NCBI GenBank assembly: GCA_035610835.1
Contig: CM069446.1
Location: 68,929,062-68,993,061 of the forward strand
DNA from: Ophiura sarsii
Lineage: Eukaryota > Echinodermata > Ophiuroidea > Amphilepidida > Ophiuridae
DNA: 64,000 nt
Reading direction: 5' to 3'
Part shown: positions 1-64,000 of the stretch, in pieces
Layout of the letters: each line of letters begins with the position of its first letter
Numbering within the stretch: the first letter of the stretch is position 1
Made by a program: the position numbers and the translations under genes
The notes under the pieces: generated by a model
The model's input: only the letters and a program-made list of their open reading frames with translations
What the model was told of the DNA's origin: nothing
Database searches by the model: none

Positions 1-1837
1 ACAAGTCCCTGATAAGCCAAACTAATTGTAATTAAGAGAGTAACAAAAAAGTTGGAAAATATCACATTTCTGTAAAACACATCCTGTCTCATATACATCC
101 CTTGAAAGAGATATTCATTCTCAAAATTTGATAGCTCTTACAACATGAAATTTATCAAGGGCTGTAACTTCTGAAATATTTATATCATGTATATATTAAA
201 GTACACATTTTTGGAAAGGAAATGTGTCGGAGAATCCATTTTGGTAACAGATTTTTAAAATTTTGACCCCCCAAAAAATCACTTCTTTGGGCTTAAAATT
301 TGCTGCATTTGTAGCAAATTCAGTTTTTGGTAAAAAACGCTGAAATTGCATCGAATTCTTCATAATACCAATCCCTAGAAACGGAGTTTTTTTTAATTTT
401 TTTTTTTTTAATCTCATTTAGTTTATGAATTTTGACCAGCATTTTCATGATTTCTGACACTTTTTGGTCAATAATTCAAAACAAAAAAACTAGTAAAACT
501 AGGACATTTTATTTGGATTATAGTATAACTCGAACGACAAAATTTGACAAATTATATTATGATTTATCTTTGCGAAACCTAAAATGGGTCAAAAAACGTG
601 TTTTTTATAATTTTCTCCAAAATGGTTAATTTCATGTTCATGGTTGGATTCATTGAACCCTTTTCTTCAAGAAAATGTATACTTTTATATAGATTAAATG
701 AATAATGAAGTTACAACAGTTTTACGGAGGCTATACCTGAGGGGTCCACATCCCCCATGCAGGAGATATTTGCTCTCTTAACAGTAAATACTCAAGATAA
801 TATGAAATTGTGAACTATAAAAATAAAACAAAAAATTCTAGGATGAAGACTTAAATGAAAGACATCAAGAATAAGACCAATATGGAGTATTTGCATACCG
901 GTATATGAAAAATATATTAACATAAAAATATGAACCCTCCCCCCCAAAAAAAACCCAACAACAACAAACAACAACAACAAACAAACACCCAATTACGTTT
1001 TAATCAATAAATACATATTTCTTTTTTTTCTCCATTTTTTTCCTCTTTTCTTTTTTCCCTCTTTATTTTTTGTATTGACAGAATATTTTTTTAAAAAGTG
1101 ATAATAAAAAAATGAGTCTGTCAGGCCCGGACAACAGGATGTTTTTTGTTGTCTACAAAATGTCTAGACAGTGAACTAACCGATAGCTTACGCAGAGACA
1201 AATAAAGGGTATAATATATCAACATAAATTTGGTGCAAATATATACCAAAAAGTATCATATATGAGACTGTTACCTACAGTAATAACCCCAATATGTGCC
1301 AATTTGTTACCCATTGTGAGCAAAGCAATAATTTATGTTTAATATGGTACTTAAAAAAAAAGATTCTGTACCAAAGCAAGCATGTTGAAAAATTTGTTGA
1401 AAAATATCAATTTCTTTATATTTTATGTGACCAAAATGTTATCACATTTGTGTGAAGGCCATAAAAACACCGACACTCTGTTTTACAGGTGAAAGGAGTC
1501 GGTGAGGTTTTCTTCTCATTCGAAATCACACAAAAACCCTGTAAATGGTGTAAAACTTTGCCATTTTTGACTCGGTAAAAATATTTTTAGGTTGGTTTTT
1601 ATTTGCACATAAAGATTTTTTCCACCATTTTCTAAATATGTAGGTCAGGAGGGCCTGTAACAGGGTTTCTTATTTGTTGCCTAATTATTCTAAAATATAG
1701 ACACATAAAAACTGTACCTCAGAACTTTTCTCTAATAACAAATCTAGATGACAGTTACTGTGTACTACATACAACATAATATTTGAGTGAGTCTGTTGCA
1801 CCATCATAATTAAAATAAATATAATATTCTACCATAA
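1..1837. other. 3' flank of NLR-1, duplicated at 47351-49114
   Basis: No coding sequence recognised. Collinear with 47351 onward over its whole length apart from small indels, so the window begins inside the duplicated segment. It contains an A/C-rich simple repeat (CAA-type, about 945-987) and long T runs. The left border of the duplication is outside the window. Confidence 0.8.
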
Positions 1838-1843
1838 TTTTAT
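1838..1843 (-). promoter_or_regulatory. Candidate polyadenylation signal of NLR-1
   Basis: AATAAA on the minus strand, about 43 bases after the stop codon. The same hexamer is kept at the matching place after NLR-2 (49115-49120). Cleavage site not determined. Confidence 0.45.
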
Positions 1844-1885
1844 TATAATAGGCCCATACATATCATAAACACCATCATACTTTAC

Positions 1886-4572
1886 TTACACTAATTGGTG
1901 GTATCCCTTCTCCCGACACAGCTCAACTAGGTCATAGAAGTCATCAGTCTCAAGAGAGATATGGTACAGCAGTAGGTATTTCATATTTGATGCAGACTGT
2001 AACTTATCTTTGAAGTGCTGCCAGGTGGTGTTGTTGACTTGTGGTGGTGTGTCACGGTGAGCTCTCATAGTAAGTACATACAGGTGTGGTAGTGATCCCA
2101 TCACATTGGCAACATTCATCATCATATCGTCTGGATATGGGCTGTCATAGATCAATAGATCCTCAAGATGAGACAGGTGATGCATGCTTGATAACAGCTG
2201 GTTGTGATATCTCTTGCTAATACCATCCACACTGATGTACAGGTACTTCAACATACTTGCCATAGGTAGATTGGATACCAGGTGCTTTGCAACAGTGTCA
2301 TCCATTGCATTTCCATCTATCATCAACTGTACCAACTGTAATGCAAACCCTGGTAATTTATGTGCAAACTCCCCCATTGATTGCACTGTTGCATGCATAT
2401 CACCAATATGGAGTATTTGCACTGATTTCAGGGATGACAGAGAATCAGCCATAATTGGCAGACTATCCCCTGCTGTATTACGGGATGTATCAATCCGTCT
2501 CAAACATGGCATTTTTCTGATTGCTCTCGCCAATCTCTCCATCTGATGTCCATTCATGCCGATGTGACCCACACACAGCTGTGATAAGTGCTTCATATGA
2601 CCCTTATCAATCACCTCTATCAGTACATCTGCTTTGTCTCCTAATAATGGGCACCCTGTTATGTCTAGTATCTCAAGTTGCAGATATTGCAGTGCCTTTA
2701 TTAAAGGACCAATATTGGATACTGTAGCACCCGAAAAACCCTCACAATCCTGCATTATTTTTTTCTTGGCCAGTGCATAATGAGGTGATGCATATACAGG
2801 TTTCTCATAGCGACACAACTCCTGGTACATATTTTTCACTTCAATTAATGGAATCTTTGTTAAGGCTAGCTGGTATTCATTAAGTCTCTTCTTTAGGGTA
2901 TTTGACATTAATGTAGTGTTTGACACGTATGTAGTTGCTTTGAAGTCGAGTGACTTGATTTGGCCAGCTTGTGAGTATAATATGTAGTATCTCAATGCTT
3001 CACAGGTAAGTGCAGACATATTTAAAAATGTGACCTTCCCTTTGGGAAACAGATCTGTAATTAATTTGCTGGACTCACTCTTTCCATCTGTTTCAAAGTT
3101 GCATGCAAGACATAATTCTAGGAAATGCTGTATCTTAATGGTATTATCTAGGTCCAGGTTTCCTTTATAGTATTTCAATATGTGTGGTTGTAATTCTTGT
3201 TTGAATATCTCCATGAGCTTTTGTAGGACTTGATCAGCTGCTTTCACATTGGCGCCACTTGCAAACTGTAATATAAGTTGAACACTAAGTGCATCTTGAA
3301 CAGAATTCAGTGATCGCAGTTGAGATAATAGCTCCTCAAGATTCTCATCAGCAAGACTTGCTAGGTATACTCCTGCACATTTCTCACCACATGTCTTGTG
3401 GAAGAATGTTAGTGATGCTTGCATGCGGGTGTGAAAAATGGAGGGAGGGGATTCCTGTTTTGACAAATACCCTATCTGGCATGATTTTTCAACCATTTCA
3501 CTATCTGATGCTTCGTCAGGAGAAAAAACAATCCTGTTTTCAGGAGGCCACATTCCTTTGAGGGCCATTTCGCCAAGCTGACATTTTAAGTTCTTAATGG
3601 TGTCATCGTCTTCGGTTGACCTCTTTCCCAGTTTGTTTTGATACATGATGTTGATTATTGCATCATAGAGATGGCTGATTCTGTTTGGTAAATGTTCTCT
3701 TCCCTGGATGTTCCTCCAGTAAATACAAACTAACAGGGTCATGAGTGGTACACTTGTCATGCTGGCTATCATTTCATTCTGATTCATGTATTCTATCAAA
3801 GAAACACCTAAACTCTCATCACTTTCCTTGAAGAATCTGTTGATGTACTTTGTGACATCCTCCTTCTTGAATTCTTGTATTTCAAAATGCATAAATGTTT
3901 TACATTTTGAAGTTATCTCTGTTATGCGCCATGGGCGGGTCATCACCACCAACCTGCAGTTTACCAAGATTTTGCCGGTGAGTAATTTCACAATTCTGCC
4001 ACTGTTTCCAGAGGCATGGTTATACAACTCTCTATCTGATTCATCTACTGCATCAAGTATGATGATAACTTTCTTGCCAAGATCATGGATGATATTTTGA
4101 AGCTGCCTTGCTGTAATGTTGGAGTCTTCAGGAATCATGCCGGATGAAAGAATGGCATCTTCAAGATTGCTTGTATGGTCTAACCCTCTCATATTCAGCA
4201 CAAATAAAAGGGGGACATCTTTGACAGGAGATCCTTCTTTCTTAGTTGCCCAGTCATAAGCGATCTTGGCTGCGATTATAGATTTGCCTGATCCTGCTGG
4301 AGCTGATACTAAAAGTCTAGTATAGAGAGCACCTTCATCAGACTTTCGTGTAAACATCTCTCCGTATGAAGCTAATGGAATCTTTAAAGGTTTGCCAGTT
4401 GTTGGTATAGATAGGTTGAAGTATAGGTTGATGTATATATCCTTCAGATTGATTAGAGTCTTATTATCACCAGGGAACAGTGGAATTTTGCAGAGGGTAT
4501 CGATGTAGTATTGACGTAGATATTCCTGGCACTTTTTTAGTATGGAATCTTCTGACTGTTTTTCAGGCATAT
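1886..4572 (-). CDS. NLR-1 exon 9: NACHT ATPase and leucine-rich repeats, terminal exon
   Basis: A long exon of 895 codons including the stop. NACHT motifs, in exon residues: Walker A APAGSGKS (90-97), Walker B VIIILDAVDES (about 168-178), sensor LVVMTRPWR (about 208-215). A helical region follows with M-T-S-V-P-L-M-T-L-L-V-C-I-Y. Degenerate leucine-rich repeats begin near residue 615 (LEILDITGC, LSQLCVGHIG, LRRIDTSRN, VQILHIGDM) and run to the C-terminus. The in-frame ATG at 4570 is probably not a start. The exon begins two bases earlier after ATTTTTATAG, and the paralogue has CTG at that codon. The stop TAA at 1888-1886 overlaps a potential donor (TTAGT|GTAAGT). Confidence 0.93.
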
Positions 4573-7500
4573 CTATAAAAATAATATTACAATAATATTA
4601 ATCCAATGTGTTAATTAAAAATTATTGAATATATTTTATAAAACTTTTGGTTGTAATAAATGAACTAATGTTTCATTAGTGGTTTGCCATATTATATTAG
4701 TTCATACAATAAAACAGTTTCGAATCTGGCAATGTCATTTAGTGGACAAGATAAACTTATGGTTAGGTTTGCATTTAAACATAAATTGATACCTTGGACT
4801 TTGATTAAAATGGCAGAAAAGGAAGTAACAATCATAACAATTATGTAAACAATATTATAATGTTTAAAATACAAATGTTTAGTTCAGTTTATTTACAAAC
4901 AGTTCAGCAATAAAATTGTATTCCATTAACCCTAACCTCCTAAGTCACATTTTGAAGAATTTTTTTTTCAACGACAAAAACGCGGACAAAAAGAGTGGCG
5001 CCGCCACCAGGGCTCGAACCCACAACCTCTCGGTTGTCAGACGAACGCTCTACCAGTGCGCCACGGGGGGGGGGGGAGGGGGGGGGCAACGATACTTGGG
5101 CCAGTGTATTGGCCCGACTATGAAGCCTGGGGCCATTATTTCATCGAAAAAGTGCCACGCCAGCTGGCACAGACAGACTTTACCGTGCACATTTGCGGCA
5201 TTGAGGATGGTTAGGGTTAATAAAATCATACATTGAAAATTTTGAAAAGAAAAAAAAAGAGAAAAAAAATTCCGTTAACCCTAACCTCCTAAAGTCACAT
5301 TTTGAAGATTTTGTTTTTCAACGACAAAAACGCGGACAAAAAGCGTGGCGCCGCCACCGGGGCTCGAACCCACAACCTTTCGGTTGTCAGACGAATGCTC
5401 TACCAGTGCGCCACGGGGGCCAACGATACTCGGGCCAGTGTATTGGCCCGACTATGTAGCCTGGGGCCATTATTTCATCGAAAAGTGCCACGCCAGCTGG
5501 CACAGACAGACTTTACCGTGCACATTTGCGGCATTGAGGATGGTTAGGGTTAAGTAACATAAGCACAATAATGTTATTTTAATTCAATTCATTGTCACCC
5601 AAGTTTGTCCGAGTCTATATGTTATTTATTTATCTAACTCATCTGTATCCTTTGCTTGATTCTCGTGTTGATTTAATTGAGTTTCGCTAGTCATAGGTTC
5701 AGGTTCTGCATCAAACCCTGAAAAAATTATTTATTTTGGTTGGGTGGTTTTCAAGATATGGTCCATTGAACATTACTTCAGCAAAACAGACTTGTCCACG
5801 GAGCTTCACAAACCAGGTTTGGAACCGGCAATAATCAAGTTTTGATGTCTCACTTGTGTTCAATCATGCCTTTGCTCCAAGGACAAGTCTGATTTGTTAA
5901 GCAATGTTCAATAGATTATATCTTGAAAAGCACTCAACCAAAATTTCAGGGTAGATGCTCCATTGCCCATTCTTTATAATAAAATAAAAAACACAGATAT
6001 CAAATTACAGGAAGTGGAAAAATATCACTTTCATTTTGGGTGAACTTTTTATTGGGTCACCCTGTACATGGCGGAATATACCCCGCCCCCCCCCCCCCCC
6101 CCCCCCCCCCCTGAGGTCTTGGGTTCGAGCCCCAGGGGTGTGGGGGCACTTTTTCCTTGGAAAAGGTGCCTCGGGGGTTAGGGTTATTAAATCCTTTTTA
6201 TTACACTATTTTTGTACAGGGTGTGTCAAAAAAGTGTCCCATGTCCCATCTGGCCATGAAATACACTGCCGCCCATAAGTATTTCCCCCTCTGGAAGCTT
6301 GCAAGTTAACACTGTGTTGTCGACAAAGTATTAAACCATCAGACCCAATGACCATTTCATTGTGTTCATTGTACATTTTATGCCAATAAATTCATGTTTC
6401 CTATTCAGATTCATGATTTAAAAGCATTAGAATTCATGATTTTATCGAGCAAGTCAAAATTCCAATGTAAAATCGCCGTAGTAAATCACCTCATGAATAT
6501 CAATTAGCTCATTATCGGCAGTGTAACGCTATGGGAATTTTCAACTGAGATAAAATGGTGATGGGAAAACTCCATGTGCAGAAATTTATAAATGATAATT
6601 GGCATGCGCAGTTTATTAACTGTCCCTTGAACATACAGGTGTGTACAAAAGTGTCCCATGAATTAGAAAATTAATTAAAATACATCCCATGTCTTTTTTT
6701 GTTTTATCAGAATGGACTGTTGGTAAGCTCTATTAGTCCGTTATTAAATACACTTTATCCCATAAAATTTCGCAACTTAACTACCGAGATATGATATGAT
6801 CAATTCAGTAACACGAGTGCAAATCCCACTTTTGATCAAGAAATTGACTTTCAACTGAAAAAACTGCCTTTGTGATTCCGGTGACGATTTTAGGATGTCA
6901 ATTTCAATTAAAAATACCATCTAAAATTCAAATATTTGTCATGGAAAATATGGATAAAAATATGTTTTTGTTTAAATTCAACTAACAATCAACATTTATA
7001 GTTAGATTATTATTGATTTTATTGATTATGTTCAATTACACACTGAATGACGATTCTAATAAAAGGGCTCTCTTCACATGACAATTTTCTAAAGATGTCA
7101 AAACAAATTTTGTTATTGATCAATTCATTGTTGATCACTAAATAGTCAGAAATGTCTTTAAATAAAAAGTAAGAAATTTAAAAGAAAAATTATGTAATGT
7201 TGGCAAATTTTATTTGATTATGATGACTTTTGCTGTAAGTTGAGAATAATTTGGGACCAATTTTGGGAATTGGCACGTTTACTCACCAATATTCCATTTT
7301 CTTTTGAGTTTATCCAGAGATCCTTTGGCATTTGGAACTTTCTCAGCAGCCTTTATAAATGTATCAATTGTTGCATCATTTCCGTTCCTACTATACCAAA
7401 GATGTAGCATATCCTTTGCATTTTTGTTAGAAGAATAAGGAGCAATTTGCATATTGTTGATATCTGTTGTATCAAGACCAAGATGCTTGCACACATCTTC

Positions 7501-10500
7501 TAAGTGTTCATGTTCAAAAATCCCTACGATGTCTAGAATATGTATGTCCAAAACCACTGTTTGAGTAAAATAATACATACGAACCATCTATTACAATGTT
7601 ATAATTGTAAGAAAAAGTACAAAATGCTATGATACAAAGTCAATGTTCCAGTATCGGATGATACTGGCACATATAAAATGTTCAGGCCATACTGGAACAC
7701 ATGCACCAGTATTGCTCAATATTGGGACAAATCACTACTGTAACATTAATTGTACCATGCAGAGTGTCGCCCAACACTGTAACATAGATATGTTCCAGTA
7801 TCATCGTATTGTACCATAACCGAGCGATACTAATTTCATGTACCAGTATCGTGCGATACTGGTATAACAGTATCTGGGACCTAAAGTACACTTTTCCCTA
7901 AATTCTTTGTGCACAGGCCTCAGGATCTAATGCAATCTGTTGTGCATGATCATGAACATATTTAATTCCCAATTTATTTACTCATAGTTTAGTTACTCTC
8001 AGCTTGTGTTTACAATATATCCCTGCTTTATCCCTGGCCTTACATAGTTTTTGTATATTTATAATAACCTTGTATATGTGACACAAGTTAACCATGCATT
8101 TTATTTCTGATCGCCCAAATATTAATACAATAGCCATTAATTTCCTTTAATAGGGTCATCCAAAAATTATTGCCATTTTCACATATGTACAATGTACATG
8201 TATAAAAGTAAACATAAAAAGGTGGCATATATTGGAATTCAATCTAACAATGACAATTATGTCCCCTAACAACAAAATACTATATCCTCTCCATCTCTGG
8301 ACTATACAAAAACATCCCCTCTCTCTGGACTATACAAAAAACATCCCCTCTCTCTGGACTATACAAAAACATCCCCTCTCTCCATCCTGCCTTAGAATAA
8401 ATCTTACATGTCAATCACCAAGGATAGAATTGGGGGTATATTCAGTTTAACAACCTGTTTCAGTAATTCAGTAGAAGTCGGTGCTGGGGTTTGCTGCAAA
8501 CATGGGTGGCAAAATCAGTCTTTCGGTATTTATCAATGAACCCTTTTCAATGATAACTGGTGTAAAAGACCACACCAGTAGTCATAGACAATTGCTAGGA
8601 CTGATGTAATTCTATATTCTTCTAGGTATGGATGGCCCGTATAGTTTGTAATTTGTAAAAATAATTAACTCACAAGGCTCAACTAGGCAAGTTTCATCTG
8701 TCCTCTTCCTTTTTTTCTCTGTAGTTCTAGGCTCAACTGTGTGAGTTTCCTTTGTCCTTTTTCTTTTCTCTGTCGTTTTCCTTGTAGGTTCTGGCAGACC
8801 ATCAAAGGCTAAAAAAGAGAAATACAAATGGAAATAATATTATATGAAAGTTGTTTTATATTCAATAATTGTAGTGGATTTTTAACAATTTACTTTGTGT
8901 GACCTGAGTTAAGGCATGTCAATGCACTATTAATATTGTACAGATATTTAAAGTCAATTAACCCTAACCCTAATAATTCAAGGAGCCATCATATAGGCTA
9001 TGGTAATGACAAATTTGTTTTGATGAGCATGAATTACATGATGTAGTAGTGTAGAGACTGTTCTCTAACCCAGTAGGTTAGCCCAGATTTAATTCTGACC
9101 CACTCATAAGTAAAAACACTTTGGGGAGGTGGACTTTAATTCATTATAAATATGAATAGAATTGTCTTATGACCCTTCTCAAGCCTATATCTATTTCAGA
9201 ACGGAATATTTGATTTGGTTAAGTCTTCTATTCTACTAGTATTTATTAATATCTATATTTATTCCATTGATCCTGAAAGACTAAATCCTAAAACCACCCT
9301 GATTGAGTTAGAATTAATGACGTGTTGATATATTTTCCTAATCAGAACTGTGGTTCAGTTTTATAAAACAAGCTAACTTTTCTACATTTTAAATTTTGCT
9401 TTTCATATCTTACTTAATATACCAGAAGCCGCAACCGCCATCCTATGTCTCAAGTAAGGTGAAGGTAGGCAGTCTTGATAAAATTGTCTTGCAGGAATGA
9501 CATCTCCCTGTGCTGATTCGGAGGAGGATGCAGGGATTTGACCGACTGGTACTGTAGAAAAGGAATCAAATGTTTAAAAAGGTCGTTATATTATAACATA
9601 AACATGCTGACTTTTTTAATTGTACGGCATAACGGCTAGGGATGGCGATGGTGCAGATAACAAAGCAAGCATAATGATGACAAATTTACAATTATTGGCT
9701 ATTTTCTTTAATTTGCTGTTATTACAACAGATCCAACGATTTGGTTATTCACATTTTAGAACACCCTCTCTCTTTGATGTTGTTATCTAAATGCATTTTT
9801 TGGTCAAATTACATTTTATAAAACATGAAACTAAAATATATTCTAACTTAAAGGTATATTATGTGATCTTTCCAGGGAACGCCCTCAACATCGAAAAAAA
9901 AACCTATTTTCTTGCAGATTTACATTTCTGATCATAAATCGTACATTCCAAGTTACAGGGCGATACGATTCTTAAATACATGACAGTTTATATTTTCACT
10001 CTAAAACCATGATTTTGAGGTAATTAGGAATCGAACCGCTCTGTAACTTGGAATGTATGTACGATTTATGATCAGAAATGTAAATCTGCAAGAAAATCAA
10101 CTTTCTTAAAAAAATCGTGAATAGAGGGCGCTCTCTGGAAAAGACCACATAATATGCCTTTAACAGAGCAATACGTTTTCTAATTACTTCATAGTCAAAG
10201 TTTGAAAATATGTGGTTGGATAACCCACAGCTTATTTTACGAGTGTTTTTCTCATTTGTTAGTAGAATTCTATGGTGTGATACTATGTTAGGGAGTCCGG
10301 GATAGTCTATATATCCTAATAACCCAAACTTCATTGTAAGAGAGAGAGAGAAAAACATTTGAAAAATATATATAATATTGCTTTGAGACAAATATGTAGG
10401 CTATACCCTAAATCTAGAGACACAAGTTTTCCGTTTTCTAATTGGGCAAATTCCGTTCAGAAAATTGCAATACCCACAGTTTTAGGTTTTGAATTATAAA

Positions 10501-13500
10501 TTTGACATAGGCAGGTCATTGTATGAATCATATTTTTGGAGTTTTTATGACCAATTAAAAGCCTAAAAAGCTAACATGATCTCATCAATGTATTTTCTGA
10601 AAAGTAATGAACCAAAACTGGTTTGCAACAAAACCATTGAATTCCGTTTTCTTAACCGGTAAAACGGACAACTTGTGTCTCTACAGGCTAAATCACACCA
10701 TACACCTGTTCCCATGAATGATGCCGTCAAAACAAGATTTTTTATGAAACGCACTAGTAAAGCCAACCCATAGATAACTACACATGTAAAGAAAAAGAAA
10801 CATTTGAACAGACCTAGACTTCTATAATGCCTCTCCCATACGTGGCCCAGCATTACAGGTTGTCCCTTGGTCTTGGAGGTAGCATCACCAACTATCCACT
10901 GGATAGACTGGTCACCAACTCCTTGAGGAGAACTTGTCACTATTAAAATGTCTCTGTTAAGCATGTGAGCCATGGCTACCAGAATGACTGCATCGGCGAA
11001 TTCACCATCTCTTGACATAGATTCTAAATAGGAGTTCCAATCAGATTGTGTAGCTGTAAGGTCAATCATGCCATCTGGTCCCTGAAAAGGAGTATAAATA
11101 TCATTATTTTGTGACTCCAATTGGTATTATATGCCGATATTTTAATGGGGAAGTTTAAAAGTTTCATTGACTGATTTTATTTTACTAGCCAATAGGTACA
11201 TCTCCTAAACAGAGTAAGTGTTGTGTGTGACCCCCTCTGGTAACTCATAAATAGTGCACTCATTTGGTGGACATGCCACTTTTACATGTACATGGGTTTC
11301 ACTATGGTGGTTAACAGCTATGTCTCAATGCTCACGTCAACGTTGGGTCATTCTCGAGGTCCTTCTCCTAGGCCCCATGACGCTTCCACTTTAATCTGGT
11401 CATTGGGACAATTAGTCTGTCTGTTGCCATTACATTGTCTCTGGTGATCCGATCTGGACTAGGGAGGGGGAGCAGCTACTCCCCTGTTTGAGCAAATTGG
11501 TTACCTTGTATGGTTCTCTCCCACATTTAGTGGGGAAGAGACCCTGTATTGGCGAAGTTCAATAAGCCGTTGATATAGTCCTACTGGTTACTTAAACATA
11601 TGATATTGATATATATGAGCTTGAGCTGGAGTTGAAATCATTGTTTCGCTGAATGGTGATATATGCATCCGCTGCATGGAGTTTCAAAAAATGCTTAAAT
11701 GGGGAAACGGTTTGACTGTGAACATAAAACATTAAGCATTCTTGCCAAAGCTATAAAATTTACTTTTAGGCATAATGTAAGGAAAGCTGTTGAAATTCTT
11801 GCTTAATGTATCTGAATGTCCTTAAGGAACATTTTTTATCATAAATACAGAAAGGCATGTGACCCGTCATATCAAATTGGACATGTTTGGAGGCCCGAGT
11901 CAAATCTGAATTATTTGTACGAATTGAATAAGCACATTTTAAGCTTTGAAATGACACCATTTTGAAGGTAATAGGACTTGTAATCCCAAGATATGATCTG
12001 AAGACGCATATTATTTTCTTTTATTTTCTTCATATTTTATACATTTTTTGTAGTAGCTACCACTGCATGTTTACATGGTAAAATTGTATGGAAGTGTGAC
12101 ATCTCCCATTGTTTATAGGACTTTGTATACAGTATTGCTCGTTCATCTAGTGCCCATTTAAACAAAGCCTCTGTGGTCTACAGTTGGTAATCCTTCATCC
12201 CGATAGCGAATTATGATGACTGGGTTCGTCTGAATATTAATAAGGTCTTTGTACAAATAATTAACGCCAGTTTGTCCGAGTCTAAATATTATTCATTCAT
12301 TTCACTTACTCTGCTTGTATCATTTGCTTGATCCTCATGTGTATTTAATTGAGTTTCGCTAGTCATACATTCTGCTAGAATCATGCATATATAGGCCAAT
12401 ATAATTAATAAATTATAAACTAATTGTTTACAAAGTTTACAAAATGTTCCACTCAAAAATAGACTATAGCCCTACTTTAAAGCTGAGATCTAAGCGCTCT
12501 ATGCATATTTGTTCAAATACTTACTTGAATACTTGGGTGGCTCCGTAGAAACTCAACTATGTTCATTCTGATCTGAGCAGCCGACTGAGGACAGCCCAGC
12601 AGAGACAACTGATCTGAAACTGCATGAAAGAAGCAGTTGCCATCTGATGGGGTGTTGCCATGGAATGCGAGACCATGTAGTCGGCAATTCCTAAATAGTC
12701 GCTTCTCAGCATCAACTCCTGTTGAAGTTATCTGAATCAACTTGAAGGCGCGGCTTACTGCGGTAGGGTCAAAATATTTATAACCTTGGAAAATATAAAC
12801 AAGTTAAAGTTACTAACAGTTATATCAACATAAATGGAAAATGTGAGCACCTTCTGTATCGGTGTATAGACATGAATTATTGTATGAGACTATTGTGCAT
12901 CAGACATGGAGCATTATAGGCTGCTAGTTCAAATCCTTTGCTTTGTAGCTTATATATTGGGATAAAAAATTCTATAATAATTAAGGCCACATGTTTTGAA
13001 CTCGCCACCCTTTGTGTTACGTCTTCAGATTTAAACAGTTTTCACCATCTGAGATTTGAATTATAGCATATCGCATTAACTATACTTACTCTACCCCATG
13101 AAAAGTATGTAATTATTTTGTGAACAAAAATCTCACAAGGAATCCAAATATGCCATTGTAATTTAGACAGGGCCTAATACTAACATATAATGACTGACAA
13201 TGTTTTGATTTCAAAATGTGCGGCTGTAACAAGAGTATAGTCGCTCATGTCTGCATATGGAACACATGCACCCTTTAACCATAACCCTTCTACACATATT
13301 GTACCGAGTGACGGCCCGGTCCATCTCGTACCACGCTCCACCATTCAACTTGCGAGAATAACCAGTATAGTTCAGTCGTTAAGTCTCAGACTTGCACCCA
13401 CGTGGCCCAGGTTCGTTCCCTGGTGCATGCGAACACTGATTTCCCCCTCAAATGTAACCAGTTTTTCTGCCCTGATAGTTTAATTTACAAAATCACGCCC

Positions 13501-16480
13501 GGGAAGCTACGGTTCAAACGCACCTTTTTCCTGATCTGTGGCGATGGGAATCTCATCTACCCTGTGAGTTGGTTCTTGCACTCTGGTAGGTATCTGCTTC
13601 ACTTCTTCAAAAACTTCTTCTAGCAAATTGTAATGTTTCTTGATTTCAGCCTGCATGTCTTGGGTGGTCTGATGTGCTACACGTTCTACAGTATTTACTA
13701 TCACATGTTCCGTCTCCTTGATGTCAGTTTGCACTTTGTTGACAATCTGACTTGCGACTTCTTCTACTAAATCTTCTAGAACCTTCTTCTTCTCCTCTGT
13801 TGTGACAGGTCCAGTCTTAATCTATTAGAAAATAGAATGTTATCCATACATATTGAATGTTAAGAAATCCCGAAAACCATTTAAACCAAACAATCATAAA
13901 CTATACATGATATGATACAATATCAAAATCATATCGGTGTTAATTATCATCACTAATTGTGTGATAGGCTTTTGATAGTCATGACATAATATGATGAAGA
14001 GCCTTAATGTACTTGTAAATTGCAACCTTGTCCCCTATGGACTGAGGACTAGCAGGGACTTGGGCCTGGGCTGGGGTTGTAATCAATAACAGGAATGTCA
14101 TTGAGTAAACAGGTTTACAACTTTTTACTTTCAACCTTTCATCAAAATGAACTTCCAATGCCTAAGTTCTTTTAAATAAACCCCATAAACAGATAAACAG
14201 GCCCTTGTCAATACAGAATTACCAATTGGCTTTGCCCTTGCCAGAAAATGTGATGCGAACTGGTGTCACTTTGGTATCCCCAATTATGACTCTGAAAATG
14301 ACATTTACATTGGCTGCCACATGTCAATTATAGAGTTTAGAATTCTGTTGGTGGTTTCTGAATGCATCGCACATCCATGAGAAAATAACACGACAAATTA
14401 AGCCAGTAGGGCCTAGGAGAATAAATAAAGCGAAATAAGACTATTAAAGCAAGATTTTCATTTATTGTGAGATGAATTCAGCAGTTGTACAAAAAAGATA
14501 CAATTGATTTGATTATTGCTTAAACTCGGCAGGTAATAGTGTTATTTAGTGTGGAGTTTGTTTATGGCAAGATCAGCACAAAATATCTCCTTTACCCATA
14601 ATCCTATGCATTTACCTGTTTAAGTTGTATCCTGATATCCAGAGCAAGTTGTGATGTAAACAACAGAGGATGCAGTTCCTCCAGACAAGTTATCAAATCA
14701 TCAATGTCACTGAAGATGTCATTCACCTGTTGGTCATCTAGATATAGGTTGTCTTCTAACTGCATGTGGCACAGCTTGTTTCTGGCATCGAAGACCTATT
14801 GAGGGAAAAAATGAATGTTGACAGAATTGATAGACTGGAGGACAGAATATCTAATCACAGATCAATTGCCTACAAGAACACAACTTGTTTGTGGCAATGG
14901 AGACCTACAATTGAGAGCGAAAATGAATATTGAATGGATTTATAGACTGGAGGACAGAATATCAGATCAATTGCCTACAAGAACACAACTTGTTTGTGGC
15001 ATTGGAGACCTATAATTGAGAGAGAAAATGAATGTTGAAAGAATTGATAGACTGGAGGACAGAATATCTGATCAATTGCCTACGAGAACACAGCTTGTTT
15101 GTGCATTGGAGACCTATAATTAATAGGGAAAATGAATGTTGAATGGATTGATAGACTGGAGGACAGAATATCAGATCAATAGCTTGTTTGTGGCATTGGA
15201 GACCTTGAAGGAATACATTAATGTTGAAAGCATTAATACATTCACTGTAATGCTGACTCGCCAGTTAGGGTGCAATCATTATTATTATCACACTTGCGTG
15301 AGAATACAATGGTAGCTAGAACGGTGATGTCGGCCAGAGAAGTCACAAATTGAACTGGTGATTTAAGAACAACTGCTGGTGGCGCATCGTATTGCGAAAT
15401 ATACCAAGAATTGTATTTGTATATACTGTTAGGATACCAAGAATTGTATTCGTATACAATTAGGATGCAACATAGTGCAGTTACTGTGCATTGTTTTCAT
15501 TCTATACAGACAGTGTACTCACAATAAACGAGTGACCTATGCACCCATTGTGTACTATAGGACAAGAGTTACATGTAGTCTAAAAATTCACTGTTACGGT
15601 ACTGGAAATGTTTTGAATTCTTTTTTTATTATTAAAAAAATGTTCTAAAACTTGGGACAAAAGCAAACAAAAACAAAGGTCCGTACGCCTGTAAACAGTT
15701 TTGATTTGATTTTGTAGCCAAAGCACAGTTTGGCCAAGATATAAATGTGACCATTTGCCGTCAAACGAACTGATCTTCTTTAACAATAAATTGGCTATGA
15801 GCAAAAAGCTCAAATTCAAAATACATCCTACTGTATAATTTTAATAAGATGGACATTGTCAATTTTCATCCCCCAGATTTATAAGCATTTTGTTACAATA
15901 ATACCCCCATAGGTTAAAACTATCTTTTCGGCAACCCCCCACCCCCCCCCCCCCCCCCCCCCCCCTCTCCTGGGACAGTGTTTGGTTACCTTTTTGATGA
16001 TATCAAACTTGTTTTGATCTCTTCCATGAAATACTTCAAAGTGCATCATGATCATAAGGACACTAGCCGAGTCAAAATGCTCCATGGCGGTGTACTGTTT
16101 ATCACGCTGCAGTCGAAGAACAAAAGCTTTGGCAACCTCAACATGACTTGTTGGTAGACACAATGGACTGACATTACCCCATGGCATCTTGTGTTTTGAT
16201 GTTTGTGGGAAGTACACATCTTCTACCGACTTCCCCCAAGCGACACAGTTTGAGCACGATGATGAAGATTTACATGTAGGCTTTCCGATGTCTTTGCATT
16301 CTTGGGGATTTGATGGCGGCCTTGGTCTGGGACGACTACACGATGGTAGCGTTTGACGTTGTGTTGCATGCCAGGCTTTCAAGACATCATCTGCACATGA
16401 AATTGATTGGTGAACTACAAGATGTAAGGCCTTGCAGCATCTGATGAAGCCATCTGCATTCATGCCAGCTGCAGCCATTG
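1886..16480 (-). CDS. NLR-1: predicted nine-exon HEPN-coiled coil-OTU-Death-NACHT-LRR gene
   Basis: Composite model in minus-strand order: 16480-15990, 14795-14616, 13821-13524, 12784-12525, 11081-10814, 9551-9423, 8808-8674, 7556-7287, 4572-1886. Every border is AG/GT and the phases match throughout: 0 after exons 1 and 2, 1 after exon 3, 0 inside the OTU pair, then 1 at every later junction. The product is about 1,571 residues. It joins a CXorf38/DZIP3-like HEPN module, a coiled coil, an OTU protease, basic linkers, a Death domain and a NACHT-LRR sensor. Known families suggest a cytosolic immune receptor of the expanded invertebrate NLR type. No transcript is available, so two genes (HEPN-OTU and Death-NACHT-LRR) or alternative splicing remain possible; phase agreement over eight introns argues for one gene. 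Further 5' exons may lie right of 16480. Confidence 0.72.
4926..5220. mobile_element. TTAA-flanked element with internal tRNA-like unit, copy 1
   Basis: Begins TTAA-CCCTAACCTCC and ends GGATGGTTAGGG-TTAA, so short inverted ends are flanked by TTAA, the target of piggyBac-type insertion. It contains a minus-strand tRNA-like sequence and a G tract expanded to about 23 bases. The paralogous site in NLR-2 is also TTAA and carries a different element. Confidence 0.6.
5000..5070 (-). tRNA. tRNA-like sequence (Val-GAC-like), probably a pseudo-tRNA, copy 1
   Basis: The minus strand has A box TGGCGCACTGGTAGAGCG, anticodon loop CTGACAA (GAC) and B box GGTTCGAGCCC. The acceptor end is spoiled by the adjoining G-run expansion. 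It probably serves as the polymerase III promoter of a SINE-like unit, or is captured cargo, not a working tRNA. Confidence 0.4.
5275..5553. mobile_element. TTAA-flanked element with internal tRNA-like unit, copy 2
   Basis: Same inverted ends (CCCTAACCTCC / GGATGGTTAGGG) and TTAA borders as the unit at 4926-5220, separated from it by about 54 A-rich bases. No ORF of meaning. Confidence 0.62.
5350..5420 (-). tRNA. tRNA-like sequence (Val-GAC-like), copy 2
   Basis: 71 bases. Acceptor arms GCCCCCG and TGGCGGC pair at six of seven positions. D-arm/A box GTGGCGCACTGGTAGAGC, anticodon stem TTCG/CGAA with loop CTGACAA, T arm GTGGG-TTCGAGC-CCCGG with one mismatch. This is better preserved than the first copy. 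Mismatches and the element context suggest a pseudo-tRNA. Confidence 0.45.
5626..5717 (-). CDS. Candidate alternative terminal exon in the NLR-1 Death-NACHT intron
   Basis: Acceptor AATTTTTTCAG|GG followed by 29 codons and TAA, entering in phase 1 and therefore in frame with the Death exon. The peptide is acidic and polar (GFDAEPEPMTSETQLNQHEN...). If used, it would end the protein after the Death domain and omit NACHT-LRR. A related 100-base sequence lies at 12270-12371 between the OTU exons. No copy is visible in NLR-2. It may equally be an inactive duplicate of a linker exon. Confidence 0.33.
5733..5946. mobile_element. Short inverted-terminal element (MITE-like)
   Basis: Left end TTTTGGTTGGGTGGTTTTCA and right end TGAAAAGCACTCAACCAAAA are inverted. 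Inner parts also pair (CAGACTTGTCC...GGACAAGTCTG). Noncoding. Confidence 0.55.
6085..6190 (+). repeat. Poly-C run and tRNA-like fragment
   Basis: About 26 C residues are followed by GAGGTCTTGGGTTCGAGCCCCAG, a B-box-like sequence, then GGTTAGGGTTA. It resembles the 3' part of the tRNA-like units at 5.0-5.5 kb in the opposite orientation. Confidence 0.4.
7287..7556 (-). CDS. NLR-1 exon 8: Death domain
   Basis: Acceptor TACTCAAACAG|TG and donor AATATTG|GTGAGT enclose 270 bases (phase 1 both sides, about 89 residues). The helical pattern is that of a Death-fold domain: HILDIVGIFEHEHLEDVCKH, L-G-L-D-x2-D-I, then MLHLWYSRNGNDATIDTFI, which corresponds to the helix 4/5 signature (L-x2-W-x-x-R-x-G-x2-A-T). 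Death domains self-associate and recruit adaptors or kinases; many invertebrate NLRs carry one before NACHT. Splicing to exon 9 gives KWNI-D-MPEK. The paralogue at 54825-55094 is nearly identical and also fully open. Confidence 0.86.
7643..7872. repeat. Cluster of CAGTATCG hairpin repeats
   Basis: Repeated short palindromes such as CCAGTATCGGATGATACTGG and CCAGTATCGTGCGATACTGG. Related clusters occur at 27812-27945 and 55181-55425; the last is the paralogous position in NLR-2. Confidence 0.6.
8295..8382 (+). repeat. Minisatellite, 28-29 bp unit, about three copies
   Basis: Unit CTCTGGACTATACAAAAA(A)CATCCCCTCT repeated head to tail within the NLR-1 linker-Death intron. Not coding. Confidence 0.8.
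8674..8808 (-). CDS. NLR-1 exon 7: basic repeat linker exon
   Basis: Acceptor TCTCTTTTTTAG|CC and donor GAGCCTT|GTGAGT give 135 bases, phase 1 in and out. The peptide contains two near-identical units, TTEKRKRTKETHTVEP and TTEKKRKRTDETCLVEP, so it arose by internal duplication. The Lys/Arg clusters (EKRKR, EKKRKR) resemble monopartite nuclear localisation signals, though this is only a compositional match. Its opening A-F-D-G-L-P-E-P resembles the candidate exon at 5626-5717 (G-F-D-A-E-P-E-P), which suggests the two are related linker exons. Confidence 0.6.
9423..9551 (-). CDS. NLR-1 exon 6: short linker exon
   Basis: A 129-base open interval between TTTCTACAG|TA and GGCTTCTG|GTATAT, entering and leaving in phase 1. 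It encodes about 42 residues, Ser/Ala-rich first (QIPASSSESAQGDVIP), then an aromatic-basic end (YLRHRMAVAAS). No domain is recognised. It is proposed because the phase fits both neighbours and the polypyrimidine acceptor is good. It lies between the OTU and Death exons. No copy was found in the second gene. Confidence 0.5.
9848..10163. mobile_element. TTAA-flanked MITE, family 1, copy A
   Basis: TTAA-AGGTATATTATGTGATCTT at the left and AAGACCACATAATATGCCT-TTAA at the right. The arms are inverted over most of the element. Related copies at 28541-28937 and (truncated) 52197-52325. piggyBac-like by target site only; no transposase. Confidence 0.68.
10814..11081 (-). CDS. NLR-1 exon 5: OTU domain, catalytic His half
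   Basis: Acceptor CTCCTTTTCAG|GGA and donor AGTCTAG|GTCTGT (phase 0 in, phase 1 out; the donor is a weak GT). The joined sequence SHPSIQ|GPDGMIDL runs into W-x2-YL-x2-M-x-DGE-x2-D, a common OTU helix where the protease recognises its substrate. It continues with an A-x-A-x2-LNRDILIV strand and ends in LGHVWERHYRSL. The His of ERHY (His494) is the general base of the OTU triad. With exon 4 the domain is about 175 residues, within the normal OTU range. Translation past the donor is hydrophobic and lacks domain character, supporting a splice here. Confidence 0.85.
11082..12269 (-). other. NLR-1 OTU intron, left part
   Basis: No coding sequence recognised. AT-rich; includes a fragment with GTGACCCGTCA near 11858 that resembles the end of the MITE at 33938-34181. 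Confidence 0.5.
12270..12371 (-). repeat. Copy of the 5.6-kb candidate exon inside the OTU intron
   Basis: The minus strand reads acceptor TCTAGCAG|AATGTATGACTAGCGAAACTC and continues with clear similarity to 5600-5700 (MTSETQLN, HED/HEN-Q-A). From the preceding OTU exon (phase 0) it reaches a stop within three codons, so it is unlikely to be an OTU-linked exon. It is probably a duplicated and abandoned exon. Confidence 0.45.
12525..12784 (-). CDS. NLR-1 exon 4: OTU-type cysteine protease, catalytic Cys half
   Basis: Acceptor TTTTCCAAG|GT and donor ATTCAA|GTAAGT (phase 1 in, phase 0 out). After a helical lead-in (YKYFDPTAVSRAFKL) comes HGNTPSDGNCFFHAVSDQL, the hallmark OTU active-site loop D-G-N-C-x-F with Asp370 and nucleophile Cys373 in composite numbering. 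It is followed by the usual helix with R-x3-V-x-F-L. OTU enzymes hydrolyse ubiquitin chains or ubiquitin adducts. In animal OTU proteins this loop precedes the His by about 100-130 residues, as here (121). No counterpart was found in the paralogous gene between 55.1 and 61.2 kb. All residues needed for catalysis that can be seen are intact. Confidence 0.87.
13361..13436 (+). repeat. tRNA-derived SINE-like fragment, NLR-1 copy
   Basis: TATAGTTCAGTCGTTAAGT (A-box-like) and GGTTCGTTCCCTGG (B-box-like) at tRNA spacing. A paralogous copy is at 61098-61173, so the insertion predates the gene duplication. Confidence 0.5.
13524..13821 (-). CDS. NLR-1 exon 3: charged coiled-coil linker
   Basis: Acceptor TTTTCTAATAG|ATT and donor GAAAAAG|GTGCGT bound 99 codons plus one base (phase 1 out). 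The peptide is Glu/Lys/Val rich with heptad-like spacing (KKVLEDLVEEVASQIVNKV, then TQDMQAEIKKHYNLLEEV), as expected of an amphipathic coiled coil. Near its end EVKQIPTRVQEPTHRVDEIP is Pro-containing and probably extended. No enzymatic motif is visible. It probably spaces or oligomerises the N-terminal module. The paralogue exon (61261-61555) is three bases shorter overall but keeps both splice sites and the outgoing phase. Confidence 0.75.
14616..14795 (-). CDS. NLR-1 exon 2: HEPN domain with R-N-x3-H motif
   Basis: Exactly 60 codons, phase 0 at both ends, between acceptor CTCAATAG|GTC and donor AAACAG|GTAAAT. It opens with VFDARNKLCHM, so exon 1 ...DIIKK joins to give a helix carrying Arg168, Asn169 and His173 (composite numbering). 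This is the R-x4-H signature of HEPN domains, where Arg and His form the RNase site in active members. An acidic helix and an LHPLLF segment complete the fold. The exon is shorter than the default size of many gene finders. The paralogue exon at 62344-62523 keeps the motif and the same borders. Whether it cleaves RNA is unknown; many animal CXorf38-type domains have no assigned activity. Confidence 0.82.
14806..15212 (-). repeat. Tandem repeat built from the HEPN exon 2 splice acceptor, about four units
   Basis: Units of about 105-110 bases contain AACTTGTTTGTGGCATTGGAGACCTATAATTGAGAG on the plus strand. On the minus strand this is a decayed copy of the exon 2 acceptor and its first codons (VSNATNKL versus VFDARNKL). 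The codon matching the catalytic Arg is changed to Thr. A shorter array is at the same place in NLR-2 (62530-62775). Confidence 0.7.
15213..15989 (-). other. NLR-1 HEPN intron
   Basis: No exon recognised. A short open stretch around 15720-15819 is conserved at 63160-63262 but has no domain. It ends with a C run of about 22 bases (15944-15965) close to the exon 1 donor. Confidence 0.55.
15990..16480 (-). CDS. NLR-1 exon 1: CXorf38/DZIP3-like HEPN domain, first part
   Basis: An AG at 16482-16481 precedes CA and then ATG (16478), giving 163 codons to the donor AAG|GTAACC at 15990. A helical segment (MNADGFIRCCKALHLVV) is followed by a Pro/Arg-rich stretch, a Cys-x2-Cys (CSNC) and a conserved block with W-G-N-V, H-V-E-V-A-K-A-F and F-D-S-A-S-V-L-M-I-M-M. 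The order Cys-x2-Cys, W-x-N, E-V-A-K-A-F, acidic-hydrophobic helix, then R-N-x3-H in the next exon matches my knowledge of the CXorf38 and DZIP3 HEPN families. The ATG may be the start, or the exon may be internal and enter in phase 1, since an acceptor lies immediately upstream. A decayed copy of the exon's 5' end lies just upstream at 16564-16665. Confidence 0.8.
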
Positions 16481-16563
16481 CTAATATAATTAACAATGTG
16501 TAATGGATAAAAAAGAAACGTTGTTATCTTATACCTTATGAATATTTCAGGGACTAATCATCT

Positions 16564-16665
16564 ACACATGGTATGGATTGGTGAACTACAAGATGTAAGG
16601 CTTTGCAGCATCTGATGAAGCCATCTGCAGCCATTGCTAATATAATTAACAAATCTGTAATGGAT
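16564..16665 (-). pseudogene. Decayed duplicate of NLR-1 exon 1 5' end
   Basis: Repeats the acceptor TTAATTATATTAG|CA, the ATG and about 25 codons (MAADGFIRCCKALHLVVHQS) of exon 1, with a 15-base deletion, then stops after IPCVDD. It lies immediately upstream of the intact exon, so it arose by a local tandem duplication. Confidence 0.72.
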
Positions 16666-16860
16666 ATAAACAAACATTTTTATTATACTATTATAAGAAT
16701 ATTCATGAACTAATCATATCATGCAAATTCATTAGCCAATTCCTTCCAGAAGTAATAATTTTCTATGGGAAGCATATCATTTCCCTAAAAATTGAAAAAT
16801 GGATGCATAGATTATGTAAATAGGCAACTGTTTCCCTACATATTGGACACAAACATTATT

Positions 16861-17270
16861 ACCCCCACCCCCCTCGGGGGGGGGGGGGGACTCAACTTTT
16901 TTTGGGGGGTAGGGGTATGCCGCCCAGGGTCTTGAAAAGGGGAGGGGCTACAGAACTGAAGTGAGTGGATTTTATGACGAAAAATAGGGTCTTAGGAACT
17001 GATTTTTTTCAAAAAAGTAGGTCTTGAGAACTGGCCTATTCAATTTTGATTAGCAAGAACGCAAATTTTCGATTTGTTTGGGTTTTAGATTTTTTAAATT
17101 TTTGAAGAATTAGGGCTTTGGAACGCAAAATGTCGAGATTTTGGGGGTCTTAAGAACTGATGCAGGCTCAAAAGGGGGGTCATACTCATAAGAGCTAGCA
17201 GCAGAGGGTGAAAAAGGGGTCTTCAGCACGGCACATACCTATATCCTTTTTCAATGTCAGTGCCCCCTCC
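16861..17270. repeat. C/G hairpin and G-run repeat fragment
   Basis: CCCCCACCCCCCTCG followed by about 14 G residues forms a near-perfect C/G hairpin at 16862-16889. The following 380 bases repeat phrases such as GGGTCTTGAAAAGG, GGGTCTTAGGAACTG and GGGGTCTTCAGCACGG. They look like an old noncoding repeat. No gene. Confidence 0.5.
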
Positions 17271-17920
17271 CCTTAGATCACTGTTCGTAGGTCAATAAAT
17301 GTGTATTTGTTGTGCGATTATATTTATGTTTATGTTTATAAAAATAGAAATATAGCCTCAATAGTTTTGCATTTGCCTTTTTACTAAAAGTAATCAGGCA
17401 TGATCAATGCACACTGTATACTTGTGTTCTCTTTAGCTCTAAAACTTTACAAAGTTAATTGAATGTGTGTTCTCAGTCACAAGGTTGCCGAGTATCGCCG
17501 AAACTAACTAGTTAAAAATATTATTAAAAAAATTAAAATTAAAAAAAGAAAGAAAAAAAGAAATAAAGAAAAGAAGAAGAAAATCATTTATAAAGCAATG
17601 TGTGCTGGCTGCTGAGACAAAGTATTACTTGTTTTTTGCCTTATTGGATATGTCAATGGTTAGTTTAAAATACCATCTATAAAAAATTCAAATAATTAAT
17701 GGTTGTCATGGATAATATGGATGAAAATATGTGTTTCTGGTCAATTCAACTATAACTCTCTTCACAAGAAAAGTGGCCAAAGCTGAAGTGGTACACATGC
17801 TAAAACTGTATATACTTTTTTGTATCAATACCATCAAAACCTACTTCTTGGGGTCTTTTATCCAATGTCTGATTTTAACATCATCAAAACATACAAATTT
17901 AGCTTTAAGAATCAGGTAAT
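17271..17920. other. Intergenic sequence with repeat fragments
   Basis: No gene seen. Contains an A/G-rich simple tract (17520-17585), a fragment related to 6900-7085 and 54003-54445 (17660-17775), and an ACATCAAAAC fragment of the 33.9-kb MITE family. Confidence 0.5.
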
Positions 17921-18687
17921 ACCAGTGGCGTAGCCAGGTATTTCATATTGGGGGGGGGGGGGGGGGGGGGGGGGGCGGGAGAAAAATTAAAGTGAACCGA
18001 CAGTGCAGTGACATTTTCGTAAAAGGTTGCCTCACATTTTTTCCAGTCACCTCATGAATTTCACGTAAGTGGGGGGTGGGTGGGGGGGAGCGGTCAAAAA
18101 TGTATGCACGGTCACAAAACACAAACAAAAATGCACAGTCCAGAAAAATAGCACCGTCAGCAACTAATGACTAATCCTCCAGGTTTTCACAAGTTTTCTC
18201 TATAACATCTTCCTTTATTTAGCCCACTGCTGCATACATTTGGATGGAGGACTATAGTATTATGTTGTCAGGAAGAAGTGGTGTAGTAAGGTGTCTTACT
18301 ACTATCACCACTCACTAGAAGAAAGTTGTTTAGTTAACGATGATGCCTTAGTCTGCAAGGATACTTTTGTACCGATGATCCCATTATGTGAATAGCCATA
18401 CACATTTTACAGGAAACAACATGTCAAAGTTTTGATTAATGAACAGTGGTTTAGAGCTAAGATGTTCTCTTCAATTGTTCTCTTAATAGGATTGATGTAT
18501 GTTTATCCTTTATGGATAATTACATACACTACACAGGACATAACGTATGTACACATTTTACAACTATTTTACTATAGTATTTGTTCTGTCAGGTGGGGCA
18601 ACTGCCCGAGTACAACCGACACGACTCTAATATTGGGGGGGGGGGGGGGGTGGGGGCGCCACCTGCACCCCTGGCTACGCCACTGGT
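17921..18687. mobile_element. Element with GGCGTAGCCAGG inverted ends and poly-G runs
   Basis: ACCAGTGGCGTAGCCAGG at the left and CCTGGCTACGCCACTGGT at the right are exact inverted repeats of 18 bases. A poly-G tract lies just inside each end (17950-17975 and 18637-18655). No transposase. Related GTGGCGG-type ends occur near 22860, 27940 and 41818. Confidence 0.65.
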
Positions 18688-18894
18688 GAAAACGATGAAA
18701 GCTTTAGCATTTCCTAGAATTTCTATATATTTTTCCGTGTTGTGTTCAGTTTTAAAGTTGGACGTTTCAGAAAAACATAAGTATTCAAAAGAAACAAATT
18801 GTTCCCTTGGTCTTTAGTTTCAAAGAAAAAGAATACAGGGTGGACAAAATTTGTAAAAAAGATGTACAAAATAATATCAACTTATCATACTTTA

Positions 18895-19575
18895 AGTAAA
18901 AAGTTTTATCGGGTTCGCCGTCGGACAAGTTTTAATCTGTCAAGCTTTCGTCAGGATTAGCTCTGACTTCTTCAGGACCAAATTATTATAATATTAAACA
19001 AAACATAGAGATTGCCACTTCTCTTGTTATCATCATTTGGGCTGCCCCTTGCCCGAAGATTTGAGAGTAGGTGCCCTTTCCTACTTGTGAAAGAATTGGT
19101 GGCTCTGAAAAGAGCCGTTCAGATGGATTGCCGCTTCCACTGAACACGTAGGTTGCCACTGGCCTACTATATATAAATGTGATTCTAATAGAACCTCCAA
19201 AGGACTGCCCCTTGACCAATGGAAATAACGTAGAGACTGCCCCTTGTCTACTACAGACTACAAAAGTCTAATGCACAATAGTGCGGTCATCGATCGTTTG
19301 ATGCTGTAACGAACTTGAGCAGGGTATATCATGGTTCATTGTGGATCTGGTAGAAAAAATTACAAGACTGTTATCGATTGGCGGGATTGATTGATACTGT
19401 AGGAAATAGAGAGCGCCACATGCGGCTGATATCTTTGCCGTCATTTCTATTGATTGTTGATGATTCATTGATTCTGATCTCTAGAGCTTCACAAACAAGC
19501 CGCATACCAAGATTGGAAACCTGTGCAATGCTTTTTGATTGGTTCCAGAGTGGTTCATGACCTTCTATCATACTT
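18895..19575 (-). pseudogene. Penelope-like or related retroelement, C-terminal remnant
   Basis: Minus-strand translation gives VCEALEIRINESSTINRNDG followed by K-D-I-S-R-M-W. This is the E-A-x-E-I-R ... N-R-D/N-x-G ... S-x2-W pattern common at the C-terminus of GIY-YIG-bearing Penelope-like elements. The tail near 18910-18970 has the CTGACGAAAG-type repeats often seen at such 3' ends. The frame is short and the rest of the element is missing, so the assignment rests on this pattern alone. Confidence 0.45.
19101..19116 (-). promoter_or_regulatory. Histone-type mRNA 3' stem-loop sequence
   Basis: The minus strand reads GGCTCTTTTCAGAGCC followed by ACCA, an exact match to the replication-dependent histone stem-loop (six-base stem, TTTC loop). 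No histone coding sequence is present upstream; it sits in the tail of the retroelement remnant. Confidence 0.7.
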
Positions 19576-19941
19576 TATATGTGCAAAAGAGAGAACACTG
19601 TACACAAGCCTCTAAATAAGGCCACAAATGGGGAAAAGGTTTTTTTCTTTTTTTCTCACTTGCCCTTTTTTCAGGTATTAAAAGTAAAATGAGATGTATT
19701 TGTTAACCAAAACGGGGATCAAAATCTTCAATAAACAATAATTGTCTTAAATCAATTTGGAAATAAACCTTAAACTTTCTTATTCAAATCATGTTCAAAT
19801 CACACAGAAAATAGTGAATTTGATACACACTTTTTCCTGTGGTGGGTAATTATTCCTTCCAAGGACTAATGGCAAATTCGGCCACCTTGAAAATATTCAT
19901 CCTGGTCTCATCAGTCATGGGCTGTATTTTAAACATTGACG

Positions 19942-20062
19942 GGCAATATCCTCAATAAAGCACAAGGCAGCTATCATTTATAACATAAAACAAAACGCAA
20001 AACAATTGCTGCCTTGTGCTTTATTCTGTATGCGAGGCCTATAGGAGGATAAATTGCCCATT
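19942..20062. mobile_element. Small hairpin MITE-like element
   Basis: GGGCAATATCC...AATAAAGCACAAGGCAGC at the left and GCTGCCTTGTGCTTTATT...GGATAAATTGCCC at the right are inverted. Confidence 0.6.
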
Positions 20063-20091
20063 TGACATATTGGTCAAGTATGTATGACTTA

Positions 20092-21098
20092 GGGGAGACG
20101 GGGGTTAGTAGGAACGTTTTTTACAAAAAAACAGCTGTAGTTTACAAACAGGTTTTATTCAACAAACAGCAACTATACCAGTTGATAGGTACACATGTTG
20201 GCTACAAATGTAGCCCATAAAATTATTAAATTTATTTGTCGTTACTTAGATAATCCACATAAAACATGACCATGTCATGTGTTCCAACTTACCCCGCCTC
20301 TGGGGTAAGTTGGAAGCGGGGTAAGTTGGAACATAGTATGGGGTAAATTGAAAAAATACTAAATTTCGTGGAAAATAGGCACTTCCTAACTTTATTACTG
20401 AATGTTAAAGAAACAGTGTCTTTAATTATGAGTTTTAGTCACAACAGGATTACCAATAACTCTGACCCATAAACACAACATGCCGAATAGAGGGGGAAAT
20501 ACCAAAAATATTTGTACAGTGTTCAGATTCATTTTTGGAGCATTTTATAATAATTTTAATCAGAAACCTTATATACACTAGGCTAACCAAATATTAAGAC
20601 AATTTTAAACAAGTAAGTTTTAGGCAACAAATAAATTGTATACATGTTACCTATGGACAAATGCATGTAAAAACGTGTTCCAACTAGCCCCACACCAAAT
20701 ATTCCAACTAGCCCCGGCAGGCCATGTGACACTTGTAAGCTTACTGTAAAAAACAGAGGCCACTGTAACACAATTTTTCAACCTAATTTTGTAGCTTAGT
20801 ACTAGACCCTATTATACCCAAAATATAGTCAACCTGATCTATAAACATTATTTAGAAAATACACAATTTCTAAAATTTGAAAAATTTACTCAAGAGGTGA
20901 AAAATCAAACATGCCTGTCTCACTTCAACATCAGTGTGTAACTTCAATGCTGCATTAAATATGGTAGATGGCTGTTGCTAAGGGCCACCACTAGAGGGCA
21001 GTATTTCAATAATTCAGTGAAAGCTCTAGGAGAAAATCTCAATTCCTACTTACCCCCCCCCCCCCACACCCCACGTTCCTACTAACCCCCATCTCCCC
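20092..21098. mobile_element. One-kilobase TIR element with TA target site
   Basis: GGGGAGACGGGGGTTAGTAGGAACGT at the left and ACGTTCCTACTAACCCCCATCTCCCC at the right are inverted with one mismatch and flanked by TA. Inside, the words GTTCCAACTTACCCC and GGGGTAAGTTGGAAC recur in both orientations. No transposase ORF; probably a nonautonomous Tc1/mariner-class element. Confidence 0.7.
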
Positions 21099-21100
21099 TA

Positions 21101-22855
21101 CTGTACTTAAAACACAACACACAAGGCAAAATAAAAATTAAAACATATTTAGCGTCAGGACTTTTTTCAAAAAAGGAAGGAGGCCCTTTTTAAATTGAAG
21201 CGGACCCAAAAAAGGAAGCAGGATCTCAGGAGGGGACGCGTGTTTTGTTTGTTTTGCCTTATAACTTGTTGGGAGCATCACCACATGGTGGGCAGACGGA
21301 CACCACTGTGGCTAGCGTTGAATTCTAGCTCTCTGTCTCAATGTTAGGGATGATCATATCATTGACTATAGAGGGCGACATTTTTTTTGGAAAAAAGTTG
21401 ACCAAAATATGTAGACAACTCCATGTTTACCTCTTTTAAATACAGCGATAAAGTGCGACGTGGCTAGGGTGTATTCACTTATGTCTAAATAACCCCACAC
21501 AAGCAACTGGACATCATGAAAGTAAACCCTTAAAGGGGCACTAAGAGATGTGTTGGAGGCTGCGCCCTCAATTATGATAAAAACTGAGATTAGTATATTG
21601 TTATAATTGTATTACTTGTATGAACTTACACCTCTAAGGATTAAGAAAAATCAGGTCTCCTTGTATAAGAAAACGTCGATTCAAAAATGCTCGTACAGCC
21701 ACGAGCATTTTACGTCCGACAGTATCCCCCTGCAGTACGCGTGATACATAACGCGAACCATATTTGCATAGAGGGCGTTTTTCAATAAAATAGTGATGAT
21801 ATTGTTTCAATCAAGTTTTGCTGTGTTTTTGTTAGTAGAAACAACAATAATGCCAATTTTTAATGTTCATCTTGAATTCTGAAGTAAATATTTAAACATT
21901 TAAAATTTTCAACACCACTTAATGTTCCTTTTTAAAATTAGCTAAAATGGTTTTAAAATGTGTATGACTTGCCCAGTTTTCAGCATATGAGGCAAACTAC
22001 TTTTGGTTATAACTTTTTTATTATTCAGCCTGCAGACAAGGTTGAACCATCATTTTGTATTGTAAAGTACATTGTTTCCATGTAATCCATTTTCAAAGAG
22101 ATAATTTTATTTTTAAAATGTTATGAACATGCCTTATCATCAGTGTCTGTCTGTAGTGTATCTAGACATCTGTCCACTGCTACTACATGTCATGATGTAA
22201 TAAAGTATTTACCACGTGGCATGATTACTAATTCTATCTAGCTAAGACTAATCTCATGATCTAACATAACAATGTCATGAATGTCATGAAGACTAATCTA
22301 ACATAACAATTTTAATGTCATGAATGTCAATTGTCATGACGTTGTATACTACTAAATAATTAATAGTATAATAATTTAAGAATTTAAGTTAAGCTTACCT
22401 TTTTAGTACTTCATTGTATTACTACTTGGCCATGTATGTTGCCAGATCCTGGTTGATTTTTAGTTATAACATCGGTGCTTCTAATCTTTAGAAATACTAC
22501 ATGTACTGTTGCGAACAATTTCGAAAAAGGCCAACTCGGTTTGTTTCAGTTTCAAGAGATTTCCTACAAGCGACATAAAATGGCACACACGATGGCGAAC
22601 CACACAATGGCGAACTGGGAAATTCCCCGTTTACTGGTTCCCGGTGTTAATCTACGCTGGTGATGAAATGCGTGGAGCCCATTTAAAATAGAGAACCAAC
22701 ATTGTGACCTTTAAACTGGTGTACAGTGTGTCCCATAAAAAATGGTACACGTGTATAAACCGATTTCATCACACATTCAGTATTGGTTTGTAATGAATCA
22801 TAGCCGGGTTTAAACGTCATTACTTTTAGTACCATCATCACACATCTGGATCTGG
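21101..22855. other. Intergenic, no gene recognised
   Basis: AT-rich. Shows only fragments such as AAAGGGGCACTAAGA (21533) and a short direct repeat with TAACATAACAAT...GTCATGAATGTCA near 22262-22340. Confidence 0.5.
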
Positions 22856-23186
22856 ATCAGTGGCGGCACTACTGGGGGGTAAAAAAAGGGGGGGGGAGGG
22901 CAAATTTCCCATCCACTTTGCCCCCCCCCCCCCCCCCACCCCCAATGAATTAAATGTAGTTAAAATTAGAAGAAGAAAAATAGACAATTTTAGCATAAAA
23001 AGGATTTTTTCCCGCGCTGTGCGCACATTTTCTTAATTAGGTTAAATTATACCAAATGTTGACAATTTTAGCATAACACAGCTACATTTTGCAAGCAAGC
23101 GCGCATTTTCATACCAAATTAGTTAGTAATACTAGCATTGCTTTTGATTTCATTTTTAAATGCTTCCTTTGTAAGCACATAGGGTA
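22856..23186. other. G/C-run repeat fragment and AT-rich sequence
   Basis: AGTGGCGGCACTACTGGGGGG begins a fragment with long G and C runs (22886-22942). No gene. Confidence 0.45.
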
Positions 23187-23400
23187 CTGTAAAACACTAT
23201 AATTTCGTGGATACATTATTTTCGCGAATTTATAATTACTGCTATTTAGGGGGCATTTTTAAATATCGCAAATCTGGAATTTTGCTGTTACTTTCAAAAC
23301 AAATTGTCCGTGTCGTGGGTAGGCCTATTTAATTTTGCGAATCCACATCCCTCGAAAAATTCGTGAAATTAAATCCCTCGCAAAATTAAGTGGTTTTATA
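23187..23400. mobile_element. MITE-like element with TTTCGCG motifs
   Basis: TAAAACACTATAATTTCGTGG and CCTCGCAAAATTAAGTGGTTTTA are imperfect inverted ends. A similar style of element is at 25645-25833. Confidence 0.45.
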
Positions 23401-23628
23401 TGATGATATAACTTACTTGGCATGCTTGGTAAAACTGGCTTGTCTTTACCAATGCCATGAAGCTACATATCTTAATCATTTAATGTTTGTGCCCATGTTT
23501 TATTCCAGGTAAAATTTGATATCAATGTGATTGACCTTTATTCAGAGCATTGTACGAGGTGTAATGATCAAAGTTTAGAAATATAATTAAAGCCATATAT
23601 GGCATAATTAATTATTAAAGCATGTTGA

Positions 23629-25609
23629 TGTTCCTATGGCTAATTTTTTATTTGATATTTTAATAGAGCTTGCTGAGCTCCACAATAATCTGAAATTTGA
23701 GATTGGTCGGAGGTACGGTTTTCTAGATATGACAATTTTATTGTCAAAAATGAAGCAAAATTGAAGCTTTCATTTCTTTTGTTTCTTATGGGCGTACATC
23801 ACTAATTCGGCTCCCATAGACTTTACATGCTTTGGAGGCTGTGTTCAAATCGCTCTAACCTGAGTTAGCTCGCGAATTTTTCTCTGAAATTTTGATATGT
23901 TTTAACACAAACGGTATTTTATAACATATCTGAAACTCAACCCCGGGTCATCATGTGGATTTTTAGCTAGAAGCCGGCACGTCAGAGTGTACTGATTTTG
24001 TTACTTGTAAGTCGGCTTTTACCCGTGCATGCAACGTGTGTGTAAATCGGTCCGTAAAATTATGTTTCAGTTAAAATCACGTATTTTCTTTTTGAAACAT
24101 TAAATATACATTCTTAGGAATACGCAGAACACAAATTTGACACAAAAACAATAATGATTAGTTTCATTTGCTACCATTCTTTCTGTCAAATAGGAACTAT
24201 TATCGTACTCAACTTTGCCGGAAGTGCCGCGTATTATCGAATTAGTGGTGTACGCCCTTATTGTTTTTTGACCCCCTATACCAGGGGTATGTCACTGAGC
24301 TTGCCGATCGGGTCCACTTTTAAATTGAACTTAGTCAGCATAGAATTGGGGGCGCTATACCGATCAGGCGTGATGATTGTAGCAGACGACGCAACGCTGG
24401 CCACGCGTCTCTCAGACGACCCAATTTGGCAACGGGAGTGCACCATTTTGAATTATTTTTAACAGTCATCGCCCGGTTAACGATAAAAATCCTTTTAATT
24501 ATGATGTATTTGTCAAAATGATAGTTTAAAATTCGCGATTACGTGTTATTCACTACGAATTCAAAATTTAGGTTTCGCGTGGCCACCGTTGTCTGTTTAA
24601 ATCTACAGCGCCCCCAAACCTATGCTGACTAACATGCCGTTTAACCTGCCGTTAAACCTGGTTAAACATTGTTAAACGCGTTAAACGCCGGTCACCGACG
24701 CATTCCAGACGGATTACTATAATTTATTCAAATATGCAAAAGGTCCGTTTTCGTTACGTACGTTGGTATACTACTTTCCTATCCCAAAGTTAATAGTATC
24801 CCTGATACTACTTTCCTATCCCAAAGTTAATAGTATCCCTGCCTATACTCTGTTTGGCCATCTCGAGACAGTGACGTAACTGAACAGGCGCAGCTTTTAC
24901 GCACGCGTGTGTATCTTCCGCCTTTCAACGCTCGTGTTTGTACGCCAGCGCCGCGAGTATGCGCGCGCGTTATGTGATGCAATTAGTAGAATACGCGGTT
25001 ACGTCACTGTCTCGAGATGGCCAAACAGAATATAGCTGGCCTAGCAACAACAACAAAATAATCGATGCAAAAATGTTTAATTAAATTTTCCAAGAAAAGT
25101 ATAAATGCTACAAAGCTGAAATTTTTTGGGCTTGTTAATTGTGCTGCGGGAGGCTGTAATACATCTGCATAGTTAAGTATACTTAATTATCTAAAACTAA
25201 AAAGATTAAAGAAATTAGGCTAATTAATGCACCTAATTATTTTTTTCAAGTTCATGCACTTTTCTAAATGAAATGTCGCTTGGTGTATATGTTGGCTATA
25301 CAACTCTCCTTAATTCCTGTGCTGCGGGAATCTAATGGAGTTTTCAATAATAAAATTAGAGCAAAAACAAAAAACTAAATTTTTTATAGAAAATTTACCT
25401 AGGGAGTCAAAAAGAACAATATAAAACAAAAGAAAATAGGCTGCCCTCTGTTGCCGAAAAACAATACAAAACAAAAGAATTCAAAATGGATTTTTGACTA
25501 TAAAATTGTCATAACCGTACCTCCGATCAATCTCAAATTTCAGATTATTGTGGAGCTCAGCAAGCTCTATTAAAATATCAAATAACAAATTAGCCATAGG
25601 AACAACCTT
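23629..25609. mobile_element. Two-kilobase element with long (about 125 bp) inverted ends
   Basis: GTTCCTATGGCTAATTTTTTATTTG... through the AGCTTGCTGAGCTCCACAAT block (23629-23755) is repeated inverted at 25490-25609. Inside are a 36-base inverted pair (24843-24880 and 24998-25035) and a 35-base direct repeat (24768-24840). The longest ORF, about 100 codons, has no recognisable domain, so this looks nonautonomous. Confidence 0.65.
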
Positions 25610-25644
25610 AAACTAGAACAGGTCATGTTTGGGCAAATTGTAGA

Positions 25645-25833
25645 ATACTGTAAAAGGGGTAATTTTTGCGCGATAACATTTTCGCGCTTTGACGACTTCC
25701 GCCATTTCGCTTGTTTTTAAATTTGTGATTTGAAAATTCATACATAACATAAATACGTTCGCCTTTTTTTCGTTGTCGCAGTAGCTGCTTGGAGCGCGAA
25801 AATTAATGTAGCGCTAATGTCCACGTTTACTGT
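25645..25833. mobile_element. MITE with TACTGTAAA ends
   Basis: TACTGTAAAAGGGG at the left and CACGTTTACTGTA at the right, with TTTTCGCGC and GCGCGAAAA inside. Noncoding. Confidence 0.5.
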
Positions 25834-27035
25834 AGATAATTTCTTGGTAGTTTATTTAATAACAATCTCCCCCTCAACAGACATTAATATTTATTCAGTG
25901 TTCAACTATGTTCTAGTTTTGATCATCATAATGGCATTTTAATGGTTTCTTTATTTGTAGATATGTTGCTTGCTTAACCGTATGTACACCTACTTGTCTG
26001 CTTAAATGCTTGCTTGATTAGTTGCTTATACTTGCTTTATAGTTGCTTACGCTTTGTGATTTTGTGTTTTATAATTTGCAGCTGGGTTTGAGACCGGTGT
26101 CACAAAACGGGGTAAATACATCCATGATCATCCTCATACCTGTTTGCATAGTTCATAATCTGTATATTCGTGAATAGGTTAGTGAAAGGTGACTCCTGGT
26201 GAATGGAGTATTGACCACATCATGATCAGGAGTCACAGTTCAGGATATCATTCAGTCATATATGCAATACATTCAGGAATTTGCAAGATTGTGATGATGA
26301 TTTTTTCCTACTTATTATTAGGTTATACCTTATTGATTATTAACATTTTCTCCTTTCGTTTTGAATTTACAAACATTTACTTTATTATTATTCAATTACT
26401 CATAATGTATTATTTGGTGCTGAGTCTCAGATTTGGTTTGCCTACAATCTGTACGCAAGAATATTCAAAACCTGAATGTAATGAAGAAGTAAAAGTGATG
26501 TGCGAAACTTACATAGTATCCCGTAAAGTATTAAGATGGTTAACAGGTGATAATAATCCACCAATACCTGGGGGGCCAGTCAGGTATAATGTTGTAATCA
26601 TCCGTGTGAACAAAATCACGGATTAAGGGTGCTTTTTTCGACCACGACGCGGGCTTGCGCGGACCCGTGCTAAGGGTGTCAAAATCGCCAATTTCAGGGA
26701 ATAAGGGTGTCTTTTCAACCTGAATCCATGCTAAGGGTTGCATGCCGATAGTCACGTGTCATCATTGTAAAAATAGCAGAAAATGTTTAGGCCTACAAGA
26801 CAAATCTACTAACAAAAGTGATTCAAACAATTACTTCATACGTTTTCAGTGTAAACTCTGTCTTGAGGACCTATATCTGTTGCTACAAGTATGATTAGAG
26901 ATTTCATTGCCCCTGTCCCTATTTGGAGTGGGGATGGTCACCTGTCTTATGAAGATCAATTCATAGATTTTATGTAGGAAGTAGACATTTCTAGGACTTT
27001 GTTTTCTTTGAATAGACTATACTCAAGCCATATGT
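25834..27035. other. Intergenic; an unsupported 145-codon ORF and a repeat fragment
   Basis: The ORF at 26189-26626 is hydrophobic in the middle but has no domain, intron borders or repeats. At 26580-26760 there are repeated AAGGGTGTC / TAAGGGTG phrases typical of a decayed repeat. No gene supported. Confidence 0.4.
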
Positions 27036-27037
27036 TG

Positions 27038-27069
<32 letters not shown>

Positions 27070-27480
27070 CATTTATACCGCGCCTTTGCCTAGGGATACA
27101 AAGCGCAAAAGCATGAAAAATACAACAGCAAAAAGAAAAACCATGGAGATAAAAAAAGGAAACCAATTAAGGAAACAGATGATTTTTGAGTTTGGACTTA
27201 AAACATTGTACACTAGTGGCATTTCTAACAGCTACGGGTAATTTATTCCACATACTTGGAGCCACTACTGAGAAGGCTCTATCCCCAGCAGATTTCTTGG
27301 TGACAGGAACGACAAAATGAATGCTGTCAGCAGAGCGTGTTCTCATAGTGCTTTGAGATTGTTTCTTAACAAGACAGTCTTGAATATGGGGACAGAGCCC
27401 TTCCAAGGATTTGTACACATACAGCATTGTCTTATACTATACTGATGACTATAAAAGTTATAGAAAGAAATTTGTGTTAA
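27036..27480 (-). pseudogene. CR1/L2-like LINE, reverse transcriptase C-terminus and 3' tail
   Basis: Minus-strand codons at 27427-27167 read MLYVYKSLEGLCP, then V-V-P-V-T-K-K-S-A-G-D-R-A-F-S, A-P-S-M-W-N-K-L-P-V-A-V-R and FKSKLKNHLF. This is the typical end of non-LTR retrotransposon ORF2 of the CR1/L2 group. The 3' UTR ends GGCGCGGTATAAATGTT followed by a TTA microsatellite (27036-27065), as these LINEs do. 5'-truncated. Confidence 0.8.
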
Positions 27481-27811
27481 TTTGTTTAAAATAGTGAAAT
27501 ATCAGCCGCTATGCCTAGACTTAGGCACATATTGGGTTTCTCATGCCTAGGCACATATGTCTCTGAGACCTCCTGTTTTCTTAATAATACACCATATTTT
27601 CCATATCTCCTTATACTAGGCCCAACTAATGAAGAATTCCCCCGCATCATTGCGAAGAGGCGGTTCAGGAAGTAGGAGGAGTTCTGGGAGTTCTCAAGGC
27701 GCAGACGTAGGTTTCGGTCTGACGTCACCGGAAAGGGAATGTGCAACGAGCGACATGTCACTACAAGATAAAATCAGGGTAAGAATAACATCATAATGCT
27801 ATGTGTAATCT

Positions 27812-27945
27812 GTGTCAGTATTGAATGATACTGGTACATAATTTTTTTCAGTATCGCCCAATACTGGTAGATTTCATATGTCCCAGTATCGTACAATAAT
27901 GGAACACTGACTTTGTACTAGTATCGAACGATACCAGGGGCGGAT
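27812..27945. repeat. CAGTATCG hairpin repeat cluster
   Basis: GTATTGAATGATACTGG, CAGTATCGCCCAATACTGG and AGTATCGAACGATACC recur; same family as 7643-7872. Confidence 0.55.
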
Positions 27946-28099
27946 CCAGGATTTCTCAATAAGGGGCCAAAGCGGGGGTCAAGGGTGCACCCCTGTGATT
28001 TTTGTACATGTTTTCGCACGTTTTTACACATTTTCGTACGCTTTTTTAACATGTTTTAAACACGTTTTTGCCCTATCAAAAAGGAGCCCTGTCAAAAAT

Positions 28100-28203
28100 A
28101 GGGGGGGGGGGCAGGCGCCCGGTCAAAAAGGCGAAAGGGGCAGGCGCCCGGTCAAAAAGGCGAAAGGGGGCACAGGCGCCCGGTCAAAAAGGCGCCATGT
28201 CAA
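28100..28203 (+). repeat. Minisatellite, about 37 bp unit
   Basis: GGCAGGCGCCCGGTCAAAAAGGCGAAAGG repeated about three times within a fragment that starts GGGGCGGATCCAGG at 27944. Confidence 0.7.
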
Positions 28204-28388
28204 AAATAAGGCCCCCCCCCCTAAATACTAGTACTGTCCAGAATCTGGATCCTAAAGTGCACTTTTCCCCTTTTTGTTTCTGAGAAGAGAAGGTCTGTTT
28301 CAGGCCATCAAGAACCAGTTCTGTCAAGCATTATGTAATTGCTATTAAATTCATCATTTTATTGATATCCGTTAGTTTTCAAGGTGAC

Positions 28389-28500
28389 CACCCCCTCATC
28401 ACCATTCCACTCCCACTCTCCTCTCCCTTCCCCTCTCACGCCCTCTTCCCCTCCCCACCTCTCCTCTCTGCTGTCTCCTCTTTCCCCTCTCCGCCATCTC
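28389..28500 (+). repeat. Polypyrimidine tract
   Basis: Roughly 110 bases almost wholly C and T on the plus strand; potential triplex-forming tract. Not coding. Confidence 0.7.
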
Positions 28501-28540
28501 CTTTAATCTCATTAATAATTGCACATAGAGAAATAATACT

Positions 28541-28937
28541 TTAAGGTATATGTGATCTTTTACAGGGGACACCCTCAATCCTCAAAATAAAAATTTGAAG
28601 CAAATTTCTGATCATAAATCGTACATACATTCCAAGTTACAGGGCGATACAATTCTTAATTATTTCAAAATCATGGTTTAAAAGTGAAAATAAACTATCA
28701 GGTTAATTGACAGTTTATTTGTTTACTCTAAATTCACTCCAAAATCATGATTTTGAGGTAATTACGAATCGTATCACTCTGTTATTAATTGGAATGTATT
28801 TATGATTTATGATCAGAAATGTAAATCTGCAAGAAAATTTGCTTCCAATTTTTTTTCGAGGATGTAAATCTGCAAGAAAATTTGCTTCCAATTTTTTTTC
28901 GAGGATTCCTGGAAAAGATCACATAATATACCTTTAA
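28541..28937. mobile_element. TTAA-flanked MITE, family 1, copy B
   Basis: TTAA-GGTATATGTGATCTTTTACAGG and CCTGGAAAAGATCACATAATATACCT-TTAA. A 36-base inner segment near the right end is tandemly duplicated (TGTAAATCTGCAAGAAAATTTGC twice). Confidence 0.66.
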
Positions 28938-29935
28938 CTTACCGTTAAACGATGTTGTACCTGTTTAATTGACTAATCACACATTGTGTCTTTGTTTTTA
29001 TCTTGCAGAGATTCCAGCAGAAATGATAGGTATCACCCGCGCTTTCACATGTAGAAGAAAAGACAAGATTGTTGGATGGGGGGGGGGGGGGGATAAAACT
29101 TACTTCAACTCGTAGATATCATCATCATCAGAACCTTACTGTGAACAGAACCCTGGAAGAGACAATATTAATGGCCATTATTTTAAAAAAAAGTTGCGTT
29201 ACCTCTACGACTGACACTCCGAAAAAAGTCACAAGAATTGGAACACTTGATAGGATACAGGATACAGACTATCATACCGACGCCTACACAGAATGGACAA
29301 GTTTCGTCAACATTGAAGTGCTTTGCATCCATGACCTAAAACGGGTCTGATTTTGAGGACGAATAATCGGCGACGATGTTTTAAAAAAAACCAGTTATGC
29401 TACATTGTGTTGGTATGAAATGGTGCAGCTACATTCAGCTGGTATGTATACCACATAAAAAGTAGCAAATCAACGGTGGATTATTATTATCAAACTTTAG
29501 GAGCATGCACTTTTGTTTTGGAGTGGTGGAATTTATCCTGTATAGGGTGATGGATAAAAGAAACCCTGTTCTACGTGCAAATGACCTCTCGGGTTGGGTC
29601 GGTCGGTTGGGAGTTTTTATCATTAAAAATGGCACACAAAATCACAATAAACTATTTGCTATTTGTTGACAAACTCAAAATAAACTATTTTAGGGTTGGT
29701 ATTTTTTTTTCTCCCCAATTTCTATAAACACAATGGGTTGATCAGACTCGAAGAACAGGGTTTCTTATTATCGACACCTCGACACCATTACTAGAGATAC
29801 ACTCGTATATTCAATACAGTAATATGGACCGGTGTAATTTAAAGATGGCCTTTAACCTTTATTCTTAGACAACTCACAAATTAACTTTCATTTCAAAATA
29901 CACAGTTCAATGACCATCATATATACAATCCAGGA
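28938..29935. other. Intergenic, no gene recognised
   Basis: Contains a G run (29078-29092) and a fragment GAAACCCTGTTCTACGTGC...GGTTGGGTCGGTCGG resembling 39620-39680. The short ORFs show no domains. Confidence 0.45.
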
Positions 29936-30310
29936 AGGGGGGGGGGGGGGGGGGGGCGGTACTCGCCTAACACGGTTTACGGGGATGTGCCGCTCTAATG
30001 GGTCCCTCTTTTTGCCAAAAAATGCCTAAACATGGGGTATGATTTTGTGATGGAAAATCCCTAAAAATTGCCCCACTTTTTACAGATGAGTCTGTTTTCC
30101 ACAAAGAATCCTTACAAATGGGTCTATTTTTGCTAAAATAGGGTACATTTGTGTGAACATTTGCGAAAATTGGGTCTATTTTCCCAATAATTTGCAACAA
30201 TTAGGTCTATAAATGAAGCAAAATCCTTATACTGTTTTTTCTAAAATCACCCTTAGAAATGGGTGACCAAACCAAATCTGAGCACCCCCTCCCGGGCAAA
30301 CAGTGTTCAG
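29936..30310. repeat. Poly-G-led noncoding repeat
   Basis: A G run (29937-29956) is followed by GGTACTCGCCTAACACGG and repeated GGGTCTATTTT / AAATGGGTC phrases. An old repeat fragment. Confidence 0.45.
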
Positions 30311-31022
30311 TAAACTATTTGTGACTGGCAGTACTGTGACGAAGGTGTGAAAACTGGGCAAACACCATATTTGCATGATGGTCATTGAATTTTGTGGGGT
30401 TTTTTAATTGAGAAATGTTTATTTTTTAAAGTTATTATAATTATTTTATAAAGATAATTTTATATGATTTGATTGTAATAATAATAATAAGGTGCTACGA
30501 ATATTAACTTGGAAAGAGATGCTTATTCATTGATGAATGGAGTTGCCATGGTTACCAGCACATGTTGTGGCCATGGTAGTGCATTGGATTACGTGCAGTA
30601 ATGTATGTGTCAAATGTTACTGGATAAGCTTAAAAGTTGAGGGGATGGGGGGGGGGGGGGGTTAATATATCTTTCTGATTGATGTCAACTCAAAAGATTA
30701 ATAGCCCAAGAAAATGTGAGAAGGGTGTCATTTCTATTGTAATTTTATGTAAGGCAAATGTCACCATGACTTGAATTTTAACACCCCACGCAAAATTGTC
30801 AGTGATACTTAAAAATGTGAAGATCTGTACGTGAAAATATTGGCTTTATCTAGGTATTTGTAATAGCTAATAATATGATGTACTTGATGGGATTGATTTG
30901 TGATCGATCGAGCGAATGAATTATTGATCGAGCGAGCGAGCAAAAGAAAGTGAATCAATCCATCTGGTACTATAGGTAAATTGTGAATAGCAACAACAAA
31001 AATGCCCAGGAAATAGGTTTAA

Positions 31023-31238
31023 TTAACATTTTCTACACAGCAGGCGTCTGCAGACGACATTCCAAAATTTCACAAATTGTTTAAAAAATGTCAAAATTAT
31101 TGAATTTAATTAACGTATCTAGAATCACTATGAGAAATCCATTAAACATGCCTAGTATTGGTTCAATAATTCTTGGTTTTTGAAAAAATCTTGTTTTGTA
31201 TAATATTGTAAAACTAATAGCCGTGTGGAAAGTGCTAA
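31023..31238. mobile_element. TTAA MITE, family 2, copy A (degraded)
   Basis: TTAACATTTTCTACACAGCAGGC ... GCCGTGTGGAAAGTGCTAAA. Inner sequence (ACATTCCAAAATTTCA, AATTATTGAATTT) matches copies at 32312-32563 and 36874-37100. Confidence 0.6.
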
Positions 31239-31620
31239 ACTGTGTATTTTGAGAAGAAAAAAAGTATAAAGAAATTGTCCTCTTTCATCTCTTATGCACC
31301 CAGCTTTTTCTCAAATGACTATTATTCCGTCTTCTTTTCTAAATATTATGATTTCTAAAGATTTAGAATGGTAGCAAATCTTGCCTTATTATATGCATCT
31401 TGTTGTTTTGTGTGCAGGACTAACAATAATTATGAGATAGGCCTTTTACGATGGATATTCATAGTACAAGTTGGGAGTTTAATAGGTTCGCAGTTTAAAC
31501 TTAACCGTTGGCAAACCCGTTAAACTCATAACCTAGATTAGGAACAAAATGTATGTCTAGTTAAAAAGTGGAAATATGAAAAACAAGCACTAAACTTTAG
31601 CTGAGAACATTTTGATTCTA

Positions 31621-31737
31621 CCATATAAGGCATTGGTTATGCCGTATAAGGCATATATTATGCCATATAAGGCATTGGCTATGCCATTATAGGGCTTTGA
31701 TTATGCCATATAAGGCATTGGTTATGCCATATAAGGC
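31621..31737 (+). repeat. Minisatellite, about 23 bp unit
   Basis: CCATATAAGGCATTGGTTATG repeated about five times with drift. Confidence 0.82.
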
Positions 31738-31741
31738 TTCG

Positions 31742-31990
31742 ATGTAAGGTGTCACAAAACCTATAGCCTAGTGTGGAAACTTCATTCAGATATTATAAGC
31801 TTTATTCCGTATAATCCCTCAATGAAGTCTTTACTCTAGACTAACCCTGCCTCCCTTTATACGTACATGGAGGTAACACCAGCACTTATTCTGAACAGTT
31901 TCTACCTTCATGTAAGGTGTCACTAGCCTTGTGTGGAAACTTCATTGAGATATTGTAAGCTTTATTCCGTATAATCTCTCAGTAAATTCT
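31742..31990 (+). repeat. Direct repeat pair of about 80 bp
   Basis: GTAAGGTGTCAC...GTGTGGAAACTTCATT.AGATATT.TAAGCTTTATTCCGTATAAT occurs at 31744-31825 and 31913-31980. Confidence 0.7.
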
Positions 31991-32035
31991 CTCCCCACTC
32001 CCATTTAGACATTAATTTACCATGGCTCAAAGTAG

Positions 32036-32256
32036 TTATAGTTTGGTCAGTTCCAAATTGGCGAAGCCTCATTATAGCTGCGAATGAATACAGAAGAACG
32101 TAGGTGCACATGAAGGCAACAAGCGCACTGTGCATCATATGCGAAGGCCAAAAACCGTGTGCATGTGGCCATAATCGTGCGCATACACTTGGATTACTTT
32201 TGCGTGCGGAGAGAGATAAAAACCAGATATTTCTCGCTAATTTGGAACTGATTAAA
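32036..32256. mobile_element. MITE with GTCAGTTCCAAATTGGCGA ends, copy A
   Basis: TTTGGTCAGTTCCAAATTGGCGA at the left, TCGCTAATTTGGAACTGATTAAA at the right. A second, longer element with these ends is at 39975-40698. Confidence 0.6.
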
Positions 32257-32311
32257 CATACTTGTTTCATCCCTGCAGCCAGTAGGTTCGATGATTGTTG
32301 TATTATTGTAC

Positions 32312-32563
32312 TTAACCCTTTCCACACGGCAGACATCTGCAGATGACATTCCAAAATTTCAAAAATTGTTTCAAAAATGTCAAAATTATTGAATTTCATT
32401 ATCATATTTGGAATCAACATGAGAAATGCATTGAAATAAGTACAAATATGCCTAGTATTGATTCAGTAATCCTTTCAATAGACCTCGCGAGTTGGGAAAT
32501 GTTTCTGAAAAATCTTGTTTTGTATATAATATTGTAAAACCAATAGCCGTGTGGAAAGTGTTC
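32312..32563. mobile_element. TTAA MITE, family 2, copy B
   Basis: TTAACCCTTTCCACACGGC and GCCGTGTGGAAAGTGTT are inverted ends. Confidence 0.65.
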
Positions 32564-33937
32564 CTCTCCATACTGTGTAAGTCTTTCATGCTCTGGAGTC
32601 TGGAGAAACCGTTAGGGAAAAGTTTGCATTTTCGACCTGTGGTATAGGCTGAATCCTCAGCCCCTCTATTACTACAGAACCAAGGGCTATTTGTAAACGA
32701 TGGAGATCGGAATGGTTCAGTCTACCAGTGGTATTCGCAAACTCCATTGCAGCTTTTTTGATTTAATGTAATTTAGGACAAGTTCTATTTGCAAAGCCCC
32801 TGTGTTAATCATGGTCATTTAGTGGATTATTGCACAACCAAGTAGTTACAGTGCTTTTAAAATGTGAGTAAAATGTGTGGAAGTAGCAGACGTTAAATAG
32901 AAACGCTTGCAAAAACATTGCTTTACTATTGCCTTTTCGTACAATGTTAAATAAACATTGTAAATAAATTGATGCGAGAGACTAAATTTGATATCCTCAT
33001 AACCAGGGCAAAGTCCACAGACTCTCATATGCTTATGCGCTAAGAAATGTGGCTTCTGTTAGTGAATAGGTATGGTTACCAAATCCCCACCGAGTGCATT
33101 TCTTAGTACATTGATGTATGAGGCCAATTTTCTAAAACTTTGTCTCGGCAGCCGACGCTCATTGATTTTAAATTGAGACTTAGCGATTAGCACTACCCAT
33201 GGCGGCAGCATATTTTTTCTTCTTTTCTTTAATTAGAAATGTAAAATTTGAAATTGGCGAAGTATCGAAAAACTCGTCACCCAAAATGCTAGTATTTTCA
33301 CAGCCGTTCGTAGATATACTGTACGTGGAAAGGCCATGTACGTAAAGTTCATACAGGTATTTGAATCAAATCACATAATTATAGGACATAGCTAATATTC
33401 TTATGTAAAATAAAGAAAAAATTGCATAGGACAAAGCTCATTTTTGTAAAAAGAAAAATGGGAAAAAAGCACAGCACATTAAAGCTTTTTAGCCAAAAGG
33501 TTGCCGAGACAAAGTATTTACTTTTTTTTTGCCTGAGCAGTTGTGAACTGAGCCTCATGGTATGAGGCTATGGAAACATATTTTGTAATCAAATAGTGGT
33601 TTCATTTAAATAGCTGTAAGTTCTGTACATACATAATGAGACTTGTTTTATTATTAATATTATTATTATTATCATCATCACTATGAACATTTTTAAATAT
33701 TTTAAGCTAGAATTGTTTTGATAATTGTTATAATAGCGAGGATTGTGTATTTTATATTTGTGATTTGATTTGAAAGGAGGACAGTAAGGATTTTGGTCAC
33801 GATTGTGAAATGTGTCTTTTTATTTTATCACAAAAAAAAAGAAGGCTATCACTAAAAACCAAGATATGATATGTATTGGCTATTATTTTTTCCAGAGTAA
33901 TTGTATGAGACAATTTATTATTGATACAGTTTGTAAC
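32564..33937. other. Intergenic, no gene recognised
   Basis: AT-rich with an ATT/ATC microsatellite (33648-33682). No repeat family or gene identified with confidence. Confidence 0.45.
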
Positions 33938-34181
33938 ATGTGACCCATCACATCAAAACATACCTCTTGTCGGTTTTTCTAGTTTCTAGAAGTAAAATTA
34001 ATGTCTTGGAAAAATATAGAAATTATAAGCTTCGATTCATCATATTTCCTGATTCTTAAGGCTAAATTTCAATAATAAGTTATCAATTAAAGCTTGATTT
34101 TTGCATGTTTTGATGATATTAAAATCAGATATTATTGGATAAAAGACCCCAATAGGTATGTTTTGATGTGACGGGTCACAT
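33938..34181. mobile_element. MITE with TGACCCGTCACATCAAAACATA ends
   Basis: ATGTGACCCATCACATCAAAACATACC and GGTATGTTTTGATGTGACGGGTCACAT are inverted. Fragments of the family at 17830-17895 and perhaps 11858. Confidence 0.72.
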
Positions 34182-34318
34182 ATATGAGACAATTTTACGC
34201 AGTTCATAATTTTACGTACACAGAAATATGGCCTGCTTTTGGCCTTTTTTTTGTAACACCCTCGGATATATTATTTTACCAACTCTTGTGTTCAGAATTG
34301 AAACGTGGTTTCCATAGT

Positions 34319-34784
34319 TACCGTATTCTCCCTATTAAGCGCCCAGAGTGCAAAGTCCTTTTGGGTAGGCGCTTATTAAGTTACCGTACCTCATTTAAAT
34401 AATTTATCAAGGACACTGTCGAATTTGGCAAACCATGTGCGATTGAAAAGTAAAATGTATCAAATTTGAGGAAAAAGGCAATTGGTTACATAGCAAGGGG
34501 CGTGGAGGTCGCCTGCTCATTGACATGTGCCGCAAAATCGAAGCAGTTAATAGCCAAGCACAAATCATTATTGGCGTAGATTTGCAATAGGTACAAGATA
34601 ATTTTATTATTTATTCGTGCACTGATGTGACATATATATTGCATGCAATCCAAGGGCCCGAAGATCTACAAACAGGTACAAAGATTGCTGTACAGGTAGG
34701 GCCTACCAGTAATCAGCACTATATGTGTAACAGTGAGAAAGCATGGCTATAGCCATGATAGCGCTTAATATAGAGAATATGGTA
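34319..34784. mobile_element. TIR element with TACCGTATTNTCCCTATTAAG ends, copy A
   Basis: TACCGTATTCTCCCTATTAAGCGCC and GCGCTTAATATAGAGAATATGGTA are inverted. Copy B at 53355-53909. Confidence 0.65.
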
Positions 34785-34870
34785 CATCTTTTAACAGTTA
34801 TGCACATTTTGTTGTTAAAATGTGTGAATTATGCTTCTGAAGTACATAGCTAAAATTATAAATTATACAA

Positions 34871-35368
34871 CTAAGGAAGCAGTTCCATTTGTATGCGATA
34901 AAAATTGCGAGAATGTTCCGGCCCCCGATGAGTTTTTTATCAGGCCCCGATGAGATTTTTATCGCGAACAGTTGCGAGTAGCAAAGGATTATTTATCGCG
35001 AAGCGTATTACCGCTTGTTTAAATATAACGAAAGATAAGTGGTCGGTATGTAAATAGAGCTTCGGGTTATTTATTCTAGTTGTAAGGTACAAATTCAGCA
35101 TTTCATGTTTTTAGAGATAATGTTATTGATTTGGATGTTTAACGTAAATTGTATTATCCTCGTGTATTTGCTAAACAATGTCCCGCTCTATTTGCTAAAC
35201 ATACCCCAGGGTATGGCAGAGGCCTCGTATCGGGCCCTGATGTCTATTTTATCGGGGCCTGATGACTATTTTATCGCGAATCAACTTGAAAAACATCGGG
35301 TCCAAAACATATCAGGCCCCGATACAGTCGCGATAAATTTATCGCGTATAAATGGAACTGCTCCCTAA
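34871..35368. mobile_element. TIR element with GGAGCAGTTCCATTTATACGCGATAA ends
   Basis: CTAAGGAAGCAGTTCCATTTGTATGCGATAA inverted as TTATCGCGTATAAATGGAACTGCTCCCTAA. The inner GGCCCCGATGA word is repeated several times. Confidence 0.68.
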
Positions 35369-36135
35369 ATTAATCACTATGCCGATTTGTTTTTCAATGG
35401 GGAAGAATCGCAAAACATTGTGAATGCGAACGTCTCCACTTTTGTAGTAAATAATTAATGTTGCGGTATGACCAAAATTGTATAATAAGAATAATATGTT
35501 GTGTGAATGTGAGCAAACAATGTCATTGTGTTGTTAAATAGTCTTTATGAATATCAGTAATCATGCAATAAAATATCGGAAACCCAATAAAAAGCAACAA
35601 ATCTCTGTAAATGTTACATTGGATGGTGGTCTGTATTGCGGTTGCTGAGAGAAAAGAACACTTCAGAAAGACAAAATGTTATTAAAATACATACAAAATT
35701 TGTATTTATTACAAAAAAGGTAGAAAAATAGTACTGACATATTTTTGTTAAAACAGTTTAGTTATTTTGCGACTTAATCCAGATTACGACAGGAAGCCAC
35801 CATGAACCGAGACGAGGGGCAGTATCACCTTTCATATGTTTTTGATGAACTTTTACTGTCTGAAGTTTAGTAACGAATTGACAACTCTAAAACTGCCGCT
35901 GGGAAAACTTCCTCTAGTGTCGGTGACAGTAAATAGCTCACCAGAATCAAACATTTGTTGAGAAAGTCAATGCCGAAACATTCACAGTAAGTATATCAAT
36001 TTGGATCAGAACCTTCATAATACCATCATTGCTACTGATTCTGATCAATCTAATCAAAACTGTAAACAATTGAACACATAATGGAGAGTGACCATTTTCT
36101 AATTTCAAATTTTGTGAACATTCACCCTGGAGCTC
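35369..36135. other. Intergenic, no gene recognised
   Basis: AT-rich; nothing identified. Confidence 0.4.
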
Positions 36136-36138
36136 ATA

Positions 36139-36223
36139 CAGGGTGGTTTAAAAAAGAAGCAAGGAGATTTATAAACATGTATTAGAAAAGAAAATGTTGG
36201 TCAGACTTTTTTGAACCACCCTG
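36139..36223. mobile_element. 85-bp mariner-type MITE
   Basis: TA-CAGGGTGGTT...AACCACCCTG-TA hairpin ends with TA flanks. Confidence 0.6.
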
Positions 36224-36873
36224 TATATTAAACTTAACACAGTGGTACGATAGCATCTTGTTGTAATTCAAAAACATCATTAGATGAGCGCACTGTACTA
36301 CCTGTAACATTTCCCAAGAACTGTTTATATTTATCAATATTAATTCCCCCGTTTCTTATCATCGTTGTTCTGTCAAAAACCTCCTCCTGGCCCTTCAACA
36401 TGTATAAAGTAATACTTTTTATGTAACTATAATCTTTGTGCAGTCTGCTCTTAAGATGTTTAAGGGCCAAAACACAAATCTATCAAAACCTTGTGCACTT
36501 GCCCCTGAACATGTATAAAGCAACACTTCATGTGCATTATCGTCGGGCAGTTTTACTTTCTACATGCTGAAGGGCCTGAAAAACGTACAAGGTTGTGACA
36601 GAACAACACATATCTTTGTTTCCTGTTTCAGTTTTTATACAGCTCTGTTCTGTCTTTGGGTTTTTTTACTCTGCGATGTACATGATCTTGAATAAAACTT
36701 CTATAAAAACAGATGTTTGACAGCTATTTTTGCATACTGATTATATACCAAATATACATTTCAATCCTGCAATTTGTGGCTTGTATACCACATATTGTGT
36801 ATAGACTAGACCAATTCATCATCGATGTGATTTATAACTAAATACTTAAAAAATAACTCTCCTAATGTTATTG

Positions 36874-37100
36874 TTAACACTTTCCACATGGCAGTTCCAA
36901 AATTTCACAATTGTCTTTTAAAAATGTCCAGATTATTGAATTTCATCACCATATTTGGAATAACCATGAAAAATGGATTAAAATAAGTACAAACATGCCT
37001 AGTATTGGTTCAGAATTCTTAAGACTTTGAAAGTTGGGGAAGGTTTCAGAAAATCTGTTTTTGTATGTGGTGAAACTAATAGCCACGTGGAAAGTGTTAA
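36874..37100. mobile_element. TTAA MITE, family 2, copy C (best preserved)
   Basis: TTAACACTTTCCACATGGC and GCCACGTGGAAAGTGTTAA are exact TTAA-flanked inverted ends apart from one base. Confidence 0.7.
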
Positions 37101-37260
37101 CCATGCCAGTTGACAGTTGTAACATACATAGTATATTCAATGTATACAATCAATGTTTTGTGTTCAACATACATGTTTCCTGCAGGCCAGATGCATTTCA
37201 TTTTTTAGTAAATTTCTTGAATTTATCAAATAAAAGATGATTTCACTTCAGTTTTGAGGC

Positions 37261-37690
37261 CACCTGTAAACCACAGGAAGCACACAATATGCAAATGTAT
37301 TCAAATCAACCAATCAACGCTTGTGTTATATCCCAATGGAAGCACACAATATGCAAATGTTTTCAATTCAACCAATCAACGCTTGTGGTATACCCCAATG
37401 GAAGCACACAATATGCAAATGTATTCAATTCAACCAATCAATGCTTGTGTTATATCCCAACGGAAGTACACAATATGCTATTGTATTCAATTCAATTCAA
37501 CCAATCAATGCTTGTGTTATATCCCAACGGAAGTACACAATATGCTATTGTATTCAATTCAATTCAACCAATCAATGCTTGTGTTATATCCCAACGGAAG
37601 TACACAATATGCTATTGTATTCAATTCAATTCAACCAATCAATGCTTGTGTTATATCCCAACGGAAGTACACAATATGCACATGTTTTTA
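37261..37690 (+). repeat. Minisatellite, 62 and 67 bp units, about seven copies
   Basis: The unit contains CAATCAATGCTTGTGTTATATCCCAACGGAAG; later units have an extra TTCAA. Unit length is not a multiple of three and the unit lacks stops, so long ORFs appear in all three plus frames. These ORFs are not evidence of a gene. Confidence 0.85.
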
Positions 37691-38382
37691 AAGAATTTTT
37701 AGAATTTTCAAATCAAAGCCCAATCCTTGAAAATTGTGCCCAATATTCATATTTATGAGGATAAGTTGCAGAATCATGAAATAAATATTTGCAAATTGTT
37801 TTGCTAATTCCAAGATTATTTCATCTTTTTATTGCAAAAAGCAGTGTAAAATTTAATATCGTTAGACCTCATTATATTTAAAAACGAACATAAAGTTAAA
37901 AAATATGATGACATTTGACTGATTTGCAGATGAAAATATTGAGTTATTCCACTGCAGTATAGAAATAATCTAAACAATGCTGGAACTGTTATTTGCAAGT
38001 GCGTCAGGACGAGTCAGAAAGAGCGGGAATGTTTTTCGCAAAGAACTACTAAAATTTCACACTGTACTTTTACGTTCCATTCCTGTACAGTATGCTTTGT
38101 GTGTGTAAGTGCGTTTCGGTATTCAAATTGGTGGCAGACATGTGATCATGTTTTACTTGTGCATCAAGTCTTTAATGTGTTCATACTAAAGATATTGAAC
38201 TACTCAGATTTTTGTTTTTATCATTCGACTGCCTCTGTTGAATGATAATTATTCAAGCAGTGCAGGCCATCATGAAATGACGAATGTCTTTTTGTATTAT
38301 GAGAAGTGATTATCATTATTAAAAGAAAATGTACCTATGAAAAAGAAAAAAAAATGTTTTGTCTGAATATTGGTATCATCGT
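37691..38382. other. Intergenic, no gene recognised
   Basis: AT-rich; nothing identified. Confidence 0.4.
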
Positions 38383-38464
38383 GGGGGATCGGGGGGGGGG
38401 GGGATCGGGGGGGGATCGGGGGGGGGGGGTCGGGGGGGGGATCGGGGGGGGGGATCGGGGGGGG
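38383..38464 (+). repeat. GATCGGGGGGG tandem repeat, strong G-quadruplex candidate
   Basis: About seven G tracts of 7-12 bases separated by ATC or TC. It adjoins the TTAA element at 38529. Confidence 0.8.
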
Positions 38465-38528
38465 ATATTTTGGTCGATTTTCCGCGTTGAAGAAAAAATT
38501 CTGAAAAAAGCGGGGGGAAGTGTTAGGG

Positions 38529-39109
38529 TTAAGGATCATTTGTTTGCGTAAGCTGTCCAACAAAATGTTGTGCAATAAAAGGGCCACATTTGAGTTTGTG
38601 ACGTAATCGATGTAATGTTTTTTCAAGGCCAAGGGGAAAATGCATGTTTTTGTCCAAAAACATGCATGAAAAAAGTTTGGGTATAACGCGATATTGAGAG
38701 GCCCGATGATTAATACAATTAAGTATTCCAAGGTCAAAGGTCATCTGGGGTCAAATTAAACAAAAAAACTCCCTTTTTCGTACGCCCAACGGTTATGGGG
38801 TCTAAGGTAAAAATAGGTCAAATTTTAAAGAAGTTCAAATGACAAAAGCAATATTGCGAAGGTGTTGACCTAGGTCAAATAAACAAAAACAAAATCAACG
38901 GTGACTAATATAATGACTATTTTAAGTTTTTAAAGTCTATTCAATATCGCGTTATACCCAAACTTGTTTCATGAATGTTTCTGGACAAAATCATGCATTT
39001 TCCCCTTGGCCTTGAAAACACATTCCATCGATTACGTCACAAACTCAAATGTGGTTCTTTTATTGCACAACATTTTGTTGGACAGCTTACGCAAACAAAT
39101 GATCCTTAA
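38529..39109. mobile_element. TTAA-flanked element with 170-bp inverted arms
   Basis: TTAA-GGATCATTTGTTTGCGTAAGC and GCTTACGCAAACAAATGATCC-TTAA. Inverted similarity extends to about 38698 and 38940. No transposase. Confidence 0.72.
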
Positions 39110-39217
39110 TATCACACCATGGTGGCAAAATTCGAGGCCATATTTGCACTTTTCAAAGAAAAAAAAGTGGTGCGATACTTTTTTCCATGTGTATATATAT
39201 TAGTCTCGGCTATAACA

Positions 39218-39613
39218 TCAAAGAAGTAGTTTTGGGAATGAGATCATCAGGGAAAGAAATGGACACAATAAGAGAATAACAGTGCCTAGAATAAATCCAG
39301 GTCTATCGACAAAGGAGCTACACCGCATGAGTTGCGCTACAAAAGAACGATTTTTCAGGTCCATATAGTTTAGGCAAAAACAAAAACCCTTTGTCATCTG
39401 CTAGCAGATATACTACATGTCATATTGCTCAGAATATGACACAAACTTTTATATTAGCCCATACGCCAAAGGAGTGGTTTTGGGAATGAGATCAGCAGGG
39501 GAAAGAAATAGATACAATAGCAGTGCCTAGAATAGGTCCAGGTTTATGGACAAAGGAGCTATGACACATGAGTCGCGCTATAAAAGAAAGGTTTTTCAGG
39601 TGCATATAGTTTA
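39218..39613 (+). repeat. Direct repeat of about 150 bp, two copies
   Basis: GTTTTGGGAATGAGATCA.CAGGG...GCCTAGAATA..TCCAGGT occurs at about 39228-39372 and 39476-39613. Confidence 0.65.
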
Positions 39614-39974
39614 TTATAGGCTACAATAAACCCTGTTGTACGGGCGAACAGAGCTCTCAGGTTGGTTCTGTCGGGGTTTTTTAGGGTTTGTTTTTCAAAA
39701 ATTTCATGAACATGTTGGTGAAATTTCAACTACAAAAAATTCAAAAAAATCAAATCATTCTAAAAATCAAAATGTTTAAAAAAAATCAAAATGTTTCAAA
39801 TATTTGGTGTTCATGTATTAAATGGGTCAGTCGGTACTGTAGAAAGTGGGGGTATTTTTCTTGTCGCCTTGACCTGTAAACAAATTGAGTGAGGTTTTTA
39901 TTGAAACTATAAACAAACTACATGAACATGAATATAGGAATAAAGCCAAGCCATAGTCAGGCGATGAAGCTATA

Positions 39975-40698
39975 GTTTAATCAGTCCAAAATTGGCGAGA
40001 AATATTATACAAATATTGAATGCCTGAGCGTGTGATAGTATACAAATATTGAATGCCTGAGCGTGTAATAGTAAAAACTATATCACAAGGTCAAATTTGG
40101 ATTTTTCCATTGCACGAGGCGAAGCCGAGTGTAATGGAATAATCCAAATTGGACCGAGTGATATAGTTTTACTATTGCCCAAACAAAAGGCATTCAATAT
40201 TTGTTTTATATCATGATATCACATCATTCTTGTCCAGCCATAATGATAGTAAAAACTATCACATGGTTGAAATTAGGCCTATCATGATATAATAAAAACT
40301 ATATCACAAGGTCAAGTTTGGATTTTTCCATTGCACGAGGCGAAGTCGAGTGTAATGGAATAATCCAAATTGAACCGAGTGATATAGTTTTACTATTGCA
40401 CAATCAAAAGGCATTCAATATTTGTTTTATATCATGATATCACATCATTCTTTTCCAGTCATAATGTGGGCCATAATGATAGTAAAAACTATCACATGGT
40501 TGAAATCAGGCCTATCATGATATAATCGGTTTTATCTCTCCGCGCGCAAAAGTAATCCAAGTGTACTCGCAAGATTATGACCCCATGCACTCAATTTTTG
40601 CTGCACGCACGCATCACACATAATATATAATGCAGAGTGCACTTATGTATTAATTCCCTGCTGTAAGAAGACTTCGCCAATTTGGAGCTGATCAAACT
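39975..40698. mobile_element. MITE with GTCAGTTCCAAATTGGCGA-type ends, copy B, internally duplicated
   Basis: Ends are inverted (GTTTAATCAGTCCAAAATTGGCGA / TCGCCAATTTGGAGCTGATCAAAC). The core TTTTTCCATTGCACGAGGCGAAG...GTGTAATGGAATAATCC is a palindrome present twice (40100-40160 and 40320-40375). Confidence 0.62.
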
Positions 40699-40699
40699 A

Positions 40700-41336
40700 C
40701 CGGGTGGTTCAAAAAAAAGTTGACCCAAGTTCAAAGTAATTTTTCAACCACATTTAAAGTTTCAGATAATTTCTGTTTGCTTAGGTCTTAATCAGCATAA
40801 GTTTTGAAATTATCCTGAAAAGATGGCACGTTTAGCTTGTTTGGTTCTTCAGATATGGTTCATTACAGAAAACATGTACAAAACTGACTTGTCCACTTAA
40901 ACAAAACAGCATGCTCTAGTTTCAGAATTGAAAAGTCCGCCCTGACAAAGTATCCCAATCTCTATGCTTATGTGCCATTCACATTCAACAAAGAAACGTA
41001 GATACGTATAGGTATGTAATGTAGCACCAGACAGATGTCTCAGATGTCTCCTTGTTTCTTTTTCTCCTATTTTTACAATTTGTGACCAATCGTGTGTAAG
41101 TCCACTTTGTGCATTCCATCTCTACTAAAGGACGCTCCCGTGGCCAAGGCAGCTTTGTGCATGCTTTCTGTAATGAACCATATCTGAAGAACCAACCAAG
41201 ATAAATGTACCATCTTATCAGGATAATTTCAAAACTTACTGCTGATTAAGACTAAGCAAACAGAAATTATCTGAAACTTTAAATGTGGTTGAAAAATTAC
41301 TTTGAACTTGGGTCAACTTTTTTTTGAACCACCCGG
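40700..41336. mobile_element. TA-flanked TIR element with about 185-bp arms
   Basis: CCGGGTGGTTCAAAAAAAAGTTGACCC...inverted at 41150-41336, flanked by TA. The 80-base MITE at 36139 has related ends. Noncoding. Confidence 0.75.
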
Positions 41337-41884
41337 TATAGTGTGTTACAACTACTTTACATGCCAGTAAAACTGCCAAACCTGACTTGGAGCCTATTGC
41401 AGTACTAATACATGTATACTTGGTAATGGCTTATAAAGTCATACTCAAACACAGTTTGAATCAAAGAGAAGTTGTACATGATTGAAAAAATCAAACAAAT
41501 TTGACAAACCCAATTTAAAGCGAATATTAGCATTTCGGGGCCAGTTTCTAAAAAGGGTTCTTTTATTAACAAGGTGGTTCTCGAACGGCACGTCTCGCCT
41601 GTTCATCAAAAGTGACTTGAAAGAAATGATGATGAAACATATGATACAATGTAGCACTGTCACAGAGGTATGCATTGTAGTTAATGCAAGGGATGTAATA
41701 CCTTAAGGGATGCTCAAATATTACCCAGTACTAAAATATGTGCGGAACACAAACGAATCGTTTCCGCTTTATGGCCCTTCAAAGTTTAGGTGGTACCCCA
41801 CCCCCTTTGGACTATGCAGTGGCGGCGCCAGCATCATAATTTGGGGGGAGGGCAAAAGGAGGCAAGACATTTTAGGGGGACCCC

Positions 41885-43210
41885 AGACGATCTTGAATGA
41901 CCTCCAATGACCTTGAAAATATACTAAATCAACAAAAAGAATACACCCCCCCCCCTTTTCCTCCACCAAGTCCCATCAAGATAGGCCCTACTGATCTATT
42001 TGACCCCATATTTGACCTTGAATGACCTCTGATGACCTTAAAATTTAATCAGCAAAAAGAACACACCATCCCCCTTCCCTCCACCAAATCCCATCAAGAT
42101 AGGCCTTACGGATCTTATTTTACCCCAGATGACCTTGAATGACCTTGAAAAATTTAATCAGCAAAAAGAACACACCAACCCTCTTCCCTTCACCAAATCA
42201 CATCAAGATAGGCCTTACGGATCTTGTTTGACCCCAGATTACCTCGAAAAATTAATCAGCAAAAAGAACACACCATTCCTCTTCCGTCCACCAAATCCCA
42301 TCAATATAGGCCTTACGGATCTTATTTGACCCCAGATGACCTCTGATGACCTTGAAAATTTAATCAGCAAAAAGAACACACCAACCCCCTTCCCTCCACC
42401 AAATCACATCAAGATAGGCCTTACGGATCTTATTTGACCCCAGATGACCTCTGATGACCTCGAAAATTAATCAACAAAAAGAACACACCATCCCCCTTCT
42501 GTCCACCAAATCCCATCAAGATAGGCCTTACGGATCTTATTTGACCCCAGATGACCTTAAATGACCTCCGATGACCTTGAAAATGTAATCAGCACAAAGA
42601 ATACACCACCCCCTTCCCTCCACCAAATCCAATCAAGATAGGCCTTACGGATCTTATTTGACCCCCGATGACCTTGAATGACCTGGTGACCTTGAAAATT
42701 TATTCAGCAAAAAGAACACACCACTCCCCTTCCCTCCACCAAATCTCATCAATATAGGCCTTACTGATCTATTTGACCCCATATTTGACCCCGATGACCT
42801 TGAATGACCTCCGATGACCTTGAATGACCTCCGATGACCTTAAAAATGTAATCAGCAAAAAGAACACACCACCCCTTCCCTCCACCAAATCCCATCAAGA
42901 TAGGCCTTACGGATCTTATTTGACCCCAATGACCTTGAATGACCTCCAATGACCTTGAAAATCTAATCAGCAAAAGAACACGCCACCCCCTTTCCTGACA
43001 TCAAGTCCCATCAAGATAGGCCTTACGGATCTCTAGATATCGCGTTACAACGCGTCACAAAAGTGTTAAGCATATTTGACCCCGATGACCTTGAATGACC
43101 CCCAATGACCTTGAAAATTCAATCAGCAAAAGAACGCACTACTCCCCTTCCCTCCACCAAGTCCCATCCAGATAGGCGTTACGGATCTCCAGATATCGCG
43201 TCACAAAGTT
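41885..43210 (+). repeat. Satellite array, about 100-115 bp unit, about 12 copies
   Basis: The unit contains TGACCTTGAAAATTTAATCAGCAAAAAGAACACACC, CCCTTCCCTCCACCAAATCCCATCAAGATAGGCC and TTACGGATCTTATTTGACCCC. It is preceded by GTGGCGGCGCCAGC (41821). It ends in CGGCAGACGGCGGACGGCAG and CTTCCTGATTACATCAGGCG. Confidence 0.85.
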
Positions 43211-43519
43211 ATTTCTTAGCACACGGCAGACGGCGGACGGCAGACGGCATACGCCGGACAGAAATAGTGATAACATAGTCTCTTCCTGATTACATCAGGC
43301 GAGACAAAAAAGGCATCACTCTCTATAGCAAGGAGCAATTTCAGTAAACATTTTTGTATAAGAGGAAGAATATACTCTTTGAATACATGCTTCATTGGTT
43401 TGTCAAATTTGTTTAGTCTTTTGGGGGAAAAACATATTCATTTCAGTACAACTTTTTTCTGATACACACTGTCAGAATTGAAGTTCACTGTTAAGTCTCA
43501 ACACAAGGAAGAAATGAAT

Positions 43520-43790
43520 GTTTATTTTTCAGTTGTTGCTACAACCTTCGTCAGCGGAACATCAAGTGGACTTGGACAAAGTCATGATACTGGATAGGGA
43601 TGCTCATTGGTTTGAGAGAGAGGTGTCAAGGAGGTTAAGAAAGTGTTACGAAAGTGGCATCGCTCAACAAAAACAGGGGTCACTATCAATTGCCAGGAGT
43701 ATTTGACCCAATTCTGACGTCACATGCCCTAAAGGTCACGAATGTCAGCTGACTAAAGTTGTAGCAAGAACTGATCATTATTCATTATAC
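43520..43790 (+). pseudogene. Penelope-like GIY-YIG element tail remnant
   Basis: HQVDLDKVMILDRDAHWFER followed by E-V-S-R-R-L-R resembles the I-L-D-R-E-x-H-W-x-x-R-x-V-K-E-A-I region of PLE endonucleases. CTACAACCTTCGTCAGCGG upstream and CAGCTGACTAAAGTTGTAGC downstream resemble the repeats seen around such elements. Short and degraded. Confidence 0.4.
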
Positions 43791-43894
43791 TGTACATTAT
43801 GCTTGCCAAGAATGTCCACCAATACTGGCAAGCTATGAGTTGTACAAGCCTTAATCAGTGTGCTTGCACCTATAGTCTAGTCGCAGGACACCAC

Positions 43895-44075
43895 CTCTGG
43901 GCATCAGTGCACTCGCACCTTATCTGGGCATCAGTTCCTTTGCACTTATCTGGGCATCAGTGCACTCGCACCTATCTGGGCAACAGTGCACTCACATCTA
44001 TCTGGGCAGCAGTACCTTTGCATCTATCTGGACATCAGTGCACTCGCACCAATCTGGGCATCGGTGTGCTCATTA
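43895..44075 (+). repeat. Minisatellite, about 26 bp unit
   Basis: ATCTGGGCATCAGTGCACTCGCACCT repeated about seven times with drift. Confidence 0.82.
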
Positions 44076-44095
44076 CAGCACTAGTCCACCTTTAG

Positions 44096-44440
44096 AGCCA
44101 AGTCCATCTTTCTTCTTCGATGCATCAGTAAAACCACATCTATGGCCTAGTAGGCTCTAGACCATCTTCCCTCCTCGATGTATCAGTAAAACCACATCTA
44201 TGGCCTAGTAGGCTCTAGACCATCTTCCCTATTCGATGTATCAGTAAAACCCCATCTATGGCCTAGTAGGCTCTAGACCATCTTCCCTATTCGATGTATC
44301 AGTAAAACCCCATCTATGGCCTAGTAGGCTCTAGACCATCTTTCCACATCGATGCATCAGTAAAACCACACCTATGGCCTAGTAGGCTCTAGTCCATCTT
44401 CCCTCATCGATGCATCCACACCTACAGCCCAGTCCATCTT
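44096..44440 (+). repeat. Minisatellite, about 59 bp unit
   Basis: CGATGTATCAGTAAAACC.CATCTATGGCCTAGTAGGCTCTAGACCATCTTCCCT repeated five to six times. Confidence 0.85.
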
Positions 44441-44634
44441 CCCTCATCCCTATATACAGCCCTAGTCCTCCTTGGATCTACGCCTTCAGATATCTTGTCT
44501 CTCATCCACCTGTGAAGTCATAATAATAACAATAATACTTGAGAGTTAATAAAAGAGAAAGATCTGTGCCCATAGATGTTTAAATACAGGGATAATGGGT
44601 ATAACTTTTTGCAAGCTATTCTGAGGTGACGAGG

Positions 44635-45394
44635 TGGCAGGTATTTTGCACAATGCTTTTTTGTTCAATAAACTTGGGGTTTCTTTATCCTAAACCTGGT
44701 TTATCAAAAACATTGCTTTTATGATAAACCTGGTTTATCGATCGAAAAACTAGGTTTATCAGCGGATAAACCTGGTTTATCAAAAACCTTGCCTTTTCAA
44801 TCAATAAACCTGGTTTATCAATTCGAAAAAGCAGGTTTATCAAATTTGATGAGTATTTTTTTTGAAAAACAAAGTTTTTTGAATCAAAAACCATGTTTAT
44901 TGGCTGATAAACATGTTTTTTGATCGATTAACCAGGTTTTTCAAAAAACTTGCTTATCGAATTTCGATAAACCTGGTTATTAAATCGATAAATCAGGTTT
45001 ATCGATTCGAAAAGCTAGGCGTTTCGATCGATAAACCAGGTTTTTCAAAAACCTTGCTTATCGAATTCAATAAACCTGTTTTTACAAATCGAGAAACCAG
45101 GTTTATCGTTTCGAAAAGCGAGGTTTTTGAAAAAACTGGTTTGTCGATCGAAAAACCTTGCTTTTCGAATCAACAGGTTTATCGTTTCGAAAAACCAGGT
45201 TTATCAAATTCGATGAGCATATTTTTTGAAAAACTAAGTTTTCGAATCGATAAACCTGCTAAACCAGGTTTATCGATTCGGTTTTTGAAAAACCTTGCTT
45301 ATTGAATCCGATAAACCTGGTTTTTAGAATCGATAAACCAGGTTTATCGGCGAAAAACCAGGTTTATCTCTTTCATTGTGCAAAATACCTGCCA
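44635..45394. mobile_element. Foldback element: AAACCTGGTTTATCG array inside inverted ends
   Basis: TGGCAGGTATTTTGCACAATG and CATTGTGCAAAATACCTGCCA are exact 21-base inverted ends. Between them about 700 bases are made of short palindromic words (AAACCTGGTTTATC, AAACCAGGTTTATCG, TCGAAAAACC) in both orientations. Any ORF here is a product of the repeat. Confidence 0.75.
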
Positions 45395-46229
45395 TAGACG
45401 TGTGTCAATAAAAGGCATTTCTCAGCCTCATTCTTGCCTGATGACCCCATATTATTTCTCCAAATGTATGTATCTGTCATTCTAAGAACAACTCTGTAAA
45501 TGTCTCACCCATCACAGACCCCTTATTATTAATGGCCATTTGTGGATGCTCTCACCCACAGACCCCTATTCTTGGCTTGCATGGTCTATCCCAACAAATT
45601 CCCCGTGATTCAAAAGTGCCAGCCTTAATACACATTCATCCACCTCATATTTGTTTCTAAGAAACTGACATTTAGTGTCTTTTTGATGCTATCCTATTTA
45701 TCGATAGTTACTCAGCCTGAAGGGAACAACTTAACGCTAAGCCATTTTGCCAATGAATGACTTTTATACAAATCTAGTAGGACTTTTAGTATTGTGCAAT
45801 CTCTGTGTTTCTAGACTATTTTCAGTGAGAGGATCTTTAGATACCTGACCCTAATATATATAGATCATCTTTATTAAACAACAAAAGAAGATAACATACA
45901 ATGCCCAGGAACAACTGAGATCCATTCCGATCTCAGGCAGGGATAAATTTAGGAATATACAACTTTTAAGGTGAAAATGGCAAAAAAATACCTCATTAGA
46001 TGTGTTTATTATATCAAAATGATCAAGTATTTAGTTAGTAGAAATCAATCAACTGGATCTTTAGGAGATTTCTGAATGCGTGAATTTGATAATTTCAAAA
46101 ATAAATAAATAATAATTTAATGGAATTTAGGTATCTGCAACTTTTAAAGATTTAAAATAGCAGAGAAAGGTAACTTGATCCAAATCTTTTGTTTTAAAAA
46201 AAAATCTTCGTTTTAAAATCACTGTTACA
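45395..46229. other. Intergenic, no gene recognised
   Basis: AT-rich; nothing identified. Confidence 0.4.
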
Positions 46230-46230
46230 G

Positions 46231-46628
46231 AGATTTGGAACCTGTGTTTGGCTTTTGTCAGGATTTGGGACCCATATTGGGCTTTTGTCAGGATTTGGGA
46301 ACCATGTTTGGCTTTTGTCAGGATTTGGGACCCGTGTTTGGCTTTGTCAGGATTCGGGACCCATGTTTGGCTTTTGTCAGGATTTGGGACCCATGTTTGG
46401 CTTTTGTCATGATTTGGGACCCGTGTTTGGCTTTTACCTGGATTTGGGACCCATTTTGGCTTTTGTCATGATTTGGGACCCGTGTTTGGCTTTTGTCATG
46501 ATTTGGGACCCATGTTTGGCTTTTGTCAGGATTTGGGAACCATGTTTGGGTTTAGTCAGGATTTAGGACCCGGGTGTGGGTGTTGTCAGGATTTGAGACC
46601 CATGTTTGGCTTTGTCAAGATTTGGGAC
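46231..46628 (+). repeat. Minisatellite, 30 bp unit, about 13 copies
   Basis: GGATTTGGGACCCATGTTTGGCTTTTGTCA. Because the unit is 30 bases, it keeps repetitive ORFs open in more than one frame. Not a gene. Confidence 0.87.
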
Positions 46629-47350
46629 TCAAACTCAAACTTTGGAAGGATGACCTCATGTAAAATAGAAAATATCAAGTTGAAAATCAGGCTAGCAATC
46701 AGAACATCTACCTTCCGAGTGAATATATGTGTATGCCACAATATCTAATTAATAATATACATGTACATGAGTTCAGCAGAGCAAACATAAAATCAGGCTT
46801 TCATGATGATCGGATTATGAGTGTGCGCCATTATTCAATAGTGAAATTCAAACGAGCTTGTTAGAGAAATATCACTAATCTTGTTCGGTTTTTAAATGTA
46901 CACTTTTATCTTTTAACCAACTTAGAATATTTTGAAAGCTAATGAGACAGCCTCTCTGACAGATTAAATTATTTAAGAGTTTCTTGCACAGATTTTAAGA
47001 AAAGAAGATAGATCCCAAAATGGTAATCTTACCACTGTCATTTGATTCCTTACTGAAGAAAAAAGAAGTCATCCTGTGGTACAGCAACTCCTTCTGGCAG
47101 ACAATGAGCACTATACCTGATTGAGTTGAATGAGAAAGACTATTATTATACACTGTAATCATGTATCATAGATTATAAAAAAGTACATGTACAAAAAAGT
47201 ATATGACACAGGGGATGCAGCCATAAAGGTCTTTCCTATAGATGATTTGAAGATATTGTTTGACTTATCACTTGCTATGGTAAAACTTCGAGAATGCATG
47301 CATGCATGCACAATTGCAACTCTTCAAATATAAAATGTGACGCAGAAATC
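46629..47350. other. Flank just outside the visible duplication
   Basis: No gene seen. A GCATGCATGCATGC tract is at 47293. Its counterpart, if duplicated, would lie left of the window. Confidence 0.45.
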
Positions 47351-49114
47351 AACAAGTCCCTGATAAGTCAAACTTAATTGTAATTAAGAGAGTAACAAAA
47401 AAGTTGGAAAATATCACATTTCTGTAAAACACATCTTGTCTCATATACATCCCTTGAAAGAGAATGAATGTCTCTTTCAAGGGATGTATATGAGACAAGA
47501 TGTGTATCTTGTCTCATATACATCCCTTGAAAGAGACATTCATTCTCAAAATTTGATAGCTCTTACAACATGAAATTTATCAAGGGCTGTAACTTTTGAA
47601 ATATTTATATCATGTATATATTAAAGTTCACATTTTTGGAAAGGAAATGTGTTGGAGAATCCACTTTTTTGGCCTTAAAATTTGCTGCATTTGTAGCAAA
47701 TTCAGTTTTTGGTAAAAACCGCTGAAATTGCATCGAATTCTTCTTAATACCAATCCATAGGAATGGTTTTTTTCTTTTCTTTTTTTTACTAAACTCATTT
47801 AGTTACTAAACTCATTTTTTACTAAACTCATTTTTGGTCAATAATTCAAAACAAAAAAACTAGTAACACTAGGGAATTTTATTTGGATTATAGTATAACT
47901 AGAACGACGAAATTTGACAAATTATATTATGAGTTATCTTTGCAAAACCTAAAATGGGTCGAAAAACGTGTTTTTTATAATTTTCTCGAAAATGGTTAAT
48001 TTCATGTTCGTGGTTGGATTCATTGAACCCTTTTCTTCAAGAAAATGTATACTTATATATAGATTAAATGAATAATGAAGAAGTTACAACAGTTTTACGG
48101 AGTCTATACCTGAGGGTTCACATCCCCCATGCAGGAGATGTTCACTCTCCTTATTAGTAAATACTCAAAATAATATGAATTTGTGAACTATACAAAATTC
48201 AAAAAAAATCTAGGATGAAGACCTAAATGAAAGGCATCAAGAATAAGACCAATATGGAGTATTTGCATACCGGTATATGAAAAAATATATTAACATAAAA
48301 AATATGACAACCCCCCCCCCCAAAAAAAAAAACAGAATATTTTTGTTTAAAAAAATGATAAACAAAAGAGTCTGTCAGGCCCGGACAACAGGATGTTTTT
48401 TGTTGTCTACAAAATGTCTAGACAGTGAACTAACCGATAGCTTACTCAGAGACAAATGAAGGTATAATATATCAACATAAATTTGGTGCAAATATACCAA
48501 CAAGTTTCATATATGTGACTGTTACATACAAAAATAACCCCATATGCCAATTTGTTACCCATTGTGAGCACAACAACAATTCAATGTTTAATCATAGATA
48601 ATGAAGGTATTCAAGGTCTAATAATGGTTTAATATGGTATGATATTTAAAAAGATTCTGTACCAAAGCAAGCATGTGGAAATTTGTTGAAAATTTTTTTT
48701 TTTTAAATATTTTATGTGACCAAAATGTTATCACATTTGTGTGAAGGATATAAAACCAACGACAATCTGTTCTACAGGAGAAAGGAGTCGGTATGAGGCT
48801 TTTACCCCATTCAAAATATAAAGAAAAACTGTAAATGGTGTAAAACTTTGCCATTTTTGACACGGTAAAAAATGTTTAGGTTGGTATTTATTTACACACA
48901 TAAATATTTTTTAAATATAGGTCAGGCGGGCCTGTAACAGGGTTTCATATTTTGTTGCCTAATAATTCTAAAATATACACAAAATAACTGTACCTCAGAA
49001 CTGTTCTCTAATAACAAATCTTGATGACAGTTATTGTACTATACATACAACATAATATTTGAGTGAGTCTGTTGCACTATCATAATTAAAATAAATATCA
49101 TATTTTACCATACT
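47351..49114. other. 3' flank of NLR-2, paralogous to 1-1837
   Basis: Collinear with the start of the window. Differs by an inverted insertion at 47463-47545 and by small indels. No coding sequence. Confidence 0.8.
47463..47545. repeat. Inverted duplication specific to the second copy
   Basis: CATCTTGTCTCATATACATCCC...GAAAGAGA is followed by its reverse complement and then again in the original orientation; 61-125 has it only once. Confidence 0.75.
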
Positions 49115-49120
49115 TTTATT
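49115..49120 (-). promoter_or_regulatory. Candidate polyadenylation signal of NLR-2
   Basis: Minus-strand AATAAA about 40 bases past the stop, at the same place as in NLR-1. Confidence 0.45.
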
Positions 49121-49157
49121 ATAATAGGCCCATACATATCATAAGCACCTTCATACT

Positions 49158-51835
49158 TTAATACTCTAAAAGGTAGTATCCCTTCTCCCTACACAGCTCA
49201 ACTAGGTCATAGAAGTCATCAGTCTCAAGAGAGATATGGCCCAGCTGTAGGTATTTCATATTTGATGCAGACTGTAACTTATCCTTGAAGTGCTGCCAGG
49301 TGGTGCTGTTGACTTGTGGTGGTGTGTCAAGGTGAGCACTCATAGTAAGTGTATCCAGGTGTGGTAGTGATCCCATCACATTGGCAACATTTATTATCAT
49401 GTCGTCTGGATATTGGCTGTCATCGATCATTAGTTTCTCAAGATGAGACAGGTGATGCATGCTTGATAACAGCTGGTTGTGATATCTCTTGCTAATACCA
49501 TACACACTGATGTACAGGCGTTTCAACATACTTGCCATAGGTAGATTGGATACCAGGTGCTTTGCAACAGTGTCATCCATGGCATTTCCATGCATCCCCA
49601 ACTCTACCAACTGTAATGCAAACCCTTGTAATTTATGTGCAAACTCCCCCATTGATTGCACTGATGCATGCATATGCCTTGTATTGAGTATTTGCACTGA
49701 TTTCAGGGATGACAGAGAATCAGCCATAATTGGCAGACTTTCCCCAGCTGTATTACCGGATGTATCAATCCGTCTCAAACATGGCATCTTTCTGATTGCT
49801 CTTGCCAATCTCTCCATCTGATGCCCATTCATGCCGATTTCACCCACACACAGCTGTGATAAGTGTATCATATGACCATTTTCAATCACTTCTATCAGTA
49901 CATCTGCTTTGTCTTCTAAGTGGCACCCTGTTATGTCTAGTATCTCAAGTTGCAGATATTGCAGTGTACTAATTAAAGGACAAATATCGGATACTCCAGC
50001 ACCTGAAAAACCCTCACAATCCTGCATTATTTTTTTGTGGGCCAGTGCCAAATGAGGTGATCTATATACAGATGGCTCATAGTGACACAACTCCTGGTAC
50101 ATATTTTTCACTTCAATTAATGGAATCTTTGTTAAGGCTAGCAGGTATTCATTAAGTCGCTTCCCTAGGTTTTTTAATGTTGTGGATGATGTGGATGAAG
50201 CTGCTCTGAAGTTGAGTGACTTGATTTGGCCAGCTTGTGAGTATAATATGTAGTATCCCAATGCTTCACAGGTAAGTGCAGACATATTTAAAAACGTGAC
50301 CTTCCCTTTGGGAAACAGATCTGTAATTAATTTTCTGGACTGACTCTTGCCATCTGCTTCATAGTTGCAGGCAAGACATAAGTCTAGGAAATGCTGTATC
50401 TTATAGGTATCATCTAGGTCCAGGTCTCCTGTATAGTATTTTGATATGTCTGATTGTAATTCTTGTTTGAATATCTCCATGAGCTTTTTTATGACTTGAT
50501 CAGCTGCTTTCACATTAGCGCCACTTGCAAACTGTAATATAAGTTGAACACTAAGTGCATCTTGGACAGAATTAAGTGATTGCAGTTGATATAATAGCTC
50601 CTCAGGATTCTCATCAGCAAGACTTGCTAGGTATTCTCCTGCACATTTCTCACCACATGTCTTGTGGAAGAATGTCAGTGATGCTTGCATGCGGGTGCGC
50701 AAAATGGAGGGAGGGGATTTCTGTTTTGACAAATACCCTATCTGGCATGATTTTTCAACCATTTCACTATCTGATGCTTCGTCAGGAGAAAAGACAATCC
50801 GGTTTTCAGGAGGCCACATTCCTTTGAGGGCCATTTTGCCAAGCTGACATTTTAAGTTCTGAATGGTGTCATCGTCTTCGGTTGACCTCTTTCCCAGTTT
50901 GTTTTGATACATGATGTTGATTATTGCATCATAGAGATGGCTGATTCTGTTTGGTACTTCTCCTCTTCCCTGTATCTCCCTCCAGTAAATACAAACTAAC
51001 AGGGACATGAGTGGTACGCTTGTCATGCTGGCTATGATTTCATTCTGATTCATGTATTCTATCAAAGAAACACCTAAACTCTTACTTTCCTTGAAGAACC
51101 TGTTGATGTAGTTTTTGACATCCTCTTTCCTAAATTTTTGGATTTCAAAATGCATAAATGTTTTACATTTTGCATTTATTTCTGTTATGCGCCATGGGCG
51201 GGTCATCACCACCAACCTGCAGTTTACCAAGATTTTGCCGGTGAGTAATTCCACAATTCTGCCACTGTTTCCAGAAACATGGTTATACAACTCTCTATCT
51301 GATTCATCTACTGCATCCAGTATGATGATAACATTGTTGTCAAGATCACGGATGGTACTTTGAAGCTGTTTTGCTGTTATGTCGGAGTCTTTAGGAATCA
51401 TGCCAGATGACAGAATGGCCTCTTCAAGATTGCTTGTATGGTCTAACCCTCTCATATTCAGCACAAATAAAAGGGGGACATCTTTGACAGGAGAGCCATC
51501 TTTCTCAGTTGCCCAGTCATAAGCGATTTTGGCTGCGATTATAGATTTGCCTGATCCTGCAGGTGCTGATACCAAAAGTCTAGTATAAAGAGCATCTTCA
51601 TCAGACTTTCGTGTGAACATCTCTTCGTAGGAATCCAATGGAATCTTTAAAGGTTTGCAAGGATTTGGTAGAGACAGGTTGAAGGATAGGTTGATGTATA
51701 TATCCTTCAGGTTAATGAGAGTCTCATTATCACCAGGGACAAGTGGAATTTTACAGAGGGAATTGATGTAGTATTGACGTAGATACTTCTGGCACTTTTC
51801 TAGTATGGAATCTTCTGACGGTTTTTCAGGCAGAT
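49158..51835 (-). CDS. NLR-2 exon 5: NACHT ATPase and leucine-rich repeats, terminal exon
   Basis: Acceptor ATTTTTACAG|AT then CTG-CCT-GAA..., 891 codons to TAA. Walker A APAGSGKS (exon residues 90-97), Walker B VIIILDAVDES with an Asn-Asn before it, and sensor LVVMTRPWR are all intact. The LRR part runs to ...EKGYYLLEY. It is highly similar to NLR-1 over the whole length; differences concentrate in the region before and within the LRRs (for example HLEDKADVLIEVIENGHMIH). CTG replaces the ATG of NLR-1, showing that this is an internal exon and not a start. Unlike NLR-1, no donor-like GTAAGT overlaps the stop. Confidence 0.93.
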
Positions 51836-54800
51836 CTGTAAAAATAATATTACAATAATATTAAGCCAATGTGTTAATTGAAATGTGAAATTATTGAATA
51901 TACTTTATAATACTTTTGGTTGTAATAAACGAACTAATGTTTCATGAGTGGTATATATAATAGTTCATACAATAAAACACTTCCGAATCCGGCAATGCCA
52001 TTTAGTGGACAAGATATGCTTATATGGTTAGGTTTGCATTTAAACAAAAATTGATACCTTGGACTTTGGTTAAAATGTCAGAAAAGGAAGTACCAATCTT
52101 AAAAATTATGAAAAAAACTACAACATTATAATATTTAAAATACAAATGTTTAGTTCAGTTTATTTCCAAACAGTTCAGCAATAATATTGTATTCAATTAA
52201 AGGTATATTATGTGATCTTTTCCAGGGGATGCTCTCATACAACCCTCAAAAAAAATTGAAAGCAGATTTTCTTGCAGATTTACATTTCTGAACATGAATC
52301 ATAAATATATTCCAAGATACAGAACTTTTTTGTGTTACATCCTAAGTGTCTTACAGCATGGGTCCAGGCCCTGGGAAATTTTGTACTTTAATGCATTCCG
52401 AGGCCAATTTCGGAAGGAATATGGGGTTTTGTTGTCAGCTGAATCTTATCAATAATAATAATGAAACATTTATGAAAATGTGTATTATGATTATAATTGG
52501 GCGAGTGTAGCATCGTAAGGCATGAGGTCAAACATGTTTAAAGGACCACAGGAAATTTTGAATTTTGGATGCATTCGGAGGCCATTTCATATATCTGTCT
52601 ATTTTGTAAGGAAAATGGCGATTTTATTATTACAGCAGCTGAATTATCTATAATAATATTTGAACATGTGTATTATTATTATTATTATTGGTGTCCTGGA
52701 AAGTGGAGCTGCGGACCCAAAGCCTGCTTAATTACTCTACATGCATTCGGTGGTAATTCCTTGTCCATTTTGTAATGTTATTTATCAATAACAATATTAT
52801 GAAACATTAATGAAAATTTGTATTTTTGGAGCAATATGAGCAACTCAATTTTAATTCTAAGCCTAATGTTTTATTGGCGAAAAAGATCTGCTAAATAATT
52901 TAAGATGCCCTTTGAGTTCAATTCTATGAATCATCAATAACAATGTTAACAAGGCCTCTTTTTGATTATCGTCGAAAATGTGACTTTTTAGGCTTTAAAA
53001 TCCTGCTGAAGGAGATTGATTCTCTTCGTCCCGCCCCAACTTTTCCCCTTCTCTTTTACTTCTTTCCTTTCATTTTTCCTCCTCTTTTCCTTTGTTGCTT
53101 TAGTACCCTGGGGTGCAGCCACCGCAGCACTCCCTGGACCCGCCTCTGGTAGTCGGTTTGGGTATTTGTATTTGGGTGGCAAAATCAGCCATTTGGAATA
53201 TAAATTATTAATAAACCCTTTTTATCGTTTATCACACTATTTTTGTACAGGGTGTGTCAAAAAAATGTCCCATGTGAAACATGATTTTTCTGTCCGTGAA
53301 AACTATAAAAATTGTTCGCGAAATACTAGTAATCATGTTCAGCAATCTTTAAAGTACCGTATTATCCCTATTAAGTGCCAGAGGGCGGTTAGCAAAGTCA
53401 TTTTGGGTGGGTGCTTATTAAGTTACTTTATTTAAACTCACTTATCATAAACACTGTCGAATTCTGCAAGGCTGCATTAGCGGAAAACCATGTGCGATCG
53501 AAAAGTAAACTGTTTAAAATTTGGGGGAAAATCAACATTGCGGCATCGCAGTGGTCTCACTGTGGAGCCACATTACATGACGTCGATGTTCCGACAATCT
53601 TCAAGTGCCCTTCTGAAGACTTCGTTTATTCTCGGTAGTTTTGAGCATGCGCGATGTTGTATTTAAACCATGAATAAAAAACAAATATAGCGGCTTGCAT
53701 CGGTGAGGGTGGGCGGCGGCGGGGAGGTCGGGCGGCGGCAGCGGCGATCGAATCAGGCTTACCGGTATTGCTTTACTTGAAGGACGCCGTGGCGAAAAAT
53801 GTTGTTGTACAGTGCTATGGTAATTGAAAAGGTGGGCGCTTATAATGGATTGTTTGTTGGTAGTCATTGAGAAAAACGGGGGTGTGCGCTTAATAGGGAT
53901 AATACGGTACCATAAGAATTGTTTTTCTATCCATGTTGGTGTTTCCGTTATCAAATTATGGCAAATCTATTCTGGTATGTTCAAATTCAGCTTTTCACAG
54001 CTGGCCACTTTTCATGTGAAGAGAGCTCTTTTACTAGAATCGTCATTTGGTGTGTAATCAATCAAATCAATAATAATATATCTACTAAAGGTTGATAGTT
54101 AGTTGAATTTGAACAAAAACATATTTTCCATGACAAATATTTGAAATTTAGACAGTATTTTGAACAATATATTGACATATCCTAAAATCGTCATCGGAAT
54201 CACAAAGGCAGTTTTTTTCAGTTGAAAGTTAATTTCTTGTTCAAAAGTGCGGATTCGCACTTGTGTTACTGAATTGATTATATCTTGGTAGTTAGGTGGT
54301 GAAATGTTATGGGATCAAGTGTATTTGATAGCGGACTAAAAGGGCTTACTTACCAGCAGTCTATTCTGCCAAAACAAAAAGACATGGGATGTATTTTAAT
54401 TAATTTTCTAATTCATGAGACACCCTGTATGTCCATGGGACAGTTTTCTAAAGATATCACAACAACTGTTATTGAACAATTTATTGTTGATCACTGAATT
54501 GTCTGAAATGTTTCTAAATAAAAAGTAAGAAATTTGAAAGAAAAATTATGTAATGTTGACAAATTTCATTTGATTATGATGACTTGTGCTGTAATAGGTA
54601 CCTTTTTCATGGACATTTTTGATTATTCATGTGCACATACCAAAGGAATGTGATTACTTGACTTGACTTGAGCTTGAACTTGATGAGTCACCATTTTTAT
54701 GACTAAAGCAATTATATGACTTAACTTGTATTTCAGCTGCAAAATGATCAAGTTAAACTTTCAGAAAGTTGAGAATTATTTTGGACCAATTTTGCGAATT

Positions 54801-57800
54801 TTGCGAACTGCCCAGTTTACTCACCAATATTCCATTTTCTTTTGAGTTTATCCAGAGACGCTTTGGCATTTGGAACTTTCTCAGCAGCCTTTATAAATGT
54901 AGCTATTGTTGCATCCTTTCCGTTCCTACTATACCAAAGATGTAGCATATCCTTTGCATGTTTGTTAGAAGAATAATGAGCAATTTGCACATTGTTGATA
55001 TCTGTTGTATCAAGACCAAGATGCTTGCACACATCTTCTACGTTTTGGTGTTCGAAAATCTCTACGATGTCTAGAATATGTATGTCCGAAACCACTGTTT
55101 GAGTAAAAAATACATACGAACCATCTATTACAATGTTATAATTGTATGAAAAAGTACAAAATGCTATGATACAAAGTCAATGTTCCAGTATCGGATGATA
55201 CTGGCACATATAAAATGTTCAGGCCATACTGGAACACATGCACCAGTATTGCTCAATATTGGGACAAATCACTACTGTAACATTAATTGTACCATGCAGT
55301 GTCGCCCAACACTGTAACATAGAAATGTTCCAGTATCATTGTATTGTACCAAAATCGAGCGATACTAGGAAATTTCATGTACCAGTATTGTGCGATACTG
55401 GAACATGTATAACAGTATCTGGGATCTAAAGTACACTTTTTCCTAAATTCTTTGTGCACAGGTCCCAGAGTCTAATGCAATCTGTTGTGCATGATCATGA
55501 ACAAATTTATTTTGGTGTTCGAAAATCTCTACAATGTCTAGGATATGTATGTCCGAAACCACTGTTTGAGTAAAAAAATAGATACGAACCACATTACAAT
55601 GTTATAACTGTTTGAAAAAGTACAAAATGTTATAAAATTGCCCTACACATATAACTTTTAAAATAGAAACATCTATTTTTCATAAGATGTTATCATTCAG
55701 GCACAACGATGTCACTGCCGATTCTTGGGAGCATTTAGACATTCTTTTTCTGCTCTAGAGTAAGTTTTGAAGAACTTCAAATGTCTGCATCATTTTTAAT
55801 GGCTAAAGCATGGAAAATGTTCAGGAAAAAATCAAAGCTGAGGGCTATCTTAGTCTATTTCAAATTGATAGACTAAGATAATAAAAGGTCCTTCTATATA
55901 AGACTTAGTCAAGGACTACAAGTTCAGCTAGCACTAAATTTGGAAAAGTGTACTTTCTTTAGATCTAATATTCTAGGCTTTACTAGTAATTGGATGATAC
56001 TGGCACATATAAAATACTGACACATATAAAAATGTTCCAGTATCGGATTTGTTGTTCCACTTAATGTACAGTTTAAAATTGTATTATATAAAACGCTCAG
56101 CTAATTACATTCCAATATTGCAGACAAACAATACAGCCTTTCATGTGGCTGTCAATCAATAAGCATCGGTAATTATCTTTGGAGTTGGTACCATATGATT
56201 GTAATAGGATTAACTGGCCACAAATTACTAATCGCTAACATGAATATAATATGAGTTTAACCTATATTTGTTATGTTAGTTTTGAAAATATTTTTATATT
56301 TCTTTCACATTTTAATAGTTTATTTGTATATATGAAAGACAAATAGCATTATTATGAAATTCAACATCTCGCCTTTAAAAAAATAAAAAATAAAAAACCC
56401 ACTAAAATACGTGGAGTGCATTGAAAGTGTCTAATGCACTACGCGTGCATGCAGGCAGTTCAATGCGCAAACCATGTGCTTTGTTTTGATTCATTGTTTA
56501 GTTATCGCCGATTTTCTCTGCAGGTGTTATCAAACTTGTTAATTGTTATAAGTGATGGGTGGAAAATTCAAATGCTTATTATTGTGTTCAAATGTTTAAC
56601 AGATATGAGTCCAACATATTATATTTATCATCCAATTTTGAATTTGTACATAACTATCACAATCATACTACCAGAAATCATACAAGTAATACTTTAGTCA
56701 TGAAAATTCAACTCAAATTACGGTATGCACACTTTACTTTTCGGATCTGGCCAACTATGGAACAGTTTATCACCATCTATCCGTACTGATTTAGAAAATA
56801 TATCACTAGGCCAATTTAAATCTTATGTTTCAACTCTGAATAATGTCATAATTTGTATATACATGTATATATTTAAATAATGTTGCATTTGTTATTAATG
56901 CATGTATGTAAGTATGGTTCAATAAAACGTTGACAGTTTTTTGAAGCCATTTTTTTAAAATTCTGTAGATTTAAAAAAAGATTTTTTTTTCAATTCATCA
57001 ACTATATGATCTTGACCACCTATGCTAAAAAATATCGTTACAAATAACCTTACGGTTGCAAAATAACAGCTATTTGAACAAAGTCTGTCCCATTTCACTC
57101 TGTCCAAGGGTACTGATTTCGCTTTAAACATGTTTATGATGCGTGACTTCCATGCAAGTAATCTAAGATTTGAAGATCCCGCCAGGTGAAACCATTGTTA
57201 ACATCTTAACTATCTATTCAGGTGTGTAATCAATACGTAATAATTATACCATAAGTGACCTAATTAGAATGATTGATTTTCATAGATTGGAAGTGTAATT
57301 GTCTATAATCTATGCCTTAAAAGTGACGATGCCATTTAATGTTATCTTGCTGGTCATTTCCCGTAGACTTACCTGTGGAAAAAGAGATTTTGGAGAGATT
57401 TACAGCATAGATGGCCAAGATGATATTTTTTGAAGAATATGTAAAAAAAATTAAACCAAATATGAAAAACTGTCAACGTTTTATTGAACCACACTGTATG
57501 TATCGAAATCAAAAATTGTCGATATGCAATTGAGCTAATTTTCAATTTACCCCCGGCCCCTGAAAATGGTTTAGTCCCGGTCACGCCCTACGGGTTTTTG
57601 TCCCATCGTTTGGGCATGCATGGGGTGCTATTCCTGAGCGCTTTCGCGGCTGACTCCGTTAGGATTTTGCGGGCTCTTGCGTGGCGTTTTCTCTTGTGCC
57701 ATATTGTTTCATGTCATCAATGCGAGAGGTTGGTGTTTGTTGTTCGTGTTGGAGGTGAAAAAATGTCACCACCCACCTACCTTTGTACAAGGTTTGCCAT

Positions 57801-60800
57801 AGGGATCTGTAAAACCGTGGGCAGTGTTATATTTTTTCAACATACAAAGTTTTGATTTTAAATTGCTATTTCAATCGTTTGCTTATAAAGTGAACATCTA
57901 GCAAAGGGGATATCTTACGGATTTAAGATTATAAATTATTTGTTTAAAATGTTCCGATAATTATAAATACCCATTTACAGTTAAGCCCACAATTATTCAT
58001 ACCCCCTTTAAAAAAAATTAGTTTTTTGCGTTTTTCTCATATCTATACCAGCTGGAGTGGTGGAACTTTCACTTTACACTAAAGACAATTAGTTTGAAAG
58101 TACAAATCAATATAGTTGAGCAGCTCAACATTTTTTGCATAACAAAAGAATTGAACAAGAATTGTGTCTTTATGCCTGTCCAAAATTATTCATACCCCAT
58201 ACCAAGTCTCAGGATTGAGGCCACTTGTTGTGATAATACCATGTTTTTGACATTCCAAACATTCTTTATATTGTGTGATAGGCTTTTATATTGTTATGCA
58301 ATTATTCCATGATGTGTACATACAATGTGGATGCATTACAAATGTGTCCTATTGAATGCACAGTGAGGGATATTATAAGACAACACTCTAGCTCTTTGAC
58401 AAAGGAGATCAAATAACTCGGTGAGGACCTTTTTGTGCATTTTGAATGCTCACAAAGAGGGGAAAGGCTACAAAGCAATTTCAATTGCCAAATTCCACCA
58501 TATAAAGCATAATTAGGAAGAACAAGACAGTTAAAATCAGTTAAAATCAGTTAAAAACCCTGAAGAACACGGTCAGAAGCCAACTGTGTCCACTTGTTTG
58601 ACAAGAAAAGTATGGTGAAAGGCCAACAACAATCCACATATCACCGTCAATGCTCTCCTGAACAACCTTGGTGAGTCTTGGACCAAGATATTAAGGCACA
58701 CACTCCAGCAGACATAGTACATAATAGTTCTCCATGGACTCCGACCAAGAAACACTCTACTCCTGAAAAGAGACAATGAGAAACTCATCTAGCATTGGCA
58801 AGAGCACTTCTGGACAAAGATCCAAGATTTTGGTCTTCAGTGTTGGGGTTGTTTAAGATGCAAGACAAGTTTCTCTATGTCTCTTTTAAGGAGTAGAGTC
58901 TTTCTTGGTCGGCCTCCATGGAGACCTCTCATGTGCCATATATGCTGGAGTGTCTGCCATGATACCTTGGTCCAATAATTGCCAAGGTTGTTCAGGAGAG
59001 CATTGATGGTGATCTGTGGATTGTTGTTGGCCTTTCACAATACTTTTCTTGCCAAACAAGGGGACACCACTGGCGTTCGACTGCATCCTTCAATGTTTTC
59101 TAGTGAGTTGAACGTCTTGTTCTTCCTAATTATGCTTTGTATGGTGGAGTCTTGCACTTGGAATTGTTTCGAAATAGCTCTGTAGCCTTTCCCCTCTTTG
59201 TGAGCATTCACAATATGCACAAAAAAGTTATTTGATCTTCTTGCCATGCTGTCAAAGAGCTAGAGTGTTGTCCTATAATATCCCTCATTGTACATTCAAT
59301 AGGACACATTTGTAATGCATCCACATTGTATGCACACATCATGGAATGATTACATAACAATATAAAAGCCTATCACACAATATAAAGAATGTTTGGAATG
59401 TCAAAAACATGCGTATTATCACAAAAAGTGGCCTCAATCCTGAGACTTGGTATGGGGTATGAATAATTTTGGACAGGTATAAAAACGCAATTCTTGTTCA
59501 ATTCTATTGTTATCCAAAAATGTTGAGCCTAGATATATTGATTTGTACTTGCAAACTAATTGTCTTTAGTGTAAAGCGAAAGTTCCACCACTCCAGCTGG
59601 TATAAATATGAGAAAAACGCAAACAACTCATATTTTCCAAGGGGTATGAATAATTGTGGGCTTAACTGTAATACAACCTCTTGCTTGGCATGGCATGGTT
59701 CTCCCACAAATTAACTTTCAAGTATTGTCAGTCATTTCCAGGGTGCGGTGGTAATGAGGGCCTGCTTGGAAAGCAGTGCAAGTCACTGAAGCATATTACC
59801 ATTAATAAGGAAAGCATAAATTAGAGAGCGTGTGTGGTCTAGTGGATAGCACGCAGGGTTCATGATACAAAGGTTGTGAGTTCTAGCCCGTATAGCCAAC
59901 ATGTTTGTATCCTTGGGCAAGGTACTTAGTCTGAATTGCCTTGTCGACCCAAGCGAGATTGGGGAGCTGTTAGGGGATATTACAATTTAAGTGCTAATAC
60001 ATTGTGTGCGCTGTGTCGGTAGCCTGGTAAATGAAGAAAAGTGATTGTGACGATTTCCTAATGGCAGCACAAACCAGTGGTTCGGAAGTCACATAGAAAT
60101 GGTGGTCCCGTGCATCGGAAGAGCAATATATGAGCATGTTCAAAAGAATACAGACTCTTTCTTAAAGTGTAGGGGATCATCCCAGTCTGTATCTGTTCAC
60201 ACATCTAACGGACCCCAATGTAAATAAGCTGTATAAGCTTATTGGGTTATCAAGGGTCGTAGGACTCAAATGATCTCAAATCAAATCAAATCAAAACTAA
60301 ATAAACCCTTATTTAAACTGCAATTTTGAATTGCCCTATTAGAGAGCTTTCCAAAAATGTATAGGCCTACTATTGCTATCATAGGTGGCACACTTTTTTG
60401 TTAGTTATTTATATAAAACCAAGGAATTACGGCAAAGTTTACTGTGTAACGAATAGGAAGAAAGCCAAGGACAATGCAATCTTTTCATGATTAACAGCAT
60501 AATAGTTGTCACGTTTGTTGAAACAGAGGCTTAAAATAAAATCACCTTTAAAAAGAGACCGAAATCATGTTTGTAGTCCGTGGTTGATTCAAGTTTATAA
60601 ATTTAAAAAGGTACACAATATTTGTTTCCATAGAGTTTTAGCATTTCCCCCACCTCCCCTTCCCCACCTCACCCACATCTCTCCCAGTTAAGAAGCTAAT
60701 TTAGAAGTTACGATTGTAGCAGTGTCAGGTTTTGTGGTGTGTAGGAGGGTTATGGTTAAATGGTGCATGTGTTCCATATGAGAGACTACTCTTGTTAAAA

Positions 60801-63800
60801 AAGCTTCTAATTTACAGGTTTTGTAATGTCATCATTTAGCTTTCAAATGAGACCAAAACCATGACAATGTCGTTTTGTGTTGCTGAGTTATCATGAATTG
60901 AACAACGCAGTATTTGGAAAAGCGCAACCACCCGTGGCGAATATATGGAAAACATGCACCTTTAACCATAACCCTCCTACACACAAAAACAACCTGACGC
61001 TGCTACAATATTGCACTGCGCGATGGCCTGGTCTATCTCGTACCACGCTCTGCCAGGCATTCAACTTGCAAGAAAAACTTAGGTTTTTTTAGCATAACCC
61101 ATATAGCTCAGTCTGTAAAGTCTCAGACTTGCACCCACGTGGCTCGGGTTCGATCCCTGGTGCATGCGAAGACTGATTTCCCCTTCAAATGTAACCAATT
61201 TTTCTGCCCTGATAATTTAATTTACAAAATCACGCCCGGGAAGTTACGGTTAAAACGCACCTTTCTCCTGGTCTGTGGCGATGGGAATCTCATCTACCCT
61301 GTGAGTTAGTTCTTGCACTCTGGTAGGTATCTGCTTCACTTCTTCTAATAGCAAATTGTAATTTGTCTTGATTTCAGCTTGCACTTCTTGGGTGGTCTGG
61401 TGTGCTACACGTTCTACAGTATTTACTATCACATGTTCCGTCTCCTTGATTTCAGTTTGTACTTTCTTGACAGTCTGACTTGCGACTTCTTCTACTGATT
61501 TGGTAAAATCTTCTAGAACCTTCTTCATCTCTGTTGTGACAGGTCCAGTCTTAATCTATTGGAAAATAGAATGTTATCCATGCATATTGAATGTTAAGAA
61601 ATCCCTAAAACCATTTAAACCAAACAATCATAAACTATACATGATATGATACAATATCAAAATCATATCGGTGTCAATTATCATCACTAATTGTGTGATA
61701 GGCTTTTGATAATCATGACTTATGATGAAGAGCCTTAATGTACTTGTAAATTGCAACCCTGTCCCCCATGTGGACTGAGGACTAGCAGGGACTTGGGCCT
61801 GGGCTGGGATTGTAATCAATAACAGGAATGTCATTGAGTAAACAAGTTTTTTTATTTTTAACTTTTAACCTTTCATCAAAATGAACTTCCAATGCCTAAG
61901 TTCTTTTAAATAAACCCCATAAACAGGCCCTTGTCAATACAGAATTAACAATTGGCTTTGCCCTTGCCAGAAAATGTGATGCGAATTGGTGTCACTTTGG
62001 TATCCCTAATTATGACTCTGAAAAAACCCATTTACATTGGCTGCCACATGTCAATTGTAGAGTTTAGAATTCTGTTGGTGGTTTCTGAATGCATCGCACA
62101 TCCATGAGAAAATAACACTAGAAATTAAGCCAGTAGGGCCTAGGAGAATAAATAAAGCGAAATAACACTATCAAAGCAAGATTTTCCTTTATTGTGAGAT
62201 GAATTCAGCAGTTGTACAAAAAAGATACAATTGATTTGATTATTGCTTAAACACGGTGGGTGATAGTGTTATTTAGTGTGGAGTTTTTTTTATGGCAAGA
62301 TCAGCACAAAATGTCTCCTTTACCCATAATCCTATGCATTTACCTGTTTAAGTTGTATCCTGATATCCAGAGCAATTTGTGATGTAAACAACAGAGGATG
62401 CAGTTGCTCCAGACAAGTTATCAAATCATCAATGTCACTGAAGATGTCATCCACCTGTTGGTCATCTAGATATAGGTTGTCTTCTAACTGCATGTGGCAC
62501 AGCTTGTTTCTGGCATCGGAGACCTATTGAGGGGGAAAATTAATGTTGAAAGAATTGATAGACTGGAGGACAGAATATCTAATCACAGATCAATTGCCTA
62601 CAAGAACACAACTTGTTTGTGGCATTGGAGACCTATAATGGAGAGCGAAAATGAATATTGAATGGATTGATAAACTGGAGGACAGAATATCAGATCAATT
62701 GCCTACAAGAACACAGCCTGTTTGTGGCATTGGAGATCTATAATTGAGAGGGAAAATGAATGTTGAATGGCATTGGAGACCTTGAAGGGATACATGAATG
62801 TTGAAAGAATTCATGCATTTACTGTAATGCTGACTTGCAATTTTATTCCTATCCAGATAGGGTAGGGTGTAATCATTATTATTATCACACTTGCATGAGA
62901 ATACAATGGTATCTAGAACAGTGATGTCGGCCCGAGAGGTCACAAATTGAACTGGTGATAAGAACAAATGCTGGCAGCGCATCGTAATCCAAAATATACC
63001 AAGAATTGTATTCGTATACAGTTAGGATGCAATATAATGCAATTACTGTGCGTTTTTCTATTCTACACAGACATTGAGTGTTACTCACAATAGACGAGTG
63101 ACCTATGCACCAATTGTGTACTATAGGCATAGGACAACAGTTACTCTCAAATTCACCGTAACCGAACTTGACTTGGCCAAGATATAAATGTGACCCTTTG
63201 CCGTCAAATGAACTGATCTTCTTTAACAATAAATTGGCTATGTGCAAAAAGCTCAAATTCAAAGTACACCCTAATTTTTTTTAAATAAGATCCAGATTCC
63301 TTGTTGAAAGTGAGACCTTTCGTGTTGGACATTATCAATTTTCATCCCCCAGACAAGCGTTGTGTTCTCTTGAGAACCCTTCTCCGAATACCTAATCTTT
63401 GATATGATGAGGTGACCATAACCCAAGATAAAGCATTCCTATTTTACAATAATACCTCTATAGGTTAAAAAATGTATCTTTTCGGCAACCTTCCTCCCCC
63501 TCCTCTCCTGGGACAGTGTTTGGTTACCTTTTTGATGATATCAGACTTGTTTTGATCTCTTCCATGAAATACTCCAAAGTGCATCATGATCATAAGCACA
63601 CTAGCAGAGTCAAAATGCTCCATGGCGGTGTACTGCTTACCACGCTGCAGTCGAAGAACAAAAGCCTTGGCAACCTCAATATGACTTCTCCGAAGACACA
63701 ATGGCCTGACATTACCCATGGCATCTTGTCTTTTGCTGTTTGTGGGTAGTAAACATCTTCCACCGACTTTCCCCAAGCCACACAGTTTGAGCACGATGAT

Positions 63801-64000
63801 GAAGACTTAGGCTTTCCGTTGTCTTTGCATTCTTGGGGATTTGATGGCGGCCTTGGTCTGGGACGACTACACGATGGAAGTGTTTCCCGTTGGCTTGCAT
63901 GCCAGGCTTTCAAGACATCATCTGCACATGAAATTGATTGGTGAACTACAAGATGTAAGGCCTTGCAGCATCTGATGAAACCATCTGCATTCATGCCAGC
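49158..64000 (-). CDS. NLR-2: paralogous HEPN-coiled coil-Death-NACHT-LRR gene lacking OTU exons (5' end beyond window)
   Basis: Exons in minus order: beyond 64000 to 63528 (frameshifted), 62523-62344, 61555-61261, 55094-54825, 51835-49158. Splice sites and phases match the corresponding NLR-1 exons. Between the coiled-coil and Death exons, where NLR-1 has OTU and two linker exons, this copy holds a LINE fragment, a palindromic Tc1 element and a SINE. Coiled coil (phase 1 out) to Death (phase 1 in) remains in frame, so a protein of about 1,300 residues would result if the exon 1 frameshift is an artefact or bypassed. Otherwise it is a recent pseudogene or is expressed from another start. Confidence 0.65.
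52197..52325. mobile_element. TTAA MITE, family 1, truncated copy C
   Basis: TTAA-AGGTATATTATGTGATCTTTTCCAGGGGA matches copies A and B; the right end is missing. It occupies the TTAA that in NLR-1 holds the tRNA-like element (4926). Confidence 0.62.
52326..53354. other. NLR-2 Death-NACHT intron, inserted sequence
   Basis: No exon seen. Three diverged repeats carry ATGCATTC.GAGGCCA / GCATTCGGTGG (about 52390, 52570, 52745). A polypyrimidine stretch is at 53030-53100, and a repeat end with GGGTGCAGCCACCGCAGC near 53112. Confidence 0.5.
53355..53909. mobile_element. TIR element with TACCGTATTATCCCTATTAAG ends, copy B
   Basis: TACCGTATTATCCCTATTAAG and CTTAATAGGGATAATACGGTA are exact inverted ends. 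Same family as 34319-34784. Confidence 0.75.
53910..54824. other. NLR-2 intron segment, partly inverted relative to NLR-1
   Basis: About 54003-54445 corresponds to 6625-7083 in reverse orientation. From 54448 the two introns are collinear again. No exon. Confidence 0.6.
54825..55094 (-). CDS. NLR-2 exon 4: Death domain
   Basis: 270 bases with the same acceptor (CTCAAACAG|TG) and donor (AATATTG|GTGAGT) as NLR-1 exon 8. VVSDIHILDIVEIFEHQNVE opens the domain and MLHLWYSRNGKDATIATFI marks its core helices. No stops or frameshifts. It leads in phase 1 to the NACHT exon across a 3-kb intron filled with unrelated insertions. Confidence 0.86.
55181..55425. repeat. CAGTATCG hairpin repeat cluster, NLR-2 copy
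   Basis: Paralogous to 7643-7872, with the same palindromic words; inserted before the gene duplication. Confidence 0.6.
55512..55640 (-). pseudogene. Partial duplicate of the NLR-2 Death exon 5' end
   Basis: Repeats the intronic acceptor ACTCAAACAG|TGGTTTCGGAC and about 16 codons (VVSDIHILDIVEIFEHQ), then diverges into AAATTTGTTC. It lies about 460 bases upstream of the intact exon. Confidence 0.75.
55641..56535. other. NLR-2 intron, unannotated
   Basis: AT-rich. A stray CAGTATCGGAT fragment near 56037. No exon recognised; OTU and linker exons are absent here. Confidence 0.5.
56536..56880 (+). pseudogene. LINE reverse transcriptase C-terminal fragment
   Basis: Frame-shifted pieces read VFKCLTDMSPTY, then SGQLWNSLSPSIRTDLENIS and L-G-Q-F-K-S-Y. 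This is the L-W-N-x-L ... I-R ... F-K pattern of non-LTR retrotransposon ends. Different from and more degraded than the 27-kb copy. Confidence 0.65.
56881..57977. other. NLR-2 intron, unannotated
   Basis: TCAATAAAACGTTGACAGTTTTT (56920) and its inverse AAAACTGTCAACGTTTTATTGAACCAC (57466) bracket about 570 bases, suggesting another TIR element. A GC-richer stretch at 57550-57700 has an open frame without a domain. Confidence 0.45.
57978..59668. mobile_element. Palindromic Tc1-like element (two inverted half-copies)
   Basis: TA-CAGTTAAGCCCACAATTATTCATACCCC at the left and its inverse at the right end, flanked by TA. Each arm of about 815 bases carries the same terminal repeat and the N-terminal half of a Tc1-type transposase, facing inward. 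The arms meet near 58800-58855. The right arm encodes MARRSNNFFVHIVNAHKEGK followed by a degraded helix-turn-helix (G-Y-R-A-I-S-K-Q-F). Neither arm holds the catalytic C-terminal half. Confidence 0.75.
58886..59247 (-). pseudogene. Tc1-type transposase N-terminal remnant (right arm)
   Basis: Helix-turn-helix region MARRSN...IVNAHKEGKGYRAISKQFQV, then a frame break near 59050 and STDHHQCSPEQPW in another frame. The DDE catalytic part is missing. The left arm (about 58410-58790, plus strand) carries a still more damaged copy. Confidence 0.7.
59826..60290 (+). repeat. tRNA-derived SINE
   Basis: A-box-like TGGTCTAGTGGATAGCACG and B-box-like GTGAGTTCTAGCCC at tRNA spacing, then CCTTGGGCAAGGTACTTA (a segment common in marine animal SINEs) and a CAAAT repeat tail (60265-60290). 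Confidence 0.65.
60716..61011. mobile_element. Inverted-terminal element beside NLR-2 exon 3
   Basis: GTAGCAGTGTCAGG...GTGTAGGAGGGTTATGGTTAAA is inverted at 60954-61011 (TTTAACCATAACCCTCCTACACAC...CCTGACGCTGCTAC). In NLR-1 only the right arm remains (13262-13300). Confidence 0.62.
61098..61173 (+). repeat. tRNA-derived SINE-like fragment, NLR-2 copy
   Basis: CATATAGCTCAGTCTGTAAAGT and GGGTTCGATCCCTGG; better A and B boxes than its paralogue at 13361-13436. Confidence 0.52.
61261..61555 (-). CDS. NLR-2 exon 3: charged coiled-coil linker
   Basis: Acceptor TTTTCCAATAG|ATT and donor GAGAAAG|GTGCGT, 98 codons plus one base, phase 1 out. Sequence as NLR-1 exon 3 with small in-frame changes (MKKVLEDFTKSVEEVASQTV; one repeat of E-V-F-E shortened). 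Open throughout. Confidence 0.76.
61556..62343 (-). other. NLR-2 HEPN-coiled coil intron
   Basis: Collinear with 13822-14615 of NLR-1, nearly identical; no exon recognised. Confidence 0.6.
62344..62523 (-). CDS. NLR-2 exon 2: HEPN domain with R-N-x3-H motif
   Basis: 60 codons, phase 0 at both ends, VSDARNKLCHM at the start, so the HEPN Arg, Asn and His are kept. Differs from NLR-1 exon 2 at only a few positions (F to S, N to D, E to Q, L to I). Confidence 0.82.
62530..62775 (-). repeat. Decayed tandem copies of the NLR-2 exon 2 acceptor
   Basis: Two to three units of the array described at 14806-15212, at the paralogous position, so the first duplications predate the split of the two genes. 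Confidence 0.65.
62776..63527 (-). other. NLR-2 HEPN intron
   Basis: Collinear with 15213-15989 but lacks most of the long C run. No exon recognised. Confidence 0.5.
63528..64000 (-). pseudogene. NLR-2 exon 1: HEPN domain first part, frameshifted and cut by window edge
   Basis: Reads MNADGFIRCCKALHLVVHQS...CSNCVAWGKSVEDVYYP in one frame. At 63715-63717 the run of four G (minus strand) in NLR-1 is three, so ...KMPW is followed by an out-of-frame reading. The conserved continuation (GNVRPLCLRR, HIEVAKAFVLRL, FDSASVLMIMMHF) is in another frame. A separate 6-base deletion (loss of Thr-Cys before KSSSSC) is in frame. The donor AAG|GTAACC is intact. A sequencing or assembly error in the homopolymer is a real alternative. 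Confidence 0.75.

Follow-up and report, generated by a model that had tools for sequence, protein, structure and literature searches.

The window analysed here, 64,000 nt of contig C6 in a 1.57-Gb genome, contains on its minus strand the locus under study, which we term gene A (16478-1886; Table 1). Its nine exons are separated by eight introns, all of them with GT/AG borders (8/8), and the phases after successive exons (0, 0, 1, 0, 1, 1, 1, 1) join these exons into one open frame of 4716 nt that encodes 1571 amino acids plus the stop. The encoded modules follow the order HEPN (CXorf38 type, DUF4559)-OTU-Death-NACHT-LRR-like repeats. Borders and phases were re-derived and returned both the nine phase-compatible exons proposed in the initial annotation and the single 1571-residue frame, and the signature residues to which it had pointed are all present: R168-N-K-L-C-H173 in the HEPN (codons at 14783 and 14768), D370-G-N-C373 in the OTU (Cys373 at 12635) and H494 of the ERHY motif (10829). 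A possible poly(A) signal follows the stop codon, such AATAAA/ATTAAA motifs occurring at 2.1 per kb on the minus strand of the window.

Table 1. Features of gene A and paralog B in the window.
Feature	Coordinates	Strand	Remarks
Exon 1	15990..16478	-	Start codon at 16478; CXorf38-type HEPN, N-terminal half
Exon 2	14616..14795	-	HEPN helix with Rx4H; phase 0 at both ends
Exon 3	13524..13821	-	Coiled end of DUF4559; end phase 1
Exon 4	12525..12784	-	OTU first half, DGNC; acceptor phase 1, donor phase 0
Exon 5	10814..11081	-	OTU second half, GHVWERHY; end phase 1
Exon 6	9423..9551	-	Linker, 129 nt, symmetric 1-1
Exon 7	8674..8808	-	Basic linker, 135 nt, symmetric 1-1
In-frame ATG before exon 8	7557..7587	-	31 nt before acceptor; A and P1 have it in frame, B does not
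Exon 8	7287..7556	-	Death domain, 270 nt, symmetric 1-1
Exon 9	1886..4572	-	NACHT and C-terminal LRR-like repeats; stop 1888-1886
AATAAA/ATTAAA motif	1839..1844	-	~42 nt past stop of gene A; possible poly(A) signal
Paralog B exon 1	63528..64000	-	Extends beyond window edge; 1-nt deletion breaks frame
Paralog B exon 2	62344..62523	-	HEPN Rx4H
Paralog B exon 3	61262..61555	-	Homologous to A exon 3
Paralog B Death exon	54826..55092	-	Matches exon 8
Paralog B NACHT-LRR exon	49167..51833	-	86% identical to A exon 9

The phases divide the central part of gene A into units of one symmetry, as exon 3 ends in phase 1, exons 4 and 5 together (528 nt) and exons 6, 7 and 8 individually are 1-1 units, and exon 9 starts in phase 1. 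Each of these units could therefore be gained, lost or skipped in frame, and 1-1 modules are the classical exon-shuffling pattern in animals. The splice borders compared are kept in P1, P2, P3 and B, four paralogs described below. Of the 25 coding indels listed relative to gene A, 23 are multiples of three, a count that omits one gap in B corresponding to the window edge and whose members are not independent, since several in-frame indels are common to more than one paralog. The two frame-breaking indels, deletions of 10 nt and 1 nt, both fall in exon 1, in P1 and B, respectively. On the evidence of the kept borders and in-frame indels the exon structure of gene A is beyond chance, and exons 1-9 are likely to be spliced into one RNA; the joint between exons 7 and 8, for which phase and paralogy provide the basis, is likely as well.

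The introns of gene A harbor further elements. Intron 8 carries a tRNA-Val-like gene (5349-5420, minus strand; 38.6 bits) that was also reported by ARAGORN, together with a second, degenerate tRNA-Val-like copy at ~4990-5090, recognized by eye in near-repeated surroundings; the pair looks like a tRNA-derived short interspersed repeat. Two intronic pieces (5717-5602 and 12367-12269) are 83% similar, and the former reads like an extra exon-7-like exon (FDAEPEP...) with a GT donor in a different phase.

Module identities

Of the domain identities assigned in the initial annotation, DUF4559, OTU, Death and NACHT were upheld by Pfam matches above cut-off in the joined protein, and the leucine-rich repeats fell short of it. 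DUF4559, which we take to be the CXorf38-family HEPN (the 2013 paper on that family does not use this name), spans residues 59-313 at 66.5 bits against a cut-off of 27. Four cysteines read from the exon 1 sequence (C61, C69, C75 and C78) could form an inserted Zn ribbon within this HEPN. Rx4H is present in 13 of 13 listed exon-2 copies including that of gene A, 12 of which read RNKL(C/S)H and one RNDLSH. The CXorf38-type HEPN family in this genome is very large, its first exon being found at approximately 93 loci (124 scored matches on C3, C8, C16, C10, C15, C19 and other contigs), a figure that is a lower bound.

The OTU match (38.8 bits, cut-off 23.3) covers residues 368-462. Its Cys and His loops align with those of OTUD5, and profile comparison places OTUD5 (E 9e-8), OTUD3 (2e-5) and OTUD1 (4e-5) nearest to it among solved structures. 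Cys and His are invariant across the eight OTUs chosen for alignment. Judging from these motifs, the product of gene A may act directly on ubiquitin and RNA, as the initial annotation had suggested.

The Death match (residues 606-659) exceeds its cut-off narrowly, at 23.8 against 22.6 bits. A predicted model of exon 8, built from 4 sequences, contains six helices (pLDDT 72.9), and a Foldseek search with this model returned Death-domain structures as the best 21 of the 50 hits listed, all with E of 0.029 or higher. NACHT is matched over residues 765-926 at 70.1 bits (cut-off 26.7) with an intact P-loop (Walker A), GSGKS, from residue 770. LRR_14 reached 28.5 bits, below the cut-off of 40, and the AlphaFold model of exon 9 displays strand-helix repeats over approximately residues 634-888, the last ~260, where pLDDT ranges from 52 to 92 by blocks of ten; as a whole the model is weak (50.7), too weak to serve in a structure comparison.

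Tandem paralogs and the OTU cassette across the genome

Own-genome searches with OTU, HEPN, Death and NACHT-LRR mapped a cluster on C6 between 68.7 and 71.7 Mb, in which the module sets other than those of A, B and the parts examined of P1-P3 are positions among the matches listed, not curated gene models. As read from these matches, gene A is not a one-off but belongs to a tandem family whose members differ in their modules. All nine exons are present in paralog P1 (C6:68.79-68.81 Mb), ordered and oriented as in A, with an 18-nt in-frame insert in exon 7; P1 exon 1 carries the 10-nt deletion, which leaves A as the only intact five-module copy seen. In P2 (69.08-69.09 Mb) and P3 (71.68-71.70 Mb), HEPN, OTU, exon 6 and NACHT-LRR follow one another, and Death is absent from the matches listed there; P2 has lost the GN of DGNC. 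The remaining arrangements are HEPN-Death-NACHT-LRR (B, 69.03-69.04 Mb and 70.24-70.26 Mb), HEPN-NACHT-LRR (68.70-68.71 Mb) and Death-NACHT-LRR (68.84-68.85 Mb).

Paralog B shares the window with gene A, and within its span (49-64 kb) neither OTU exons 4-7 nor a remnant of them was found at E 1. Inside the flanks that align, 7964-13277 of A (~5.3 kb) and 55509-60991 of B (~5.5 kb) have no shared same-strand blastn match of at least 60 bases except for a piece adjoining the Death exon. An intron of B holds a 1.7-kb palindrome (57975-59671) that is 84.6% identical to its own reverse complement and whose short ORFs resemble, by eye, Tc1/mariner transposase fragments. The B Death exon is partly duplicated at its beginning, and the copy (55510-55633, 93% identical to 55043-55167) lies at the edge where A and B diverge.

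A and P1 share 97-99% identity in the stretch that spans exons 2-5 and their introns (C6:68799-68806 kb against window 9154-15324), but 94% over exon 9; the HEPN/OTU half of the two genes may reflect either recent duplication or gene conversion. Exons and introns give a mixed picture between P2 and A, some introns being as similar as exons. Whole-gene dN/dS between close copies is 0.57-0.74, and the values above 1, for exon 5 of A and P2 (2.62) and for exons 3 (2.07) and 5 (1.04) of A and P3, stem from few synonymous changes, such that selection between close copies appears weak or unclear.

To place the OTU module in its genomic context, matches were scored for all 139 OTU candidates, 124 of 250 HEPN, 150 of 233 Death, 97 of 393 NACHT-family and 51 of 362 exon 9 candidates; because the NACHT, HEPN and Death candidates were scored in part, the absence of one of these modules near a locus is weak evidence. 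The tally of OTU neighbors drew on 82 of 103 OTU matches (41 first-half and 41 second-half exons), 36 of 150 Death, 31 of 152 NACHT (97 + 55) and 16 of 124 HEPN matches, leaving out those judged to lie on other contigs or distant from any OTU locus. A second OTU exon was found at 41 loci, and at 40 of these the same strand carries a first OTU exon no more than 9 kb upstream. At least 4 of the 41, all on C6, have a listed HEPN exon upstream. At least 11 are followed on the same strand by a listed NACHT at a distance of up to 20 kb, the other 30 having no NACHT downstream among the incompletely scored matches. Death lies between OTU and NACHT in five of the 11: two are A and P1, and the others are three C15 loci with OTU exons 58-76% identical to those of A. 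The OTU-Death-NACHT order thus recurs on another contig.

At a twelfth OTU-NACHT locus, on C17, a single stretch contains exons 5 and 6 together with a divergent NACHT. The first OTU exon of this locus lies 4.7 kb upstream, and 10 kb of upstream sequence contained nothing recognizable as an N-terminal partner. An exon 6 match follows the OTU exons in P1, P2, P3 and three C17 loci (L017, L018, which is the same locus as L072, and L019), the GT donor being absent at that place in L018. L072:4200-6200, at a C17 OTU-NACHT locus, is occupied by leucine-rich-like repeats of high regularity and, after them, acidic DGDH-type repeats; LRR models score below cut-off there. At two minus-strand loci on C16 (C16:6338056-6345668 and 6480545-6487790) a Death exon precedes the OTU pair, the reverse of the gene A order, and there is no NACHT downstream among the matches listed.

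Motifs and borders of the module are well kept: DGNC is present in 17 of 18 listed first-half exons (the exception being P2), and all 23 listed second-half exons have the HY that belongs to the His loop. Donors of the former are GT in 17 of 18 and GC in one, and all 23 of the latter are bordered by AG and GT. Comparison of the gene A OTU with those of seven C15 loci, from the ten C15 loci with both OTU exons available, gave dN/dS of 0.19-0.24 at dS of 0.77-1.04, and comparison with four C6/C17 loci other than P1 gave 0.42-0.59; the value of 1.47 between A and P1 is uninformative because introns there are likewise 97-99% identical. Codon comparison thus shows the OTU to be under purifying selection over long distances, and its genomic distribution is that of a shuffled cassette with approximately forty loci.

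Database proteins of Amphiura filiformis, entries that look like automatic gene models, include the same OTU module at 47-58% identity. It occurs as OTU-NACHT-LRR in P0049 (58% identical) and as partial OTU-DUF4559-NACHT in P0040 (52%), where the OTU precedes the HEPN and, as annotated, lacks the Cys half. Elsewhere it is found in DUF4559-kinase-OTU-OTU without NACHT (P0048), with kinase-NHL (P0052), TPR (P0053) or a trypsin-like domain (P0051), and with Schlafen-AlbA and a TNFR-like repeat below the Pfam cut-off (P0050). A further protein, P0015, is Death-NACHT without HEPN or OTU, its Death match also lying below cut-off. Searched against the genome studied here, P0049 gave a best long match of 43% and short ones of up to 59% (35 of 619 candidates scored). 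None of the database proteins matched, 38 in one search and 6 in another, combines all five modules. The module set read in the initial annotation recurs in this related species in part, as OTU with NACHT (once with HEPN), and not as the five-module whole. Since the A. filiformis proteins returned are at most 57% identical to their counterparts here, the genome studied is probably not that of A. filiformis; its relatives suggest another brittle star, so that the OTU-NACHT link probably exists in two species.

Interpretation of gene A

We consider it probable that gene A is one gene encoding an NLR-type HEPN-OTU-Death-NACHT-LRR receptor, which would have arisen through entry of a phase 1-1 OTU exon cassette into the HEPN-Death intron of a HEPN-Death-NACHT-LRR gene, or through its retention there. 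We infer a single transcript, catalysis, oligomerization and an immune role, and base the mechanism on family knowledge. The LRR/NACHT part would sense infection or stress and oligomerize via its NTPase, the Death domains would nucleate a signaling assembly, and clustered HEPN domains might then act as an RNase. The OTU, brought to this assembly, may trim ubiquitin from partners or from the receptor, and could in this way set the threshold or the kind of output.

The main rival, an unlikely one in our assessment, is that the locus gives rise to two products, exons 1-7 (HEPN-OTU) and exons 8-9 (Death-NACHT-LRR), through separate promoters or alternative splicing, and that these products come together in a complex or not at all. 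In A and P1, the ATG that lies in frame 31 nt before exon 8 makes a separate start for a Death-NACHT-LRR product possible, A. filiformis has proteins of either kind (Death-NACHT without HEPN/OTU in P0015, HEPN-kinase-OTU without NACHT in P0048), and skipping would be easy as all cassettes are 1-1. However, exon 7 contains no stop and its GT donor matches exon 8 in phase, the same ATG is out of frame in B, P2 and P3 run from OTU and exon 6 to NACHT-LRR with no Death among the matches listed, and P0049 joins OTU and NACHT-LRR in one annotated protein. A different role for the OTU would follow if it were an enzymatically dead or decoy module that mimics a pathogen-attacked target in the ubiquitin system and reports the attack to NACHT, a logic of integrated decoys that is known in plant NLRs. 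Shuffling of the OTU into very different proteins (kinase, TPR, NHL, trypsin-like, Schlafen-AlbA) and loss of GN from the DGNC loop in P2 are consistent with such a role, but retention of Cys and His in A and the eight chosen aligned OTUs, along with purifying selection over long distances, makes it quite improbable.

Split over two exons with kept borders, evolving with a dN/dS of about 0.2 between contigs and included in annotated A. filiformis proteins, the OTU is very unlikely to be a passenger, either an intronic remnant or transposon-borne, that is absent from the protein of a HEPN-Death-NACHT-LRR gene. Such a passenger would account for HEPN and NACHT occurring without an OTU match between them in B and at 68.71, 69.04 and 70.24 Mb on C6, and for two weaker OTU matches elsewhere in long ORFs (1135 aa at C10:10448977; 592 aa on C496), as transposon ORFs might contain; the transposon-borne version was rejected because of the split exons, kept borders and dN/dS. 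We give hardly any credence to gene A being a pseudogene or an assembly artefact, for although exon 1 is broken in two neighboring copies, A itself is open through nine exons and the OTU-NACHT pattern recurs on several contigs.

A broader and more tentative proposal is that brittle stars possess a combinatorial effector system, with the 1-1 OTU cassette shuffled between NLRs and further proteins of immune type. At this locus, one receptor would place a deubiquitinase and an RNase under NACHT-LRR control, activation would edit ubiquitin on the Death assembly as well as cut RNA, and alternative splicing of the symmetric cassettes would tune which effector is included. We regard this as possible and somewhat doubtful.

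Comparison with known systems

The OTU of gene A is related by profile to OTUD5 (DUBA), OTUD3 and OTUD1, a similarity that is remote, and we know of no fusion of these three proteins to NACHT, HEPN or Death. In A. filiformis P0049 and P0040 the same OTU is joined to NACHT, with HEPN in P0040, but in another order or subset and with no Death match. Fusions of CXorf38-family HEPN, which has an inserted Zn ribbon, to NACHT NTPases and DEATH have been described in cephalochordates and cnidarians (Anantharaman et al. 2013, PMC3710099). Gene A resembles these fusions in HEPN type, Rx4H and the presence of DEATH and NACHT, has cysteines that could correspond to the Zn ribbon, and differs from them in its OTU, a term with 0 occurrences in that paper. 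Similarly, the invertebrate NACHT-LRR receptors with N-terminal DEATH (NLRD) of the sponge Dysidea avara (PMC12909245) are like gene A in the position of Death before NACHT-LRR and in forming a large family, whereas HEPN and OTU have 0 occurrences each in that paper.

The view in the initial annotation that no known NLR carries both OTU and HEPN holds for the OTU within the literature searched, the OTU being the new piece, and needs amending for HEPN, whose combination with NACHT and DEATH was already reported (PMC3710099). A search of titles and abstracts, a scope outside which lie supplements, most subscription papers and bioRxiv preprints, showed no OTU-NLR fusion among the papers listed. 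Separate proteins are known to carry out ubiquitin editing of NLRs, as YOD1 does on NLRP3. If the reading of gene A as one receptor is true, its built-in deubiquitinase-type domain would allow one to ask what a deubiquitinase does inside an NLR assembly, and the tandem cluster, in which forms of this receptor have or lack OTU and Death, would be useful for testing the contribution of each module.
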